A DNA stretch of 64,000 nucleotides. It comes from Neofamilia massiliensis (GTDB lineage Bacteria > Bacillota > Clostridia > Tissierellales > Peptoniphilaceae). The stretch lies in NCBI RefSeq assembly GCF_001299475.1, contig NZ_CYUJ01000002.1, forward strand, positions 62,001 through 126,000. The letters are read 5' to 3'. A program made the position numbers and the translations under genes. The notes beneath the pieces were generated by a model, which saw nothing but the letters and a program-made list of their open reading frames with translations, was not told where the DNA came from and did not search any database. Numbering within the stretch: position 1 is the first letter of the stretch; each line of letters starts with the position of its first letter. This document shows, in pieces, positions 1 to 64,000 of the stretch.

Positions 1-100
1 GATTCGTGTATGATTCAAGGGTTTTTAACATGCAAAAAAAGATTTTTAAATTTAACTGAAAACATAGAGAAAAGCAGGGGAAAAAGATTCTTTATACTTA

Positions 101-120
101 AATGCAACTATAGTTGCATT
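101..120. promoter_or_regulatory. 20-bp perfect palindrome, possible repressor operator
   Basis: AATGCAACTATAGTTGCATT is a perfect 20-bp palindrome. It is followed by an AT-rich stretch with a TATAAT-like hexamer near 135-142 and a GAGGAG near 151. The shape resembles operators of MarR-type dimeric repressors, but no regulator gene is visible nearby. The gene it controlled may lie to the left of the window or be lost. Confidence 0.4.
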
Positions 121-361
121 ATGCTAAGAAGTATTATATAATAATCATAGAGGAGTGGAAGTGACTAGATAAAATCAGACGTTTGTATTGAAAGTTTTAT
201 TTTGATATATCTATTTTTATTAGTGTAGTTGATTATATTTAAATTTAATTTATTTTAAGCTGATGTAGGAAAGGTTAATTTGATATATTCTAGTTATGAT
301 AACGTCATTAGGGGTGATATTAATCACGAAAATATGATTTTCTTGAAGATTATATTATTGA

Positions 362-556
362 GAACAAGTATTGAAAAAGACTTGGAAAACTTTTGCTATA
401 GATGGAAGATATTTTTTCTATGGCTTAGAAACTGGAAAAATTTTAGAATGTTTTCTAGATGAATATAAAATGCTAAAAGATTTGCCAAGCCTCAAAGATT
501 TAAATCAGCTGGAGTCTTTATTTTCAAAGTATGAAAATGAAAAATACAGTACATAA
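362..556 (+). pseudogene. Short open frame, possible relic of a radical SAM maturase N-terminus
   Basis: The frame encodes about 61 residues from a TTG at 371 and has no convincing ribosome binding site. Its start (KTWKTFAIDGRYFFYGLETG) aligns by eye with the start of the radical SAM enzyme at 1012 (KTHRLIKNNGKNYIFISDTA). It could be a decayed fragment of a related maturase or a stand-alone leader-binding domain. The rest of 121-730 holds no other supported gene, only AT-rich sequence leading to the precursor at 731. Confidence 0.25.
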
Positions 557-730
557 GTAAGTTAGAACGATGGATTTCAATTTCATCGTTGCAAGAGACA
601 GTATAATGAACCGAAGAATTAGACGAATGTTGTAGTAAAGTTTTTTAAAAAAGCAAGGTTTAGTATTAGCGGGATATTGAGGTCTTATCAAAAGACTTTA
701 ATATAAATCAAACAAAAAGGAGGAACGGAA

Positions 731-898
731 ATGATTAAAGCAATTAATGAAGTAGCAGAAAAAGGTTATTGGGCAGATGCGAATGCTGGAAACTCAAATA
801 TTGATTCAAAGGATATATGTGAATTCTGTGACACTCGTGACAGTTGCACTCTGTGTGATTCAGAATGGTGTTGGCCTTTAGTTAAAGACTGGGTGTAA
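731..898 (+). CDS. Cys-rich RiPP precursor peptide A (55 aa)
   Basis: The peptide is 55 residues long and is preceded by a strong AAAGGAGG ribosome binding site. The N-terminal half (residues 1-29) has no Cys and would act as leader. The C-terminal half holds five Cys (30, 33, 39, 42, 47) interleaved with Asp, Glu, Thr and Trp, in the pattern CEFC...CTLC...CW. It sits directly upstream of a hairpin terminator and a radical SAM/SPASM enzyme. That arrangement matches the Cys-rich peptide/SPASM maturase (ranthipeptide or SCIFF-like) systems, in which thioether bonds are formed. The family assignment is an inference from gene order and composition. The final product, its crosslinks and the cleavage site are unknown. 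Confidence 0.8.
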   Translation: MIKAINEVAEKGYWADANAGNSNIDSKDICEFCDTRDSCTLCDSEWCWPLVKDWV

Positions 899-939
899 AC
901 AATAATTAGCATTATGAAACTAATTATTTGAGTAACCGA

Positions 940-970
940 ATATAGGAGAGAAATCCTCTCCTATATTTTT
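940..970 (+). terminator. Rho-independent terminator/attenuator after precursor A
   Basis: ATATAGGAGAG (940-950) pairs perfectly with CTCTCCTATAT (956-966) and is followed by a T run. It lies between precursor A and its maturase, so most transcripts would stop here and the peptide mRNA would exceed the enzyme mRNA. This is a common layout in RiPP operons. Confidence 0.8.
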
Positions 971-1011
971 ATGTTCTATTCTAATAAATTAAACTATATA
1001 GGAGTTATGAT

Positions 1012-2361
1012 ATGAAAACATTAAAAGTAAAAACTCATAGACTCATTAAAAATAACGGTAAAAATTATATTTTTATATCTGATACAGCATCTCTGTTTGA
1101 AATAGATGACTATGTTAAGAATATGATTAATGAGTCAGATGCATTATTTGCTTATGATAGCGATTCTGAAAAAGATCAGGAAATTATGCAAATTTTGGAT
1201 AAAGCAGGATTTTTTACTGATTCTTTTAAAGAGCCAGATTGGAAATCTAAAATTAATAAGTCACAACCTTCAGCATTAGTTTTAATGTTATCTCAGGATT
1301 GCAATCTGAGATGTAATTATTGTTATGCAGGTGATGGAGAATATTGCAACAAAGGTCTAATGAAAGAATCTACTGCTAAAATGGCGATTGATTATGCTTT
1401 TGATAACTTTACCACAGACAGAATATCAATCATTTTGTTTGGAGGAGAACCTCTTTTAAACAAAAATTTATTTAAATTTTGCGTGGAGTATTCTAAGAAA
1501 AAAGCTGAGAAGTTAGGGAAGGAAGTAGGTTTTAGTACTACTACAAATGCAACTCTTTTAAATACGGAGATCGCTAAATTTATAATCGAGAATAAATTCA
1601 GTGTAACCATCAGCATAGATGGTGATGCAAAAACACATAATCGAAATAGATTCTATGCTAATAAAGAGGGAACATATGATGATGTAGTGTATAATGTAAA
1701 AAACTATTTGGGATTTAAAAATGTAGCTGCAAGAGCGACTCTTACAAAATACAATCCAAAAATAAAAGATGTATACGAGCATCTTTATGGATTGGGATTT
1801 AGATCGATTCATATCTCCCCATCCATTGAATTTATGGATAAAGATGCTTATGATAAGTTAATTATTAGTTACTTGGAACTTATTGATACCTTTGAGAAGA
1901 AACTTAAGTCAAAAGACTATGATTATTGCTTAAGGATGTCTAATATTATGGCATTTCTTAACAGATTGAATAGAGGTGGACTTAGAAGAAAGTTTTGTGG
2001 GGCATGCAATAATATGCTGACAGTCGATATTGACGGATCATTCCATGGATGCCATAGATTTGTTGCTGCACCAGAATTGAGTTACGGAAATATTATGAAT
2101 CATAATGTTATTGAAGATGATAGAAAAAATGGAATGATTGAAGCTCTGATACAAACTCATGATACGGTTTGCCGAGAGTGTTGGATATCAAGTATATGTG
2201 GAGGCGGATGTCCTGCAGAGAATATGTCTTCGAATAAAGATTTAAAAAGACCTTATGATTTAACGTGCAATTATTTGAAAAGTATTATGCCTAAAATAAT
2301 AGAACTATATATCGGATTAAGTAGTGAGGAGAAGCGAATTTTCTTTTATTATGAAAAATAG
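1012..2361 (+). CDS. Radical SAM/SPASM peptide maturase A
   Basis: This 449-aa protein has the radical SAM cluster motif CNLRCNYC (Cys97, Cys101, Cys104) after a roughly 90-residue N-terminal region of the type that binds leader peptides. The C-terminal SPASM domain has Cys-rich auxiliary cluster ligands, including CGAC near residue 325 and CRECW...CGGGC near 390-405. The architecture matches thioether-forming maturases of Cys-rich peptides such as the SCIFF and CcpM families. It would install crosslinks in the peptide encoded at 731 using SAM and [4Fe-4S] clusters in the cytoplasm. An AGGAG lies just upstream of the ATG. The exact subfamily is an inference. Confidence 0.88.
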   Translation: MKTLKVKTHRLIKNNGKNYIFISDTASLFEIDDYVKNMINESDALFAYDSDSEKDQEIMQILDKAGFFTDSFKEPDWKSKINKSQPSALVLMLSQDCNLRCNYCYAGDGEYCNKGLMKESTAKMAIDYAFDNFTTDRISIILFGGEPLLNKNLFKFCVEYSKKKAEKLGKEVGFSTTTNATLLNTEIAKFIIENKFSVTISIDGDAKTHNRNRFYANKEGTYDDVVYNVKNYLGFKNVAARATLTKYNPKIKDVYEHLYGLGFRSIHISPSIEFMDKDAYDKLIISYLELIDTFEKKLKSKDYDYCLRMSNIMAFLNRLNRGGLRRKFCGACNNMLTVDIDGSFHGCHRFVAAPELSYGNIMNHNVIEDDRKNGMIEALIQTHDTVCRECWISSICGGGCPAENMSSNKDLKRPYDLTCNYLKSIMPKIIELYIGLSSEEKRIFFYYEK

Positions 2362-2374
2362 TAGGTGTTCTAAT

Positions 2375-3129
2375 ATGTATAGCACAATATTAAAAACGAT
2401 AAAATGAAATTGGCTGTATAGTGATGAGTATGATTATGAAACAGATATATCTGCAATATTTTATGGCATAAATAGAAGAGATAAATATGCAATAATCATT
2501 AAAGTACATAAGTATGATAATGAAAGTAATAGAACTAATGTAAAATTTAATATAGTGAATAATTCACTATATAATAGAATTAAATATATAAACCAGAGTT
2601 ATATTGATGAACTAAGTGAAAATATAGAAAACCATAATAGTATATCCAGTATAATTCTAGATTCAAGGAATTGTATAGGTGGCAATTTCATGCAAACAAT
2701 TTGCATGATGGATATTTTTTATGGAAGATATAAATTTAGTCTTATAAAAAAGAGGGTACAGACTTGCCTTCTAAAAATCATGATAGCAAATTTTCTAGAA
2801 TTGTATTATTAGTTGGAAAAGGAATTATTTCTGCAGCTGATCCTGTAACAGGAATAAGAGTGAACAATAATAAAAAAGTTGTTATAGGTACTGAAAGCAC
2901 CTTTGGTAAAAATACTGTTCAAAAAACTTTGCATTAGGAATATAATGCTATATATGAACTTAGCGTTTCAAAATTTGAATTTGAGAGCATCATATCTAGT
3001 GGAAACGGTTTTAACCTAAATATAATAGGTAATAGATTTATTCAGGGAGACTATATAGAATTAAACAATATTTCAAATTATTGTATTTCTGACATTAGTA
3101 TTAACATTATAAAAAATATGTGGAGTTAA
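2375..3129 (+). pseudogene. Degraded S41 (C-terminal processing type) peptidase
   Basis: Three broken pieces together read as the catalytic half of an S41 peptidase. The first frame has a stop at 2405-2407 and then continues to SIILDSRNCIGGN (about 2655), like the LDLRxNxGG motif of the family. A frameshift near 2745 moves the reading to a second frame with GKGIISAADP (catalytic Ser region) and VVIGTESTFGKNTVQ, like the GxxTxGKxxxQ motif. A TAG at 2935-2937 interrupts that frame. S41 peptidases accompany Cys-rich peptide maturases in other Firmicutes, so this was probably the leader protease of module A. It is now inactive unless the breaks are sequencing errors. Confidence 0.75.
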
Positions 3130-3161
3130 ATTTTATAACTACGGGATTTGGAGGAAGAAAT

Positions 3162-3866
3162 ATGATTCGATTAGAAAACGTAAGCAAATCATACGCCGAT
3201 AAGATGATTTTGGAAAATATTAATTTCGAGGTTGAACAAGGAGATCGAGTAGTTATCTTAGGGAAGAGCGGTAGTGGTAAGACAACGCTTTTAAATATTA
3301 TAGCAACGATAGATTCTAATTATTCCGGGAATGTTTATCTTTTTAATAACTATTTGAGAAAATTAAAAAATTCTGATATAGCTGAGTTGCGTAGAGATCA
3401 ATTAGGGTTTATCTTTCAAGATTTTGGACTATTGGAGAATTTTAATATTGAAGAAAACATATTATTACCAAGTAGAAGTGCTGGAAAGGATATTAAAAAA
3501 GATGAATATTTTAACAAACTTATAGATGTGTTAAATATCGAGAATTTATTAAAAAGGTATCCATCAGAATTATCTGGTGGAGAAAAGCAGAGAGCTGCTA
3601 TTGCAAGAGCGATTATAAAAAAACCAAAATTAGTGGTAGCTGATGAAATTACATCTGCACTTGATATTTATACATCTAAGGAGCTCATTATCTATCTAGA
3701 TGATGTCGTTACAAAATTTAATATAACTTTATTAATGGTAACACATGATCTTGAAGTTGCTAGAGTATGTAATAAAGTATATTTTATTAGACATGGACAT
3801 CTTATAGAATTAGATAATTTAAACAGTGCAGAAAAACTATTTTATCAAGAGAGTAATGAGGGATAA
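3162..3866 (+). CDS. ABC transporter ATP-binding protein (BceA/LolD-like)
   Basis: This 234-aa ATPase has Walker A (GKSGSGKTT), the Q-loop (FIFQDFGLLENF), the signature LSGGEKQR and Walker B (LVVADE). The start at 3162 is chosen because TTTGGAGGAAG lies just upstream; a GTG at 3120 would extend it without a ribosome binding site. It pairs with the FtsX-like permease that overlaps its 3' end. Such pairs export peptides or protect against antimicrobial peptides. Here it may export peptide A or give self-immunity. Confidence 0.9.
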   Translation: MIRLENVSKSYADKMILENINFEVEQGDRVVILGKSGSGKTTLLNIIATIDSNYSGNVYLFNNYLRKLKNSDIAELRRDQLGFIFQDFGLLENFNIEENILLPSRSAGKDIKKDEYFNKLIDVLNIENLLKRYPSELSGGEKQRAAIARAIIKKPKLVVADEITSALDIYTSKELIIYLDDVVTKFNITLLMVTHDLEVARVCNKVYFIRHGHLIELDNLNSAEKLFYQESNEG

Positions 3867-5787
3867 TATGATAGGGCAAGGAGGTAATAAAAATTATCAT
3901 TATATGTTTAGTATGTCGTTAATTTTTATGTTCTTTTATGCTGTCTTAATTTTGAGCAATAGTGAAGGAATATACGAATTGGCAGAAAATATGGAAAATA
4001 TGAAAGTATTCTTTTCAGTTATATTTGTTGTTTCATTTCTTGTAACAATTAAATTTGCCATTGATGGAATAACACAAGTCATTATAAGGGAAAGAGAAAA
4101 ATTAGGTATATATTCTTTAGCCGGAAATAGAATTGCCTTTTTGGCTCGTATGATAAACGTCAACTTATTAGAAAGTTTTTTTATTGCATCAATTATCGGT
4201 GTGATTTTAGGTACTATATATAGTCATTGTATTGTCATACTTTTAGAATTAATATTTGAAATATCTAATATAGAGATAGATATAATAGGATTTAAAACTT
4301 TTACGGAGTATATTTTACTGCTGCTTATGATTTTGTGTACTAACTATTTGGTTGCATATATTATTTTAAAGAGAAAGGATGTTAAGGATTTAATATATTA
4401 TGAAAATATTTTAAAGGTTGAAGATTCGATTTTAAGAGACAACAATCTTTTTAGATACTCCGTTATTACAGCTGGAATACTAGCTTTAACAGTTTTTTTT
4501 ATTTTTTTAATTACAAAAAATATACAATATGATATTACAATATATTATATTATGGCGAGCTTAATATCTTGTTCTTTTCTTATATATAGATTAACCAAGA
4601 TGATTATTTTAACAAGATTAAATAAAAATGTAAAATTTTCATCTAAAAATTTTTTTAAATATGTTTTTTCGCAAGAAGTTATACGAAATTGGAAAAAATA
4701 TTACAGGAATCAGTGCTTATCAACGACGATTCTTTGTTTATCGTGCTTATTTTTATTTGGTTCATTGACGATTGGATATTCATATAAAGAAAATATAGCT
4801 AAAGAAGCCCCATTTGATCTGGCTGTATCAGTAGATGCCAAGAGTGTCGACTTTAGTAATGTGAAAGATAAAATTGATTTTAATAACGTAAATTATAAGA
4901 TTGAATACAAGGTATACTCAAACGAAGATTTAAAAAAATATAATTTACCTACACAGTGTATAAAATTAAGCGATTATAATTATTTACGTAAAATGTTGAA
5001 TAAAGACCCAATCAATTTATCTGATTATCAATACTTAGTGCAAGTAGAGGATATGATTATTGAAAAAAGGATAAAGGATGAAGTTAAAAATAATCAAATT
5101 AGCATCAATAACAAAGACTTTTATATGGCTGAAAGTATTCAAAATTTTCCATTTCTACAATGTAATATAAATGGAAAATTTGAGTTATTAGTATTTAATG
5201 ATGAAGTAATTAATGACATGCAACTTCCTGTAAAGAGGAATGTTATGATGGTAAGTTTCAAAAATCAGCCGAAAGCTCAATTAAAAAATGAACTATATAA
5301 GACTTTAAATTCTTCAACTAATTTAGTCATGGATAATGAAAAAGAGCATATAACAATTAAAGTTGTCTTGAAAGAGTGGAGTAGACTAAATGGTCTGGTT
5401 GGGTTATCGATATTAACTATTTTTGGAGTTTTTATGGCGTCGATTTTGATATTGATCGCTATTAATAATATCGCTTTTTATAGCATTAAAAATTTAGACA
5501 AAATCTATATAGAAAATAAAATATATTTTGATTTAGGATGGAGTCTTGAACAGATTAGTCAATATAATGCGTTTAGGAACAAGGCGTTCTTTATAAATGC
5601 TACCGAAATGATATTGCTAAGTTTGGTTACTGGGACTGTATCAATGTATTATTTTACAAATCAATATTTAGATAATGATATGTACATATTTGCATTTGCT
5701 ACGATTTCATTGTTATTATATTTGTTAATCATGTTTGTATATAATATAAGTCTAAATAGAATTTTATGTAACAAAATATATGAGTAG
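3826..5787 (+). CDS. ABC transporter permease (FtsX/BceB-like)
   Basis: The protein is about 650 aa with membrane segments near the N-terminus, several in the middle, a large extracytoplasmic domain around residues 330-510, and three segments at the end. This is the layout of BceB-type FtsX permeases. The N-terminal stretch FIKRVMRDNM before the first membrane segment fits the family and supports a start at or near GTG 3826, overlapping the ATPase gene. ATG 3856 and ATG 3868, the latter behind GAGGG and just after the ATPase stop, are real alternatives. A role in export of, or resistance to, the module A peptide is inferred from position. Confidence 0.85.
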   Translation: MQKNYFIKRVMRDNMIGQGGNKNYHYMFSMSLIFMFFYAVLILSNSEGIYELAENMENMKVFFSVIFVVSFLVTIKFAIDGITQVIIREREKLGIYSLAGNRIAFLARMINVNLLESFFIASIIGVILGTIYSHCIVILLELIFEISNIEIDIIGFKTFTEYILLLLMILCTNYLVAYIILKRKDVKDLIYYENILKVEDSILRDNNLFRYSVITAGILALTVFFIFLITKNIQYDITIYYIMASLISCSFLIYRLTKMIILTRLNKNVKFSSKNFFKYVFSQEVIRNWKKYYRNQCLSTTILCLSCLFLFGSLTIGYSYKENIAKEAPFDLAVSVDAKSVDFSNVKDKIDFNNVNYKIEYKVYSNEDLKKYNLPTQCIKLSDYNYLRKMLNKDPINLSDYQYLVQVEDMIIEKRIKDEVKNNQISINNKDFYMAESIQNFPFLQCNINGKFELLVFNDEVINDMQLPVKRNVMMVSFKNQPKAQLKNELYKTLNSSTNLVMDNEKEHITIKVVLKEWSRLNGLVGLSILTIFGVFMASILILIAINNIAFYSIKNLDKIYIENKIYFDLGWSLEQISQYNAFRNKAFFINATEMILLSLVTGTVSMYYFTNQYLDNDMYIFAFATISLLLYLLIMFVYNISLNRILCNKIYE

Positions 5788-5802
5788 AGTAGGGAGTAGC
5801 TA

Positions 5803-7443
5803 ATGTTTGTTGATATAATAAAAGAATTTAAAAAATTTAAAAAAGAGCAAATATTATGCTTTTTGTTTTCCTTTATAAATATCGCATTAATGTTATTGCT
5901 CCCATATACCTTAAAAATGATAGTTGATAAAGGTATAGCTGCTAAAAATCAAGAGGTCTTATTAACTTGGACTGCTTTGTATATTATTATGGTCTTTTTT
6001 CAACATATTTTTGAGTATTTAGCTAATATAAATAGGGTTAAATTAAAGAAAGAGTATTTGATAAATAAAAGAACGCTTATACTAAACAGAATTAAGAATA
6101 TTCAAGGGAACGTTCTAAAAGACTACAGCACGGGTAAGATAGTTAATATCATTAGTGATGATTTAGAACAAATAGGTGCATCATTTACAACTATCTTTTT
6201 TGAACTTTTTAAAAATGTTTTAATGGGTTCTATAGCGGCTATATTTTTATTTAGAATGAACACTCTACTTTTTATGGCTGTTATACTATTACAGCTTGTG
6301 ATAGTATCTATTAACAATAAGCTATCTCGTAAAGTGCAAGATAAGACAAAAGTTTTTATTAAACAAAAAGATACAAATAAACAGGTTTTATATGATTTTA
6401 TTAGCGATATTGAAAATATTGTATTATCAAATGAATGTGAATATTATGCTAAGCGTTCATTGAAAGAGGAGATATGTACACAAAATAAATTTATTGATGC
6501 TATGAATTTATCATTTTTAAATGCGTTTTCTGGAAAATTTGTTAGTGCTATTTCACAGATTATTATTTGGTTTATTGGTGGGATTCTCGTTATAAAATCA
6601 CTTATGTCATTTGGAGAAATTATAGCTTTTATGTCGTATTCTTCTATGCTTTTAGGACCTATTTTAGGATTAACTAATATGAATTATGAAATTAGGTCTA
6701 CTCTCATTTCTTTAGAGAGAGTAAACAATTTTGAACTTGCACTAGATAATTCCATAAATGCAAAAGAACAAATTCATACTGTTGAAACAATTGATTATAA
6801 TAGTGTTAAGTTCAACTATGGTGAGTCAAAAAATATACTAAATAATATAAACTTACATTTTCAAAAAGGAAAAAAATACGGTATCATTGGGAAAAGTGGT
6901 ACAGGAAAAACTACTCTATTGAAGCTTCTATTAGGGTTCTGGAATGCAGAAGATGGAGAACTTAGAGTGAATAATATAAATATAAAATATATAGATAAAT
7001 TTTCGATAAGAGATAGAATTTCACTTGTCACACAAGAAATTATTATCCCTAAAGTCAGCATTAAATCATATCTAACGCTTGATAATAATGTTGAAGAAAG
7101 AATAATCTATAAAGTTTTGGATGATGTTAATTTACTCAGTAAAATAAATCAATTAGATAACGGAATTAATTCGGTTATAGGATCAGAGTTTTCTATGTCA
7201 GTTGGAGAAAAACAAAGATTATGTTTGGCAAAGGCATTACTTAAAGATAAGGATGTATTGATATTAGACGAGTTTACATCTAATATGGATATGGTTAATG
7301 AAGAAGAAATTATTAAGAATATTGTTACTAAATTCAATAACAAAATAATCATAGTAATTACACATAGATTTAAAGTTTTAGAATATTGCGATATTGTTTA
7401 TGAAAGTAAAGGAGATTATTTTGATATGATTTCATATAAATAA
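5803..7443 (+). CDS. ABC exporter, fused membrane and ATPase domains
   Basis: This 546-aa protein has an N-terminal six-helix exporter domain (about residues 1-300) and a C-terminal ATPase. The ATPase has Walker A GKSGTGKTT, signature SVGEKQR and Walker B VLILDEFTS followed by the H-loop THR. It has no N-terminal C39 peptidase domain, so leader removal would need a separate protease. The start follows a GGGAG. It is the same length as the exporter at 8159, and the two may work as a heterodimer or serve modules A and B separately. The cargo is unproven. Confidence 0.88.
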   Translation: MFVDIIKEFKKFKKEQILCFLFSFINIALMLLLPYTLKMIVDKGIAAKNQEVLLTWTALYIIMVFFQHIFEYLANINRVKLKKEYLINKRTLILNRIKNIQGNVLKDYSTGKIVNIISDDLEQIGASFTTIFFELFKNVLMGSIAAIFLFRMNTLLFMAVILLQLVIVSINNKLSRKVQDKTKVFIKQKDTNKQVLYDFISDIENIVLSNECEYYAKRSLKEEICTQNKFIDAMNLSFLNAFSGKFVSAISQIIIWFIGGILVIKSLMSFGEIIAFMSYSSMLLGPILGLTNMNYEIRSTLISLERVNNFELALDNSINAKEQIHTVETIDYNSVKFNYGESKNILNNINLHFQKGKKYGIIGKSGTGKTTLLKLLLGFWNAEDGELRVNNINIKYIDKFSIRDRISLVTQEIIIPKVSIKSYLTLDNNVEERIIYKVLDDVNLLSKINQLDNGINSVIGSEFSMSVGEKQRLCLAKALLKDKDVLILDEFTSNMDMVNEEEIIKNIVTKFNNKIIIVITHRFKVLEYCDIVYESKGDYFDMISYK

Positions 7444-7552
7444 TAAATTAATAGGAGATGTTCATCCTATGTGTAAGATTATTTTTAGTTAAAACTTGGA
7501 TAATAAAATTAAGCTAGACATATTTAAATGATAAAAATTAAAGATTTAAGTA

Positions 7553-7583
7553 AGCATACAAGCATATCAGAATCTTGTATGCT
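7553..7583 (+). terminator. Hairpin, possible terminator
   Basis: AGCATACAAG (7553-7562) is perfectly complementary to CTTGTATGCT (7574-7583) and is followed by TATTTATTTTA. The T-rich tail is broken, so termination is likely but not certain. It would end the module A transcript. Confidence 0.45.
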
Positions 7584-7691
7584 TATTTATTTTACTCAAA
7601 ATTACCCAACTTGTCCTAAGGAATATAGAGGAAAGAAAATTAAGGTAAAAAATAGATCTGATTTCTTTGCCTGTGATATAGGAGGTGGAGT

Positions 7692-7945
7692 ATGAAAGTA
7701 AAAAAGCTTGAAGGTAGACAAGAAATTATAAAGACTGAATATTTGGAAAGAGATTTAAAGGCAGAGCTTAATTTCTATCTATCGGATAAATTCATTCAAG
7801 ATCTCTTTTTTTAGATGAAATTAGCCTTGAAGAATATAGGAAAATTAGAAGAGAAAACAATAAAAAATTCAGACCGATTCTAAATCTATATAATAAAATA
7901 TGTAAGATTTACCTGAATAAGATTTTTTATAGCATCTTAAACTAG
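7692..7945 (+). pseudogene. Broken SHOCT-like small protein of mobile elements
   Basis: After GGAGGTGG there is an ATG frame beginning MKVKKLEGRQEIIKTEYLER that stops at 7812-7814. The continuation in another frame (DEISLEEYRKIRRENN) to 7945 completes a small SHOCT-type protein. Proteins of this kind are commonly found near serine recombinases in Clostridia elements. A base change in the run of T around 7805-7812 explains the break. The flanking DNA (7450-7690 and 7946-8158) holds no other gene that I can support. Confidence 0.5.
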
Positions 7946-8158
7946 GTTACATAATTTATAATATTATTACTAAAAGTCGTATCTTTTTAATTTACAATAG
8001 AAATTAATATTTGCATGTTTACGGGGAAAAGTGATAAACTAATAGTAACAAAGTATGTTTAAAGCTATGTTAAAGATTTGAAAAATTAAATTTGATTTAT
8101 TAAGTTTTGGTGGATATAGGCTCTATATGTAAATATGTTTTGTAAGGAGGGTATTTAT

Positions 8159-9799
8159 TTGAGAACTTTTATAAAAAAAATATCAAAAATTGTAAATATA
8201 GATAAAAAGGAGTACTTATATAATCAATTATTATGTTTTTTTTGTCTTATAACGTATACTGCTTCTTCTATTATTTTCCCGAGTTTTTTAAGTAAAATTG
8301 TTGATATTGGTATTGCTAAAAACGATTTTCATGCTATTTTAAAATATTCTTTAGAAATGTTGTTATGTGGTGTTATCATGGTAATTTTTTATTACTATCA
8401 GAGAGTATTTTTTTTCAGATTTGGAAATAAAATTGTTTTAGATACAAGAAAAAAAATATATGAAAAATTATGTAATGTGAACATTTTTTTTTGGAACAAA
8501 CATAAAGTCGGTGATATTTTAACTATTCTTGATAGTGATTTAGATAAATTACAGGAACTTTTGACTTCAAATATAAGTGAGTTAATTGTAAACTTGATTT
8601 TGGCGATAGGAATAGCTTCATATATAATAATATTAAATATAAAAATAGGTGTATTTGTTATTGCTTTAGCTGTAATTTTTGCTATAATTCAGAAATTGAT
8701 TTCCAATAAAAGTAAAGAAGAAATGAGAATCTTTAGAGAAATAATAGGGGATTTCAACTCATATAGTACTGAAACCATTAATAATATGATGTCTTTACAG
8801 ATGACTGGTAAAGTAAGCTATATAAAAAAAACATATTCTAATAAGTGTAATATATTATCATTGAGAGGGTTACGACTTACAAAAATTTTAAGTATGGTAA
8901 GTGTTACTGGGACATCTTTTAATATACTAGCTATTATTTTAGTATTATTTATTGGCGCTTTAGATGTTTCTGATGGCTTACTTTCTGTTGGTTTGCTTTT
9001 CAGTATGACAATATATGTCCAACGATTATATTCTCCGATTGTAACTCTTGGGAATCTCTTTGTCAAAATTAGAAATTTTTCTCCGATTCTTGAAAACATA
9101 TACGATTTGGTTTCTAATGAGAACATAATTGTTCAAGGTTCTTATAAATCGCAACTTCCTTTAACAGGGAAAATCGAATTTAAAAAAGTATCGTTTTCAT
9201 ATAACGGTGAAGATTATGTTATTAAAAATTTTTCTGAGCATTTGAACCCAGGAGATATAGTTGGAATTGTAGGAGAGAATGGAAGCGGAAAGACAACAAT
9301 ATGCAGACTTTTAACCAAGTTATGTGATGTTACTGAAGGTTCAATTGAACTAGATGGTATAAACTTAAATGATATAGAAACTGATTATTTACGAACACAA
9401 ATAGGAGTCATGACTCAAGATAGTTTCATACTAACTGAGGAATTCAATGAATTTTTAAATAATAAACAAAATGCAATTTTACTTCAAAAATATATAAACT
9501 CAATGAACTTTTCTAACTCAGGTATTAATATAACAGAGTCTGGATTTGAGATCAAAGAGAATAAGTTAAACATATCTGGTGGAGAGGCAAAAAAATTAGC
9601 TTTATATAAATTGTATTTAGAGAACAAACCTATCTGTATATTGGATGAACCTACAGCTTTTCTAGATTCTGTCAGTGAAGAGATTATGATTGATTTTATA
9701 AATAACTATTTCAAGGGAAAGACTCTTATTATAATAACACATAAACCAGAGATTTTACGTTTATGTACGAAGATTTTAAAGTTAACTGAAAAATCATGA
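8159..9799 (+). CDS. ABC exporter, fused membrane and ATPase domains
   Basis: The start is the TTG at 8159, eight bases after AAGGAGG; an upstream ATG at 8135 would place the ribosome binding site inside the gene. The resulting protein is 546 aa, the same length as the exporter at 5803. It has about six N-terminal membrane helices and an ATPase domain with Walker A GENGSGKTT, signature ISGGEAKK and Walker B CILDEPTA. No peptidase domain is fused. It directly precedes the module B enzymes with only 16 bases between genes, so it is the likely exporter of peptide B. Confidence 0.88.
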   Translation: MRTFIKKISKIVNIDKKEYLYNQLLCFFCLITYTASSIIFPSFLSKIVDIGIAKNDFHAILKYSLEMLLCGVIMVIFYYYQRVFFFRFGNKIVLDTRKKIYEKLCNVNIFFWNKHKVGDILTILDSDLDKLQELLTSNISELIVNLILAIGIASYIIILNIKIGVFVIALAVIFAIIQKLISNKSKEEMRIFREIIGDFNSYSTETINNMMSLQMTGKVSYIKKTYSNKCNILSLRGLRLTKILSMVSVTGTSFNILAIILVLFIGALDVSDGLLSVGLLFSMTIYVQRLYSPIVTLGNLFVKIRNFSPILENIYDLVSNENIIVQGSYKSQLPLTGKIEFKKVSFSYNGEDYVIKNFSEHLNPGDIVGIVGENGSGKTTICRLLTKLCDVTEGSIELDGINLNDIETDYLRTQIGVMTQDSFILTEEFNEFLNNKQNAILLQKYINSMNFSNSGINITESGFEIKENKLNISGGEAKKLALYKLYLENKPICILDEPTAFLDSVSEEIMIDFINNYFKGKTLIIITHKPEILRLCTKILKLTEKS

Positions 9800-9815
9800 G
9801 TGGAGGTATAAGTCT

Positions 9816-10826
9816 ATGAAATTAAGTATTTGGGTAACAAGATCTTGCAATATGGATTGTGATTATTGCTATGAACAAGATAATTTACGAGATGATATAT
9901 TTATTAATGAGTATGAGTATATTGAAAAATGTATTGATTTCATTAATACAACATGCCACAAGACAAATAGTAATAAATTATTTATTAAATTTTTTGGTGG
10001 AGAACCTTTACTTAAATATCCATTTATATATAAATTTATTAAAAAATTAGATAATGAAATATTACCAGGTATTAGGATTTTTTACTCAATTACGACCAAT
10101 GGTACTTTAATGACAAATGAGATCATTGCTTGGTTTAAAGATAATGACATAGAGTGTGCTTTAAGTATAGACGGAAATAAATCGGTATATGAGTCCAATA
10201 GACATTATAAAAATGGAAAATCTTCATGGGGAACTGTTGATGAACTAATACCCAAGGTTGTGGATAATGGTCTAAAATTATCTGCACGCATGACTTATAA
10301 TTCTAAAACCGTTGATTCATTATATAGTAGTTTGATGTACTTAATTAATCGAGGATTTACAGTATTAAAAGCCATACCTGATTACTTTGATGATAATTGG
10401 GATGATAATCAAATACCAATACTTGAGGAACAAATTAGATTGATTTATAAATTTAAATATGAGAATCAACATATACGTATTAATTTGGATGACGATGACT
10501 TATTTATTGGTAGAAAGGGTTGTGCTGGCGGATATAGTATGTTTAGCTTAGATAGAAATGGTGACATTTATCCATGTACATATATTGTAGGTACTCCTAA
10601 ATTTATTATTGGAAACATTTTTGATAATTGTGAAATCCCATTAAATTATACAGATGGAACACAAATTCATAGAAAAGGTTGTGATGGATGTAAGTATTAC
10701 AAATGTTGTAAAAGTTCCGGTTGTTTGTATGGGAATTATAAGCTTTCAGGTCAATTCGATAAAGTTAATAACTTTTTTTGTTCATATAGAAAAATATTGT
10801 ATAGCATAAAGGAGAGAGGAGTATGA
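9816..10826 (+). CDS. Radical SAM/SPASM enzyme B1, no leader-binding domain
   Basis: This 336-aa protein starts almost directly with the radical SAM motif (CNMDCDYC, Cys11/15/18) and so lacks the N-terminal extension of its neighbours. The C-terminal SPASM region is Cys-rich (CAGGYS, YPCTY, CDGCKYYKCC, FFCSY). It overlaps the next gene by four bases (ATGA), which shows tight coupling. It probably acts on the module B precursor with help from the RRE-bearing partners. The chemistry (thioether, C-C crosslink, epimerisation) cannot be read from sequence. Confidence 0.87.
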   Translation: MKLSIWVTRSCNMDCDYCYEQDNLRDDIFINEYEYIEKCIDFINTTCHKTNSNKLFIKFFGGEPLLKYPFIYKFIKKLDNEILPGIRIFYSITTNGTLMTNEIIAWFKDNDIECALSIDGNKSVYESNRHYKNGKSSWGTVDELIPKVVDNGLKLSARMTYNSKTVDSLYSSLMYLINRGFTVLKAIPDYFDDNWDDNQIPILEEQIRLIYKFKYENQHIRINLDDDDLFIGRKGCAGGYSMFSLDRNGDIYPCTYIVGTPKFIIGNIFDNCEIPLNYTDGTQIHRKGCDGCKYYKCCKSSGCLYGNYKLSGQFDKVNNFFCSYRKILYSIKERGV

Positions 10827-12022
10827 TCAATTATGATAATTTAGTAATTTCGAAATATGCAAAGACTTTATATTGGAAAAATTTATGTATTATTGGTAAT
10901 ATAGCGGTGGATGGGCGTTGGATAAAGATTCCAAAGTCAGTATTGATAGACAGTATTAACAAATTAGAATTTACGGATTCTTCCCAATCACTTGATGAAG
11001 TAACTAGAAAAGTCTTTGATAAATTATATGAAATTCATGTTCTTATAGAAAAAAATAAAATTGAAGATGAAGAAAAGAATTTACTTAGACCTCAAAATGT
11101 AACTATTGAATTGACAACACTATGTAATCTAAAATGTAAACATTGTTCTTACAGCTTTGGTGGAAATAATTATAAAGAGATGTGCATTAGTACAGTTATT
11201 GGTTTGGCTAAATGGTGTTCAGAAAATGGTGTCCAGCGTATAATTTTAACTGGTGGAGAGCCTTTTTGTAGAACTGATATATTTGAAATATTGGAAGGTA
11301 TTCGCTCTTTTTATAGTGGTTCACTAGAAATAATGACAAATGGAACATTGATAGATAAGTCTGATATTCCATTTATTATAGAAAATGTAAATCGATTACA
11401 TATAAGTTTGGATGGATATGATGAAGTAAGTGTATCTTCTATTAGAGGTCAATATGTTTTTGAAAAAATTATTACTCTAATTAATAATTTACATTCAAAT
11501 AACTTTAAGGATATTTCCTTATCGTGTGTAGATACTGGTGATCAAGAGAAAATAACACATTTTTATGAACTAACTAAACGATTAAATGTTCATCCAGTGG
11601 TTCGTAAACTAAATTTAAAGGGGAAAGCTAATGAGAACTTCAAATATAAAAACGCTGAGTCAATCGAGTTAAGTTCTTTAAATGGAACTAATATGAAGTC
11701 TATATGTCATCATAGTTACTCTTCATTATTTGTGAATACAAATGGCGAAGTGTTTCCATGTGCTGCATTGAGAGAAATCGAATATATCATTGGGAAGTTT
11801 TTAGTAAGAGAAAATAAGTTCGAATTTATGTTAGATTCATTAGTTCCGATTATCGACACTATAGAAGATTGTTCATCGTGTCCTGTCAGATATTTTTGCT
11901 CTACCCCTTGTATTTCACAAAATGATGTGATATACTTAAATAAAGAATATAGAATGGAACGTTGCAAAAAATTATATGAAAAATTAATTACCATTGTATG
12001 GGATAATGTTGATGTGAGATAG
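10823..12022 (+). CDS. Radical SAM/SPASM enzyme B2 with RRE-like N-terminus
   Basis: This 399-aa protein has a roughly 85-residue N-terminal domain (NIAVDGRWIKIP, then a helical part), similar in outline to PqqD-like leader recognition domains. It is followed by the radical SAM motif CNLKCKHC (Cys101/105/108) and the conserved LTGGEPF. The SPASM domain ends with CSSCPVRYFCSTPC. It is a clear paralogue of the 407-aa enzyme at 13258; both share GxWIKIP, SLDGYD and CPVRYFC-type motifs. It immediately precedes the precursor gene. It probably binds the leader of peptide B and modifies its core. Confidence 0.87.
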   Translation: MINYDNLVISKYAKTLYWKNLCIIGNIAVDGRWIKIPKSVLIDSINKLEFTDSSQSLDEVTRKVFDKLYEIHVLIEKNKIEDEEKNLLRPQNVTIELTTLCNLKCKHCSYSFGGNNYKEMCISTVIGLAKWCSENGVQRIILTGGEPFCRTDIFEILEGIRSFYSGSLEIMTNGTLIDKSDIPFIIENVNRLHISLDGYDEVSVSSIRGQYVFEKIITLINNLHSNNFKDISLSCVDTGDQEKITHFYELTKRLNVHPVVRKLNLKGKANENFKYKNAESIELSSLNGTNMKSICHHSYSSLFVNTNGEVFPCAALREIEYIIGKFLVRENKFEFMLDSLVPIIDTIEDCSSCPVRYFCSTPCISQNDVIYLNKEYRMERCKKLYEKLITIVWDNVDVR

Positions 12023-12087
12023 CAGTTGGTCGCTATTTTACATAGATTCGTAGTATGTTTTGAAAATATCTTTAAGGAGGTTTATTT

Positions 12088-12252
12088 ATGAAAGAACAAA
12101 ACACTAATACTAAGGATACTTGTAAGGTTGAAGAACTTGACATCGAGATTAAAGGATATGGCTGTGACGATGATTGTCAAGAATTCTTTGAAAAGACAGC
12201 TGGATATAATTGTGGATGGAAACCAACAGATAACACAAGTCCATTATGGTAA
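12088..12252 (+). CDS. Cys-containing RiPP precursor peptide B (54 aa)
   Basis: A 54-residue gene follows a strong TTTAAGGAGG ribosome binding site. The leader part is charged (KDTCKVEELDIEIKG) and the likely core is rich in Cys, Gly, Trp and Pro, with Cys at 12, 26, 30 and 42 and a C-terminus PTDNTSPLW. It lies between two paralogous radical SAM enzymes and just before a subtilisin-like protease. I do not recognise the sequence as a named RiPP family. The core boundary may be near residue 24-25 (GYG-C), but this is a guess. A longer frame in another register over the same DNA (12128-12319) is not supported, because the ribosome binding site belongs to this frame. Confidence 0.78.
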   Translation: MKEQNTNTKDTCKVEELDIEIKGYGCDDDCQEFFEKTAGYNCGWKPTDNTSPLW

Positions 12253-12263
12253 AATTGGGAAAA

Positions 12264-12307
12264 CAATAAAAGGGAGGATGGATTATCCTCCCTTTTATTG
12301 TATTATT
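12264..12307 (+). terminator. Strong hairpin after precursor B (attenuator)
   Basis: A 16-bp perfect stem (12264-12279 with 12285-12300) with a five-base loop contains the GGGAGGAT/ATCCTCCC core and is followed by TATTATT. As in module A, it separates precursor from downstream enzyme genes and should favour precursor transcripts. The T tail is not pure, so read-through to the protease and second enzyme is expected. Confidence 0.8.
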
Positions 12308-12323
12308 AAACAGGATTAAATTC

Positions 12324-13265
12324 ATGAATAAATTAAAAATAGCTGTGTTAGATAGTGGATTTGATTTTCACAGACAATTGCAAAATCCAATAGTTTATAG
12401 TAATAGTTTTTCGAGCGAATTATCACCTATAGATAAAAATGGACATGGAACATGCATTATAACATTAATTGATTCGATTGGGACTAATATAGAAATCTAT
12501 AATATGGCAATTTTAGACAAAAATAGGGAAGGTAATCTTTGTTCGCTTAAGGGTGCATTAAAAGAATCTATTAAAAAGGATGTTAATATAGTAAATCTAA
12601 GTTTAGGAATAGAGAATATGTCCGTTGATTCGGAATTAGAAGGTATTCTATTAGAATGTTGCAGAAAGAAAATAATTCTTGTAACAACCACTTCTAATCG
12701 TGGAAAGTTCAACTATTTAGCACAATACAAAGATATACTTAGTATTCAAAGAAGAAATCATAACCGTGTAAATAATGATCTACTTAAATTAAACCCTGCG
12801 GCTTTTTTTGTAGATAATATACCAAGGGTTGTTCCGTGGATAAATGGAACTTATAAATTAAGTGGTGCAAATAGTTTTTTGACACCATTCCTTATAAAAA
12901 ATTTATATCAAATTAATAAATCAAAAAATGATCTAGAAGAAAGTTACAAAGTGTTACTAAAGTTGCAACCATCAAGTATTTTAAGACTCTCACCTAAACA
13001 GTTAGAAATCAAAAGGGATTGTTTAATTGATAAATCACTTTATAAAAGAATGATATCCAATTCGATTATTACAGATATGTATAATAGTGATGGTAAATTG
13101 ATTATCGAAAATGCTACAAGTGAAAATGTCACAAGGTTAGTTAAGCTTATCAATTCTATAACCAAATTAAATTATATTAATAATTTAATTTGGTTATCAG
13201 ATATTATGTTTATAGAAAATTTAACAAACAAATTATTGAGTATAAAGGAGGATAGTTATGGATGA
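12324..13265 (+). CDS. Minimal S8 (subtilisin-like) protease, likely leader peptidase
   Basis: This 313-aa protein carries the S8 catalytic triad in order: Asp10 (LDSG), His41 (NGHGT) and Ser184 (SGANSFLTP), with Asn125 (TSNRG) at the oxyanion position. There is no signal peptide or prodomain, so it should act in the cytoplasm. It lies between precursor B and enzyme B3, overlaps enzyme B3 by eight bases, and the neighbouring exporters lack a C39 domain. This makes it the probable protease that removes the leader. The catalytic Ser context (GANS instead of GTS) differs from classic subtilisins. About 120 C-terminal residues after the triad have no domain I recognise. Confidence 0.85.
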   Translation: MNKLKIAVLDSGFDFHRQLQNPIVYSNSFSSELSPIDKNGHGTCIITLIDSIGTNIEIYNMAILDKNREGNLCSLKGALKESIKKDVNIVNLSLGIENMSVDSELEGILLECCRKKIILVTTTSNRGKFNYLAQYKDILSIQRRNHNRVNNDLLKLNPAAFFVDNIPRVVPWINGTYKLSGANSFLTPFLIKNLYQINKSKNDLEESYKVLLKLQPSSILRLSPKQLEIKRDCLIDKSLYKRMISNSIITDMYNSDGKLIIENATSENVTRLVKLINSITKLNYINNLIWLSDIMFIENLTNKLLSIKEDSYG

Positions 13266-14481
13266 TAAAATTCGACTTGATGACGTAGCATTTTCTGACT
13301 ATACGAGGATCATTATTAAGAATGACTATATTGTTATAGGAGATATACTTAGAAGTGGGCTTTGGATTAAAATACCTGTTGAAGATTATTACTATATAAA
13401 GCCATATATAGGAATAGTTGATGGGTATAAAAAATTGATGAATAGTTTGGAATCAGTAGAATACAAAGTTTATTATACGAAACTATTGAGGGTTCTTGCA
13501 AAGATAAAGGTTTTGGTAAATAAAGAATTTAAAAAAAGAGAAGTTTTTATTAAGGACTTGTCATTAGAATTAACAACGGCATGCAATTTGAGGTGCAAAC
13601 ATTGTTCTGGAATGTATGGGAGTAAAGAAAATGAATTTTTATCTAATTCTCATTTAAAAAGCATAATAAATTGGGCAAATACTAAGCAAATAAATTCGCT
13701 AACGCTTACAGGAGGGGAAATTTTTTGTATTGAAGATATATATGAAAAATTGAAATACATTCGTAATAATTTTAATGGGAATATAAGTATTATTACTAAT
13801 GCGACATTATTCTCGGAAGAAAAAGTAAGTGTTTTAACAGAATGTGTCGATGAAATAAATATAAGTTTAGATGGATATGACAAGCAAAGCGTAGATTTTA
13901 TACGTGGAAAAGGTACTTTTACCAAAGTTATGGGTTCTATAAAACAATTACAGTTAAATAGTTTTTATAACATTACATTGTCTATGATTTTGACAAGTGA
14001 TAATAGTATTCACATAGATAAATTTAAAAAACTATGCAAAAAAATGAATGTAAGACCTATAACTAGAATATTAGCTATTAAAGGTCGTGCTATAGAAAAT
14101 TATGATTTTTTAATTTCGGAAAGCAATAAAGGTGCAGAAGATAATATCTTAAAGCATATAAATATGTTATCAATGTGTAATGCAGGATTTTCTATGATTT
14201 CTATTACTGCAAGTGGCGCTGTAACGTTATGTGCATCTACTGAAGATAGCAATATAGTTTTAGGAAATTATAATGATTTAGATATGATTTCAAAGAATAT
14301 TAGTCATATACAACAAACTTGTATTGTTGATAAAATTTCACCATGTAAGTTTTGTGATGTGCGTTATTTTTGTTCTTCTAAATGTTATTCAACAAATATT
14401 AATATTTTTACTAATCCCTATTTACGAAAACAAAGATGTATAAAATATAGAGAAAAGTTACAAAAATATGTTTGGGGATGA
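13258..14481 (+). CDS. Radical SAM/SPASM enzyme B3 with RRE-like N-terminus
   Basis: This 407-aa paralogue of enzyme B2 has the same order: an RRE-like N-terminus (SGLWIKIP near residue 35), radical SAM motif CNLRCKHC (Cys109/113/116), LTGGEIF, SLDGYD, and a SPASM end CKFCDVRYFCSSKC. The start ATG follows AAAGGAGGATAGTT and overlaps the protease stop. Two RRE-type enzymes for one precursor suggest either two successive modifications or a heterodimer. No catalytic Cys is missing. Confidence 0.87.
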   Translation: MDDKIRLDDVAFSDYTRIIIKNDYIVIGDILRSGLWIKIPVEDYYYIKPYIGIVDGYKKLMNSLESVEYKVYYTKLLRVLAKIKVLVNKEFKKREVFIKDLSLELTTACNLRCKHCSGMYGSKENEFLSNSHLKSIINWANTKQINSLTLTGGEIFCIEDIYEKLKYIRNNFNGNISIITNATLFSEEKVSVLTECVDEINISLDGYDKQSVDFIRGKGTFTKVMGSIKQLQLNSFYNITLSMILTSDNSIHIDKFKKLCKKMNVRPITRILAIKGRAIENYDFLISESNKGAEDNILKHINMLSMCNAGFSMISITASGAVTLCASTEDSNIVLGNYNDLDMISKNISHIQQTCIVDKISPCKFCDVRYFCSSKCYSTNINIFTNPYLRKQRCIKYREKLQKYVWG

Positions 14482-14592
14482 TTTAATTCTATTTGGAATA
14501 TGAAAATAAATATTTTATAATAATGTGTCATTAATAACTTTTAAATAGATTTAATTTATAGTGTTTGTATATTAGAAGGGAGAGATTTTAAT

Positions 14593-15258
14593 ATGAGCAT
14601 ATTGGAAACTATAAATTTAAAAAAATATTTTGGAAAGGAACCCAATATTACAAAGGCATTAGATGGGATTTCTCTTTCAGTAGGAGAAGGTGAATTTGTT
14701 GCTATTATTGGAACTTCTGGAAGTGGAAAATCCACTTTTTTGAATATGATGGGTGGTTTAGACAAACCAACTTCTGGAAAAGTACTGGTAGATGGAAAAG
14801 ACCTTTCTACACTAAAAGATGAAGAGTTGACTATTTTTCGCAGAAAGAATATTGGATTTATCTTTCAAAATTATAATCTTGTTCCGGTTCTAAATGTATA
14901 TGAAAATATTGTTTTACCAGTAGAATTAGATGGAAAAGCAGTAGATAGTAATTTTATGGACGAAGTAATAGAAATGCTAGGTTTAAAAAACAAACTTCAA
15001 AATATGCCAAATAACCTTTCAGGAGGTCAGCAACAAAGAGTTGCAATAGCTAGAGCTCTTGTAACAAATCCTAAAATTATCTTGGCGGATGAACCTACTG
15101 GAAATCTTGATAGCAAGACTAGTAATGATTTTTTAGAACTTTTAAAACTATCGAGTAGAAAATTTCATCAAACTATAGTTATGATTACACATGATATGGA
15201 TATTTCAGAGCTAGCGGATCGAACTATTCGTATTGAAGATGGAAAAATTTCTAGTTAA
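14593..15258 (+). CDS. ABC transporter ATP-binding protein (MacB/LolD type)
   Basis: This 221-aa ATPase has Walker A GTSGSGKST, Q-loop FIFQNYNLVPVL, signature LSGGQQQRVAIARAL and Walker B ILADEPTGNLDS. The start follows AAGGGAGAG. It is paired with the large FtsX-like permease that begins 13 bases later. MacB-like pairs often export peptides or give immunity. A 111-bp gap without a hairpin separates it from enzyme B3, so it may have its own promoter. Confidence 0.92.
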   Translation: MSILETINLKKYFGKEPNITKALDGISLSVGEGEFVAIIGTSGSGKSTFLNMMGGLDKPTSGKVLVDGKDLSTLKDEELTIFRRKNIGFIFQNYNLVPVLNVYENIVLPVELDGKAVDSNFMDEVIEMLGLKNKLQNMPNNLSGGQQQRVAIARALVTNPKIILADEPTGNLDSKTSNDFLELLKLSSRKFHQTIVMITHDMDISELADRTIRIEDGKISS

Positions 15259-15270
15259 GGAGAATTGTAT

Positions 15271-17772
15271 ATGAAAAACTTTTTTTCTGATAATAATTCT
15301 TATATTAAACTTCTAGCTAAAAAAAGTTACAATGCTAATAAGAAGAGGAATTTATTTGTAGTATTAGCTTTGATGCTGACAACTTTTATGATTACTTCTA
15401 TATTCAGTTTGGGATTTAGTTATTTTGAAACATTAAAGAAGCAACAAATTAGATATATGGGGACAACTGCAGATGCAGCTATAACCAATATTACAAAAAC
15501 ACAAGAAGAAGAATTAAATAGTTCAGGATTGATATCTATAATGGGAATTAGTCAGAGATTAGGAAATATTGATGCGACAGAAAATAAAGATATAAAACTT
15601 GGACTTACGTATATAGATAAAGAAGAATGGGAGAAACATAGAAAACCCACAGTTTCCAATATTACTGGTTCATATCCAGAGGAAGAGAATGAGGTTATGT
15701 GTCCTATTTGGGCATTAAATGAATTGGGAATTAATAATCCTAAGATAGGAATGAAGATTACCTTACCATATAGGATATCAAAAATTAATAAAGTTTTTAA
15801 TAAAGATTTTATACTTTCAGGCTATTATAATGATTATACAACTACTCGTGTGGGGAAACGTGGTTCAGTATATGTATCAAAAATTTTCGCTGACAAAATT
15901 GACCTACCTTTTGAAGATAGAACTAGTGCAATGATTACTTTTAATGGAGACGAGAAAGCTGAGCATTCTCTTGAAAAATTAAAATCTGAAATTGATTTTT
16001 CAGAAAAACAATCTTTTCAAATTGTACCATCAAAACAAGGAGATAATTTTTCTATAGTTCTTTCCTGTGTTGCTTTAATATTTATCATAATGGTAAGTGG
16101 ATATTTATTAATATACAATATACTCTATATTTCAATTTCAAGGGATACAAGATTTTATGGACAACTTAAAACAATTGGCTTTACTAAAAAACAAATAAAA
16201 AAGGTTGTAAAATGGCAAATATTAAGATTGTCCAGTATTGGTATCCCCATAGGTCTTTTATTAGGATGTTTTGTTTCGCTATTTGTAGTTCCATTTGCTA
16301 TGAGGATGCTGTCTTCTAGCAATGCTGAATTAGGAACAAAAATCTCTTTTTCTCCTATTATATTTATTGGAGCTGGAATATTTGCGTTGTTAACTGCAAT
16401 AATTGGAAGTATGAAACCAGCTAGAGTTGCTGGGAAAGTGTCTCCTATAACTGCGTCTCGATATATAGACAAGACTATAAAGACACCTGATAAAAGAAGG
16501 AGTCATCAAATAAAATTATCTAGAATGGCATTTAGAAATATTTTTAGGAATCCTAAAAGTGCAATGCTTACTTTTGGATCATTGTTTTTAGGTTTGACAA
16601 TGTTTCTAATATCCACTGGACTTTTATCAAGCTTAAATCCTAAAAACTTTGTAAGTGAATGGGGAGAAAGTGATTATGCATTGACCTACAGTATTCATGA
16701 AGAGAGTGAGCTACTAACATCTGAAATGGCAGAAAAAATAAAAGAAATTAAGGGTGTTAAAAATGTCAGATTGACATATGCATCTTCAAAAATAAAAATT
16801 CCTGTTATATATGACCAAAAGGTTTTTGGAAAATATATTGAATCTTTAGATAGTGTATCTGGACTTGACTTTTCAGATCCAAAAAATGTAAAGAAATATA
16901 CTGATAATTTTTTCAGTGGCGTTTATGGCATTGATGAGAAATATGTTAAAGAGCTTAATGAAACACTTAAGAACCCAATTGATCTAAAAGCATTTGAAAA
17001 TGGTGAAATTGTTTTATTATCTTCTATGACAGATAATAATGGCAATCCACTAATCTCTCAAGGGGAATCAATAACTATAGTTGGAGAAGATGATAAAAAG
17101 CATACTCTAACTGTTGCTAATGGATTTTTGGATGCAGATTTTCAAAGTGGAAGGGGGATTGAAAGAGGAACTGCCCCAAATTTATATATTAGCCAGCAGG
17201 CACTAAAAAAATTTTTTCCTAATACAAAAATATTTAGGATAGCATTTGATATAGACGAAGGAGTTGATAATAAGCAAATTGATGATAAACTACAAAAAAT
17301 CATATCTTCATCTCAAGTTAATATTCAATCCAGATATGAAAAGTATAAAGAAATTGAACAATATTTATTCACTTCACGAGTTTTGGCAACTGGAACAGCT
17401 ATTGTGTTCTTGATAATTGGGATTATGAATTTTATAAATACAATGGTTGTGAGTGTAGATACACGTAAGCAAGAATTTGCTACTCTTGAAAGCATTGGTA
17501 TGTCAAAAAAACAAATAAAAACTGTTTTACTATATGAAGGTTGGTATTACTGGATTATCTCGTTTTTATTGCTTGGAACAATTGGAACAGGGATATATAT
17601 ACCTATCTATATGAGTTTTAAGAAAATAGCATACTATTCAGTTTTTAGCTACCCAATTTATCATCTATTGATAGTTGGAATAATTACTTTAATATTATGT
17701 TTAACAGTACCTATAATTATTTTTAATATAGATCTCAAAAAAACTATTATTGAGAGATTGCGTCAAAATTGA
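15271..17772 (+). CDS. FtsX-like ABC permease, large (about 833 aa)
   Basis: ATG 15271 is preferred because AAGGAG lies eight bases upstream; a TTG at 15265 is too close. The protein has a first membrane segment near residue 30, a large extracytoplasmic domain, three segments around 250-380, a second extracytoplasmic domain, and three segments at the end. This is the two-halved FtsX/MacB-like permease form. With the ATPase at 14593 it likely exports a peptide or protects the producer from it. It is the last gene of the RiPP locus. Confidence 0.88.
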   Translation: MKNFFSDNNSYIKLLAKKSYNANKKRNLFVVLALMLTTFMITSIFSLGFSYFETLKKQQIRYMGTTADAAITNITKTQEEELNSSGLISIMGISQRLGNIDATENKDIKLGLTYIDKEEWEKHRKPTVSNITGSYPEEENEVMCPIWALNELGINNPKIGMKITLPYRISKINKVFNKDFILSGYYNDYTTTRVGKRGSVYVSKIFADKIDLPFEDRTSAMITFNGDEKAEHSLEKLKSEIDFSEKQSFQIVPSKQGDNFSIVLSCVALIFIIMVSGYLLIYNILYISISRDTRFYGQLKTIGFTKKQIKKVVKWQILRLSSIGIPIGLLLGCFVSLFVVPFAMRMLSSSNAELGTKISFSPIIFIGAGIFALLTAIIGSMKPARVAGKVSPITASRYIDKTIKTPDKRRSHQIKLSRMAFRNIFRNPKSAMLTFGSLFLGLTMFLISTGLLSSLNPKNFVSEWGESDYALTYSIHEESELLTSEMAEKIKEIKGVKNVRLTYASSKIKIPVIYDQKVFGKYIESLDSVSGLDFSDPKNVKKYTDNFFSGVYGIDEKYVKELNETLKNPIDLKAFENGEIVLLSSMTDNNGNPLISQGESITIVGEDDKKHTLTVANGFLDADFQSGRGIERGTAPNLYISQQALKKFFPNTKIFRIAFDIDEGVDNKQIDDKLQKIISSSQVNIQSRYEKYKEIEQYLFTSRVLATGTAIVFLIIGIMNFINTMVVSVDTRKQEFATLESIGMSKKQIKTVLLYEGWYYWIISFLLLGTIGTGIYIPIYMSFKKIAYYSVFSYPIYHLLIVGIITLILCLTVPIIIFNIDLKKTIIERLRQN

Positions 17773-17800
17773 ATTGGGAACCATATTTAGCAATTTTACC

Positions 17801-17840
17801 TATAATATCTGTTTGAGAAAAAATCTTAACAGATATTATA
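17801..17840. repeat. 13-bp inverted repeat in the gap after the RiPP locus
   Basis: TATAATATCTGTT (17801-17813) is perfectly complementary to AACAGATATTATA (17828-17840). No T run follows on either strand, so termination is uncertain. The rest of the 240-bp gap (17773-18012) is AT-rich without a gene and separates the RiPP locus from convergent mobilisation genes. Confidence 0.5.
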
Positions 17841-18012
17841 GATACCTAAACCTTTAATAAGATAGTATATCTATAAAAGGATATCTTTAATATTACTATA
17901 ACATTGCTATTTTTAAATTTAATTATAAGATGTTATCCAAATTACTCTGAATTTATTTGTGGAGTATTGTTTTGACAATTGGAATATAAAACATATATTT
18001 TAGTATAATGAT

Positions 18013-19353
18013 TTATCTTTCAATTTCTTCTTTATAATAATTTTCATAGTTTTTCCTATACTGAACAAGGTCGGAAAATTGCTCTTTATTCAAAGAATAC
18101 TCTTGCATAAGGGTGTTCTTTTTTTCTTGCAATTTATTGAGATTTGATAGTATTTCTTTTGTATTTGGAGGCTTTTTATAGTTAACTAAAATTTCTTTAG
18201 CGGCTATTTTATAGACGGAAATTTCACTATAATATTCTTCTGCAAATTGCTTGTCCTCAGGATTTTTCTTGTGGTATTTATAGATTTCACGATACTTATT
18301 TATAGTATTAATATTTTCCATATCTTGAGATAAACTCTTCATTTCAGTTTCAAATTTCTTTATTTTATCTAACAAGTCTTGTCTATCATCAGCAGATTTT
18401 TTGATCAGGTCATCGAGTTGAGTAATTGAATTAATTCCTTGCTCTCTAAGTTTAATTATTGAATCTGCCATTGTTTTTATATTATGTTTCCTTGCCCAAA
18501 CTTCATAACCTTTAGAGGATAGAGCTTTTTTATTAGTAGAGATATCAATAACATTTCCTACTCGTTTTTTAATAGGATTAGCTTTGTTTTTAATAGCTAA
18601 ATCTATTCTTTCTTTGATTTTTTCTTCGGTATAATCTTCTCCGATAGTCTTAGCTCTTGTAAATCTTTGTTTGTCTTTATGGCGAAAAGCTATGTGTTTA
18701 CCAAACTTAATTTCATAATCAAGAGATTTCATATTTTCTAAAAACTCTTCCCACGAGTTAGACTTATTAATCATTCTATCTATATCAAATTGCAGTTTAG
18801 ATTTCCAAGAATTTCCTTTCTTATTTTGGTCATATTCGTACCAAGATTTACCTGCAGTTTTATATTTTCTTTTGTAAGCTTCATAATATTCATCAATGAC
18901 TGAAAGCTTATTTTCATTACATAATTCGTCACTTTGATACCTAATTTTATGGTAAGTTTTTTTGTTGGATTGATAGCATTTGCCAGTCTTGTAATTGACA
19001 TTATTAAAAATAATATGGTTGTGGATATGCCCTCTATCTATATGTGTTGCAAGAACAAATTCATAATCTTCTTTTAAAATTTTCTTGCATAATTCCATTC
19101 CAATTTCGTGAGCTTTTATAGGATCAACCTCTCCTGGTAGAAAAGATTGAATTAAATGTCTAGCCAAAACTGTACCTTTAGTATCATTGTCTTCTCGTGT
19201 TCTCATAAATTGAATATGAGCAGTAGATGGATGACATTTGAATGAAGATACTAAGATTTTTTCATCAGTTTTTTCACTCTTAGTTATATAATCTATTGCC
19301 AAATTTAGAGTTGATTTTATAGGATGTATTTTTGTAATTGCCATATTATTCAT
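18013..19353 (-). CDS. Relaxase/mobilisation nuclease (MobA/VirD2 type, MOB-P)
   Basis: This 446-aa protein has the relaxase three-histidine motif in HIDRGHIHNHIIFNNV (about residues 108-123) and an N-terminal segment typical of the family (MAITKIHPIKSTLNLAIDYI). The C-terminal half is a long, charged coiled-coil region. It nicks DNA at oriT and pilots the strand in conjugative transfer. It overlaps the MobC gene by eight bases. With no type IV secretion genes in the window, the element looks mobilisable rather than self-transmissible. Confidence 0.92.
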   Translation of the reverse strand: MNNMAITKIHPIKSTLNLAIDYITKSEKTDEKILVSSFKCHPSTAHIQFMRTREDNDTKGTVLARHLIQSFLPGEVDPIKAHEIGMELCKKILKEDYEFVLATHIDRGHIHNHIIFNNVNYKTGKCYQSNKKTYHKIRYQSDELCNENKLSVIDEYYEAYKRKYKTAGKSWYEYDQNKKGNSWKSKLQFDIDRMINKSNSWEEFLENMKSLDYEIKFGKHIAFRHKDKQRFTRAKTIGEDYTEEKIKERIDLAIKNKANPIKKRVGNVIDISTNKKALSSKGYEVWARKHNIKTMADSIIKLREQGINSITQLDDLIKKSADDRQDLLDKIKKFETEMKSLSQDMENINTINKYREIYKYHKKNPEDKQFAEEYYSEISVYKIAAKEILVNYKKPPNTKEILSNLNKLQEKKNTLMQEYSLNKEQFSDLVQYRKNYENYYKEEIER

Positions 19354-19702
19354 CAGAACTTTCTTTTGATTTATTAAGAAGTAGGGAATGGATCTGCCAT
19401 ATTTCTCTTGATAATTTTTCTATCTGATTATTCATAGATTCAATTTCATTTTTGTAAATAACACCAGTTGTATTAGTAGCTTTTGCAATCTGGTTTATAT
19501 TATTTGTTGCATTTGAAAGCAGCCATTGTAGGTTTCTAAATGGTTCTAAATCTACAACATATATCTCTTTTTCCAATACACATTTTCTAAGAAAGTGGGA
19601 CATTGTTTTGCAATTTGCAAGTTTCATTTTCTTTTCAAAAACTTCCTTTTCTTCCTTAGTTAATTTTATTTCTATTCTTTCATTTCTAAATCTATTTGCC
19701 AT
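19346..19702 (-). CDS. MobC-like relaxosome protein
   Basis: This 118-aa basic protein begins with RNERIEIKLTKEEKEVFEKK and has the LEPFRNLQWLLSNATNNINQIAKATN segment typical of MobC proteins. It helps the relaxase open oriT. It lies just downstream (in transcription sense) of the candidate oriT. An AGGAG lies upstream of the start. Confidence 0.9.
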   Translation of the reverse strand: MANRFRNERIEIKLTKEEKEVFEKKMKLANCKTMSHFLRKCVLEKEIYVVDLEPFRNLQWLLSNATNNINQIAKATNTTGVIYKNEIESMNNQIEKLSREIWQIHSLLLNKSKESSDE

Positions 19703-19724
19703 TTTATTCTCCTTTATAAAATAT

Positions 19725-19765
19725 ATTTCGGGGTCTTAGGGTTCTCCCTAACAAGGTAAAAATTA
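19725..19765. other. Candidate oriT
   Basis: Upstream of MobC there is a short inverted repeat TTAGGG (19736-19741) / CCCTAA (19746-19751) preceded by TTTCGGGG and followed by CAAGG. Origins of transfer of MobP systems commonly sit next to mobC and carry an inverted repeat before the nick site. The nick position cannot be assigned from sequence alone. A second inverted repeat, GTAAGTGT (19810-19817) / ACACTTAC (19822-19829), lies nearby and may also belong to the region. Confidence 0.45.
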
Positions 19766-19806
19766 AAAAAATGGAGCATTCCGTAAAGGTCTGCTCCATT
19801 AATTTT
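19763..19806 (-). terminator. Terminator between the RhuM-like gene and mobC
   Basis: AATGGAGCA (19770-19778) pairs with TGCTCCATT (19792-19800). On the minus strand the stem is followed by a run of T (19763-19769 read in reverse), and T-rich sequence also follows on the plus strand, so it can work in both directions. It would end transcription of the gene at 19872-20954. Confidence 0.75.
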
Positions 19807-19871
19807 TTCGTAAGTGTCCGTACACTTACTGTGCTTGCTATTAAAGTTATAAGCGTTAAGCGTGTATTAAG

Positions 19872-20954
19872 TTATTCTTCTAATTTTTTAGCATCATCTT
19901 CTAGTTCCAAGAATTTATCAAAATCACTCTTGTAGAGTCTATCTTGTATAATTCTATATTTTTCAAACTCACTCTCTGCGTGTTTTTTAGCAAGGGCTGC
20001 AGATACTTTTCCTGCATCGTTTAGAATTTCTTTATCCCATAATTGTAAAAATCCATTTAATCTTTTTTCCCAATCTTCCATAGTCATAGGGATATGTCTT
20101 TCTGCTTGTAGTTCTGCCATGTCCAAATAAGATGAAACAATTCTTTGCATTTGATTTAATTCTTCTTCGTTTAGATAATTTTTTGCAACGACTACATCAT
20201 ATTTATGAATTTTTGAATCTGGAGAGCCTTCCCAAGTTGTCAGTCCCATATTTTTAGTTTTGTGATTGGCTCTATCTACAATTAATTCGGCTGCAGTTTT
20301 TCCATGAATGGCATAGTGTAATTTGTTTTGAATAGCTGCAAAAAACCTTCTTGTTGCTTTTGCAGATGGGTCATAGTCTAAAGATGTGGCATAAATATCT
20401 GTGATTTTTTGATAGAATCTTCTTTCAGATAATCGAATCTCACGAATTTTTACAAGTAATTTTTCGAAATAATCCTTGGTAAGTTTTGTGCCAGAATTTT
20501 TTAATCTTTCATCATCCATTGCCCAACCTTTAATTGTAAAATCTTTTACAATTTGGTTTGCCCACTTTCTAAATTGGACTGCACGTTCGTTATTTACTTT
20601 AAAGCCTACTGCAATAATTGCTTGCAGATTATAGTGTTTTGTTTCCCTTGAAACATTTCTAGAACCTTCTTTTTGAACTATTAGGAAATTCCTAATAGTT
20701 GCTTCTTCTTGTAATTCACTATCGGCATAGATTTTTTTAAGATGTTCATTTATTGTGGCGACACTAACATCATAAAGAGCTGCCATCATCTTTTGAGTTA
20801 GCCAAATATTCTCATCTTCATATCTAATTTCGATAGCTTCTTGATCATCACCATTTGCTGCAATAAAGGTCAAGTATTCAGCAGCAGATGACCTAATTTG
20901 AAGTTCTTTTTTTTTCTGATTTTCGTCTTTATTTTTATCCATTTCTTTACTCAT
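19872..20954 (-). CDS. RhuM family protein
   Basis: This 360-aa protein matches the RhuM family, with the N-terminal segment EIRYEDENIWLTQKMMAALYDVSVATINEHLKKI resembling a winged-helix/Bro-like fold, then HYNLQAIIAVGFKVNNERAVQFRKWA. The start at 20954 is chosen because GGAGG lies just upstream. RhuM proteins occur on pathogenicity islands and mobile elements, and their biochemical function is not established. The start overlaps the stop of the membrane gene by eight bases, giving an operon xre-immA-membrane protein-rhuM. Confidence 0.85.
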   Translation of the reverse strand: MSKEMDKNKDENQKKKELQIRSSAAEYLTFIAANGDDQEAIEIRYEDENIWLTQKMMAALYDVSVATINEHLKKIYADSELQEEATIRNFLIVQKEGSRNVSRETKHYNLQAIIAVGFKVNNERAVQFRKWANQIVKDFTIKGWAMDDERLKNSGTKLTKDYFEKLLVKIREIRLSERRFYQKITDIYATSLDYDPSAKATRRFFAAIQNKLHYAIHGKTAAELIVDRANHKTKNMGLTTWEGSPDSKIHKYDVVVAKNYLNEEELNQMQRIVSSYLDMAELQAERHIPMTMEDWEKRLNGFLQLWDKEILNDAGKVSAALAKKHAESEFEKYRIIQDRLYKSDFDKFLELEDDAKKLEE

Positions 20955-21429
20955 AATTTCCTCCAAATATAAATTTCATTCTACCTTTAAACACTGGAAT
21001 ACTAATCAAGAATACAATTACATAATGTATAAAGGAATTTATCATCATACTGTTTGTTATTGGTAATTGATGATAAGTTTGACCTATTATTTTAAAAGCG
21101 GCTAGAGTGTTTGTTATAAAATCTAGTGCCAACCATAAGGCAACTGCTGATCCTATAAAAGCAATTATATAGTTTAAAAACTTGCTAACTTTTGGTAGCT
21201 TTTGATTTATTAAAACTAGCAATATTCCATAAACTATTACTACTGTAATTGAGAGGGGAATAGCCAATTTGTTATCTAGTTTATCTTTTATGGATATATA
21301 AAATCCTAAACCTACAACTATAAAATCAATCAAAAATGCTGAGATTTTTACAGAGTAGGTAGTGATGAGATAGTAGAAAACTATTCCAGAAAGGATTAAT
21401 AAAAAATATCCTGTAATAAAAATTCCCAT
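20947..21429 (-). CDS. Small membrane protein, unknown function
   Basis: This 160-aa protein has about five hydrophobic segments (near residues 5-25, 28-45, 55-73, 85-105 and 130-148) and no motif I recognise. It lies between immA and the RhuM-like gene and overlaps the latter, so it is translated from the same mRNA. It may be a toxin, an exclusion protein or a sensor of the XRE-ImmA switch; none of these is shown by the sequence. Confidence 0.75.
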   Translation of the reverse strand: MGIFITGYFLLILSGIVFYYLITTYSVKISAFLIDFIVVGLGFYISIKDKLDNKLAIPLSITVVIVYGILLVLINQKLPKVSKFLNYIIAFIGSAVALWLALDFITNTLAAFKIIGQTYHQLPITNSMMINSFIHYVIVFLISIPVFKGRMKFIFGGNYE

Positions 21430-21437
21430 AGAGTCTC

Positions 21438-21986
21438 CTAATAATAATCATCATGTTCAGGGCGATAGTTTTTAAGAAAATCTCCCTGAGGTATATTAAC
21501 ATTAATTGGTTTATTAAACTTGCCCATTTTTGCTAACTCAGAAATTTTTAGATTTAGTAAATTTATATCAACACCTAATTTTCCAGCGATTTCATAATCA
21601 CAAACTTGATCATTGATATTATCTAGGACATCTTCATCACTTATTAATAAGTGAGCCGCAAAAATATTAGCTTCAGTTTCAAATTTGTTTGTTGGGTTTA
21701 ATACTGTTTGGTCATGAAAAGCTCCACCTCTCATACAATAATCTCTGTGAAGTTGATCGTGACCTAATTCGTGTGCTAATATCGTCTTTCTATTAAAATT
21801 TGTGTTGCTACTGATAAAAATAAATCTATTCCTTTGAATATAATGGTACATTCCTAAAAGTATTTTTGTTTCAGGTAGATATACCAGGTTAATATTCAAA
21901 GCTTCTATTAATTCGATAGGATCTCGTGTCTTATATTTTTTTATAAGTCGATTAACCTTATCATATATATGGCGATTCATGCTCAT
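21438..21986 (-). CDS. ImmA/IrrE family metallopeptidase
   Basis: This 182-aa protein has the zinc protease motif HELGH in ILAHELGHDQLH (about residues 66-77) and a downstream ETEANIFAAHLL glutamate segment. ImmA-type proteases cleave their partner XRE repressor to induce mobile elements after DNA damage or cell signals. The partner is the adjacent XRE gene, only eight bases away. Confidence 0.93.
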   Translation of the reverse strand: MSMNRHIYDKVNRLIKKYKTRDPIELIEALNINLVYLPETKILLGMYHYIQRNRFIFISSNTNFNRKTILAHELGHDQLHRDYCMRGGAFHDQTVLNPTNKFETEANIFAAHLLISDEDVLDNINDQVCDYEIAGKLGVDINLLNLKISELAKMGKFNKPINVNIPQGDFLKNYRPEHDDYY

Positions 21987-21994
21987 AAAATCAC

Positions 21995-22396
21995 CTAATC
22001 TTTTTTCTTACGACCGTATTTCTTGTTTTCTCTTTTAGCCTCCCAATAAGCACGAGTAATAGCTTCAAAAGCAGCATCTTTATCTTCGTCAGAAATTTCT
22101 CCACCTGCAAATAAAGAGCTTAGACCTTCTGTTAATGCTCTAGCTTTTTCTAATTCTCTTTTGCCACCCATGTTATAAACTCGATTTAAAAATTCGTCAC
22201 TTTCTTCTAGAAGATAATTGTAATCACAGTCCATAACTTCAGCTATTTTTTTGTAAACCTCGACATCTCTTGGGTATCTTTCTCCGTCTTCATAATGTAC
22301 AAGAGTTCTTGTACTTATTCCTATCATTTTTGCAAAGTCTGCTTGACTTAACTTTTCTTTTTCACGAAATTCCTTTAATCTATCCGCAAAAGCCAT
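21995..22396 (-). CDS. XRE family repressor
   Basis: This 133-aa protein has an N-terminal helix-turn-helix (LSQADFAKMIGISTRTLVHYEDGERYPRD described by its first half, residues 15-43) and an acidic C-terminus ending in basic residues. It should repress the divergent promoter region at 22453-22531 and be cleaved by ImmA. A TACAGGAGGTTAA ribosome binding site lies directly upstream. Confidence 0.93.
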   Translation of the reverse strand: MAFADRLKEFREKEKLSQADFAKMIGISTRTLVHYEDGERYPRDVEVYKKIAEVMDCDYNYLLEESDEFLNRVYNMGGKRELEKARALTEGLSSLFAGGEISDEDKDAAFEAITRAYWEAKRENKKYGRKKKD

Positions 22397-22452
22397 AATT
22401 TTAACCTCCTGTACTAATGTGCATTTATAACTTTTAATACGAACAATAGTGC

Positions 22453-22531
22453 TTGAATTATTTTTCGATTTGAGATATAATACAAACTGAACTTATATTC
22501 ATATTATAGCACAAACATTCAAGTTTGTAAA
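22453..22531. promoter_or_regulatory. Divergent promoters with operator, xre / 22555 gene
   Basis: For the minus strand, TTTACA (complement of 22526-22531) and TATAAT (complement of 22503-22508) are 17 bases apart. The inverted repeat ACAAAC-N6-GTTTGT (22511-22528) lies between them, as expected for an autorepressor site. For the plus strand, TTGAAT (22453-22458) and TATAAT (22475-22480) are 16 bases apart. A related half-site ACAAACT lies at 22482-22488. This is a compact lysogeny-like switch. Confidence 0.65.
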
Positions 22532-22554
22532 TAAGTTGTATTGGGGTGATTAGA

Positions 22555-23106
22555 TTGAGAATAAGTAAAACTTTAAAGAATATAATGAACATGTATGCAG
22601 ATAGCAACTTGAAATTTGAAGAAATTAGTTCAGCTGCAAAACTTATTTTAAGTTTATATAGACAAGTTACCTGGGCAGTAGATAGCAGGGCAAATTTTAT
22701 GATGTTTGAGAGTAAAGAAAACTATGGGTCAACTTCAGAATCTGCTTACTTGTATCTTTCTACATTTGCTCCAGAAAGAGTTGAAGAAAAGTTCAATAAT
22801 AGAGTTTCCAATGTAATGGATAGTAAGCTTATGCTTTTAATAATTTATGATGCCTGTGTTAGATTAAAAGTTTATCCAGAGTATGGAGAAATCTATCATA
22901 AGATTATTTATAACTACTACATTTCTGAAAAAAAGATTACTGATGAAGCTTGTATGAGAAGTGTATCTTTAGAGAGAACTGTTTATTACCAAAGAAAAAA
23001 GGAAGCAATTGCATTGGTTGGTGTAATAATTTGGGGATATACTTTACCGACTGCTATTAGCCAACTTAAAGACGGTCGCAGCATTGAAGAAATAATGAAC
23101 ATCTAG
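22555..23106 (+). CDS. Unknown mobile-element protein, possibly a transcription activator
   Basis: The TTG at 22555 follows TTGGGGTGAT and is preferred to the GTG at 22546. The product is about 183 aa, helical and without membrane segments. The C-terminal part (SVSLERTVYYQRKKEAIALVG) weakly resembles the ends of phage late-transcription activators of the ArpU/RinA kind, in which helix-turn-helix-like residues precede RKKEA. It is transcribed away from the XRE repressor. The function is not established. Confidence 0.65.
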   Translation: MRISKTLKNIMNMYADSNLKFEEISSAAKLILSLYRQVTWAVDSRANFMMFESKENYGSTSESAYLYLSTFAPERVEEKFNNRVSNVMDSKLMLLIIYDACVRLKVYPEYGEIYHKIIYNYYISEKKITDEACMRSVSLERTVYYQRKKEAIALVGVIIWGYTLPTAISQLKDGRSIEEIMNI

Positions 23107-23244
23107 GAAATTAATTTATGACGAACTTATTGCGTACTATTTCCGGATGAAAAAAGTACCATATACGAATTTTATGTGTACTTAAGTGCATATATAATAT
23201 CCATGATAGGTGATTTGCACCTAAATTTAATATTGGCATTTATT

Positions 23245-23279
23245 GACTGAAAGAATTTATTTTCTTTCGGTCTTTTTTT
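23245..23279 (+). terminator. Rho-independent terminator
   Basis: GACTGAAAGAA (23245-23255) pairs with TTCTTTCGGTC (23262-23272, one G-T pair) and is followed by seven T. It ends the gene at 22555-23106. Confidence 0.85.
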
Positions 23280-23313
23280 ATGCCCAGGAGAATATATGCA
23301 AAGAATTAGAAGC

Positions 23314-23367
23314 CCTCCTTGTGTGAATTTCATTTTCAAACAAAAGAAATTCATGTCAACAAGGAGG
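23314..23367 (+). promoter_or_regulatory. Hairpin that sequesters a ribosome binding site
   Basis: CCTCCTTGT (23314-23322) is complementary to ACAAGGAGG (23359-23367), and TGAATTTC (23324-23331) to GAAATTCA (23346-23353). The AAGGAGG is the ribosome binding site of the gene at 23376, so the folded form should block translation. No leader peptide is obvious inside the loop. Confidence 0.7.
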
Positions 23368-23375
23368 AAAAATTA

Positions 23376-23786
23376 ATGGACAAAGAATATTATTTATTTG
23401 TAGAAGGGAAGAAAGTAGTTGTTAGCAAAGAGGTATATCTTGCTTATCATAGTGAATTGAATAAAGAGAAATATCAAATGAGAAGAGACAGGTTAAATAA
23501 CTGTTTCTTTTTTTGTTCCTATGATCATGATGGTAATTTTGAAGAAAATTTAGAAGATCTGGAATTTGATGTTGAAAAAATTATCGAAACAAAGGAAATG
23601 ATTGAAGAAGTAAGAAGAGCTATTTCTAAACTCAACCCTGTTGAAAGGGATTTGATAGAAAGTCTTTTTTATAAAGAAGAAACAATTAGAGAAGTAGCTG
23701 CTAAACTGAATATTTCTCATCCAGCCGTTATTAAAAGGCGTAATAAAGTCTTAGAAAAACTAAAGGAAATGTTGGAAAACTTTTAG
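23376..23786 (+). CDS. Sigma-70-like factor of a mobile element (region 4 domain)
   Basis: This 136-aa protein ends in a sigma region 4 helix-turn-helix (ISKLNPVERDLIESLFYKEE, then TIREVAAKLNISHPAVIKRR). The N-terminal half resembles small proteins of conjugative transposons (YYLFVEGKKVVVSKEVYLAYH). The start ATG 23376 follows AAGGAGG. Such proteins drive or adjust element gene expression. Its translation is probably controlled by the hairpin that covers its ribosome binding site. Confidence 0.85.
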   Translation: MDKEYYLFVEGKKVVVSKEVYLAYHSELNKEKYQMRRDRLNNCFFFCSYDHDGNFEENLEDLEFDVEKIIETKEMIEEVRRAISKLNPVERDLIESLFYKEETIREVAAKLNISHPAVIKRRNKVLEKLKEMLENF

Positions 23787-23803
23787 ATGACAGTTGCCAA
23801 GAG

Positions 23804-23849
23804 GGTCTAATTTTCACTGTAACTTATACAGTGGGAATTGGACCTTTTT
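23804..23849 (+). terminator. Rho-independent terminator
   Basis: A stem of about 18 bp (23804-23821 with 23827-23844, few mismatches; GGTC...GACC ends) has a five-base loop and is followed by TTTTTAT. It ends the sigma-like gene. The following stretch 23850-24323 has no gene I can support. It contains several short frames without ribosome binding sites and looks like non-coding element DNA before the recombinase. Confidence 0.85.
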
Positions 23850-24323
23850 ATATACCAAAATTTATTTTTGAAAATTGGTTACCAAGAAAGAATTCTTTTC
23901 ACTGTTAAGTATAAGAGGGTAATTTTAAACAATTTTGTTTCATCAAGATAAGTATTTTCTGATGGTCAAATTTTAAAAAGATTAATAACTCTCGATAAAT
24001 TTTGAACCTTAACAATTGAATAGACCAAGACAAGACGTTAATCATTTTTGGAGCGTAATAACCTATCCGCCAAGATCTTTCTGCTGAATAATTCGGCAAA
24101 ACAAGTACTGCTAAGCTAAAAGCAAGGGAAGAAGAAAGGGAGCGATAAGTAAGAGTTTGAATATAGGGAGGGATACCCTATTCGCTATGAAGAAAATGAG
24201 GATAATGATACTTCTAAGGTTGAAGCCGGCTCATCCTGAACAGAGGCGGAGGTGAGATTCCTATGTTGCTAATCCAAGGCACTTGTCAATGTCAAAAAAC
24301 TTAAATTTACATAGGAGGTTATT

Positions 24324-24434
24324 ATGAAAGCAATAAAAGTTTATAGCATGAGAGTTGCTATGTTATGTAGACTTTATGATCTTAAATTAATTAATGATAA
24401 GGAATATACAAAAATAAAAAATAGATGTGGATAA
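24324..24434 (+). CDS. 36-aa small protein upstream of the serine recombinase
   Basis: An ATAGGAGG ribosome binding site precedes a 36-codon gene (MKAIKVYSMRVAMLCRLYDL, then a short basic end IKNRCG). Small SHOCT-like proteins commonly precede serine recombinases of Clostridia elements. It lies 88 bases before the recombinase start. It may be a recombination directionality factor or just a coupling peptide; the sequence does not decide. Confidence 0.6.
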   Translation: MKAIKVYSMRVAMLCRLYDLKLINDKEYTKIKNRCG

Positions 24435-24522
24435 GAGAAAGATTATAAAAAGAGAGATAGAAAGTAGTTAATCTTGTGATATAATAACACTGTAGAAAGA
24501 TACAAAATGGGAAGGAGGTAAA

Positions 24523-26343
24523 ATGAATACTAAAGTAAAATTAATAAAAGCTTCAAATACAGGAGCTAGAAATAGAAATGCACTACATTTAGATTTAAAA
24601 CGAGTTGCAGCATATTGTCGAGTAAGTACAGATAGTAAAGACCAACTTGAATCATATAAATCGCAAGTTGATTATTACACAAATCTAATAAAAAATAATA
24701 AGAACTGGACTTTGGCTGGTATATATGCAGATGAAGCAACCACAGGAACAACTGCTAGTAAGAGAGCTGATTTCATGAGACTAATAAGCGATTGTCAAAA
24801 TGGAGATATAGACATGATAATTACTAAATCTATATCGAGATTTGCTAGAAACACATTAGATACTTTGAAATATGTAAGACTATTAAAGGAAAATAATGTT
24901 GGTGTAGTATTTGAAGAAGAAAATATAGATACTTTGACAATGGATGGAGAGCTATTACTAACAATATTAAGTTCAGTAGCTCAACAAGAAGTAGAAAATA
25001 CCTCAGCCCATGTAAAAAAAGGACTGAAAATGAAAATGGAAAAAGGGGAGCTTATTGGTTTTCAAGGTTGCCTTGGCTACGACTATGACCCTATAAAAAA
25101 AAGTATCTCTATAAATGAAGAGGAAGCCAAAATTGTTAGATACATCTTTAAAAGATATCTAGAGGGCAATGGTGGCTCAGTCATTGGTAGAGAACTAGAA
25201 GAGCAAGGATATCTCACCCCGAGAGGTAAAACAAAATGGTCTGATACTACAGTGTTAGGAATAATTAAGAATGAAAAGTATATTGGAGATATACTAATGG
25301 GAAAGACCTTCACAGTTGATCCCATAACAAAAAGAAGACTAGCAAACTTTGGTGAATCTGATAAATATCACATTGAAAATCATCACGAGCCAATTATATC
25401 AAAAGAAGATTTTGAAAAGGCACAAGAGATTAGACTCAGAAGAGCACAAAACAGAAACACTATTGCTAACAAGGATAGAAAAAGAGAAAAACTATCAAGG
25501 CAATACGCTTTTTCAAGTATGCTTGAATGTGGATTTTGTGGCGAAATACTGTCAAGAAGAACTTGGCACACAAGTTCAATTTACAAAAAAATTAACTGGC
25601 AATGTGTAAAATCAACAAAAAAAGGTAAAAAATATTGCCCTCATTCAAAAGGAATACAAGAAGCAGCAATAGAAAAAGCATTTGTTGAAAGCTATAGGCA
25701 ATTATGCCATGCAGATTCAACAGTAATAGATGACTTTTTAAAAATTGTAGAAGAAGAAATAAATGATAATACTTTAGTCAAAGATTTGAAAAAGTTAGAA
25801 AACCAATTAAACAGAATCATTAGTCAAGAAAGAAAGTTAGTTGATCTTCATTTAGAAGATAGTATAGACGAAGAAGTTTATGCTAAAAAGTATAAAAAAC
25901 TTACAAAACAAAAAGAAGAATTACTTGATGAAAAGAAAACACTAGAGCTAACTATCAAAGATGAAAACTCTATTAAAGAAAGACTAAAGCAATTTAAAAA
26001 GATCTTAGAAAACAAAGAAATAATAGAGGAATTTAACAGAACAGTATTTGAAAGTATAGTTGATAAAGTTGTGGTGGGCAGAATTGACAAAGACGGAACA
26101 GTCCACCCATATGACTTAATATTCTATTTCAAAACAGGAGTTAAAGATAGTCAAGATTCTAATAACTTTAAAGATAAAAGAAAAAATGCCAAAGACAATG
26201 ACATTGATAAATTGTGTTCCTACAAGAATGACGAGGATAAAAAATTATGTTCCCAATCAAAAGACAACGCATGTGGAGACGGTAGCTCTGTTGTCCAAAC
26301 TAAATACAGAACATCATTTAGATATAGAAATAGGGGAAGATGA
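24523..26343 (+). CDS. Large serine recombinase (site-specific integrase)
   Basis: This 606-aa protein has an N-terminal resolvase domain with the catalytic Ser in AAYCRVSTDS (about residue 35), ISRFARN near residue 106, then the recombinase domain (GYDYDP...YIFKRYLEG). It has a zinc ribbon with Cys pairs (ECGFCGE, WQC...YC near 340-370) and a coiled-coil segment. It integrates and excises the element. Its last codons (about 26216-26343) overlap the crossover site at 26276 and run into the flanking rlmD-like gene in another frame. An AAGGAGG precedes the ATG. The C-terminal residues are therefore set by the insertion site. Confidence 0.95.
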   Translation: MNTKVKLIKASNTGARNRNALHLDLKRVAAYCRVSTDSKDQLESYKSQVDYYTNLIKNNKNWTLAGIYADEATTGTTASKRADFMRLISDCQNGDIDMIITKSISRFARNTLDTLKYVRLLKENNVGVVFEEENIDTLTMDGELLLTILSSVAQQEVENTSAHVKKGLKMKMEKGELIGFQGCLGYDYDPIKKSISINEEEAKIVRYIFKRYLEGNGGSVIGRELEEQGYLTPRGKTKWSDTTVLGIIKNEKYIGDILMGKTFTVDPITKRRLANFGESDKYHIENHHEPIISKEDFEKAQEIRLRRAQNRNTIANKDRKREKLSRQYAFSSMLECGFCGEILSRRTWHTSSIYKKINWQCVKSTKKGKKYCPHSKGIQEAAIEKAFVESYRQLCHADSTVIDDFLKIVEEEINDNTLVKDLKKLENQLNRIISQERKLVDLHLEDSIDEEVYAKKYKKLTKQKEELLDEKKTLELTIKDENSIKERLKQFKKILENKEIIEEFNRTVFESIVDKVVVGRIDKDGTVHPYDLIFYFKTGVKDSQDSNNFKDKRKNAKDNDIDKLCSYKNDEDKKLCSQSKDNACGDGSSVVQTKYRTSFRYRNRGR

Positions 26344-26581
26344 ATTATCTGAAATTGACTTTTCAAAAGACGCAACTTATGGAGAAATTAAAAAGTATGT
26401 GTTAGATAAATACGGACTAAAAGTTTCAAGCCTATATATTGCACAAATAAAAAGGAAACATGGTCTAATAGAGAGAGAAAATTATAATTTTAGTAAGAAA
26501 GAAAATCAAAGAGTGCCAAATTGCCCAGAAGAAAAAGAAAAAGCAATCGAAGATGCTTTAGAGCATTTTGGAATGATTTAA
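26270..26581 (+). pseudogene. 3' end of an rlmD/rumA-like 23S rRNA methyltransferase gene
   Basis: The frame reads HVETVALLSKLNTEHHLDIE and continues through KYVLDKYGLKVSSLYIAQIK to a terminal ALEHFGMI. This matches the C-terminal extension of RlmD-type uracil methyltransferases of Firmicutes as I know them. The 5' part with the catalytic domain is absent, so this is the downstream half of an insertion target. No rlmD 5' part is seen anywhere to the left in the window, so the left end of the element lies outside it or has been lost. Confidence 0.7.
26276..26299 (+). other. Candidate attachment site core (copy 1)
   Basis: The 24-bp segment starting GAGACGGTAGC and ending TTGTCCAAA recurs at 28855-28878 with 22 of 24 bases identical. 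In the rlmD-like frame it encodes VETVALLSK, a conserved stretch of that methyltransferase. It lies inside the recombinase end and at the point where the rlmD-like tail begins. This is what is expected of the attachment core of the element. Confidence 0.65.
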
Positions 26582-26947
26582 ATAATATCTAAGATTGAAA
26601 ATTTTAAAATTAAGACTTAAAAACTTTAAGATTAAAAAGATATGTACTTCTTATATAACCTAAAAAGATTAATTGAAAATCAGGGGAACGATGATGGTAA
26701 AATAAAAAATTTTAACAACTAAAGAAGAATTAGGCATTATTGCCAAAGAGGTTTTTATGAAGTTAAAAATACTGAAAAAGACTTGTTAGAATTGAAAATT
26801 TTAGATCATTGTGCAGGATTTCGTGTCATAATAGTGATAGAGGCAAATAGTTATGTAAATATAAAGAGTTCAAGACTTCTACCAAAGTTTAAAACTCAAA
26901 AAATAAATAGTTGGTGTGCTGCTTAGAGTAACCATTTTGATAATGTG

Positions 26948-27886
26948 GATGCGAAACAAAAAGAGATAATCAGACTTCGTAAAAAATTGAAACAGGTTGA
27001 AATGGAGAATGATATTTTAAAGCAAGCTGCACTACTGTTAGGCAAAAAATAGACCTCATTATCTCGAACCGAGATAAATATAGCATTAGTGCAATGTGTA
27101 GACTACTTGGGGTCACAAGAAGTTTAGTCTATTATCATTTGAACAAAGAAAAAGATGTGAAATTAGATGAAGATGAAAAACTAATAGAAGAAATAAAAGA
27201 AATATTAAGAAGAAGTAGAAACAACTATGGAACACGCAAAATAAAAAAAACTAGGGAAAATTGGATATAAAATATCGAGAAGAAAAATAGGCCGAATAAT
27301 GAAGAAAAATGGCCTAGTCTCAAACTATACAGTAGCACAATATAAAGTAATAAGATCCAAATACAACGAAGAAGACATCCCTAACCTTTTAAATAGATAA
27401 TTTGACAATAGAGACTATTTAGAAGTAATAGTAAGCGACCTAACATATGTAAGAGTAGGAAAAACATGGAATTATATATGTTTAATAATAGACTTAAACA
27501 GCCGTGAAATAATAGGATACTCATCAGGTAAAAACAAAGATGCAAATCTAGTAGCAGAAGCATTTTACTCAATAAGGCAGCCACTAAATCGTATAAAAAT
27601 ATTTCACACAGACAGAGGAAGAGAATTTAAAAATATAAAAATAGAAGAAATATTAAAGGTATTTGGGATAAAAAGATCGCTAAGTAAAAAAGGAAGCCCA
27701 TATGATAACGCAGTAAGCGAAGCAGTCAATAAAGTAATGAAGACAGAATTCATATATCAGGAGAACTTTACTAATTTCCAAGAACTTAATCTAAAATTAG
27801 CAGAATACGTATATTGGTATAATAACCTAAGAATTCATGGATCTTTAGGATATAAAACACCAGTAGAATATAGAAAAGCAGAATAA
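26948..27886 (+). mobile_element. Decayed IS3 family (IS150-like) insertion sequence
   Basis: The end of OrfA ([20 protein letters not shown]..., stop at 27050-27052) has the leucine-zipper form of IS3 OrfA. OrfB follows in an overlapping frame (LIISNRDKYSISAMCRLLG), as in IS3 elements that use frameshifting. OrfB is broken by a frameshift near 27248 leading to a stop at 27268-27270 and by an in-frame TAA at 27398-27400. The catalytic D, D and E regions remain readable (VSDLTYV, FHTDRGREF, NAVSEAVNK). The start of OrfA in 26690-26947 is too decayed to read. Terminal inverted repeats were not found with confidence. Confidence 0.85.
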
Positions 27887-27893
27887 AAAGCTC

Positions 27894-28019
27894 TGGAAGT
27901 TTCATAAATTAAATAAAATATATGAACAGACTGTCAAGGGCAAATTTCAACGAAATTTGGGCGAAGCCTTTACCCTTGATTGTCTGAGAATATATTTTAT
28001 AATCTAAAGAAACTTTCAA
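27894..28019. repeat. Long imperfect inverted repeat next to the IS3 relic
   Basis: The left arm (27894-27940) is largely complementary to the right arm (27974-28019). Shared blocks are GAAGTTTC/GAAACTTTC, ATAAAATATAT/ATATATTTTAT, CAGAC/GTCTG and TCAAGGG/CCCTTGA. The centre holds another small hairpin (AAATTTCAACGAAATTT). The fold could be a strong transcription barrier, or the repeat could be an end structure of the insertion sequence or a small non-autonomous element. The following stretch to 28260 has only a short relic frame (28112-28216) of unknown origin. Confidence 0.65.
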
Positions 28020-28284
28020 GCTTGATAATGTTCGGTTATAAATTGTCTAAAAAAGGGTTGCCATTCCATGTATTTGGGTTCATTAGAAGAATGCCGAGCA
28101 ATGGGTAACATGACGCTGATGTGTTTATACACAAAAAAGCTACACGTGCGTTGGCTGACAACAGGGAGCTAAGTAAATTAACACCAGCTAAAATGTTTGA
28201 CGCTATTAATAAATGACAAGTATATGAAATTGGTTTTACCTAGTTTAAAAAAGAAATTATAATGAAAATATGGAGGCTAAGAAT

Positions 28285-28764
<480 letters not shown>

Positions 28765-28772
28765 TTACAGTC

Positions 28773-28878
28773 GATATGTTCCTACAAACGAGAGCCAATC
28801 TTTGATATGTTTCCATCTACGAGCGTGGATATGTTCCCCATAACCATAGGGGTTGAGACGGTAGCACTTTTGTCCAAA
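28773..28878 (+). other. Second attachment-site-like segment (copy 2)
   Basis: The segment ends with a 24-bp copy of the core at 26276 (28855-28878) and also shares TGTTCCTACAA and TATGTTCCC with the end of the recombinase gene, at similar spacing (25 against 29 bases before the core). It also contains three GATATGTT(T)CC repeats at 28773, 28804 and 28828. It looks like the end of a related element or a left-over attachment site, so 26300-28855 would be DNA between two such sites. No recombinase is next to it. Confidence 0.55.
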
Positions 28879-28995
28879 AAATAAGAATTATAAATTAAAA
28901 AAAGAAAACAAGTGATTTAACAAAACTCATATTTCAATAAGTGTGATAATGAGAAGTAAGTAATTTTAAGGAAGAAAAGCTAAGGAGGAAAAGCT

Positions 28996-29655
28996 ATGGA
29001 AAGAAATATTAGAGTTACTGGAAAAGGCAAACTTTCCGTTAAACCGGATACCATTTGTCTGGCCATCGAGGCTGAAGATGGGTATTTAGATTATGAAAAA
29101 ACCATCAAAGAATCTGCTAATCAGACAAAAATACTAAGGAAAGCATTAGAAAAATCAGGGCTTTCAGGCAAGGATCTCAAAACCAAACATTTTTCTATTC
29201 AAGCTGCATATGAAAGTTATCGAGACGAGAATGATGATTACAAGAGTAGATTTGTTGGTTATAAATTTAAGCATAATACTGAAATCAGATTTCCCAATGA
29301 TAACGACCAGTTAGGACGCACACTGTATGAACTCTCCAAATGTTCAGTTGATGTGGAATTTAGGATATATTACACGGTTTCAAATCTAGAAGAGGTAAAA
29401 AATGAGCTTCTTAAGAAAGCCGTTGAAGATTCCAAAAGGAAAGCAGAAATTTTAGCAAAGTCTGCTGGCGTAAATCTAGGAGAGATTAAACGCATTGATT
29501 ATTCATGGGGAGAACTAGAAATTTTTTCACACCCTATTGATGATTTTATGGCTAGACCTATGTTATCAGAATTCAAAGCGTCTTATGATATCGATATTGA
29601 AGCAGATGATATTGATGTTGACGACACAGTAACCATCGAATGGGAACTCCTATAA
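28996..29655 (+). CDS. SIMPL domain (DUF541) protein
   Basis: This 219-aa protein starts with RNIRVTGKGKLSVKPDTICLAIEAE and continues with the long SIMPL repeat region (KILRKALEKSGLSGKDLKT..., later AEILAKSAGVNLGEIKRIDYS). It has no signal peptide, so it is cytoplasmic here, whereas many members are secreted. The family's function is poorly known. An AAGGAGG precedes the ATG. The gap after it (29656-30072) holds no gene I can support beyond a hairpin at 29962. Confidence 0.9.
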   Translation: MERNIRVTGKGKLSVKPDTICLAIEAEDGYLDYEKTIKESANQTKILRKALEKSGLSGKDLKTKHFSIQAAYESYRDENDDYKSRFVGYKFKHNTEIRFPNDNDQLGRTLYELSKCSVDVEFRIYYTVSNLEEVKNELLKKAVEDSKRKAEILAKSAGVNLGEIKRIDYSWGELEIFSHPIDDFMARPMLSEFKASYDIDIEADDIDVDDTVTIEWELL

Positions 29656-29961
29656 ATACGACCATAACTTTAGAAGGTTATAAGGAATTAGAACTTTAGA
29701 AATGGGATGAAAAAGTTAGTGATAAGAGAAAAAAGTAAAAATACCAATGGGAATCTCAAAAAAAAAAGAATTTGACATTGATCTTATGAATATAGTTTTT
29801 GAAGCACTAGACTTTAAGTATAAAATGAATAATAGTAACCAAGGTTAGAAAATGTGTCAGAAAATATAGTTTTTATGGATATGCTTCTATTAAGTAGTCG
29901 ATTATAAAGCGTAGTATTGATGTCAAGAAAATATAATGATAGTTTATAAGACTGTTAAAAT

Positions 29962-30007
29962 AGGTGGCTTTTAGGGTTTTAAAAGAAATCTTAAAAGCTA
30001 TTTTTTT
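29962..30007 (+). terminator. Probable terminator before the ars operon
   Basis: AGGTGGCTTTTAG (from 29962) pairs imperfectly with CTTAAAAGCTA (29990-30000), with a long loop, followed by seven T. Quality is moderate. It would insulate the arsenic operon from upstream transcription. Confidence 0.5.
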
Positions 30008-30072
30008 GAAAAATACTTTGCTGGAATTTTTTAGATCTTCATATAAATTTTTGATATCTCACGAAATAAGAC

Positions 30073-30125
30073 TTGACAAGAAAAACAGCTAGTAATATAA
30101 TAAATACATCAAAAGAAATTGATGT
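30073..30125 (+). promoter_or_regulatory. ars promoter and ArsR operator
   Basis: TTGACA (30073-30078) and TATAAT (30096-30101) are exactly 17 bases apart. The inverted repeat ACATCAA-N6-TTGATGT (30106-30125) lies right after the -10 box and before arsR, as expected for ArsR repression relieved by arsenite. Confidence 0.8.
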
Positions 30126-30136
30126 GAGAGATTTTT

Positions 30137-30418
30137 ATGAATAGAGATTTAGAAAAAACTGCAAATATATTTAAAGCCTTTTCAGTGGCGATTCGTCTAG
30201 AGATATTAGATTTATTAAAAAATGGGGAACAATGTGCCTGTGTTTTACTAGAAAAACTAGATTTAACACAATCAGGCTTGTCCTACCATATGAAAATATT
30301 GATAGAGTCAGGAATTGTTACAGCAAGAAAAGATGGCAAGTGGGTTTACTACACTATATCTGAACAAGGAAGAGAAAAAATAATAGAGATGTTTATAGAA
30401 GCTACAACAAGAAATTAG
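30137..30418 (+). CDS. arsR: ArsR family repressor
   Basis: This 93-aa winged-helix protein has the ArsR pattern FKAFSVAIRLEILDLL and the recognition region LDLTQSGLSYHMKILIESGIV. The segment EQCACVLLEKL carries two Cys at the classical metal-sensing position near the start of helix 3, suitable for arsenite binding. It is first in the operon and should repress the promoter at 30073. A GTGAGAG-like sequence precedes the start. Confidence 0.92.
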   Translation: MNRDLEKTANIFKAFSVAIRLEILDLLKNGEQCACVLLEKLDLTQSGLSYHMKILIESGIVTARKDGKWVYYTISEQGREKIIEMFIEATTRN

Positions 30419-30451
30419 TTACCTTTAGGGGTAACTAAAAAAATACTCTTC

Positions 30452-30471
30452 ATATCAAAAAAACTTGATGT
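30452..30471 (+). promoter_or_regulatory. Second ArsR-type operator, between arsR and arsD
   Basis: ATATCAA-N6-TTGATGT (30452-30471) matches the first operator in sequence and spacing. It lies in the gap between arsR and arsD, which also contains the hairpin TTAGTTACC/GGTAACTAA (30417-30438). A second ArsR site here could act as a roadblock or regulate an internal promoter. Confidence 0.6.
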
Positions 30472-30514
30472 ATTAAAAAATTTAATTTAAAAAATTGAAG
30501 AAAGGGTGTAAAAA

Positions 30515-30883
30515 ATGAAAAGAATGTCAATTTATGAACCAGCTATGTGTTGTGATACAGGTGTTTGTGGAGTTAATGTAGATCCTGAACTCGTACGTAT
30601 TTCAAGAGTAATTAACATCTTGAAGAAAAATGGTATCACTATTGAAAGATACAATTTATCAAGTGAACCAATGGCATTTGTCAATAATGACGTGGTAAAA
30701 GAGGCTTTGGATAAAAATGGAACTGATAGGCTGCCATTAATCCTTGTGGACGACGAGATAGTCATAGAAGGCAGATATCCAAAAAATAAAGAAATAATGG
30801 AACTTTTACAAATCTCTAAAGATTATTTAAAAAATAGTGAGCAAGATCAAGGATGCTGTGGAGGTAACAGCTCTTGTTGCTAA
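30515..30883 (+). CDS. arsD: ArsD arsenic metallochaperone
   Basis: This 122-aa protein has the ArsD start (MSIYEPAMCCDTGVCG) with the conserved Cys pair and third Cys (Cys12, 13, 18) that bind As(III). It also has the C-terminal Cys pairs (GCCGGNSSCC). ArsD passes arsenite to ArsA. The middle (LILVDDEIVIEGRYP) is the typical thioredoxin-like end of the fold. An AAAGGGTG lies upstream. Confidence 0.95.
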   Translation: MKRMSIYEPAMCCDTGVCGVNVDPELVRISRVINILKKNGITIERYNLSSEPMAFVNNDVVKEALDKNGTDRLPLILVDDEIVIEGRYPKNKEIMELLQISKDYLKNSEQDQGCCGGNSSCC

Positions 30884-30895
30884 GGGGGATTTATT

Positions 30896-32626
30896 ATGAA
30901 AGAATTTAATATTGAAGATATTAAACTAACTAAATATCTATTTTTCACAGGTAAGGGTGGTGTTGGTAAAACATCTACAGCTTGTGCAACAGCAGTTAAT
31001 TTAGCAGATGAAGGAAAGAAAGTACTACTTATTAGTACAGACCCTGCTTCAAATCTGCAAGATGTTTTTGAAACAGAATTAGACGGTAATGCAAAACCAA
31101 TTAAAGGAGTAGATAATCTAGAAGTAATCAACCTAGATCCATTGGAAGCGGCACATAACTATAAAGAAAGTGTAGTAGGACCTTTTAGGGGCAAGATGCC
31201 TGATTCTGTTATTGAGAATATGGAAGAGCAGCTATCTGGATCTTGTACAGTTGAGATTGCTGCCTTTAATGAGTTTTCTAACTTCATTACAAATTCTGAG
31301 CTAAATTCTAACTATGACCATATTATATTTGATACAGCACCTACAGGTCATACCCTTAGAATGTTACAGCTTCCTTCTGCTTGGACTGATTTTATAAGTG
31401 AAAGTACACATGGAGCATCTTGTTTAGGACAGTTATCAGGATTAGAGGCTAAAAAAGAAACCTATAAACAGGCAGTTGAAAATTTAGCAGATGAGAATTT
31501 AACAACCCTAGTATTAGTTACAAGGCCTGATAAAACACCACTTAATGAGGTAGCCAGAGCATCAAAGGAGTTATCTGAGCTTGGAATAAAAAATCAAATA
31601 TTAGTGATTAACGGTGTTTTAGAAAACTATGATGATGACTTATCTGAAAGTATATTTAAAAAACAAAAGTTAGCCCTTGAAAATATGCCAGATATGTTAC
31701 ATGACTTTGATACCTATACAATTGCCTTAAGATCATATAACATTACTGGAATTGACTCTATAAGAAATCTTCTTAAGAAAGATCAAATAAATGAACAAAA
31801 AGTTGAAGTAAAAGGCAAACTCTTTAATTTAGATGATGTTGTTAATGATCTTGTAAGAAACAATAGAAAAGTAATCTTTACTATGGGCAAAGGCGGTGTA
31901 GGAAAGACTACTATTGCATCTTCTATTGCCCTCAAGCTAAGCAAACTTGGTAAAAAGGTACACCTAGCTACAACAGATCCCGCTGACCATATAAAATATA
32001 TGATAGATAGTTCAAGTGGAATATCTATGAGTCATATTGATGAAAAAGAAGAATTAAAAAAATATCAAGATGAAGTACTTGAAAATGCAAGAAAAACAAT
32101 GAGTGATGATGATGTAGCTTATATTGAAGAAGATTTAAGATCACCATGTACACAGGAAATAGCTGTATTTAGAGCTTTTGCAGAGCTAGTGGAAAAAGCA
32201 GACGATGAAATAGTAGTTATCGATACTGCTCCTACAGGTCATACCTTGTTACTCTTAGACTCAACTTTAAGATATCATAAAGAAGTTGAAAGAACACAAG
32301 GACAGATACCTGAATCTGTAAAAAACTTGTTACCTAGATTAAGAGGAGAGGAAACAGAAGTTTTAATCGTTAGCTTGGCAGAGGCTACTCCATATTATGA
32401 GGCATATCGCTTGGAAGAAGATCTAAAAAGGGCATCAATTCATACCAATTGGTGGATTGTTAATTCATCCCTTTACAAAGCAAATCCAAGTAACAAGATG
32501 TTATCTGCCAAAGCAAATGAAGAAGTTAAGTGGATTAACAAGATATTAGATCATACTTCAGGAAAACTAGCTGTCGTTGAATGGACAAAAGAAGACCTTC
32601 GTGGTGATAAACTTTATCAGATATAG
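30896..32626 (+). CDS. arsA: ArsA arsenite efflux ATPase
   Basis: This 576-aa protein has two homologous ATPase halves, each with a deviant Walker A (GKGGVGKTS near residue 20 and GKGGVGKTT near residue 332) and a DTAPTGHT motif. Full-length bacterial ArsA has this form. The Cys residues of the metal site (SGSCTVEIAAF and RSPCTQEIAVF) are present in both halves. It energises arsenite efflux with the Acr3-type carrier encoded downstream, although ArsA usually works with ArsB; pairing with Acr3 is also known. Confidence 0.95.
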   Translation: MKEFNIEDIKLTKYLFFTGKGGVGKTSTACATAVNLADEGKKVLLISTDPASNLQDVFETELDGNAKPIKGVDNLEVINLDPLEAAHNYKESVVGPFRGKMPDSVIENMEEQLSGSCTVEIAAFNEFSNFITNSELNSNYDHIIFDTAPTGHTLRMLQLPSAWTDFISESTHGASCLGQLSGLEAKKETYKQAVENLADENLTTLVLVTRPDKTPLNEVARASKELSELGIKNQILVINGVLENYDDDLSESIFKKQKLALENMPDMLHDFDTYTIALRSYNITGIDSIRNLLKKDQINEQKVEVKGKLFNLDDVVNDLVRNNRKVIFTMGKGGVGKTTIASSIALKLSKLGKKVHLATTDPADHIKYMIDSSSGISMSHIDEKEELKKYQDEVLENARKTMSDDDVAYIEEDLRSPCTQEIAVFRAFAELVEKADDEIVVIDTAPTGHTLLLLDSTLRYHKEVERTQGQIPESVKNLLPRLRGEETEVLIVSLAEATPYYEAYRLEEDLKRASIHTNWWIVNSSLYKANPSNKMLSAKANEEVKWINKILDHTSGKLAVVEWTKEDLRGDKLYQI

Positions 32627-32634
32627 GAGAAAAA

Positions 32635-33038
32635 ATGGAGAAAACTAAAGTTGCCTTTGTCTGTGTTCACAATTCATGCAGAAGTCAAATCGCTGAAGCA
32701 CTGACAAAAAAATTCGCTGGAGATTCTATAGAGGTATATTCTGCAGGGACAGAATTGAAGAATCAAATCAATCAGGATGCAGTAAGGCTTGTTAAAGAAA
32801 TCTATGGAATTGATATGGAAGAGACTCAAAAGCCAAAACTTCTAGATGATATTCCTGAAGTTGATTACCTAATTACAATGGGATGTAATGTCGTTTGTCC
32901 AATTCTGCCTTACACTGTTAAAAAGCTGATTGGGGCCTTGAAGATCCTAGTGGAAAAAGTGATGAAGAGTTTATAAAAACCATTAAGGAGATTGAAAGTA
33001 AGGTTCATAAATTAATTGAGGAAGTTGAGGCAAATTAA
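32635..33038 (+). pseudogene. arsC: ArsC arsenate reductase, frameshifted near its end
   Basis: The protein is of the low-molecular-weight phosphatase type, with the P-loop CVHNSCRS (Cys10-x5-Arg16) and the redox pair in MGCNVVCPILP. The open frame stops at 32976 after 113 aa. Reading on in the next frame gives ADWGLEDPSGKSDEEFIKTI and a normal end at 33038, so one base is missing in the A run at about 32921-32925 (five A; six would restore the frame). The lost part includes the DWGLEDP segment with the general acid Asp. The gene is inactive unless this is a sequencing error or is bypassed by slippage. Confidence 0.8.
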
Positions 33039-33040
33039 GA

Positions 33041-34081
33041 ATGAAGAAAACAAATGATATTGGTTTTTTTGAGAAAAACCTGACTTTTTGGGTGTTAATT
33101 TGTATGGTAATAGGCATACTTATTGGAAACTATTTTCCTTCTATTCCAGATTGGTTAGGAAAATTTGAGTTCTACAACGTGTCTATACCAACAACAATTT
33201 TACTTTGGATAATGATTTATCCAATGATGTTGAAAATTGATTTTAAGAGTATAAAAGACATAGGAAAAAATCCTAAGGGTCTATTTATTACATGGTTTGT
33301 AAATTGGATCATTAAGCCACTCACTATGTATTTAATCGCGTCCTTATTTTTCTTTATTGTTTATAAAGGATTTATTAATAAGGAATTGGCATCAGAATAT
33401 TTAGCAGGAGCGGTTTTACTGGGAGCTGCACCATGTACAGCAATGGTATTTGTATGGAGCAAGTTAACAAGAGGAGATAGTGCCTATACCTTAGTACAGG
33501 TAGCTAGTAACGACTTAATTATTTTGCTTGCATATATACCAATTGTGAGCTTCTTATTAAAGGTTGGAAATGTAAATATTCCATGGGAAACACTTTTATT
33601 GTCCATTGTATTATTTATTGTCGTTCCTCTTGTTTTAAGCGTGATAACTAGAAGTATAATAATTAAAAATAAAGGCGAGGACTACCTAAATAATACTTTT
33701 ATCCCTGCATTTGATAAATACACTATGGTGGGATTATTGTTGACCCTGATTATAATATTTTCATTTCAAGGACAGAAGATATTGGATCAGCCACTAAATA
33801 TTATCCTTATTGCAATTCCTTTGATAATTCAAACATTGTTTATATTTGCAATAACATTTTTTATGGCATATTTAGCAAAGCTACCATATTCAATTGCAGC
33901 TCCATGTGCCATGATTGGTGCATCAAACTTTTTTGAGTTGTCCGTTGCAGTTGCTATATCCCTATTTGGGCTATCATCAGGAGCTACCTTAGCAACTGTA
34001 GTAGGTGTTTTGGTAGAAGTTCCCGTTATGTTAGCCTTAGTAAATATTGCTAATTCTATGGAAAATAAATTTAATCGCTGA
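33041..34081 (+). CDS. acr3: Acr3-type arsenite efflux carrier
   Basis: This 346-aa protein has about ten membrane helices and the Acr3 signature (IMIYPMMLKIDFKSI, and GAAPCTAMVFVWSKLTRGD with the essential Cys). It extrudes arsenite and may use ArsA energy. It starts three bases after the restored arsC frame ends. The gap that follows (34082-34604) contains repeat copy 1 and the fic promoter. A 62-codon frame at 34165-34353 there has no ribosome binding site and I do not support it as a gene. Confidence 0.94.
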   Translation: MKKTNDIGFFEKNLTFWVLICMVIGILIGNYFPSIPDWLGKFEFYNVSIPTTILLWIMIYPMMLKIDFKSIKDIGKNPKGLFITWFVNWIIKPLTMYLIASLFFFIVYKGFINKELASEYLAGAVLLGAAPCTAMVFVWSKLTRGDSAYTLVQVASNDLIILLAYIPIVSFLLKVGNVNIPWETLLLSIVLFIVVPLVLSVITRSIIIKNKGEDYLNNTFIPAFDKYTMVGLLLTLIIIFSFQGQKILDQPLNIILIAIPLIIQTLFIFAITFFMAYLAKLPYSIAAPCAMIGASNFFELSVAVAISLFGLSSGATLATVVGVLVEVPVMLALVNIANSMENKFNR

Positions 34082-34346
34082 ATATAAGTTAAAACTGCTA
34101 ACAACAATTAAGTAGTGTTAATTTATAAAATGCTAGATAAGATATATGTCCTAAATGTCCTAGGATGTCCAACTATAATCAGCAAGAAATATATATAAGC
34201 CTTGGAGGGAAAACTTCAGGGCTTTTCTTATATCCATTAGGAGCTAGAAAGATTTCAAAAAAAACCAAAGCGACCTTGATCTTATCAAAGATGCACAACC
34301 TAACAGATGTTAGGCTTTGTACAGAACACAAAAAAGAAGAGAACAA

Positions 34347-34434
34347 ACGCTAGTTAATTATTTTAAATAGAATATGCAAGTCGAGAGACCAAGTCAAAGG
34401 CGGGGAGAGAATTTCTTCTTGGGCTTTTTTGTTT
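34347..34434 (+). repeat. Direct repeat copy 1 flanking the fic gene
   Basis: About 88 bp starting ACGCTAGT and ending CTTGGGCTTTTTTGTTT. It is nearly the same as 35543-35633. The shared blocks are TTTTAAATAGAATAT, GTCGAGAGACC, GGGAGAGAATTTCTTCTT and GGGCTTTTTTG. The end resembles a terminator tail, so the unit may be transcribed. Confidence 0.75.
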
Positions 34435-34553
34435 GAGAGAAGATCAGTTTTAAGAAATGTCGATGAATTTACAGCATTACAAAGGCTATGTCATATATTT
34501 TTTATTAGCTACTAGCATTATTCCTAAAACTCATATATTTTATTCCGATAATC

Positions 34554-34582
34554 TTGACATTGTTCCGATGGAATAATATTAT
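34554..34582 (+). promoter_or_regulatory. fic promoter with operator-like palindrome
   Basis: TTGACA (34554-34559) and TATTAT (34577-34582) are 17 bases apart. Between them TTCCGATGGAA (34563-34573) is an imperfect palindrome, and TTCCGAT occurs also just upstream (34543-34549). The Fic protein has an N-terminal helix-turn-helix and could bind here. Confidence 0.6.
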
Positions 34583-34604
34583 AAATTATAAAAGGAGGCA
34601 GAGT

Positions 34605-35501
34605 ATGTTTACGAACGTAAGGGAAATTGCAAAAAAATGGGGCATATCAGAAAGAAGAGTTAGAATTTTATGCAGTGAAGGAAGAATTCCCAATGCTTAT
34701 AAAGAAGGCAAGATATGGAAAATTCCATCTAATGCAAGAAAGCCTATAGATGAAAGACTTACAAAGCCTAAAACTCTTTTGCCAATGATTGATGAAAAGT
34801 TAAAAAAACTAAGTAGCCTAAGACCTCTTACAGAGGGAGAAGTTGCAAGGCTAACAGAAGATTTCATGATTGAATACACCTACAATACCAATGCTATTGA
34901 AGGAAACACCCTTACTTTAAGAGAAACAGATATGGTCCTTAGAGGGCTTACTATTGATAAGAAACCATTAAAAGATCATATAGAAGCAGTTTCTCATAAA
35001 GAAGCCTTTTATTTTGTTGTAGATTTGGTCAAAGAAAATAGAGAATTGACAGAAAGTTTAATAAAGCAAATTCACTATCTTGTATTGGGAGACAAAAAAG
35101 AAGATAGGGGAGTCTATAGAAAAGTTCCTGTCCGTATAGTAGGTGCAAGTCATGAACCTGTACAACCATATTTAATTGAGCCTAAAATGGAAGAGCTTCT
35201 AATAAATTACAAAAAATCAAGTGACCATATCATAAGAAAACTTGCAAAATTTCATATAGAATTCGAGGGAATCCATCCATTTATTGATGGAAATGGAAGA
35301 ACTGGCAGACTTTTAGTCAACCTCGAACTTATGAAGGCAGGCATTCCACCTATAGATATAAAATTTACAGACAGAATAAAATATTATAATGCCTTTGATG
35401 AATATCATGTAAAAAATAACTTAAATGAAATGGAAAGCCTGTTTGCCTCTTATGTCAATGAAAGACTAGATGAGTATTTAGGAATACTTGAAATAAAATA
35501 A
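34605..35501 (+). CDS. Fic domain protein with N-terminal helix-turn-helix
   Basis: ATG 34605 follows AAAGGAGG. This 298-aa protein has an excisionase/MerR-like N-terminus (VREIAKKWGISERRVRILCSEG) and a Fic core with the catalytic motif HPFIDGNGRT (His224). The inhibitory helix motif TNAIEGN (Thr95-Glu99) lies ahead of it, so it is a class II, self-inhibited Fic enzyme. It would transfer AMP or a related group to a target protein. It lies between direct repeats, suggesting it arrived as a unit. There is no separate antitoxin gene. Confidence 0.92.
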   Translation: MFTNVREIAKKWGISERRVRILCSEGRIPNAYKEGKIWKIPSNARKPIDERLTKPKTLLPMIDEKLKKLSSLRPLTEGEVARLTEDFMIEYTYNTNAIEGNTLTLRETDMVLRGLTIDKKPLKDHIEAVSHKEAFYFVVDLVKENRELTESLIKQIHYLVLGDKKEDRGVYRKVPVRIVGASHEPVQPYLIEPKMEELLINYKKSSDHIIRKLAKFHIEFEGIHPFIDGNGRTGRLLVNLELMKAGIPPIDIKFTDRIKYYNAFDEYHVKNNLNEMESLFASYVNERLDEYLGILEIK

Positions 35502-35542
35502 ATTGGATTTATTAGCCTTTTAAACATTTTTCTAAATTTTAA

Positions 35543-35633
35543 AGACGCTAGTAAAACATTTTAAATAGAATATTCATGTCGAGAGACCTAGCCAAAGTCT
35601 GGGAGAGAATTTCTTCTTGGGCTTTTTTGTTTT
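35543..35633 (+). repeat. Direct repeat copy 2 flanking the fic gene
   Basis: Copy 2 of the unit at 34347-34434, with a few substitutions, in the same orientation. The stretch that follows (35634-36010) has no gene I can support. It includes an inverted repeat AATGTCAAA (35796-35804) / TTTGACGTT (35809-35817), which could be an operator of the downstream Fnr-like regulator. Confidence 0.75.
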
Positions 35634-36017
35634 TAAAAAAGAAAAAAAGATAATCTAGTCTAATATAGCTTTATAGAAAAATCTACTAAAAACAGTTTTG
35701 GCCCTTGATAGGGCAATAAGGTGGAGGAATGATACAAGTAAATCTGTTTATGATCACAGGGGACTTCTAGTAATATAAACTTAAATTCATCATCAAATGT
35801 CAAAAGAATTTGACGTTAGGAGCTTATAATATAAATATTTTAAATTTATATTAATTAGATAGCAAAACCCAAAAGCTAACCGTAAACCCAAGGCGTAAAT
35901 TCTCCAAGTAAATGATGAAAGTATTGGAACCTATCCTGCCATATGTCAAGGGGCACACAAGGGTTGTGATAGGGGCTGCATATCAGACCTTACTCGATTG
36001 AAAAATTAAATTTAATT

Positions 36018-36123
36018 CGGGTATATATAAAATAATAATTTATGGACCTACAGAAAAGTTATAAAAATAACTATTATTGAAAACAACTAAGAGGGGTGGA
36101 AGTCCTCTTGAAACAATAGGAGG
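36018..36123 (+). promoter_or_regulatory. Leader region similar to the ABC-F attenuator, decayed leader peptide
   Basis: The stretch from TTCGGGTATATATAAAATAAT to the gene start closely resembles the leader of the ABC-F gene at 54027-54136. It has the stem AAGAGG (36089-36094) / CCTCTT (36104-36109), and the CCTC can alternatively pair with GAGG of the ribosome binding site (36120-36123). The leader peptide frame (codons KITIIENN) has lost its ATG and its ribosome binding site, so peptide-dependent control is probably gone here. Confidence 0.6.
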
Positions 36124-36127
36124 CTTT

Positions 36128-36814
36128 ATGGAAACTTGTAAGCTGTGCAAGGCTAATGGTAGATGTTTATCAAAGATTAAGCTTTTTGAAGAGCTAGGAA
36201 TAGATCAAACAAAAATTATTTATCTCTCTGCAGTCCACAAGGATTATAATCGAGGGGCAAGTATTTTTTTTGATGGAGATCCTATTGATAAAATAATTGT
36301 TCTTAGATATGGAAAAATAAAAATTTCTAATTATGACGAAGAAGGAAGGGAAAATATTAAGAAAATCTATGCTGAAGGAGATATTATAGGTGATGATTCT
36401 ATATTTATAGACAAATATTTTGAGTCAAATGGTATAGCTATAGAGAAAACTGGAATTTGTCAAATTGACAAGTCTGTGTTGAGAAGCATTTTAGTTAAAG
36501 ACCATGATTTTTCCTTAAATATGATAAAATCATTAAGCGAAAAAGTTTATGAGACTGAAAAATTGTTGGAAATTCTATCAATAAGAGATGCCTATACAAG
36601 ACTGGCTGCTTTTTTGGCTTACAGGGCTAGAATAATAAAAGACGACACTATAAATCTTAATCAAGAAACAATAGGTCAAACAATAAATATGTCTAGAGAA
36701 ACTGTATCTAGAAAGTTATCTCAGTTGGAAGAAGATGGCTATATTGAAAATCAAGCATATAAAAAAATAAAGATAAAAAACCTTCCTGGTCTAATTAACT
36801 TAAGTATTTTTTAA
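36128..36814 (+). CDS. Crp/Fnr family regulator with N-terminal Cys cluster
   Basis: The ATG at 36128 follows AGGAGG. This 228-aa protein has an N-terminal CKLCKANGRC (Cys4, 7, 13), a cyclic-nucleotide-like sensor domain (residues 35-140) and a helix-turn-helix at the end (ETIGQTINMSRETVSRKLSQ). The Cys cluster suggests an Fe-S or redox switch as in Fnr. It is followed by RIC and flavodiiron genes, so it most likely controls the nitrosative stress response. The ligand is not known. Confidence 0.9.
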   Translation: METCKLCKANGRCLSKIKLFEELGIDQTKIIYLSAVHKDYNRGASIFFDGDPIDKIIVLRYGKIKISNYDEEGRENIKKIYAEGDIIGDDSIFIDKYFESNGIAIEKTGICQIDKSVLRSILVKDHDFSLNMIKSLSEKVYETEKLLEILSIRDAYTRLAAFLAYRARIIKDDTINLNQETIGQTINMSRETVSRKLSQLEEDGYIENQAYKKIKIKNLPGLINLSIF

Positions 36815-36890
36815 AATGTGTGACATAGGACACGGAAAAGAATTCTTTCCTTGGATAAAATAGGATTAAGAAAATTAGAGGAGGCGAAAA

Positions 36891-37592
36891 ATGATAAATA
36901 TTAACACTAAGATTGAAGATATTGTAAAACTTGATAACGCCATAATGGAATTTTTTAATAGGGAAAGGATTGACTTTTGTTGTAATGGCCACATGACAAT
37001 TGAAGAAGTTGCTGGCGAGAAAAATATCAGGCCCCAGGATCTTCTTGAAAAAATAGAAAAAAATTTTAACCCTTCTTATTCTAAAGAAGCACAAGGCATA
37101 GAATTAGAAAAATTTAAGGACCTTAGTCTAAAAGAAATGGTAGCGTCTCTAATTGTAGACCATCACAATAAGGAGAGAGATTTATTATTTGAAATAGATC
37201 CTCTATTAAATAAAATTCTATCTGTCCACTATAAGCATCATGGTAAAGAATTAATGAAACTTCATTCACTGTTTGCTAATCTAAAAAAAGATTTAGAAGA
37301 ACATTTTATTACGGAAGAGGAAGTGACCTTTCCTCTAATGCTTGAAAATGAAAACCCAAGTCCAGAAATAATAAAAAAAGTTGAAGATTTAGAAGTAGAC
37401 CACGAAAGAGCTGGATCTTTAATAAAGGAAATGATAGATTTAACATCTTGGTTTAAAGTGCCAGAAGATGGATGTAATACTTATAGGTACACCTTTAACT
37501 TGTTAGAGAAATTAGTAAAGGATATCTTTGTCCATATCTTCAAAGAAAACTCTATTATGTTTGCGAAGTATATAGAAAGTGAGGAAAAATAA
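36891..37592 (+). CDS. Iron-sulfur cluster repair protein RIC (ScdA/YtfE-like)
   Basis: This 233-aa protein has an N-terminal DUF542 domain (DFCCNGHMTIEE, the family's Cys pair) and a hemerythrin-like domain with His/Glu ligands (VDHHNKER near residue 87, HYKHHGKEL, HFITEEEVTFPLM, DHERA, HIFKENSIMF). Members have a di-iron centre and repair Fe-S clusters damaged by NO or peroxide. An AGAGGAGG precedes the ATG. The stop codon overlaps the next start. Confidence 0.94.
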   Translation: MININTKIEDIVKLDNAIMEFFNRERIDFCCNGHMTIEEVAGEKNIRPQDLLEKIEKNFNPSYSKEAQGIELEKFKDLSLKEMVASLIVDHHNKERDLLFEIDPLLNKILSVHYKHHGKELMKLHSLFANLKKDLEEHFITEEEVTFPLMLENENPSPEIIKKVEDLEVDHERAGSLIKEMIDLTSWFKVPEDGCNTYRYTFNLLEKLVKDIFVHIFKENSIMFAKYIESEEK

Positions 37593-38803
37593 TGAAAAAG
37601 CAAATTAAAAATAATGTTTATTGGGTAGGAAAAATTGATTGGGAACTTCAGGAATTTCATGGGACAGAATACTCTGTTCATAACGGATCTAGTCAAAATG
37701 CCTATTTGATTATGGAGGAAAAGACGGTATTAATAGATACTGTATGGACTCCTCACAAGGAAGAGTTTGTAAAGAATTTAAAAAGTGAAATCGACCTAGA
37801 TAAAATTGACTATATAGTTATAAATCATGGAGAGCCTGATCATTCAGGTTCCTTGTTAGAAATTATGGAAGAAATTCCAAATACTCCAATTTTCTGTACT
37901 GCCAATGGTAAAAAATCTCTTATTGGCCAATACCACCATCCAGAATGGGACTACAGGGTTGTAAAAACCGGAGACTCTATAGACATAGGAAATGGCAAGC
38001 AATTGGTGTTTGTAGAAATGAAAATGCTCCATTGGCCGGACTCAATGGCAACTTATATGACAGGAGATAACATTTTATTTTCTAACGATGCCTTTGGCCA
38101 ACACTATGCATTAAGTGAATTATTCAACGACAAAGCAGATCCAACTATTCTTTGGAATGAAGCTATGAAGTATTATGCCAATATATTAACTCCTTTCTCA
38201 TCTTTTGCAAAAAAGAAAATTGAAGAAATTGTAGCTATGAACTTGCCAATAGATATTATAGCAACAAGTCACGGTAGTATTTGGAGAGAAAATGCTCTTG
38301 AGATAGTTAATAAATATGCTGAATGGGCAGATGCCTATAAAGAAGATCAAGTAACTATAATTTATGACTCTATGTGGGGAGCAACTAAGAAAATCGCCCA
38401 TAAAATTGCAGATGATATAAGAGAGCTTTCTCCATCAACTAGGACAAAAGTTTTGTCTGTAGCTGAAATGGATAGAAACGATATTATGACAGAAGTGTTT
38501 AAATCCAAGGCCATAGCAGTAGGCTCACCTACAGTTGGAAACTCTACAATCACTACTATGTCAGGTTGGCTACACTTTCTTCAAGAATTAAAATTCAAAG
38601 ATAAAGTAGCAGGAGTTTTTGGATCCTATGGCTGGTCTGGAGAAGGGAACAAGGTATTGAAAACAGAACTTGAAAAAGCAGGCTTTAAAGTTATAGACGA
38701 AGAGCTAAAGGCCTCTTGGATGCCAGATGATGAATTTTTAAAGGAAACTAAAAAATTCACTAAGGCCTTACTTGCTGCATCAACTTGTGCTGATAAACAA
38801 TAA
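37592..38803 (+). CDS. Flavodiiron protein (A-type, NO/O2 reductase)
   Basis: This 403-aa protein has a metallo-beta-lactamase-like domain with the diiron ligands (NHGEPDHSGS, LHWPDSMATY, FSNDAFGQH, SHGSIW) and a C-terminal flavodoxin domain (IIYDSMWGATKKIA, GSPTVGNSTITT, GSYGWSGEG). It reduces O2 to water or NO to N2O using electrons from rubredoxin or a similar donor. No rubredoxin is fused. It overlaps RIC by one base (TAATG), and together with the Fnr-like regulator forms a nitrosative/oxidative stress unit. Confidence 0.95.
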   Translation: MKKQIKNNVYWVGKIDWELQEFHGTEYSVHNGSSQNAYLIMEEKTVLIDTVWTPHKEEFVKNLKSEIDLDKIDYIVINHGEPDHSGSLLEIMEEIPNTPIFCTANGKKSLIGQYHHPEWDYRVVKTGDSIDIGNGKQLVFVEMKMLHWPDSMATYMTGDNILFSNDAFGQHYALSELFNDKADPTILWNEAMKYYANILTPFSSFAKKKIEEIVAMNLPIDIIATSHGSIWRENALEIVNKYAEWADAYKEDQVTIIYDSMWGATKKIAHKIADDIRELSPSTRTKVLSVAEMDRNDIMTEVFKSKAIAVGSPTVGNSTITTMSGWLHFLQELKFKDKVAGVFGSYGWSGEGNKVLKTELEKAGFKVIDEELKASWMPDDEFLKETKKFTKALLAASTCADKQ

Positions 38804-38960
38804 GAAAGGCGTAGAGCCGTTAAAGATAACCTCTATAATTTAAAACTAATCCAAAAACCTGAGTTAGATATACTAACCTAGTTAAAAAAAGAAAGACTAT
38901 ATACTAAATAGTGTCAATGAATATTTCTACCAGCACTACTTTGTATAGAAGCAAAATTTA

Positions 38961-39006
38961 AAAGGCCTTTAGATTTGAATCTTATAATCTAAAGGCCTTT
39001 TTTATG
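38961..39006. terminator. Bidirectional terminator
   Basis: A 15-bp perfect stem (38961-38975 with 38986-39000) is flanked by A and T runs. It separates the flavodiiron gene (+) from the convergent M20 peptidase (-). Confidence 0.92.
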
Positions 39007-39033
39007 AAAATTTTTATTCCAAAAATAAGAATC

Positions 39034-40467
39034 TTACATTCTCTTCATTATCCTATAATAAAATCTCAAGGTGTTTTTCCATTCTTCTAGTCTAATTTTT
39101 TCATCTTCGCCGTGAATTAGGCCTCTTTCTTCCTTGGTCATTTCCATGGCTGAGAAGCGGTAAACCCTGTCTGAAAATTTTGAATAGTACCTGCTGTCTG
39201 ATGCGGCGATCATTAGATAGGGACTTACTATTGCATCTTCCCAGGTTTCGTTTATAGATTTTTCTAAAAGTTTGTAGCCATCAACATCGGTTTTAGAATA
39301 ATTGCTAGCTCCTTCATAAAATGGAACTTCTAGGTCTAAGTTTTCGATTTTTGAAACTTTTTTAATGTGATTTAAAATATCATCTTTTGAATCTTCTTTT
39401 AGGCAGCGAATGTTTATTCCTGCTTCAACTGAAGGTGGCATTACATTTATTTGTTTTGAGCCTTCTAAGGTAGTAAAGGCAAAGCTAGTTCTCATAAGGG
39501 CATTAAGCTCGCCACCTAGTTTTTTTCCTGCAAGATTTAAAATCGGCTTAAATATTTTTAAATTTGCAAGGACTATTCGAATTGGAAAAGACGCATACCT
39601 GCCTACCTTGTCAATAAGTTTTACAAATGGCGGGTTTAGGTGGACGGGCATTGGATTGTTTTCTATGTTCACAAGCCCCTTAGATAATTTTCCTATTAGA
39701 GACTTTGCTGGTGGTTGGGAAGCGTGGCCTCCTTTGCCGCCAACTTTTAGCTTCAAATCCATTACTCCCTTTTCTCCAATACCAATTACTGCAATGCGGT
39801 TATCAGTTCCAGGAAAAATATTTTCAACAACTGCTCCACCTTCGTCTAGGACAAATTTAATCTCATGATTTTTTCCGTGAATTTTTTGAGCCATAAGGTC
39901 AGCGCTAGGACCATGAGGTTCTTCTTCGCCAGAAAAGGCCAGATAAATATCATCTTCAGGAACAAAACCTTCTTCTAAAAGTTTTTCAGCAGTTTCTAAA
40001 ACAGCTACAAAGGTTCCCTTAGTATCTAAAGTTCCACGACCAAATAAATATCCATCCTTAATTTCACCTGAAAAAGGATCAAAGGTCCATTTAGCTTCAT
40101 CAACTGGAACTACATCATAGTGGGCCATAAAAACACTTGGATTTGTTTCTCTTTGTCCCTTCCAGTGGAAAAGAAAACCTCTGCGACCTACTTTTTCAAA
40201 AGTAGTTTTTTCAAAAACTCTAGGATAAAGCTCCTTTATAGTAGCAAGCATTTTATCAAAGACCTCTTCATCTTCGCCAACTCCATCAGTGTGGGAAACT
40301 GTTGGAATTTTAATTATTTCAGAAAAATTGGAGATGGCCTGGTCAAAGTCCAAGTCCACTTCAGTTTTTTCTATAGGCTCTCTTTTTTCAGGGACAAACT
40401 TATATGCTCGATAGACTAAAAAGCCTATAAAGAGCAGAATAGCTATTAATAAAAATTTCCAAAACAT
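39034..40467 (-). CDS. M20 family peptidase, membrane-anchored (PM20D1-like)
   Basis: This 477-aa protein has one N-terminal membrane segment (about residues 4-20) and an M20 metallopeptidase domain with FMAHYDVVPVD (zinc His and Asp), GRGTLDTKG, FSGEEEPHG (catalytic Glu) and GGKGGHASQP in the dimerisation domain. It probably hydrolyses peptides or N-acyl amino acids. It lies nine bases after a two-gene membrane system on the same strand, which may bring in its substrate or export a product. Confidence 0.92.
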   Translation of the reverse strand: MFWKFLLIAILLFIGFLVYRAYKFVPEKREPIEKTEVDLDFDQAISNFSEIIKIPTVSHTDGVGEDEEVFDKMLATIKELYPRVFEKTTFEKVGRRGFLFHWKGQRETNPSVFMAHYDVVPVDEAKWTFDPFSGEIKDGYLFGRGTLDTKGTFVAVLETAEKLLEEGFVPEDDIYLAFSGEEEPHGPSADLMAQKIHGKNHEIKFVLDEGGAVVENIFPGTDNRIAVIGIGEKGVMDLKLKVGGKGGHASQPPAKSLIGKLSKGLVNIENNPMPVHLNPPFVKLIDKVGRYASFPIRIVLANLKIFKPILNLAGKKLGGELNALMRTSFAFTTLEGSKQINVMPPSVEAGINIRCLKEDSKDDILNHIKKVSKIENLDLEVPFYEGASNYSKTDVDGYKLLEKSINETWEDAIVSPYLMIAASDSRYYSKFSDRVYRFSAMEMTKEERGLIHGEDEKIRLEEWKNTLRFYYRIMKRM

Positions 40468-40476
40468 AAAATCACC

Positions 40477-41130
40477 TTAAATTAATCCTTTCTTGTACAA
40501 AATTCGAGAAACGAGTATAGTAAAGCAAGCACCTACTGGAACCATTAAACTTACAGCAGAAGCTAGAGAAGGAATAAAAACAAAAAGTAAAATCATTAGC
40601 AGGCAGGGAGCAATTGCGATTTTGTAGTTTTTAGAAAAGAAAACTACAGCCAGACCACCAAAAAGGGCTGGCAGAATATTGTCAAAGGCAGGCTTTAGAC
40701 TTGGAGATTCTAAAAGCGGCCTAATCCTAGTAAGCAAAAGCATACCTAAAAAAATTATTATTATAGTGACAATAGAAGATAGGGCAATGGCCATAGTAGA
40801 AACAACTTCGCCTTCTTCAGATTGGGCGTCTACCTTCATAGCTTCCATAGCATTAATAGCAGCAGGCACCTTTAAGCTAGTTACATTTCCAGTAACAAAA
40901 CCAAGATAGCTGCCAGCAGTTCCAAGCATTGGCGCAAAAGTAAAAACTTCAATAACAGCAACTGTCCAAAAAATAGGAATAATTCCTAAAAGCCCTTTAA
41001 TAAAAGGTCCAAAACTTGGCCAGGCCTTATAGAAAAAAGAAAATAAAAGAGGATAGGAAATAAACAAAAGCATGGCTATAGAATTAGTAACTTTGCCATA
41101 AAAATGTACCTTGTCCTTGTAGTCTTTCAT
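40477..41130 (-). CDS. Membrane protein, partner of the DUF5058-like gene
   Basis: ATG 41130 follows GGGAGG at good spacing; a GTG at 41139 is less likely. This 217-aa protein has about six hydrophobic segments. It begins just after the upstream gene stops, and the two always look like one unit here. I recognise no catalytic motif. With the M20 peptidase it may form an amino acid or peptide transporter. Confidence 0.8.
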   Translation of the reverse strand: MKDYKDKVHFYGKVTNSIAMLLFISYPLLFSFFYKAWPSFGPFIKGLLGIIPIFWTVAVIEVFTFAPMLGTAGSYLGFVTGNVTSLKVPAAINAMEAMKVDAQSEEGEVVSTMAIALSSIVTIIIIFLGMLLLTRIRPLLESPSLKPAFDNILPALFGGLAVVFFSKNYKIAIAPCLLMILLFVFIPSLASAVSLMVPVGACFTILVSRILYKKGLI

Positions 41131-41131
41131 T

Positions 41132-41857
41132 TTAAACACCTCCCATAAGATGAGTAATTGGAATTGATAAAAGCATAGAAGATATCATACTAATAGGCAG
41201 GGCATAATTTTCAAGCCAAGCCTGGTTTTTAAATTTAATAAAATATCCACAAACTAGCATAATAAGAGAACTAACTAACATAACCACAACAGGAATAAAT
41301 CCAACCATTCCCAAATGAACATCAGAAAAAATCATGCCCAAGAAGGCTGAGATCATACCTAAAAAGAGAGAATCCATAAAAATATCTCCCCACTTTTGGT
41401 CAGTTCCCTTAATTTTAATTAACCCTGACTCAATTTTTTTTAGCCAAAAAGTAATAATAAAGATTCCTGCCATAATTCCTAAAGTCATAACCCAGGCAAT
41501 AGTAGAATAAACCACTGGATCAGTAATAGTTTCATTAAGACTAACTCCCATAGCACTGGCAGCAGTTGTAGCAGCAGGTAGCTCGTAAGTAAGAGCCCCA
41601 ACTACAGAAAGCCTTAGCCAAGGCAGAGGCAGTCCTAAAAACTTAGAAAGAGAAATTAGGCCTATGAGAATTGAAATCGCAGGAGCAATAGTAAAAATTC
41701 CCGTTCCGATGAGAACAGACCTAAGCTTTTTCATATCCATATTAAGCTCTTTTGCCCTTCTATAGGCAATAAGAAAAAAGAGAACAGATTGGCCTAGCAC
41801 AAATAAGATGACAAGGCCTGCTAGAACAAATAAGACTTTATCATTGACATCAAACAT
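41132..41857 (-). CDS. Membrane protein (DUF5058-like)
   Basis: This 241-aa protein has about seven hydrophobic segments with a conserved-looking loop PLPWLRLSVVGALTYELPAA. It resembles the uncharacterised DUF5058 family of Firmicutes. The mRNA continues into the second membrane protein and the M20 peptidase. A transport role is inferred only from topology and neighbours. Confidence 0.78.
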   Translation of the reverse strand: MFDVNDKVLFVLAGLVILFVLGQSVLFFLIAYRRAKELNMDMKKLRSVLIGTGIFTIAPAISILIGLISLSKFLGLPLPWLRLSVVGALTYELPAATTAASAMGVSLNETITDPVVYSTIAWVMTLGIMAGIFIITFWLKKIESGLIKIKGTDQKWGDIFMDSLFLGMISAFLGMIFSDVHLGMVGFIPVVVMLVSSLIMLVCGYFIKFKNQAWLENYALPISMISSMLLSIPITHLMGGV

Positions 41858-42021
41858 AAAAACAACCCCTTTCTTAAGAATATTTTACCATAAAACAAAA
41901 AATGATAGAAATTTTTTCTTAGCTAAAAAACTTAAGTTTGAGAGTTTTTTATATTAAATATTACCTAGCCTAATTCTTGAGCTTTCTTACTAAAATACAT
42001 ATATCTTAGCAAATAATTACT

Positions 42022-42384
42022 CTACATTTGTTCTTCCAGCCAGGTTTTTAAAACAAGGGCATGGTTATATTTTTCATCTTTTGCTCCATAAAGCAGGGTT
42101 ACTCTTTGGTCCTTTATTTTTTCTAGGCAAAGGTCTTTAAAATTTTCTGCTGCAGGGTTGTCTGTCAATTCCTCCCTATAAGCCTTTTTAAAGCTGACGT
42201 ATTTTTTAGGATCATGGGCGAAGAATTTTCTAAGATCTGTTGATGGAGCAATATCCTTGGCCCATAAATCAATTTTAGCATCTTCTTTTTTTATACCTCG
42301 TGGCCACAGCCTATCTACAAGAATACGAAAGCCGTCTGCTTGATTAGCTGGTTCATAAATTCTCTTGCATTGCAGTTCATACAT
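42022..42384 (-). CDS. DUF488 family protein (YeaO-like)
   Basis: This 120-aa protein has the YeaO pattern CKRIYEPANQADGFRILVDRLWPRGIKKEDA and ends LLYGAKDEKYNHALVLKTWL. The function is not known. It lies divergent from the cupin gene, and the 143-bp gap between them holds no motif I can name. An AGGAGG precedes the start. Confidence 0.92.
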   Translation of the reverse strand: MYELQCKRIYEPANQADGFRILVDRLWPRGIKKEDAKIDLWAKDIAPSTDLRKFFAHDPKKYVSFKKAYREELTDNPAAENFKDLCLEKIKDQRVTLLYGAKDEKYNHALVLKTWLEEQM

Positions 42385-42527
42385 ATTTTAATATCCTCCT
42401 TAAGATAAATTATTTTTTTAAAAGCTATTTCGTTGTTAAAACAACATACATCTTTCTTTAATTGTAGGATAATCTAAATAGAAAATCAACAAAGACAAAA
42501 TTTTTTATTATACAAGGAGCTGATAAG

Positions 42528-43181
42528 ATGAAAGAAAAAATAGGCCAAGTTTTTTCTATAGCAAAAGATAATCCACCCCTTAAAGGCTGTACTGTATCAA
42601 AAGAAATTCACAGCGGAGAAAATTCAATTAGCTATTTTTCTCTGGCCAAGGATACAGACATTAGCCCAGAGATTTATCCCTCCTACAAACTAATAATTCC
42701 CCTAAGTGGATCTTTAGAAGTTTATGGAAGTGATGGATTTTTAAAAAACTTGGATCTTGGAGAAAGTATTTTAACAGCTATTAAGAAGCCAGTTGGCTTT
42801 AAAAGTAAGGAAGACAGTGTATATATAGAAGTAAATTTAAGAAAGGAGACGAAAATGAACGAAATAATTAAAGCAGGAGAAGTTTTTAAACTAAAAGATC
42901 TTATTTCCTATGGAGAAGACAGAATTGTAAACATGGACCTGATGTCCAATGACAAGATGAAATTTGTCCTTATGGCCTTTGATAAGGGGACAGGACTTTC
43001 TGAACACGCCGCCCCAGGCTCTGCCCTTATACTTGCCTTAGACGGCGAGGCAATAATTGGCTATGAGGGCAAAGACCATCTAATTCGTGCAGGAGAAAAT
43101 TTTCACTTTGCCAAAGGTGGCCTTCACTCAATAAAGGCTACAGAAAACTTTAAGATGGCACTGATTTTAACATTAGAATAA
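42528..43181 (+). CDS. Double-cupin protein
   Basis: This 217-aa protein has two cupin units: residues 30-105 (PSYKLIIPLSGSLEVYG) and 130-215 (GTGLSEHAAPGSALILALDGEAIIGYEG, then GENFHFAKGGLHSIKA). The second has His/Glu residues suitable for metal binding. It is followed 15 bases later by a ferredoxin. The substrate is unknown; it may be a sensor or small-molecule enzyme. Confidence 0.88.
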   Translation: MKEKIGQVFSIAKDNPPLKGCTVSKEIHSGENSISYFSLAKDTDISPEIYPSYKLIIPLSGSLEVYGSDGFLKNLDLGESILTAIKKPVGFKSKEDSVYIEVNLRKETKMNEIIKAGEVFKLKDLISYGEDRIVNMDLMSNDKMKFVLMAFDKGTGLSEHAAPGSALILALDGEAIIGYEGKDHLIRAGENFHFAKGGLHSIKATENFKMALILTLE

Positions 43182-43196
43182 AAGAAAGAGAGGCTT

Positions 43197-43388
43197 ATGA
43201 TAATGAAATATAGAGTAAATGACGGCTGTATAGGATGCGGACTTTGTGCTGACACCTGTCCCCAAGTATTTTCTATGACAGATGAAGGTACAGCAAAGGC
43301 CATTGAAACAGAAGTAGCTGAAGCAGATAAAGCTGCAGCAGCAGAAGCCAAAGACCTTTGTCCAGTTTCAGTTATAGAAGAAATATAA
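43197..43388 (+). CDS. Small ferredoxin, one [4Fe-4S] cluster
   Basis: This 63-aa protein has CIGCGLCADTCP near the start and a distant CPVS near the end, giving four Cys ligands for one cubane cluster, as in monocluster ferredoxins of Clostridia. A GAGAGG lies five bases upstream of the ATG at 43197. It may serve several redox enzymes. Confidence 0.93.
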   Translation: MIMKYRVNDGCIGCGLCADTCPQVFSMTDEGTAKAIETEVAEADKAAAAEAKDLCPVSVIEEI

Positions 43389-43400
43389 ATATTAGTTTTG

Positions 43401-43434
43401 AACCAGAGTTAGAAATCCTAGCCCTGGTTTTTTT
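43401..43434 (+). terminator. Terminator of a recurrent type (copy 1)
   Basis: AACCAG (43401-43406) pairs with CTGGTT (43424-43429), followed by a T run. The loop contains AGTTAG...CCTAG. Near copies end other genes at 53962 and 57450. Confidence 0.85.
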
Positions 43435-43509
43435 AATGAAAATATAAAGCTCTCTAGCCTCTTTAAACTTTATAGCTTACAATAAAAATAGAAAAATAAA
43501 AAAATTTTT

Positions 43510-43540
43510 GTAGGGTTTTCCCACTTTCATACGATATATA
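43510..43540 (+). promoter_or_regulatory. Putative ECF sigma promoter, copy 1
   Basis: GTAGGGTTTT (43510-43519), a 12-base spacer and CGATATATA (43532-43540) recur with identical spacing at 45200-45230. This copy lies upstream of the sigma factor gene, which suggests autoregulation. Confidence 0.7.
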
Positions 43541-43570
43541 TATGAAGGGATAAAATCTCAGGGAGATAAA

Positions 43571-44125
43571 ATGTTATTTCTATACCTATCAAGCCTTGAA
43601 AGAGAAGAAGAAAAAATAAAGCTAGAGGCAGTTTATGAAGAGTACATAGACTACTTTATTAGCTACTCAATGACATTTGTAAAAGACCTTTCCAAAGCCG
43701 AAGAAGCAGTTCACGAGGCTTTCCTTTATGTGCTTGAAAAAAAGAGGTCCTATCTAAAAATTGAAGAGGAAGAATTTATAAAGATAATGCTTACAATAAT
43801 AAGAGGAAAATCTATAGACCAACTAAGAAGAGAAAGTAGGTTTGTAGATGCAAGTATAGAAGAAGTAGAAAAACATACAGTTTTAAAAAATCCAATAGAA
43901 GACCAGTACGAAGAAAGAGAGACCATAGAACTTTTAAAAAAATATCTAAAGACCCTGGACCAAATATCCTACCAAATCCTAATCTTTAGATACAAGGACA
44001 AGATGACCTATAGAGAAATTGGAGCCCTATTAAATATGCAAACAAAGACAGTAGAAATGAGACTCTACAGGGCCAAGGAAAAAATTAGAAATAAAATGAA
44101 GGAGGAGGGAATAATTTATGAATAA
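43571..44125 (+). CDS. ECF-type sigma-70 factor
   Basis: This 184-aa protein has sigma region 2 (FVKDLSKAEEAVHEAFLYVLE) and region 4 (LDQISYQILIFRYKDKMTYREIGALLNMQTKTVEMRLYRAKEKI). It overlaps the next gene, an anti-sigma-like membrane protein, by eight bases. A GGGAGAT lies upstream. It probably transcribes its own operon and the small membrane protein at 45270 from the matching promoters. Confidence 0.93.
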   Translation: MLFLYLSSLEREEEKIKLEAVYEEYIDYFISYSMTFVKDLSKAEEAVHEAFLYVLEKKRSYLKIEEEEFIKIMLTIIRGKSIDQLRRESRFVDASIEEVEKHTVLKNPIEDQYEERETIELLKKYLKTLDQISYQILIFRYKDKMTYREIGALLNMQTKTVEMRLYRAKEKIRNKMKEEGIIYE

Positions 44126-45203
44126 AATAAAAGAAGAAAACTTCGATAGCTTACTAGAAAAAGCCCTAGAAGAAAACTTTAAAGAAGAACTTGCAAGTGT
44201 AAAAGTAGAAAAATTCCCCTTATCAAAATCCTTTCAAAATAAGATGATAAGCTTAATAAAAAAAGAAGATAAGAGAAAGAGAAATCTCCTAAAAAAAGTT
44301 GCCATCTACCTATTAATATTTGCAGGAGCGACCAGCCTTTTAGTTAATAACAACCAAGGAGCCAAGGCAGCCTTCCAAAGCCTTTGGGACTGGGCCAATG
44401 AATATAGAAAAATAACCTGGCTAGACGACCATATTGCCATAGATGTAAAGAGAAAAGACGAGGATAATATTAGAGTAGAGTTTAAACAAGAGTTTATACC
44501 TGATGGATATAAGGTGGAAAAAACATTTGACTCTGAGTATATGAAATCGTATGACATTTATAATAGAAGTAATAAAAAGGCAACTCTAAATCTAAATTCA
44601 ACTAAAGGAACAGGATCTATTGGAATAGATAATGAGCACAACACTTTCCGATATGAGAAAAAAGGAGAATTGGAGTTTTTAATAATAGAAGATATAGATC
44701 AAGGTGATAAAAATATGGTCGTCAGCGAATACAAAGGCTATAGATATACATTTTCTAGTTTTGAAATGCCTGCAGATGAGTTAGTAGACTTAGCAGAAAA
44801 AATATTTGAAAAAATGGAAAAATCTTTTAATGAGGATAATGTTAGATTAGAATTTAAAGAAGAGTTTATACCTGATAGATATAAGGTTACTGAGTTTGAA
44901 GATTTAAATAAAGTTAAAGCAATTGAGTTAATTAATAGAAAAAATACTTTATTCTATATAACACTTACATCTACAGAATTAACAGGAAGTATTGGATTAG
45001 ACAATGAACATATAAAGTATGAAAGAAAAACAATTAACAACAGAGATTATTTAATAGGCATAGGAGAAAATGATAGATTTGGTAACTTAGCGATTACTGA
45101 ATATAAAGGATACTATTATGAATTCCATAGTTATGTATCTAACATAGATGAAATTTTAGATCTAGCAGAAAAAATATTTGAAAAAATGGAAAAATCTTTG
45201 TAG
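44118..45203 (+). CDS. Anti-sigma-like membrane protein with duplicated DUF4367-type domain
   Basis: This 361-aa protein has a cytoplasmic N-terminus (about residues 1-55), one membrane segment near 57-75, and an extracytoplasmic region with two repeats. Each repeat begins VRxEFKxEFIPDxYKV (near 118 and 243) and ends LAEKIFEKMEKS. The repeats look like tandem DUF4367 domains. It should hold the sigma factor until an envelope signal is sensed outside. The tandem duplication is unusual; most members I know have one copy. Confidence 0.82.
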   Translation: MNKIKEENFDSLLEKALEENFKEELASVKVEKFPLSKSFQNKMISLIKKEDKRKRNLLKKVAIYLLIFAGATSLLVNNNQGAKAAFQSLWDWANEYRKITWLDDHIAIDVKRKDEDNIRVEFKQEFIPDGYKVEKTFDSEYMKSYDIYNRSNKKATLNLNSTKGTGSIGIDNEHNTFRYEKKGELEFLIIEDIDQGDKNMVVSEYKGYRYTFSSFEMPADELVDLAEKIFEKMEKSFNEDNVRLEFKEEFIPDRYKVTEFEDLNKVKAIELINRKNTLFYITLTSTELTGSIGLDNEHIKYERKTINNRDYLIGIGENDRFGNLAITEYKGYYYEFHSYVSNIDEILDLAEKIFEKMEKSL

Positions 45204-45230
45204 GGTTTTTGCTAGTTCAAACGATATATA
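45200..45230 (+). promoter_or_regulatory. Putative ECF sigma promoter, copy 2
   Basis: GTAGGGTTTT (45200-45209) and CGATATATA (45222-45230) with the same 12-base spacer as copy 1. The -35-like block overlaps the stop codon of the anti-sigma gene. It precedes the 62-aa membrane protein and the downstream lipoprotein. Confidence 0.7.
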
Positions 45231-45269
45231 AGTGAGAGGTAAAAATTTAAATTAGGAGGAAATAAGAAG

Positions 45270-45458
45270 ATGAAAAAGCATTTAAAGTATTGGATTTTAC
45301 TATTGATATTGGTGTATCCAGGTTTGGTTTATAAAACCCTACTTTATCCAATTTTAGACACCAACTTATTGATGTTTACAGAAATGGTAATAGTATTTTC
45401 ATTTACTGGCGTTCTTGCCCTATATCTTTTGTATAAAGATTTAGACAAAGAAGATTAA
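45270..45458 (+). CDS. 62-aa membrane protein (copy 1)
   Basis: The protein has two hydrophobic segments (residues 5-24 and 34-53) joined by a short loop, and an acidic end KDLDKED. A TTAGGAGGA precedes the ATG. A second copy of the same length lies at 51938, with four differing residues. The function is unknown. It follows an ECF-like promoter, which suggests a role in envelope stress or immunity. Confidence 0.75.
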   Translation: MKKHLKYWILLLILVYPGLVYKTLLYPILDTNLLMFTEMVIVFSFTGVLALYLLYKDLDKED

Positions 45459-45464
45459 AATTTT

Positions 45465-45487
45465 AAGCAGGTTTTTACCTGCTTTTT
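45465..45487 (+). terminator. Rho-independent terminator
   Basis: AAGCAGGT (45465-45472) pairs with ACCTGCTT (45477-45484) around TTTT and is followed by a T run. The same stem ends the lipoprotein gene at 46619. Confidence 0.85.
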
Positions 45488-45542
45488 ATACATAGGACTT
45501 TAATTATTTAAAAAATTTCACTTTTGAAAGGACGGTATTATT

Positions 45543-46571
45543 ATGAATTTTAATTTTACAATAAAGAAAATAAGGAGAAATATTCCTATTATTTTTCTTA
45601 TAAGCAGTATTTGTCTAATACTAATATCTTGTAAGTCAGCCGACCAGGCTCCAGTTGAGAAAGATAATAGACAATATATTTCTATTACAGAAACACATAA
45701 AAACGAAGAGGGACAATTGATAGTTTCCCTCTTCACATTTTTTACTGAAAATAATGAGGTGGAAAAAGCGATAGATTTTCCATTTACAGCACAATACTCT
45801 TTAGGTGCATGTGATTTAGCAGATAATATAGCTTATTTATCAAAAGATGTAAATAATACGGGAGATCAAATTTTTTCTTATAACTTGGAAACAAAAGAAG
45901 AAGAGCAAATCACCGATAATTTATTTGCAGTAAATTATATTATTCCTACTAAGGATAAGGTGTTTTTTGCTGCCTGCAAATTAGGCCAGGCAAATGTTTG
46001 TTTAGGAGCCTATGATAAAAATACCAAGGAAATAAAATACTGGGGCGATGATGGAGATACAAACATTGAAAACATCTGCGTAGATGAAGAGACTGCAAGT
46101 ATTTATATTAGCACATATTCAGAAAAAGAGGATAGATATAATTTGCAACATCAGACAAGTGACGACTTTGTAATTCCTGATCACTCTATATGGAAAATAA
46201 GCTTTGACTTTGAAGACGAGACAAAGTTATTTACGATACCTGAAAAGTGGGCCCGTATGTTACTTATAAACGATTCAAAACTATTAGTTATTTACGACCA
46301 CAAATACAACGACTCTGCAACTCCATCTGAATGTATTTATTATGATCTAGAAGAAAACAAGAAGCTAGACTTTGACCTTCCGCCTTATAGAATAGAAAAG
46401 GGCAACGCTTCATTTTCTGAAGATGGCAAGTCCTTATACGTCCTTTCAGAGTTAGAAAATGATGAAAATAGAAAACTCTATAAGTACAACCTAGAAGATA
46501 AATCCTATGAATTATTATTTGAACCGACAGAAAATGGCTTTATTAATAACTACCAATTGATAGGGCACTAG
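45543..46571 (+). CDS. Lipoprotein, unknown function (copy 1)
   Basis: This 342-aa protein has a signal peptide (residues 12-30) ending in the lipobox LISC (Cys near residue 30) and then a beta-rich region with blade-like repeats (YSLGACDLADNIAYLSKDVN, IYISTYSEKEDRY, SLYVLSELENDENRKLYKYN), like a propeller. It is almost identical to the gene at 52858: the proteins differ by Tyr/Cys at residue 338. A GAAAGGACGG precedes the start. It may be a surface sensor or binding protein for the adjacent ABC system. Confidence 0.85.
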   Translation: MNFNFTIKKIRRNIPIIFLISSICLILISCKSADQAPVEKDNRQYISITETHKNEEGQLIVSLFTFFTENNEVEKAIDFPFTAQYSLGACDLADNIAYLSKDVNNTGDQIFSYNLETKEEEQITDNLFAVNYIIPTKDKVFFAACKLGQANVCLGAYDKNTKEIKYWGDDGDTNIENICVDEETASIYISTYSEKEDRYNLQHQTSDDFVIPDHSIWKISFDFEDETKLFTIPEKWARMLLINDSKLLVIYDHKYNDSATPSECIYYDLEENKKLDFDLPPYRIEKGNASFSEDGKSLYVLSELENDENRKLYKYNLEDKSYELLFEPTENGFINNYQLIGH

Positions 46572-46618
46572 ATAATAGAAGATCAAAAATAGATTATGAA
46601 AAATAGAACGAAAATTTC

Positions 46619-46643
46619 AAGCAGGTCTTGTACCTGCTTTTAA
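46619..46643 (+). terminator. Rho-independent terminator
   Basis: AAGCAGGT (46619-46626) pairs with ACCTGCTT (46632-46639), followed by TTAAT. The tail is short. Confidence 0.65.
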
Positions 46644-46777
46644 TAACTGCTAATATAAAAGTAAAGATCGTTCAAGTTATTGCAAGGAAAAAACCAAGTG
46701 GATATTTGCAAGATAATTAATTGAAAATAAAGGGAGCTTATAGAAATCTAAGTTCCCTATTTCTTAAGGAGCTTTAT

Positions 46778-48352
46778 ATGTTGGATAAAATAAAAATTAA
46801 TTTTTTGGACCTGTTTAGGAGCAAGTGGAAGTTTATTTTCTTTGTGCCTATTTGTCTTTTTTATGGTTATTTATTTTTTAATTTTGGATTTTTTAAGGCT
46901 TTTAATTTTGGGTCCTGGAATAGAAATTTTCATTTTGTGGAAATTCTCACAATGGGCTTGTGCTTTTTTGTTGGCGTATATTCTATCCAATCTTTAGACG
47001 ATATGGACTTGACCCTGCCTCTTAGTAGGGAAAAAACTATTTTAGCTCTTTATTTTTCTAATTTACTTTTTGTAGGTATTTACCTAGTTGTTACTTTTAT
47101 TTTCTTATTTCTTTCAGCTTTATTTCTAGGCTATAGCCTGGGATATATTTTCAATGTTATTTTTAATGTTATTTTCATAGATATTTTGGCCTTTAATTTT
47201 AGTCTTGTTTTGGGAATGTTAGTAGGTAGACTTATAAAATACAAGCTTGCCTATCTTTTTGTCTTCATTCCTGTTTTGTTTTTCACTCCACTATTTTCTA
47301 TGAGATTTTTATTTATGATCTTTCCTGAGAAGATGGATTTTTGGAAGGGGCTTAGTTTTTTAGAAGACAATGTACAACTTACCTTCTTAACATCTCTTGG
47401 AAATGTCTATGACAGAGTCTACTTTTTTGACAAGGCTATTCCCCTTGTCTTTGCTATTCTTTTATTAGTAATTTTACTTGCTACATTTGCTTCTAAGAAG
47501 GGAATACATTTTGTTAGTATTGTTTTTCTTCTGGCCCTTAGCAGTTTTGTCTTAACTAAGTCGGCAGATGTAAATTATGAAGAATATTCGTCTGTATATA
47601 GTTTGTCTACAATGGAAAAGAGAGAAGCTTTTTTGGAAGACTATAATAGCGATGTAGAAGTGACCTCTTATAAAATGGATATAGCCTTAGGCGAAAATTT
47701 TAAAAATATTTGCGAAATTGAGCTAGTAAATAATGGAGAAGACCTAGTAGAGGATTTTTCTATGGCCTTTAGTTCTAGCCTTTATATTGATGAGCTCCTC
47801 TTAGATGGAAAAGATTTCTCTTATAGTAGGGATGGTGAAAGTCTATTATTTAAGGGGATTTTATTAGAGCCAGGTGAGAAGAAAAAACTTTTTATTAGCT
47901 ATGGTGGCACCTTAAAAGATCTCCTAAACCCAGGTATTTTATTAAATTATTCTTCCAAATCTTCTTCAAATCTTTTGCCAGCAATGAATTGGTATCCTAT
48001 AATAAAGACCAATAGTGAAGTCGACTTTGACCTTCAAATATCTTATAACAACAAGCTAATTACAAATTTGAATGATTTTGAGATTTTAGACTCAGGATCA
48101 AGCCATATAAGTGGCAGGAGCAAATACTTGTATTTATCAGATGGATACTATGCTGAGACAGATAGAGACGGAGTTCGTTATGTAAGCTCAGAAGAAATTA
48201 TAAAGAATTATTTGGCTGACTATGATAAAACAATTGAGTATTGTATTGAAAATGGTCTTGCCAGGAAAAACCCAAGACAAATTGTTATTTTCCCTAGTGG
48301 CCACGGAGATTACTTTGAACTAGATGACAGCTTAATGCTTAGTGAGTACTAA
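46778..48352 (+). CDS. ABC-2 type membrane protein with a truncated M1-peptidase-like ectodomain
   Basis: ATG 46778 follows TTAAGGAG. The 524-aa protein has about seven membrane segments in residues 15-265 and an extracytoplasmic part of about 250 residues. That part (MNWYPIIKTNSEVDFDLQIS..., then RKNPRQIVIFPSG) resembles the N-terminal region of M1 aminopeptidase-like ectodomains found fused to ABC-2 permeases. The zinc motif HExxH is absent because the protein ends at LMLSEY, so it seems cut short. It is followed by an ATPase and a second permease. Confidence 0.78.
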   Translation: MLDKIKINFLDLFRSKWKFIFFVPICLFYGYLFFNFGFFKAFNFGSWNRNFHFVEILTMGLCFFVGVYSIQSLDDMDLTLPLSREKTILALYFSNLLFVGIYLVVTFIFLFLSALFLGYSLGYIFNVIFNVIFIDILAFNFSLVLGMLVGRLIKYKLAYLFVFIPVLFFTPLFSMRFLFMIFPEKMDFWKGLSFLEDNVQLTFLTSLGNVYDRVYFFDKAIPLVFAILLLVILLATFASKKGIHFVSIVFLLALSSFVLTKSADVNYEEYSSVYSLSTMEKREAFLEDYNSDVEVTSYKMDIALGENFKNICEIELVNNGEDLVEDFSMAFSSSLYIDELLLDGKDFSYSRDGESLLFKGILLEPGEKKKLFISYGGTLKDLLNPGILLNYSSKSSSNLLPAMNWYPIIKTNSEVDFDLQISYNNKLITNLNDFEILDSGSSHISGRSKYLYLSDGYYAETDRDGVRYVSSEEIIKNYLADYDKTIEYCIENGLARKNPRQIVIFPSGHGDYFELDDSLMLSEY

Positions 48353-48369
48353 TTATGTTAGGTGATAAG

Positions 48370-49029
48370 ATGACTAAAAATATTTTAAGCATAAAAGACT
48401 TAAGTTTTTCTTATAGGAGAAAAAACTTTATAGAAAATATGACCTTAGACTTGGAAGAGGGAATCAATGTCCTAATTGGTCACAATGGCTCTGGAAAAAC
48501 TACTTTAATAAAAATCCTGGCAACAATATACAAGGTTAAAGCAGGAGAAATTTTTCTTAATGACATTAGTTATAAAAACCTTGACCAAATAAAAAAGCTT
48601 ATAGCCTATGTACCTCAGAAATTTAATTCCTACGACAACATAAAAGTAAAAGAGTATATAGATTTTATGAGTGGCTTTAAATCTTCTAATCCAGATGAAT
48701 ATCTAAATTTATTTGGCATAAATGAATATAAAGACAAAAAATTAAAGGCCCTATCAGAGGGGATGAAAAAAAGAGTAATAATTGCTGGAGCCTTGTCCCT
48801 AAAACCAAAACTTATTCTCTTAGATGAGCCTTCTTCAGGCCTTGACAAAGAAGGCAGAGAAGAACTTAGAAAAATTTATGAGCACATAAAAATAAATTAT
48901 CCACAGGTAATAATTTTATATTCAACTCATTTAGAAGAAGATATTTTTCAATGCGTCGATATAATTATTGAAGTCAAAGAAGGAAAAATTATTTTTAATG
49001 GAGATTTAGAATCTTATAAGGAAAGATAG
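48370..49029 (+). CDS. ABC transporter ATP-binding protein
   Basis: ATG 48370 follows TTAGGTGATAAG, while ATG 48355 lacks a ribosome binding site. The 219-aa protein has Walker A GHNGSGKTT, a signature region LSEGMKKRVIIAGAL (variant of LSGGQ) and Walker B LILLDEPSSGLD. It drives the permeases encoded on both sides, forming an ABC-2 type exporter of unknown substrate. Confidence 0.92.
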   Translation: MTKNILSIKDLSFSYRRKNFIENMTLDLEEGINVLIGHNGSGKTTLIKILATIYKVKAGEIFLNDISYKNLDQIKKLIAYVPQKFNSYDNIKVKEYIDFMSGFKSSNPDEYLNLFGINEYKDKKLKALSEGMKKRVIIAGALSLKPKLILLDEPSSGLDKEGREELRKIYEHIKINYPQVIILYSTHLEEDIFQCVDIIIEVKEGKIIFNGDLESYKER

Positions 49030-49033
49030 GAAA

Positions 49034-49744
49034 ATGCTGGGAATTTTAAAAGTAGATATAAAAAACAACAAGATAATATTTGCAAGCCTATTATTAGCTA
49101 TTAGTATTTTTACTCTATGCCTATATTTTGGCCTTTATGAAATTCGCTTTTTTAATGATGCCTTAGAGGCCAAGAAATTAAGCAGCCAAAATACAAATTT
49201 TTTAAAATGGATCGAGCTTATTTATCCTTTAATTTTTACAAGTTTTATAATAAAAATATTTTCAGATAGTCACTCAAGAGAAACTATAGCCTTTAGTCTA
49301 AGCCTGCCTATATCAAATTTTAAATTTCTCATATGCAGATTTTTCCTATGGACTTTAATATTTTTCTTATTATTTTATCCATCAATTAGTTTTTTTAAAG
49401 GAGCTGTAATAAATGAACTAGGTTATGATTTTCTACCAGTTTGGGGCTTTCATACTTATACTTTAATCAATATGGTGGTCTTATCAACCTATGTCTTATT
49501 TATTCAAATAATATTAGGACAATATTACTACGCCCTTGGCTGCCTATTTTTATATGTCTTATTTGATTATTTTTCAGAAGGAAGATTTTTAAAAAATTTC
49601 ACCCTTCACCCTCTTTCCTTTAAAGCCTTTAGCGACTATGAATTTATACAAAATAGAATAACACTAATAGCAATAGCCCTTGTCCTAATAATCCTAATTT
49701 ATTTATTACTTGAAAAAAGTAATATGTTTAGAAAAAACATTTGA
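49034..49744 (+). CDS. ABC-2 type permease
   Basis: This 236-aa protein has six hydrophobic segments and the ABC-2 pattern of small export permeases (FSDSHSRETIAFSLSLPISN). It starts four bases after the ATPase. The substrate is unknown; the neighbouring lipoproteins suggest an envelope function. The gap that follows (49745-50053, about 310 bp) is very AT-rich and shows no gene or clear hairpin. Confidence 0.87.
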   Translation: MLGILKVDIKNNKIIFASLLLAISIFTLCLYFGLYEIRFFNDALEAKKLSSQNTNFLKWIELIYPLIFTSFIIKIFSDSHSRETIAFSLSLPISNFKFLICRFFLWTLIFFLLFYPSISFFKGAVINELGYDFLPVWGFHTYTLINMVVLSTYVLFIQIILGQYYYALGCLFLYVLFDYFSEGRFLKNFTLHPLSFKAFSDYEFIQNRITLIAIALVLIILIYLLLEKSNMFRKNI

Positions 49745-50053
49745 TAAATTGTAATTATTCTCAGACTTTTGTGAATTAATAAGATTTATATTATTAATGG
49801 CGAGAATAAACGGATATTTATTTAATATTTTCCATTTATATAGCTATATATAAATTTGTTTTTTATTTTGATACTATATATAATGATATTTATACGAGCT
49901 TAATAATAGGTTAAAACAATTAAGTATATAATTAATGGTTTAATATAAATGTCAACCGAAAAAATGCACACTCTTATAATTGAACTCAACGAGAATTAGT
50001 ATAAAAAAGTATTCAAGAAAACAAGAAGATTAAGATTTTGATGAGGTGATAAA

Positions 50054-51685
50054 ATGAGTAGAAGTATTAATTTAGATTCTTTATATCAGATTATAAATAA
50101 TCCTATGATCTATAAAAATAAAAATATAATGAAAAATTTTTTAGCAACACTAGATGACGAGGTTTCAAACATTTCAAATATTCAAATAAAATACAGAGAA
50201 TTAGAAACATTTAAATCCTTGTATGAAAAGATAGGAAATAAATTGAAACCCGAACAGAAAGAAGCTTTTTATTATGGATATAAAAACAGTAAAGCTATTA
50301 ATCAGGAATTTGATTTATTGAGATTTAATAAAGATACGACTTTAAATATTGAGTTAAAGTCTGAGTATCCAAATGGTGGTAAGGAAAGAATTGAAGAGAC
50401 CTTAAGAAGACAAAATCATATTTTATTAAATTGCACAAAAAATGTAATAAATTATGCATATGTCTTAAGCGATGAAAAATTATACTTATTAGCTCCAACT
50501 AATGATTGCTCAAGTGAAGATTATAAATTTTCAGAAGTAGATTTTTCTAGATTAATTCAGGACATATCAAGTGACTATGTCGAATGTAATAAGCTTGAAA
50601 CAATAAAAGCAGAAGATTTAATAATATCACCTTATAGTGAACCTGAAAAATTTATAGCGAACTCATATTACTTAAATCAGGAACAAAAGGAAATAGTTGA
50701 TAAAATATTAGAAACTGAATCTCAATATTATTGCATATCAGGCGGGGCAGGCACTGGAAAATCACTTGTACTATTTCATTTAGCTAAACAGTTTAAAAAA
50801 CAAGATAAAAGTGTAATCTTAGTTTTTTGTGGTAAATTAGAAAACTATAGAGAATTAAGTGAGACTCATAACTTTGATATTATTGATATAAAATCAATAA
50901 GTTTTGATTTTTCACAGCTTAAAGAGTATGATGTTGTTTTATTTGATGAATTTCAAAGGGTTAGAAAAGAACAATATAATATCTTAATAAATTTAGACTT
51001 AAAGTTAGTTGTTTATAGCGTTGATAAAAAACAAACATTGCATCCAAGTGAGAAAACATTAAATATAGAAGACAGGCTAAATGAAAAAATAGAAATTATT
51101 AATTATCATTTAGGTGATAAAATTCGACAAAATAATGAAATGTCGTGGTTTATTAGAAAATTATTGCAACCTAATGATAGAGAAAGTCAACCAGCTGATT
51201 ATAAAAAAGTAACGGTTAAATACTTTGACGATAGAAAAATAGCATCAGAATATATCAAAAATAAGTGTAATCACGATCAATTTGTACCTATTGAATTAAC
51301 GGAATATAATACAAAGATCACAGGGAAGAAGCAAAGGGAAAGTCTTTTAAATTTTTCAAAAAATATTCACGATGTAATAGGAAAAGAATACAATAATGTA
51401 ATTGTTATATTTGATGAATATATATATTACGATGTTGAGACTGCTAAATTAACATCTAATTATAAAGAAAGTAATAATTATATTAACTACCCATATGATG
51501 AGTTTAGTTGTTATTTTGAAGCCTTAACTAGAGTTAGAGACAAGCTAGAAATAGTAATCATTAATAATCCTGATTTATATGAGACGGTATTGGAGATACT
51601 TAACTGGAGGAAAAACATCAATGAAGAACTAAAAAACGAAAATGAGAATTTAAAAGAGGAAATCAGGGCTCTAAGACAAAAATAA
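50054..51685 (+). CDS. PD-(D/E)XK nuclease-SF1 helicase fusion (DUF2075-like), candidate defence protein
   Basis: This 543-aa protein has a nuclease-like N-terminal half with E85-x-D87 (QEFDLLRF) and the ExK pair Glu100/Lys102 (LNIELKSE). A helicase-type ATPase follows, with Walker A GGAGTGKS (about 230-237), Walker B VVLFDEFQR (Asp298/Glu299), and a C-terminal part with YFEALTRVRDKLEIVI typical of SF1/DUF2075 ends. A coiled-coil tail closes it. AGGTGAT precedes the ATG. It lies alone between duplicated lipoprotein modules, which fits a recently inserted defence gene. Function is inferred. Confidence 0.75.
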   Translation: MSRSINLDSLYQIINNPMIYKNKNIMKNFLATLDDEVSNISNIQIKYRELETFKSLYEKIGNKLKPEQKEAFYYGYKNSKAINQEFDLLRFNKDTTLNIELKSEYPNGGKERIEETLRRQNHILLNCTKNVINYAYVLSDEKLYLLAPTNDCSSEDYKFSEVDFSRLIQDISSDYVECNKLETIKAEDLIISPYSEPEKFIANSYYLNQEQKEIVDKILETESQYYCISGGAGTGKSLVLFHLAKQFKKQDKSVILVFCGKLENYRELSETHNFDIIDIKSISFDFSQLKEYDVVLFDEFQRVRKEQYNILINLDLKLVVYSVDKKQTLHPSEKTLNIEDRLNEKIEIINYHLGDKIRQNNEMSWFIRKLLQPNDRESQPADYKKVTVKYFDDRKIASEYIKNKCNHDQFVPIELTEYNTKITGKKQRESLLNFSKNIHDVIGKEYNNVIVIFDEYIYYDVETAKLTSNYKESNNYINYPYDEFSCYFEALTRVRDKLEIVIINNPDLYETVLEILNWRKNINEELKNENENLKEEIRALRQK

Positions 51686-51937
51686 GTTTTAAATATAAAC
51701 TATTAAACATTTATAATGAGATGACTATGAGTTTTTAGAGTTTAAGAAAAGTTCGTAAATGACGCAATAAATCCCAAACCCAGTGTTAACAAAAAAAGTT
51801 AAAAACTAAATAAATAATATTCTTTCAAAATTAAAAGATAGAGCAATGATAGATTAGTAATGGTTAGGGGCTTGATTATGAAAATACAATAGACATTAAT
51901 TATATATCAGAAAAAGTATCGTTCTAATATTATTTTT

Positions 51938-52126
51938 ATGAAAAAGCATTTGAAGTATTGGATTTTACTGTTGATATTAGTGTATCCAGGTTTGGTTTAT
52001 AAAACCCTCCTTTATCCAATTTTAGATACTAACTTATTGATGTTTAGAGAAATGGTAATAGTAATGTCATTTACTGGTGTTCTTGCCCTATATCTTTTGT
52101 ATAAAGATTTAGACAAAGAAGAATAA
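51938..52126 (+). CDS. 62-aa membrane protein (copy 2)
   Basis: The paralogue of the gene at 45270, of the same length, with four differing residues and about a dozen silent or replacement base changes. No strong ribosome binding site or ECF promoter copy is visible upstream, unlike copy 1. The gap 51686-51937 holds no other gene. Expression may depend on the upstream transcript or may be lost. Confidence 0.65.
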   Translation: MKKHLKYWILLLILVYPGLVYKTLLYPILDTNLLMFREMVIVMSFTGVLALYLLYKDLDKEE

Positions 52127-52158
52127 AATTTTAAGATGAGCTAAAGAGGACGGAAACA

Positions 52159-52779
52159 ATGAAAAATAAAGTAAAATATTTTATATTGGCGACTTTGCTA
52201 TTGATAATTAATGTCTCTTGCAAGTCTGAGACATCTAGCAACATTGCCTACGATTATTGGCAAAGCCAAGCAAAACTATGTATGGTCAGAGAAGAAACTT
52301 CTATGGAAGATGTTTTTCATTATGAGGAAATATTCCTAGACGATGGCTCTTATGCTATAAAAAAAGTTAAAAACCAGGGAAAAATGGACCTAATAAAAAA
52401 TGAAATTGTAGCCTATAGATTGACATCAGACGGAAAGGTTCTTATAACAGTTTTTGACGAAACCTATAGTACAGGATTTATAAGCAAAAAAGACTTTGAG
52501 ACAAAATTTTCAACAGACGTAGCTGAAATGACAGAGTTTGGAGATATGGCCTTTGTAAAAAATGAAACTAAAATTTATGACGAAGACTTTAATGTAATAA
52601 GAACAATAGAAGGTTCAAATCTTGCATCTATCCCTCTTGGTAAAATTTTAGAAAGAGGAGACGAATACTATAAAATTTCCTTTAATCCTGATGGTAGCTG
52701 GCAGGTTTTTGTAAAAATAGAAGATTTGAAATATGATGGCCTATTTGAAGCAGATAATTCTTACAGCTTTAAACTTTAA
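52159..52779 (+). CDS. Lipoprotein, unknown function
   Basis: This 206-aa protein has a signal peptide and lipobox (INVSC, Cys21) and a beta-rich mature part without a motif I know. It lies between copy 2 of the 62-aa protein and copy 2 of the 342-aa lipoprotein, where copy 1 of the module has no such gene. A GAGGACGG precedes the ATG. Confidence 0.8.
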   Translation: MKNKVKYFILATLLLIINVSCKSETSSNIAYDYWQSQAKLCMVREETSMEDVFHYEEIFLDDGSYAIKKVKNQGKMDLIKNEIVAYRLTSDGKVLITVFDETYSTGFISKKDFETKFSTDVAEMTEFGDMAFVKNETKIYDEDFNVIRTIEGSNLASIPLGKILERGDEYYKISFNPDGSWQVFVKIEDLKYDGLFEADNSYSFKL

Positions 52780-52857
52780 GATGAGGCTTCTTGCTACTTT
52801 TATGCCATAGGACTTTAATTATTTAAGAAATTCTACTTTTGAAAGGACGGTATTATT

Positions 52858-53886
52858 ATGAATTTTAATTTTACAATAAAGAAAATAAGGAGAAATATTC
52901 CTATTATTTTTCTTATAAGCAGTATTTGTCTAATACTAATATCTTGTAAGTCAGCCGACCAGGCTCCAGTTGAGAAAGATAATAGACAATATATTTCTAT
53001 TACAGAAACACATAAAAACGAAGAGGGACAATTGATAGTTTCCCTCTTCACATTTTTTACTGAAAATAATGAGGTGGAAAAAGCGATAGATTTTCCATTT
53101 ACAGCACAATACTCTTTAGGTGCATGTGATTTAGCAGATAATATAGCTTATTTATCAAAAGATGTAAATAATACGGGAGATCAAATTTTTTCTTATAACT
53201 TGGAAACAAAAGAAGAAGAGCAAATCACCGATAATTTATTTGCAGTAAATTATATTATTCCTACTAAGGATAAGGTGTTTTTTGCTGCCTGCAAATTAGG
53301 CCAGGCAAATGTTTGTTTAGGAGCCTATGATAAAAATACCAAGGAAATAAAATACTGGGGCGATGATGGAGATACAAACATTGAAAACATCTGCGTAGAT
53401 GAAGAGACTGCAAGTATTTATATTAGCACATATTCAGAAAAAGAGGATAGATATAATTTGCAACATCAGACAAGTGACGACTTTGTAATTCCTGATCACT
53501 CTATATGGAAAATAAGCTTTGACTTTGAAGACGAGACAAAGTTATTTACGATACCTGAAAAGTGGGCCCGTATGTTACTTATAAACGATTCAAAACTATT
53601 AGTTATTTACGACCACAAATACAACGACTCTGCAACTCCATCTGAATGTATTTATTATGATCTAGAAGAAAACAAGAAGCTAGACTTTGACCTTCCGCCT
53701 TATAGAATAGAAAAGGGCAACGCTTCATTTTCTGAAGATGGCAAGTCCTTATACGTCCTTTCAGAGTTAGAAAATGATGAAAATAGAAAACTCTATAAGT
53801 ACAACCTAGAAGATAAATCCTATGAATTATTATTTGAACCGACAGAAAATGGCTTTATTAATAACTGCCAATTGATAGGGCACTAG
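52858..53886 (+). CDS. Lipoprotein, unknown function (copy 2)
   Basis: This is the near-identical copy of the 342-aa lipoprotein at 45543. The nucleotide sequence from the ribosome binding site to the stop appears identical except for one base (TAC to TGC, Tyr338 to Cys), while the flanks diverge quickly. This points to a very recent duplication or to gene conversion. The lipobox and propeller-like repeats are as in copy 1. Confidence 0.85.
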   Translation: MNFNFTIKKIRRNIPIIFLISSICLILISCKSADQAPVEKDNRQYISITETHKNEEGQLIVSLFTFFTENNEVEKAIDFPFTAQYSLGACDLADNIAYLSKDVNNTGDQIFSYNLETKEEEQITDNLFAVNYIIPTKDKVFFAACKLGQANVCLGAYDKNTKEIKYWGDDGDTNIENICVDEETASIYISTYSEKEDRYNLQHQTSDDFVIPDHSIWKISFDFEDETKLFTIPEKWARMLLINDSKLLVIYDHKYNDSATPSECIYYDLEENKKLDFDLPPYRIEKGNASFSEDGKSLYVLSELENDENRKLYKYNLEDKSYELLFEPTENGFINNCQLIGH

Positions 53887-53961
53887 ATATTAGAAAGTCA
53901 ATACAAACTGTTGGAAAAACTTTGAGTAATAAAAAACCCTTAAAAATTAATTTAAAACCCT

Positions 53962-53994
53962 AACCAGAGTTAAAAATCCTAGCTCTGGTTTTTT
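53962..53994 (+). terminator. Terminator of a recurrent type (copy 2)
   Basis: AACCAGAG (53962-53969) pairs with CTCTGGTT (53983-53990), followed by a T run. It is close in sequence to the terminators at 43401 and 57450. Confidence 0.88.
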
Positions 53995-54066
53995 AATGAA
54001 AATGTAAAGGCATCACACCTTAATTTCGGGTATATATAAAATAATATTTTAAGGAGGTATAGAAAA

Positions 54067-54099
54067 ATGAAAATTACAACTATTATTTCAAACAACTAA
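54067..54099 (+). CDS. Leader peptide of the ABC-F gene (10 aa)
   Basis: After TTTAAGGAGG (54048-54057) there is an ATG and the short frame MKITTIISNN with stop at 54097-54099. The stop lies at the base of the first hairpin stem. Leader peptides of this kind stall with antibiotics on the ribosome and control ABC-F resistance genes. No such peptide is known to me with this sequence. Confidence 0.7.
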   Translation: MKITTIISNN

Positions 54100-54133
54100 G
54101 AGGGGAAGAAGTCCTCTCGAAATTCTAGGAGGA
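54099..54133 (+). promoter_or_regulatory. Attenuator hairpins controlling ABC-F translation
   Basis: AGAGG (54099-54103) pairs with CCTCT (54113-54117). Alternatively TCCTC (54112-54116) pairs with GAGGA (54129-54133), which contains the ribosome binding site AGGAGG (54127-54132). The two pairings exclude each other. A ribosome stalled on the leader would favour one form and open the other, as in translation attenuation of erm and similar genes. The mechanism is inferred from complementarity. Confidence 0.65.
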
Positions 54134-54136
54134 TTT

Positions 54137-55735
54137 ATGATATATATAGAAAATTTAAAAAAGACCTTGGCTGACAGGGACTTATTTGAAATTGAAGACT
54201 TGGCCATTTCTGAAAATGATAAGGTAGCCTTAATTGGCGACAATGGTGTAGGGAAGACGACTTTTTTTCGTTTGATTTTAGGCCTTGATAGGGAATATTC
54301 TGGCAGGGTTAGTGTTGATAGATCAATGGATTATTTATTAAATGTAGACACCGAAGATAAAAATTTTTCTAGGGAAATTTATTCTAAGGCCCAGCTTAAG
54401 GAAAATGAAAGCTACAGTCCTGGAGAGTACAGGAGACTAAAACTTTTAGACCTGCTAGTTGATGAGTTAAGCTTTCTCTTGTTAGATGAGCCGACATCTC
54501 ATTTGGACATGGACCAAAAAGAAGAATTAATTGAGAGGTTAAAGGCTAGAAGGCTAGGCTATTTAATAATTTCCCACGATCGTGACTTTATTAATAAAAC
54601 TTGCACAAAGATTTTAGAACTTGCAAATGGAAAAATCGAAGTCTACAATGGAGACTACAAATTTTATCTGGCTGAAAGAGAAAAAAGACGCAAGTTCCAA
54701 GAAAGAGAATACGAAAATTATGCGAGGGAAAAGGCCAGGCTGGAAAATTTGGCTATAAGTATTAAGGATCAGTCTGCAAAAGTTAAAACTGCGCCAAAGA
54801 GAATGGGAAACTCAGAAGCCAGACTCCACAAAATGGGCGGACAAGGCAACAAGAAAAAATTAGACAAGCAAGTTAAGGCAGTTGAATCTAGGCTAAGACA
54901 ACTTGACGTTAAGGAAAGGCCCAAGGAAGCAAGCCAGATAAAATTAAAAGCCCCAGCTAGTGGAAAAATTCATTCCCAAGTTTTAATAAGAGCAGAAAAA
55001 CTAAACAAGTCCTTTAAAGATAAAATTCTATTTGATCAAGCTAACTTTATAATAGAAAATAATTCTAAAGTGGCCCTGCTTGGTGAAAATGGGTGTGGAA
55101 AGACTACACTTTTAAAAATGATTTTAGATGAAGAACAGGTTTGGGTCCATCCTAATTTAAAAATAGGTTACTTTAGTCAAATGAACGATACACTTGAAGA
55201 TAAAAAGACTATTTTAGAAAATATTTTAGCCACATCTATTTACGATCAGACTCTAAGCAGAATTGTTCTTGGCAGACTAGGCTTTAAAAATGACGATGTC
55301 AACAAGGTTGTCGAGCTTTTAAGCGATGGAGAAAAGGCTAAGGTAAAGCTGGCGAAAATTTTGACAGCTGACTTTAACTTTTTAATTTTCGACGAGCCGA
55401 CAAACTTTTTAGACCTAAGGGCTATTGAAAGTCTAGAAGAACTTTTAAAATCCTACGATAGGCCCATAATATTTGTAAGCCATGACGAAGAATTTATCAA
55501 TAATCTTGCAGACAGGCTATTAATTATTGAAAACAAAAAACTTGTAAGATTTAAAGGAAGTCTAGTCCAATATAAAAACAGAAAACAGCAGGCGAAGGAA
55601 AATAATGACGAAGACAAACTTCTCCTTGACTTTAGACTTTCATCTATAAATTCAAGGCTGGCCATGGATATATCAAAAGAAGAAAGAGAAAGCTTAGAAG
55701 AAGAATATAAAAATTTGCTTGAGAAAAAAATATAG
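54137..55735 (+). CDS. ABC-F ribosome protection protein (antibiotic resistance type)
   Basis: This 532-aa protein has two ATPase domains (Walker A GDNGVGKTT and GENGCGKTT; LLLDEPTSHLD and IFDEPTNFLD) without membrane segments. Between them is a charged linker with KRMGNSEARLHKMG, the type seen in Vga/Lsa/Msr-like proteins that displace antibiotics from the ribosome. The likely spectrum (lincosamide, streptogramin A, pleuromutilin) cannot be deduced firmly. It sits behind a leader peptide and attenuator, which supports an inducible resistance role. Confidence 0.9.
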   Translation: MIYIENLKKTLADRDLFEIEDLAISENDKVALIGDNGVGKTTFFRLILGLDREYSGRVSVDRSMDYLLNVDTEDKNFSREIYSKAQLKENESYSPGEYRRLKLLDLLVDELSFLLLDEPTSHLDMDQKEELIERLKARRLGYLIISHDRDFINKTCTKILELANGKIEVYNGDYKFYLAEREKRRKFQEREYENYAREKARLENLAISIKDQSAKVKTAPKRMGNSEARLHKMGGQGNKKKLDKQVKAVESRLRQLDVKERPKEASQIKLKAPASGKIHSQVLIRAEKLNKSFKDKILFDQANFIIENNSKVALLGENGCGKTTLLKMILDEEQVWVHPNLKIGYFSQMNDTLEDKKTILENILATSIYDQTLSRIVLGRLGFKNDDVNKVVELLSDGEKAKVKLAKILTADFNFLIFDEPTNFLDLRAIESLEELLKSYDRPIIFVSHDEEFINNLADRLLIIENKKLVRFKGSLVQYKNRKQQAKENNDEDKLLLDFRLSSINSRLAMDISKEERESLEEEYKNLLEKKI

Positions 55736-55744
55736 AAAAATAAA

Positions 55745-55780
55745 AGCGGTCTAAGATAAAATTAGGCCGTTTTTATTTTT
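55745..55780 (+). terminator. Rho-independent terminator
   Basis: CGGTCTAA (55747-55754) pairs with TTAGGCCG (55762-55769, one G-T pair) and is followed by TTTTTATTTTT. It ends the ABC-F gene. Confidence 0.88.
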
Positions 55781-55869
55781 CAAAACTTTCTTGTAAACTT
55801 TTATTAAACTCTAAAAAGATTTTTGTATTATAATTAAATTAATAAACTCGAAACACAAGGAGGGATTTT

Positions 55870-57390
55870 ATGAAGAGAAAATTTAAGTTTTTACTTATTT
55901 TTATCTTGGCTACAAGTCTTCTTAGTGGCTGTAAGAAAGTAGACACTTCCAACAAAGTTGCAGAAGAAGAGTCTAAGCCGAAAACTACAAGTATAGCAGA
56001 TGATAAAAATTTAGAATCTAAAGAGAAAACTTCTGAAAAGGAAAAACCTGTTCCTGAAGAAAAAATCGATCAGGAAAAGAAAATAGAAAAATTATCCTAC
56101 GTCAATGGAGGAAATACAGGCTCTATGTCTTCTTATGTTGAAGACAGGGAACTTTGGAAGGATTTTACAGATGAAAAACATATAGCTGCTGCAAAGAAAA
56201 TTTCTTACGGCCTCCACCTGCCTAGAATTCTTTTAGATTCCGAAGATGCTAAAGAAGCCAACAAAGACCTTGACGACCTTGCTAAAAATATCTTGGGCCT
56301 ATATGAAAGTTATAGGGACCAATTTCAAAGTGAAGAACTTGGAGTTTTTGCTTCTTTTTCTGCCTATCAAGATGAAAATATCCTCAGCCTTATGGTTGAA
56401 ACTTTTGACTGGCAAGAAGCTTATCCACTTTATAGGATCTATAATTTTTCACTGCCAGATGGAAGGCTTATTAAGGACCAAGAGCTTATGAAAAATTTTG
56501 GCTTAGATGAGGATGATTTACTTAGAACAATCGAAAGTTCATTAAAGGACTACCAAGACCTAACGAGAAAAATTTATTATAGCGATGACTTCGAATATTT
56601 TTATGAATCCAATCCATCAAATTATACTGGGAAAATCTTAGACGACCTTTGGGACCAAAGATCTACCAAGGAAAATCAAATTTACATTAATCAAGTAGCT
56701 AGGCCTAATTTTGTTTTTTCAAGCTATCCTAGTTTAGAAAGTGGATTTGGACCTCAAATTTTAGAATTAAAGAGAAACACCTTTGATACCAGCCCTCTTT
56801 CTGATGAGTATATAAAAATGGCGAGAAAGCTTGGTATAGATCCAGATGATAATAAGTACAAGGCCTTTATTATTTTCTTAGGCGCTGCCTATGACGAAGA
56901 TAGCTTGAAAGCAAGTCTTGAAAAACTTCAACCTTGGATTAACGCCTTTAATAACTATGAAGACCCAAACCTACTAGCCACCATAAAAGAAAATAAAGAA
57001 GGACAAAGGCCTTACTTAATTGGCCAAGAATGTTATCTACTTATTCCTAAGTACAAAAACGCTTCAGTCTCCTTAAAGGAGTTAGAACTAGCTGAAGATG
57101 GAAACTTAAAAGAAGTAGACAATAACTACCTAGACTACGCATCTTGTGCAGGAACAACTCTTATCTGCCAAAACATTAGCGATATTGTTCCAAATGCAAA
57201 AATCACCCTTAGGTATAGGGACGATATTTTAGAATTTTCGCCTAGTATTAGCCTAAAAGACGGCAGCTTAATTCTTCCAGATGAAGTTTTTGATGCAGAA
57301 GATATTTATGACTATGAAAATCCAATAAAAGAAGATAGCTACTCACTAGACCTTTTTGAAAAATTTAAATTTCTATTGGGACAAGGTTAA
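55870..57390 (+). CDS. Large lipoprotein, unknown function
   Basis: This 506-aa protein has a signal peptide with lipobox LLSGC (Cys21), a low-complexity Lys/Glu-rich linker (about residues 25-75) and a large mature domain without a recognised motif. It is preceded by AAGGAGGGA. It should be anchored outside the membrane. The gap before it (55781-55869) has a promoter-like TTGTATTATAATT. Confidence 0.82.
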   Translation: MKRKFKFLLIFILATSLLSGCKKVDTSNKVAEEESKPKTTSIADDKNLESKEKTSEKEKPVPEEKIDQEKKIEKLSYVNGGNTGSMSSYVEDRELWKDFTDEKHIAAAKKISYGLHLPRILLDSEDAKEANKDLDDLAKNILGLYESYRDQFQSEELGVFASFSAYQDENILSLMVETFDWQEAYPLYRIYNFSLPDGRLIKDQELMKNFGLDEDDLLRTIESSLKDYQDLTRKIYYSDDFEYFYESNPSNYTGKILDDLWDQRSTKENQIYINQVARPNFVFSSYPSLESGFGPQILELKRNTFDTSPLSDEYIKMARKLGIDPDDNKYKAFIIFLGAAYDEDSLKASLEKLQPWINAFNNYEDPNLLATIKENKEGQRPYLIGQECYLLIPKYKNASVSLKELELAEDGNLKEVDNNYLDYASCAGTTLICQNISDIVPNAKITLRYRDDILEFSPSISLKDGSLILPDEVFDAEDIYDYENPIKEDSYSLDLFEKFKFLLGQG

Positions 57391-57449
57391 TAACTGTTAG
57401 TTTCCATTTTAAATTTATCTATTAATAAAAATATCAGTAGAAAGCCTTA

Positions 57450-57482
57450 AACCAGAGTTAGTAAACCTAGTTCTGGTTTTTT
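57450..57482 (+). terminator. Terminator of a recurrent type (copy 3)
   Basis: AACCAGA (57450-57456) pairs with TCTGGTT (57472-57478), followed by TTTTT. It is a close relative of the terminators at 43401 and 53962. Confidence 0.85.
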
Positions 57483-57491
57483 GATGCAAAC

Positions 57492-57523
57492 AAAAAAAAG
57501 AGAGACTAAAGTTAAAGTCTCTC
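57492..57523 (-). terminator. Terminator of the SLH protein gene
   Basis: Read on the minus strand, GAGAGACT and AGTCTCTC (57516-57523 and 57500-57507) form a stem and are followed by eight T. It lies just after the minus-strand SLH gene stop and is convergent with copy 3 of the plus-strand terminator. Confidence 0.85.
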
Positions 57524-57556
57524 CTTAAAATCTTATAAAATCTTTAAGCTATTTAA

Positions 57557-59649
57557 TTAAATAGATCCGCCAATAAGTCTTTGCCATTCTTCACTGCCAT
57601 TTTCATTTTCAATAGCTTGGTGGGATTCAAAGGCTTCGACTAATTCGTAATAGCCCCAATGACTGGAATCTAAGTCTTTAAACTTAGTTATCAAGTCTTG
57701 GTTCTTACTAATAAAGGACTTGTCAGCTTGTCTATTATAAAGACGGTTTAGCATAGTGGCAACTTCAACACGTTTTATGTTTCCATCTGGACGGAAAGTA
57801 TTATCTTCGTAGCCTTTTATACGGCCGTTGGCATAGGCTTGGTTAATTGCAGCCTTAAAAGGATGGCCTTCTATATCTGTAAAAGGAGCTGGCTCAGAGA
57901 TTTTATTATCTACATAGCTAATTAGTTGAGCTAGTTCTGCTCTTGTAATTGGACGGTCTGGATAAAACATTTGTCCCTTACTTTCTTCTAACCAACCTTG
58001 AGCGTAGGCATAGTCAATATATTTTTTGTACCAAATACCAGCTTCAACATCAGAATAAATAGGTTCACTATTTTCTTTTAGATCTCTAGCGTCCTTGCCC
58101 TTATATCTTTCTAGTCGAACGAGAGTTGTTACAGCTTCGGCTCTAGTCATATTTCCCTCTGGCATAATAGTTTTTTCGGGATAGCCCTTTAAATATGCCA
58201 TATCTAAACGGGTAGTCTTATAGACAGTTTTTACATCAGTAAAGGTCATAGGTATTGTTTGGTATATCACTTCTGGACCATTTATCTTTTTCCAAACAGC
58301 ATTGAGATAGGCGCCTTTAGGCCAAATAACAGGAATCTTAACTGTCGTTCTTTTACTGTTAGGATGTTCAATTATAAAGCCTTTTGATTCCCAATGATCG
58401 AAGACGTAGATATTTTGGTCTACTGGTTGAGAATCTGCATCTATTTCAAAAGACTTTAAGTCAGGTTCGATTCTTACATATTTAAATGTATCTCTTAGGT
58501 CATTCATATCAGGAGACCCTAATTTTTCTTTGTCTTTTTGATTTTTAATAGGGTATAAGATCTTTTCATTTTTTAGGTCTTTTTTTATATAGACCTTATT
58601 AACGGCTTCCTTAAATCGGACATTGCCAGAAATAGCAGCTGTATTTCCCTGGGCTTCAAATATAGATCCGGATACATTAATATAGCTAGAATATTGTGGG
58701 CCATCAAGAGAAACACCTAAAGCTAACGATTCTGAAGCATCAGAAGGATCTTTATTGATCTTAGAATTCAAATAAACTTCTGAATTTAGCACATCTAAAA
58801 CAAGTTCACCACCTGATGTAGACATATATATAGGAAACGATACATCGTTTGTACCTTCTACATCAATTGTTACATAAGAATCGTTAAACTTTACATGTTG
58901 TGTTGAAAACAAGCCGTAAGGTAGTTCTCCTTTTTGCTTTATCGATAGCATACTATCAATAAACTCTATGTCACCTGATTTAATACCGTAAACACCGTAA
59001 TCTTTTAAAAGAGCTGTATCTAAACTTTGAATATCAATTGTAGAGTTAACAACTTCCACACCAAAAGTCCCACTACAATCTAGTCCAGTTTCAGTATTTT
59101 GAAGTTTGATTTTTGTATCTAAAATTTCCCAATTGCTTTGATAAAGTGTAAGACAAGGATTGGAAGTGTAACTTGTAATATCAAGACTTCCATCTCCAGT
59201 TAAGGTAGCTGAATCTTTAATAGCAGCATCTAATAAGAGTGAACCTTTAATTATATTATCTCCAACTAGATTAAATGTTAGACTATCATTGCTTTCATAA
59301 TCTACTGCTGATATGGAAATATCTAATAAGTATTTACTATCTTCATTATTAACGTTGACAATGGAGATAGTATTTGAAGCTTTATCGTAAACTAGATTTC
59401 CACTTACACCAAGACCACTAAAATCATCTGAAAAATCTATCAGAACACTTTCATCTGACAAGGTATCTAAATAGAATTTCTTTTCAAAAGATTTAAATTC
59501 ATCATAACTACTATCTGATTTTTCTAGAAACTTAATAGAAATTTCAAAATGGCGATTAGATCCTTCTGCCATAACATTTCTAGGAACTAAAGAAATTAAA
59601 AGCAGTAGAAATACTCCAACAACAAGTCTAAAATACTTTTTTTATTCAC
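57557..59649 (-). CDS. S-layer homology (SLH) surface protein; start frameshifted at an A7 run
   Basis: The frame from ATG 59572 gives 671 aa: an N-terminal beta-rich region (about residues 1-400, pectate-lyase-like repeats) and three SLH domains near the C-terminus (VKTVYKTTRLDMAYLKGYPE, YSDVEAGIWYKKYIDYAYAQG, FTDIEGHPFKAAINQAYANG). It has no signal peptide as such. Upstream, GTG 59649 follows AAAGGAGG and would begin MNKKKYFRLVVGVFLLLLIS, a perfect signal peptide, but only if the A run at 59637-59643 had eight A instead of seven. So the gene is out of frame, phase-variable, or there is a sequencing error. Confidence 0.85.
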
Positions 59650-59774
59650 TTGTACATCCTCCTTTATAAGCGCTCTAAATTTTAAAATTTCGCTTAAAAC
59701 ATTAACAATATTATATAAGAAAATTTAATATTTGTAAACTCCTTTAGCTAAGAATAAAATCTATAAAAAACATA

Positions 59775-59837
59775 TTGACAGGACTTTATATTTTTGTTAT
59801 CATATGAACAAAGAAACAAATGAATGAACAGTCATTT
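59775..59837 (+). promoter_or_regulatory. Promoter with SmtB/ArsR-like operator for the metal genes
   Basis: TTGACA (59775-59780), 17 bases, TATCAT (59798-59803). Downstream is AAATGA-N8-TCATTT (59818-59837), and TGAACA occurs twice (59805, 59826). Such repeats are typical of CzrA/SmtB zinc-responsive repressors. No such repressor gene is in the window next to it. Confidence 0.55.
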
Positions 59838-59858
59838 ATAAAAAACACGGAGGTTATT

Positions 59859-60074
59859 ATGAAAAAGACTTATAAATTAGAAGATTTAGAATGTGCAGCT
59901 TGTGCAAACAAAATGGAAGATGCTATTAATAAATTAGACGAGGTTGCTACTGCGTCTATTAACTTTATGACTTCAAAGTTAAAACTTGAGGCTGAAAATA
60001 TTGACGATGGCCTTCTTGATAAAATCCAAGGGGAAATTTCTAAAATAGAAAGGGACTGCAAAATTGTTCGATAA
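59859..60074 (+). CDS. Stand-alone heavy-metal-associated (HMA) protein
   Basis: ATG 59859 follows ACGGAGGTTATT. The 71-aa protein has a ferredoxin-like HMA fold with LECAACANKME (CxxC metal site). It overlaps the P-type ATPase gene by eleven bases in another frame. In most family members this domain is the N-terminus of the ATPase; here it is a separate protein, which could act as a metallochaperone. Confidence 0.88.
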   Translation: MKKTYKLEDLECAACANKMEDAINKLDEVATASINFMTSKLKLEAENIDDGLLDKIQGEISKIERDCKIVR

Positions 60075-61917
60075 GTTTAAGGACTTGAGCAAAAAACAAA
60101 AGAGAGATTTGAAGAAACTCTTTTTGGCAGCAGGTCTTTTAATTTTAGGCGTGGTCTTTAAAGGCTATAAGTATTTTTCCCTTGGTGCCTTGTTAATAGC
60201 CTATCTTATTGCAGGTTTAGATGTTTTAAAACTTTCTGCCTACAATATTAAAAACGGCCAGGTCTTTGATGAAAACTTTTTAATGTCTATAGCAACTCTT
60301 GGGGCTATTGGCCTTGGCGATTATTCTGAGGCAGTTTTTGTAATGATCTTTTACAAGACTGGTGAGTTTTTTGAAGATTTAGCAGTTGGTAAGTCGAGAA
60401 AGTCTATCCAAAGTTTACTTGAATACGCACCTGATGAAGTTAGGGTTATAAGAGATGGCGAAGAAGAAATTGTAGACCCAGACGAAGTTGAAATTGGCGA
60501 AATTATTTCTGTTCTTCCTGGAGAAAAAATCGCCTTAGATGGAGAGGTCACAAATGGATCATCTTCTCTCAACCTAGCTTTTTTAACTGGTGAGTCTCTT
60601 CCTGTTGATGTAGAGATTGGGGACCAAGTTCACAGTGGAGCCATTAATCTTTCAGGCCATTTGGAAATTAAAGTTTCAAAGACCTTTGACGATTCTACTG
60701 TTTCAAAAATCCTTGAACTAATTGAAGAGTCAAGTGAGAAGAAATCTGTTTTAGAAAATTTCATTAACAGGTTCTCCAGATATTATACGCCAATAGTTGT
60801 CTTCTCAGCGCTTTTCCTAGGCCTGGTCTTCCCACTTATTATTAGGGACGCCTTTGGTCCTTGGATAAAGAGGGCGCTAATCTTCTTAGTTGTGTCTTGT
60901 CCTTGCGCTTTAGTGTTATCTGTGCCACTGGCATTTTTTGCAGGTGTTGGCAAGGCATCAAGAGAGGGAATTTTAGTTAAGGGCTCAAATTATTTAGAAG
61001 CCTTGGCCAGAGTTGAGACTATGGTCTTTGACAAAACTGGAACCTTAACTGAAGGGAACTTTTCTATTATTGAAGAAAATTCTTATTCAAGTGACTTTGA
61101 TTTTAAAATTTTAGCAGGATCTCTTGAATCTTATTCAAATCATCCAATTGCCGATTCTATTAGATTAAAATACGGCAGCGACCTTAAAGACGAAATTTCT
61201 AATGTTCAAGATGTTCATGGCAAGGGCCTAGTTGGAACTTATAAGGACAAGGTGCTGGCAGTTGGTAATGAAAAACTACTAGCTGACTACAACATTGAAG
61301 CTCCTGAAACGAAAAACATTGGAACAAAGGTCTATGTAGCCTATGATGGAAAACTTCTTGGCTCCTTAGTAATTGCAGATGTTATTAAGGACCACAGCAA
61401 GGAAGCCCTTTCTTCCTTAAAGGACGAGGGCATCAAGTCCTTAGTTTTATTAACTGGTGACAAGGATGAGGTTGCCGACCAAGTTGGGAATTATTTGGGC
61501 ATAGACAAAATTTATTCTCAGCTCCTTCCTGACGACAAGCTAAAAATCCTAGAGAACCTTCTTGACAAGGAAGGCAAGTCTATGGTTGCCTTTGTTGGCG
61601 ATGGAATAAACGACGCGCCATCAATTGTAAGAGCTGATGTTGGCATAGCCATGGGAGCTCTTGGAACTGATGCGGCCATTGAGGCGGCAGATATTGTTCT
61701 TATGGATGACAACTTAAATAAATTACCTAGGGCAATAAAGATTGCTAGACAGACCCTAGGAACTGCAAGATTTAATGTTATATTTTCTCTGGCAGTAAAG
61801 ATTTTAGTTTTAATCCTTTCAGTTTTTGGCCTGGCGACAATGTGGATGGCAATTTTTGCAGACGTTGGAGTTATGCTAATAGCTGTTTTAAATTCAATGC
61901 GACTTATGAAAAATTAA
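60064..61917 (+). CDS. P1B-type heavy metal ATPase (Zn/Cd/Pb type)
   Basis: This 617-aa protein has the P-type ATPase motifs: SCPCALVLSVP (membrane metal site CPC), DKTGTLTEG (phosphorylated Asp), SNHPIADS (HP motif) and GDGINDAP. The last helices carry Lys in NVIFSLAVKILV and the DxG motif FADVGVM, which points to the Zn2+/Cd2+/Pb2+ subgroup rather than copper. It has no N-terminal HMA domain, which is encoded just upstream. The TTG start follows AAAGGGA. Confidence 0.93.
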   Translation: MFDKFKDLSKKQKRDLKKLFLAAGLLILGVVFKGYKYFSLGALLIAYLIAGLDVLKLSAYNIKNGQVFDENFLMSIATLGAIGLGDYSEAVFVMIFYKTGEFFEDLAVGKSRKSIQSLLEYAPDEVRVIRDGEEEIVDPDEVEIGEIISVLPGEKIALDGEVTNGSSSLNLAFLTGESLPVDVEIGDQVHSGAINLSGHLEIKVSKTFDDSTVSKILELIEESSEKKSVLENFINRFSRYYTPIVVFSALFLGLVFPLIIRDAFGPWIKRALIFLVVSCPCALVLSVPLAFFAGVGKASREGILVKGSNYLEALARVETMVFDKTGTLTEGNFSIIEENSYSSDFDFKILAGSLESYSNHPIADSIRLKYGSDLKDEISNVQDVHGKGLVGTYKDKVLAVGNEKLLADYNIEAPETKNIGTKVYVAYDGKLLGSLVIADVIKDHSKEALSSLKDEGIKSLVLLTGDKDEVADQVGNYLGIDKIYSQLLPDDKLKILENLLDKEGKSMVAFVGDGINDAPSIVRADVGIAMGALGTDAAIEAADIVLMDDNLNKLPRAIKIARQTLGTARFNVIFSLAVKILVLILSVFGLATMWMAIFADVGVMLIAVLNSMRLMKN

Positions 61918-61921
61918 TTTT

Positions 61922-61954
61922 AATCCTCTGAGATTTTGTCTTGGAGGATTTTTT
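61922..61954 (+). terminator. Rho-independent terminator
   Basis: AATCCTC (61922-61928) pairs with GAGGATT (61944-61950), followed by a T run. It ends the metal resistance genes. Confidence 0.85.
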
Positions 61955-62010
61955 GTGAAAATTTTTAAGGAGAAAAAATTTGGCTATAATAATGATAAGG
62001 AGTTGATGAC

Positions 62011-62430
62011 ATGGAATTTAAAAAATTTAAAGATAGATATTTAGTGAGACTTGAAAAAGGCGAAGACATAGTTCAAAGCCTTTTAAGTCTTGCGAAAAGT
62101 GAAAATATAAGGCTGGCTAGCATTAACGGCCTAGGTGCTGTTTCCTATGCAGAAATTGGCCTTTATAAGTTAGATGAGAAAAAGTATTATTCAAATACTT
62201 ATGAAGGCGACTTTGAAATTGCCAACCTTCACGGCAACTTGTCAACTATGGACGGAGAAGAATATATCCACCTCCACATTATTGTTGCTGACGGCGACCA
62301 AAGATGTTTTGGTGGCCACTTAAACAAGGGGATCATTTCTGCAACTGGAGAAATCTTTGTCGATGTTCTTGACGGAGAAGTTGACAGGTTTAAAGGAGAA
62401 AATGGTATAAATCTCTTGGATTTAAAATAA
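62011..62430 (+). CDS. PPC domain protein (DUF296)
   Basis: This 139-aa protein matches the PPC/DUF296 fold: [21 protein letters not shown], then [21 protein letters not shown] and [15 protein letters not shown]. These proteins form trimers and in bacteria have no known single function; in plants the domain accompanies AT-hooks. It directly precedes msrAB, so it may be co-transcribed. GGAGTTGATG lies upstream of the start. Confidence 0.92.
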
Positions 62431-62431
62431 A

Positions 62432-63526
62432 ATGAAAGCTAAGAAGATGATTATTTTAATTTTGGCAGTTCTTGCCCTGGTCTTTGTGCTTGTAAAAATG
62501 AGAGACTTAAGACCAAGATACAAAGAAAATAAAAATTACAAAGAAGGAGACAATATGGAGATAAAAATTTCTGTAAATGATTTAGGCAATAAAGACCCTA
62601 GGGTCCTCTACCTAGCAGGTGGATGTTTTTGGGGAGTTGAAGGATATTTTTCTAGACTAAATGGCGTAATCGACACTGAAGTTGGTTATATAAATGGGAA
62701 AACTGATAAAACTTCTTATCAAGATTTAAAAATCACCGACCACGCAGAGGCAATAAAGTTAACTTACGATGCCAACAAAATTTCCCTAGAAGAACTTTTA
62801 GACCACTATTTTAGAATAATTGACCCAACCTCTGTAGACAAACAAGGCAACGACAGGGGCAGACAGTATAGGACTGGAATTTATTCAGATGATGAAGAAG
62901 TTTTAGAAAAAGCTAAGACCTATCTTGACCAAAGACAAAAAGACTATGACAAAAAAATTGTAGTTGAAGTTGAAAGAGTTAATAACTATATTCTTGCAGA
63001 AGACTACCACCAAGACTATTTAGAAAAAAATCCTGGCGGCTACTGTCATGTGGACCTTAGCCTGGCAGACAAACCTCTTTACAAGTCCTATGAGAAAAAA
63101 TCTCAAGAAGAATTAAAAAGCCAGCTAACTGACCTTGAGTACCAAGTGACCCAAGAAGCAGCAACTGAAAGACCATTTTCATCAGAATACGATGACTTTA
63201 ATAAGAAGGGAATTTATGTAGACAAAACAACAGGCCAGGCTCTCTTTTCATCAAGGGACAAGTATGACGCAGGTTGTGGCTGGCCATCTTTTACCAGACC
63301 AATTTCATCCTACGCCCTTGACTACAAGGAAGACTTATCCCACGGTATGAACCGAGTAGAAGTAAAATCAACTGACGGTGACGCCCACCTTGGCCACGTC
63401 TTTGAAGATGGACCAAGAGATGAGGGAGGCCTTAGATATTGTATTAACGGAGCGGCCTTAAAATTTATTCCTTACGAAGAAATGGACGAAAAAGGCTACG
63501 GTGAATTTAAAAAATTTGTAGAATAA
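62432..63526 (+). CDS. msrAB: Membrane-anchored methionine sulfoxide reductase MsrAB fusion
   Basis: This 364-aa protein has an N-terminal membrane segment (residues 5-22), an MsrA domain with GGCFWG (catalytic Cys near 63) and an MsrB domain with [17 protein letters not shown] and the catalytic RYCIN near the C-terminus. It repairs oxidised Met residues of both S and R forms, probably outside the membrane. The order A then B and the anchor match surface MsrAB proteins of Gram-positive pathogens. No thioredoxin-like domain is fused. Confidence 0.95.
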
Positions 63527-63549
63527 AAAATTGCAAAAGGAAATTGAAA

Positions 63550-63579
63550 AATCTCTGGCTATTAGGCTGGGGATTTTTT
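63550..63579 (+). terminator. Rho-independent terminator
   Basis: AATCTCTGGC (63550-63559) pairs with GCTGGGGATT (63566-63575) using G-T pairs, followed by TTTTTT. It ends msrAB. Confidence 0.8.
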
Positions 63580-63641
63580 ATTGGCCTCTTCAATCTTTTA
63601 TAAGTTTCTCTCCTATGGTAAAATTAGCCTAGGTGATAAAA

Positions 63642-64000
63642 ATGCAAATAGGAAAAGTAGCAAATTCTCTTTTAGAAGAGTTAATAAGTGATATAGAAAA
63701 AAGACCAGAAGTTTTAATTGGATCAAAAATAGGCAGGGATACTTCTATTTTAGATTTGGGAGATGACCTTTTAGTTGTTTCAACTGATCCAATAACTGGA
63801 GCTAGCAAAAACATCGGCTCTCTTGCAATAAATGTTGCAGTAAACGATCTAACAACAGAAGGGGCAGAGCCTGTGGCAGCACTTTTAACAGTTTTACTTC
63901 CATCAAAGACCAGTGAAGAAGACTTAAAAAAGCTAATGGCAGATGCCAAAGAAGCAGCGAGAAAAATTAATTTAACTATAATTGGCGGCCACACAGAAAT
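63642..64000 (+). CDS. AIR synthase-like protein (HypE/ThiL fold), partial
   Basis: A gene starts at ATG 63642 after TAGGTGAT and runs off the right edge, with about 119 codons visible. It reads GRDTSILDLGDDLLVVSTDP and SLAINVAVNDLTTEGAEPVAALLTVLLP, the ATP- and metal-binding N-terminal pattern of AIR synthase-related proteins such as HypE. It cannot be assigned further without the C-terminus. It is on the plus strand; a minus-strand frame over the same bases is not supported. Confidence 0.85.
   Translation, partial: MQIGKVANSLLEELISDIEKRPEVLIGSKIGRDTSILDLGDDLLVVSTDPITGASKNIGSLAINVAVNDLTTEGAEPVAALLTVLLPSKTSEEDLKKLMADAKEAARKINLTIIGGHTE

Follow-up and report, generated by a model that had tools for sequence, protein, structure and literature searches.

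Do the three radical SAM enzymes, the S8 protease and the small cysteine-containing peptide that are encoded together in the 64-kb stretch of DNA from a gut-type anaerobe that we analysed (the window) represent a new class of RiPP, as the first-pass annotation proposed? Each part of that annotation's gene set was found in place. We conclude that the locus probably belongs to a distinct and apparently unnamed RiPP family, with CxxDC precursors and paired radical SAM/SPASM enzymes of which only one has an RRE. Its products would carry cysteine thioethers, be cleaved from their leaders by the S8 protease and be exported. The components of the cluster are as follows.

8159..9799, + strand: ABC exporter with membrane and ATPase domains and no C39 peptidase domain (only PF00664 and PF00005; TTG start after GGAGG)
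9816..10826, + strand: enzyme A, a stand-alone radical SAM/SPASM enzyme without an RRE, CteB/PapB-like, 336 aa
10823..12022, + strand: enzyme B, with RRE, radical SAM and SPASM regions, 399 aa
12088..12252, + strand: precursor peptide, 54 aa, preceded by AAGGAGG
12263..12301, + strand: terminator- or attenuator-like hairpin between the precursor and the downstream genes
12324..13265, + strand: S8 subtilisin-like leader protease, 313 aa, with D10/H41/S184 and N125 (PF00082)
13258..14481, + strand: enzyme C, a second RRE-type radical SAM/SPASM enzyme and a duplicate of B, 407 aa
14593..15258, + strand: ABC ATPase, a candidate self-protection transporter with the FtsX gene 3' of it (ABC motifs; similar to ATPases beside the relatives' clusters)
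15265..17772, + strand: FtsX/MacB-type permease, a candidate self-protection transporter (PF02687)

The operon is tightly packed: the genes for enzymes A and B overlap by 4 nt, and those for the protease and enzyme C overlap by 8 nt. Pfam backs the assignments of the radical SAM, S8, exporter and FtsX proteins. (The longest version of the exporter's reading frame starts at 8135.) We rejected a 55-aa ORF at 7528-7695 as an extra precursor, as it weakly resembles a transposase-associated family and its surroundings are decayed. The putative attenuator is a perfect 18-bp hairpin, as strong as had been claimed (-25.9 kcal/mol, z = -4.8), and none of the shuffled sequences was equally stable. Comparable hairpins lie immediately 3' of the precursor in seven relatives (L140, L053, L161, L164, L137, L139, and L160), so partial termination at this position is a recurrent trait. 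The hairpin would allow the precursor to be made in excess over the protease and enzyme C.

We sought relatives of this cluster with the S8 protease, then with the RRE enzymes, and then with enzyme A, in whole genomes and in GTDB contigs, and we read the neighbourhoods. We identified 17 further clusters in which the genes for an A-type and a B/C-type enzyme are neighbours. These come from several families of Clostridia, and the hosts include Lachnotalea glycerini (with two clusters) and a Ruminococcus MAG. A small CxxDC ORF lies beside the enzyme pair in 17 of 17 relatives versus 2 of 76 control radical SAM loci, with the caveat that the loci are not phylogenetically independent. In one of the two control loci with the motif (L116), the ORF is right behind a stand-alone radical SAM gene. 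If precursors are shuffled, the chance of a CxxDC motif is about 1% for each, and in all of the family's precursors, the aspartate of the motif is invariant along with both cysteines. The motif is absent from L163, which has two RRE-like enzymes and no S8 gene. Thus, the precursor is conserved beside these enzymes across genomes, as had been anticipated, and the recurrence of the gene set and the motif in unrelated Clostridia is beyond chance. The family is rare: at E 1e-60, an RRE enzyme of the B/C kind was found in 11 of the 249 genomes from the order and in 5 of the 391 from the class. The S8 gene is present in 16 of the 18 clusters, including the window's. We did not find one at L161, and the S8 gene nearest to L160 is about 10 kb away, in a neighbouring locus.

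The comparison also shows which parts are common to the family. The first-pass annotation took three radical SAM enzymes to be a defining feature, but most relatives have two. In a tree of the RRE enzymes, B and C are sisters (support 100/98), and C aligns with B across the RRE region. Because B and C are a sister pair and most relatives have two radical SAM enzymes, the third enzyme is not part of the ground plan; judging by the tree, it is a lineage-specific duplicate and an embellishment, which rules out three radical SAM enzymes as a hallmark. The same tree contains further duplications of the RRE enzyme, in L160 and in the lineage of L033 and L034. Going by most of the clusters, the family's basic set comprises one RRE enzyme next to a stand-alone enzyme A, a precursor, an S8 protease, and an exporter, and the hallmark across these sequences is the C-x-x-D-C motif of the precursor. 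We also considered whether a second RRE enzyme is linked to an upstream cysteine in the precursor, and we rejected this idea, as Cys12 of the window's precursor, which comes before the leader motif, has no homology to the cysteines that lie upstream in the other precursors.

The precursor has cysteines at positions 12, 26, 30, and 42, as originally reported, and the motif is C26-D-D-D-C30. Alignment of the 18 clusters gives the pattern expected for a RiPP: a small precursor by modifying enzymes, with a conserved leader and a variable core. The leaders in the family contain K-I-x-K-I and then (D/E)(V/I/L)xxQ, with the consensus K-I-x-K-I...L-D-V-x-G-Q. The second motif is found in 13 of 20 precursors, versus 1.35 expected from shuffling. 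ElxP, which is a cytoplasmic S8 leader protease, recognizes (D/E)(L/V)xxQ with the glutamine at position -1 (PMC10885120). In the window's precursor, the leader motif is LDIEIK (residues 17-22), and D18-I-E-I-K22 is at the motif position with K replacing Q. Since this stretch lacks the glutamine, we are less confident in the predicted cut after Lys22. The predicted core of about 32 amino acids would be GYGC26DDD29C30QEFFEKTAGYNC42GWKPTDNTSPLW, with a mass of 3646.48 Da before crosslinking. Cys12 is upstream of the conserved leader motif, so it is probably in the leader and absent from the product, and the core probably has three cysteines (26, 30, and 42). Outside of CxxDC, the cores are hypervariable, and W, Y, T, and S are abundant in them. 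As the first-pass annotation suspected, the precursor could not be assigned to a named family: it has no match in NCBIfam or Pfam, nor to the freyrasin-like model NF037957, TIGR04065, or other curated RiPP families. The precursors of four relatives have no match in NCBIfam either.

Enzyme A resembles enzymes that form thioethers. Its scores with the relevant curated models are 168.5 bits for NF047865 (PapB, cutoff 340), 110.1 for TIGR04068 (CcpM, cutoff 500), 101.8 for TIGR03974 (the SCIFF maturase, cutoff 425), and 97.1 for TIGR03906 (QhpD, cutoff 453), all of which are below the cutoff. A profile of the A family has CteB (5wgg) as its top match in the PDB (E 6e-50). The A enzymes of the 17 further clusters are 27-36% identical to the window's, and across 18 homologues, the 3 radical SAM cysteines and the 7 cysteines of the auxiliary clusters are invariant. 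More broadly, the Fe-S cysteines of A and of B/C are invariant or nearly so. In a tree, a branch with support of 93/50 separates the A enzymes of the family from the rest; with the inclusion of L041, which is a variant whose precursors also contain CxxDC, the branch is well supported (97/88). In the AlphaFold model of enzyme B (pLDDT 82.8), the N-terminus has 3-4 strands and 3 helices, which we identify as a predicted winged-helix RRE, and the fold matches SuiB and CteB over its full length. SkfB is also a top match and EpeE is also among the folds. The B/C profile is closest to SkfB and CteB. (PADLOC matches of the radical SAM enzymes to viperin-like proteins were dismissed, as they reflect the common radical SAM core only.)

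What would these enzymes do to the precursor? PapB links cysteine to the β-carbon of aspartate and accepts Cys-Xn-Asp with n = 0-6 (PMC9413430); CteB forms related bonds (PMC11002830), and so does QhpD, whose bonds are thioethers (PMC7876137). Because of these precedents and the invariant aspartate, a thioether at CxxDC is our leading inference. We propose that the RRE of B (and of C) would bind the leader and position the core at the catalytic centre of each of the three enzymes. Enzyme A, with no RRE of its own, would be expected to act in a complex with B or C. A possible model for this, by analogy, is TrnC/TrnD, in which two radical SAM enzymes share one job and the complex meets via the RRE domains (PMC12093266). 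If so, this would be an enzyme pair in which the stand-alone maturase probably must borrow an RRE. Thioethers would join Cys26, Cys30, and perhaps Cys42 to side chains with or without a carboxylate, and Asp29 is most likely among these acceptors; each bond would mean a loss of 2 Da.

The leader would then be removed in the cytoplasm by the S8 protease, at the ElxP-like site after Lys22. This step had been suggested from the gene set, and several properties of the protein favour it. It has no signal peptide, and it has a subtilisin fold (Foldseek subtilisin E 1.7e-13) with the Asp/His/Ser triad and the oxyanion asparagine: across 16 S8 homologues, D10, H41, N125, and S184 are the sole invariant residues. 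The closest NCBIfam model is QhpE (NF049966; 60.7 bits against a cutoff of 165, and 91.2 for the S8 protein of L039). In the Qhp system, QhpD forms thioethers, QhpE cleaves the leader in the cytoplasm, and QhpF, an ABC transporter, then exports the product (PMC7876137), so QhpE is a plausible precedent, by analogy, for the S8 step here. Some of the S8 homologues have C-terminal tails that are weakly acyl-carrier-like. With its predicted recognition motif, the protease may also be useful for releasing products in a heterologous host. Finally, the core would be secreted by the peptidase-free ABC exporter, in line with the earlier proposal. We found no C39 peptidase domain in any of nine exporters of the family that we examined, which fits with removal of the leader by the S8 protease. 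The product might serve as an antimicrobial or as a signal. The ABC ATPase and FtsX permease may shield the producer from it; FtsX permeases lie beside the window's cluster and seven other clusters that we tested, and ABC-2 type transporters accompany two more.

Enzyme A scores below the NCBIfam cutoffs of every thioether maturase, and no close homologue of B or C has been characterised, so the reaction may instead be a C-C or C-O crosslink, an epimerisation, or a thioether to an α-carbon. In particular, the products might contain sactionines (cysteine sulfur to α-carbon) or C-C/C-O crosslinks, with the aspartate of CxxDC acting as a recognition residue only. The B/C profiles score best on SkfB, which is a sactisynthase; the matching folds include SuiB, which makes a C-C crosslink between lysine and tryptophan, and the epimerase EpeE; and the abundance of W, Y, T, and S in the cores would suit such chemistry. 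However, the aspartate is as invariant as the cysteines, and enzyme A groups with the profiles of PapB and CteB, which make thioethers to β- or γ-carbons. We therefore consider this alternative to be rather unlikely. It is much less probable that the cysteines form disulfides or bind metal, with no enzymatic crosslink, while the radical SAM enzymes act on other residues: the sequence C-x-x-D-C could bind metal, but the closest characterised relatives with cysteine-containing substrates make thioethers (PMC11002830).

Another alternative is a system like Qhp, in which the crosslinked small protein would be built into an enzyme as one of its subunits and would not be secreted as a free peptide. 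Among the named S8 families, QhpE is the closest, and the two systems share the logic of radical SAM enzyme, S8 protease, and ABC exporter. But the cutoffs for both QhpD and QhpE are missed, the operon has no genes for enzyme subunits (such as those of an amine dehydrogenase), the core of about 30 amino acids is bacteriocin-like in being hypervariable outside of CxxDC, and FtsX or ABC-2 type transporters lie beside many of the clusters. We consider this alternative to be highly improbable. Other known systems offer further comparisons. Like the ranthipeptides (PapB/freyrasin and CteB/thermocellin, or SCIFF), the family is found in Firmicutes and has a radical SAM/SPASM maturase that contains two auxiliary clusters, as well as cysteines with putative Asp or Thr acceptors. 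Unlike them, it splits the maturase into a stand-alone protein and one with an RRE, and its cluster includes an S8 protease; the maturase falls short of the PapB and SCIFF cutoffs, and the precursor fits neither the freyrasin nor the SCIFF models. The CLI_3235/CcpM system (TIGR04065, TIGR04068, and TIGR04069; L048) is also a clostridial cluster with radical SAM, S8, and ABC proteins, and the weakly acyl-carrier-like tails of some S8 homologues are another resemblance to it, but it has another precursor family, a single CcpM maturase, and a free acyl-carrier-related protein that is absent from the window. In thuricin CD and thuricin Z, a radical SAM/SPASM pair (TrnC/TrnD or ThzC/ThzD) acts on one precursor and one enzyme has a canonical RRE; in contrast to our family, these peptides contain sactionines, an RRE-like region lies at the N-terminus of each enzyme, and there is no CxxDC. 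ElxP shares the cytoplasmic S8 protease and the leader motif but belongs to a lanthipeptide pathway (epilancin 15x).

Because the curated cutoffs are missed, the cluster should not be filed under Qhp, PapB, SCIFF, or CcpM. The first-pass interpretation stands in part: this is a RiPP cluster and its precursor is unnamed, but the enzymes resemble thioether-forming maturases of ranthipeptides and sactipeptides, which makes a new ranthipeptide-like family the safer claim. By sequence, it is apparently a new family within the radical SAM, ranthipeptide-like RiPPs. A new class, in which an obligate enzyme pair would turn CxxDC into an undescribed crosslink topology (for example, both cysteines bonded in one compact ring system around the aspartate) and the S8 protease would release the product, seems doubtful to us. 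We found no description of the gene set in curated models or in the open-access full-text literature; the atlas of radical SAM RiPPs (Clark and Seyedsayamdost 2022) is outside of that scope and may list the family. A CxxDC precursor beside the A and B pair and an S8 gene provides a search handle for this family in human-associated and other anaerobes.

The surroundings of the cluster point to mobile DNA. The region from -1283 to 26277, in the window's coordinates, matches the end of a contig from Peptoniphilus phoceensis SIT15 with 99.8-100% identity over the parts that were compared. This block encodes a relaxase, a mobilization protein, and a large serine recombinase, by which we judge that the cluster sits on a mobilizable element; a DNA-level search of a plasmid collection gave no match. 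There are two RiPP clusters on one mobilizable element that moves between genera of one family. In a third genus, the end of the cluster is 98% identical and is joined to other DNA; this includes a 98% identical copy of the ABC ATPase. For the copy of enzyme C in this genus, a dN of 0.008 versus a dS of 0.039, based on a small number of changes, suggests purifying selection.

The first 26,277 nucleotides of the window (1-26277) are 99.8-100% identical to sequence from Peptoniphilus phoceensis SIT15, which belongs to a different genus. This shared block is a mobilizable element that bears two RiPP clusters, and it includes these genes:

18013-19353, relaxase
19346-19702, mobilization protein
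24523-26343, large serine recombinase

The second RiPP cluster (731-7443) is separate from the main one and lies immediately upstream of it. Its parts are:

731-898, freyrasin-like Cys-rich precursor (26.9 bits, below the cut-off of 30)
1012-2361, PapB maturase (373.8, which exceeds the cut-off of 340)
2555-2937, fragments of an apparent S41-type protease, which look degraded
within 731-7443, ABC/permease pair and exporter

Beyond the shared block, 3.8 kb of the window (26278-30046) is missing from the P. phoceensis contig, and the stretch that follows is 93% identical to it:

within 30047-34294, ArsA ATPase
also within 30047-34294, SBF-family transporter, possibly an arsenite transporter

Some relatives of the main cluster encode two unlike precursors with the CxxDC motif in a single cluster:

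L038:11513-11913, CxxDC precursor pair
L033:5720-5890 and L033:11917-12078, two different CxxDC precursors

A variant locus (L041:8178-13250) also has two CxxDC precursors, which share a PWITDA tail; its S8 (subtilisin-like) protease gene is flanked by two stand-alone radical SAM genes, and a third radical SAM gene is present. In a third genus, the cluster breaks off within the S8 gene, where it is fused to unrelated DNA near the contig end (L032:4830-4961), and therefore the upstream genes are absent from this locus. In one control radical SAM locus (L116:5044-6371), a 50-aa ORF with CGWDC comes directly after a stand-alone radical SAM gene, and no S8 gene lies in their neighbourhood; this locus is possibly a distant relative.

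Two clostridial clusters of the CLI_3235/CcpM type (L045 and L048) encode an S8 protease, an ABC exporter, and an acyl-carrier-related protein. Some S8 proteases of the CxxDC family (in the relative L039) have C-terminal tails with weak similarity (E = 0.006) to acyl carrier proteins.
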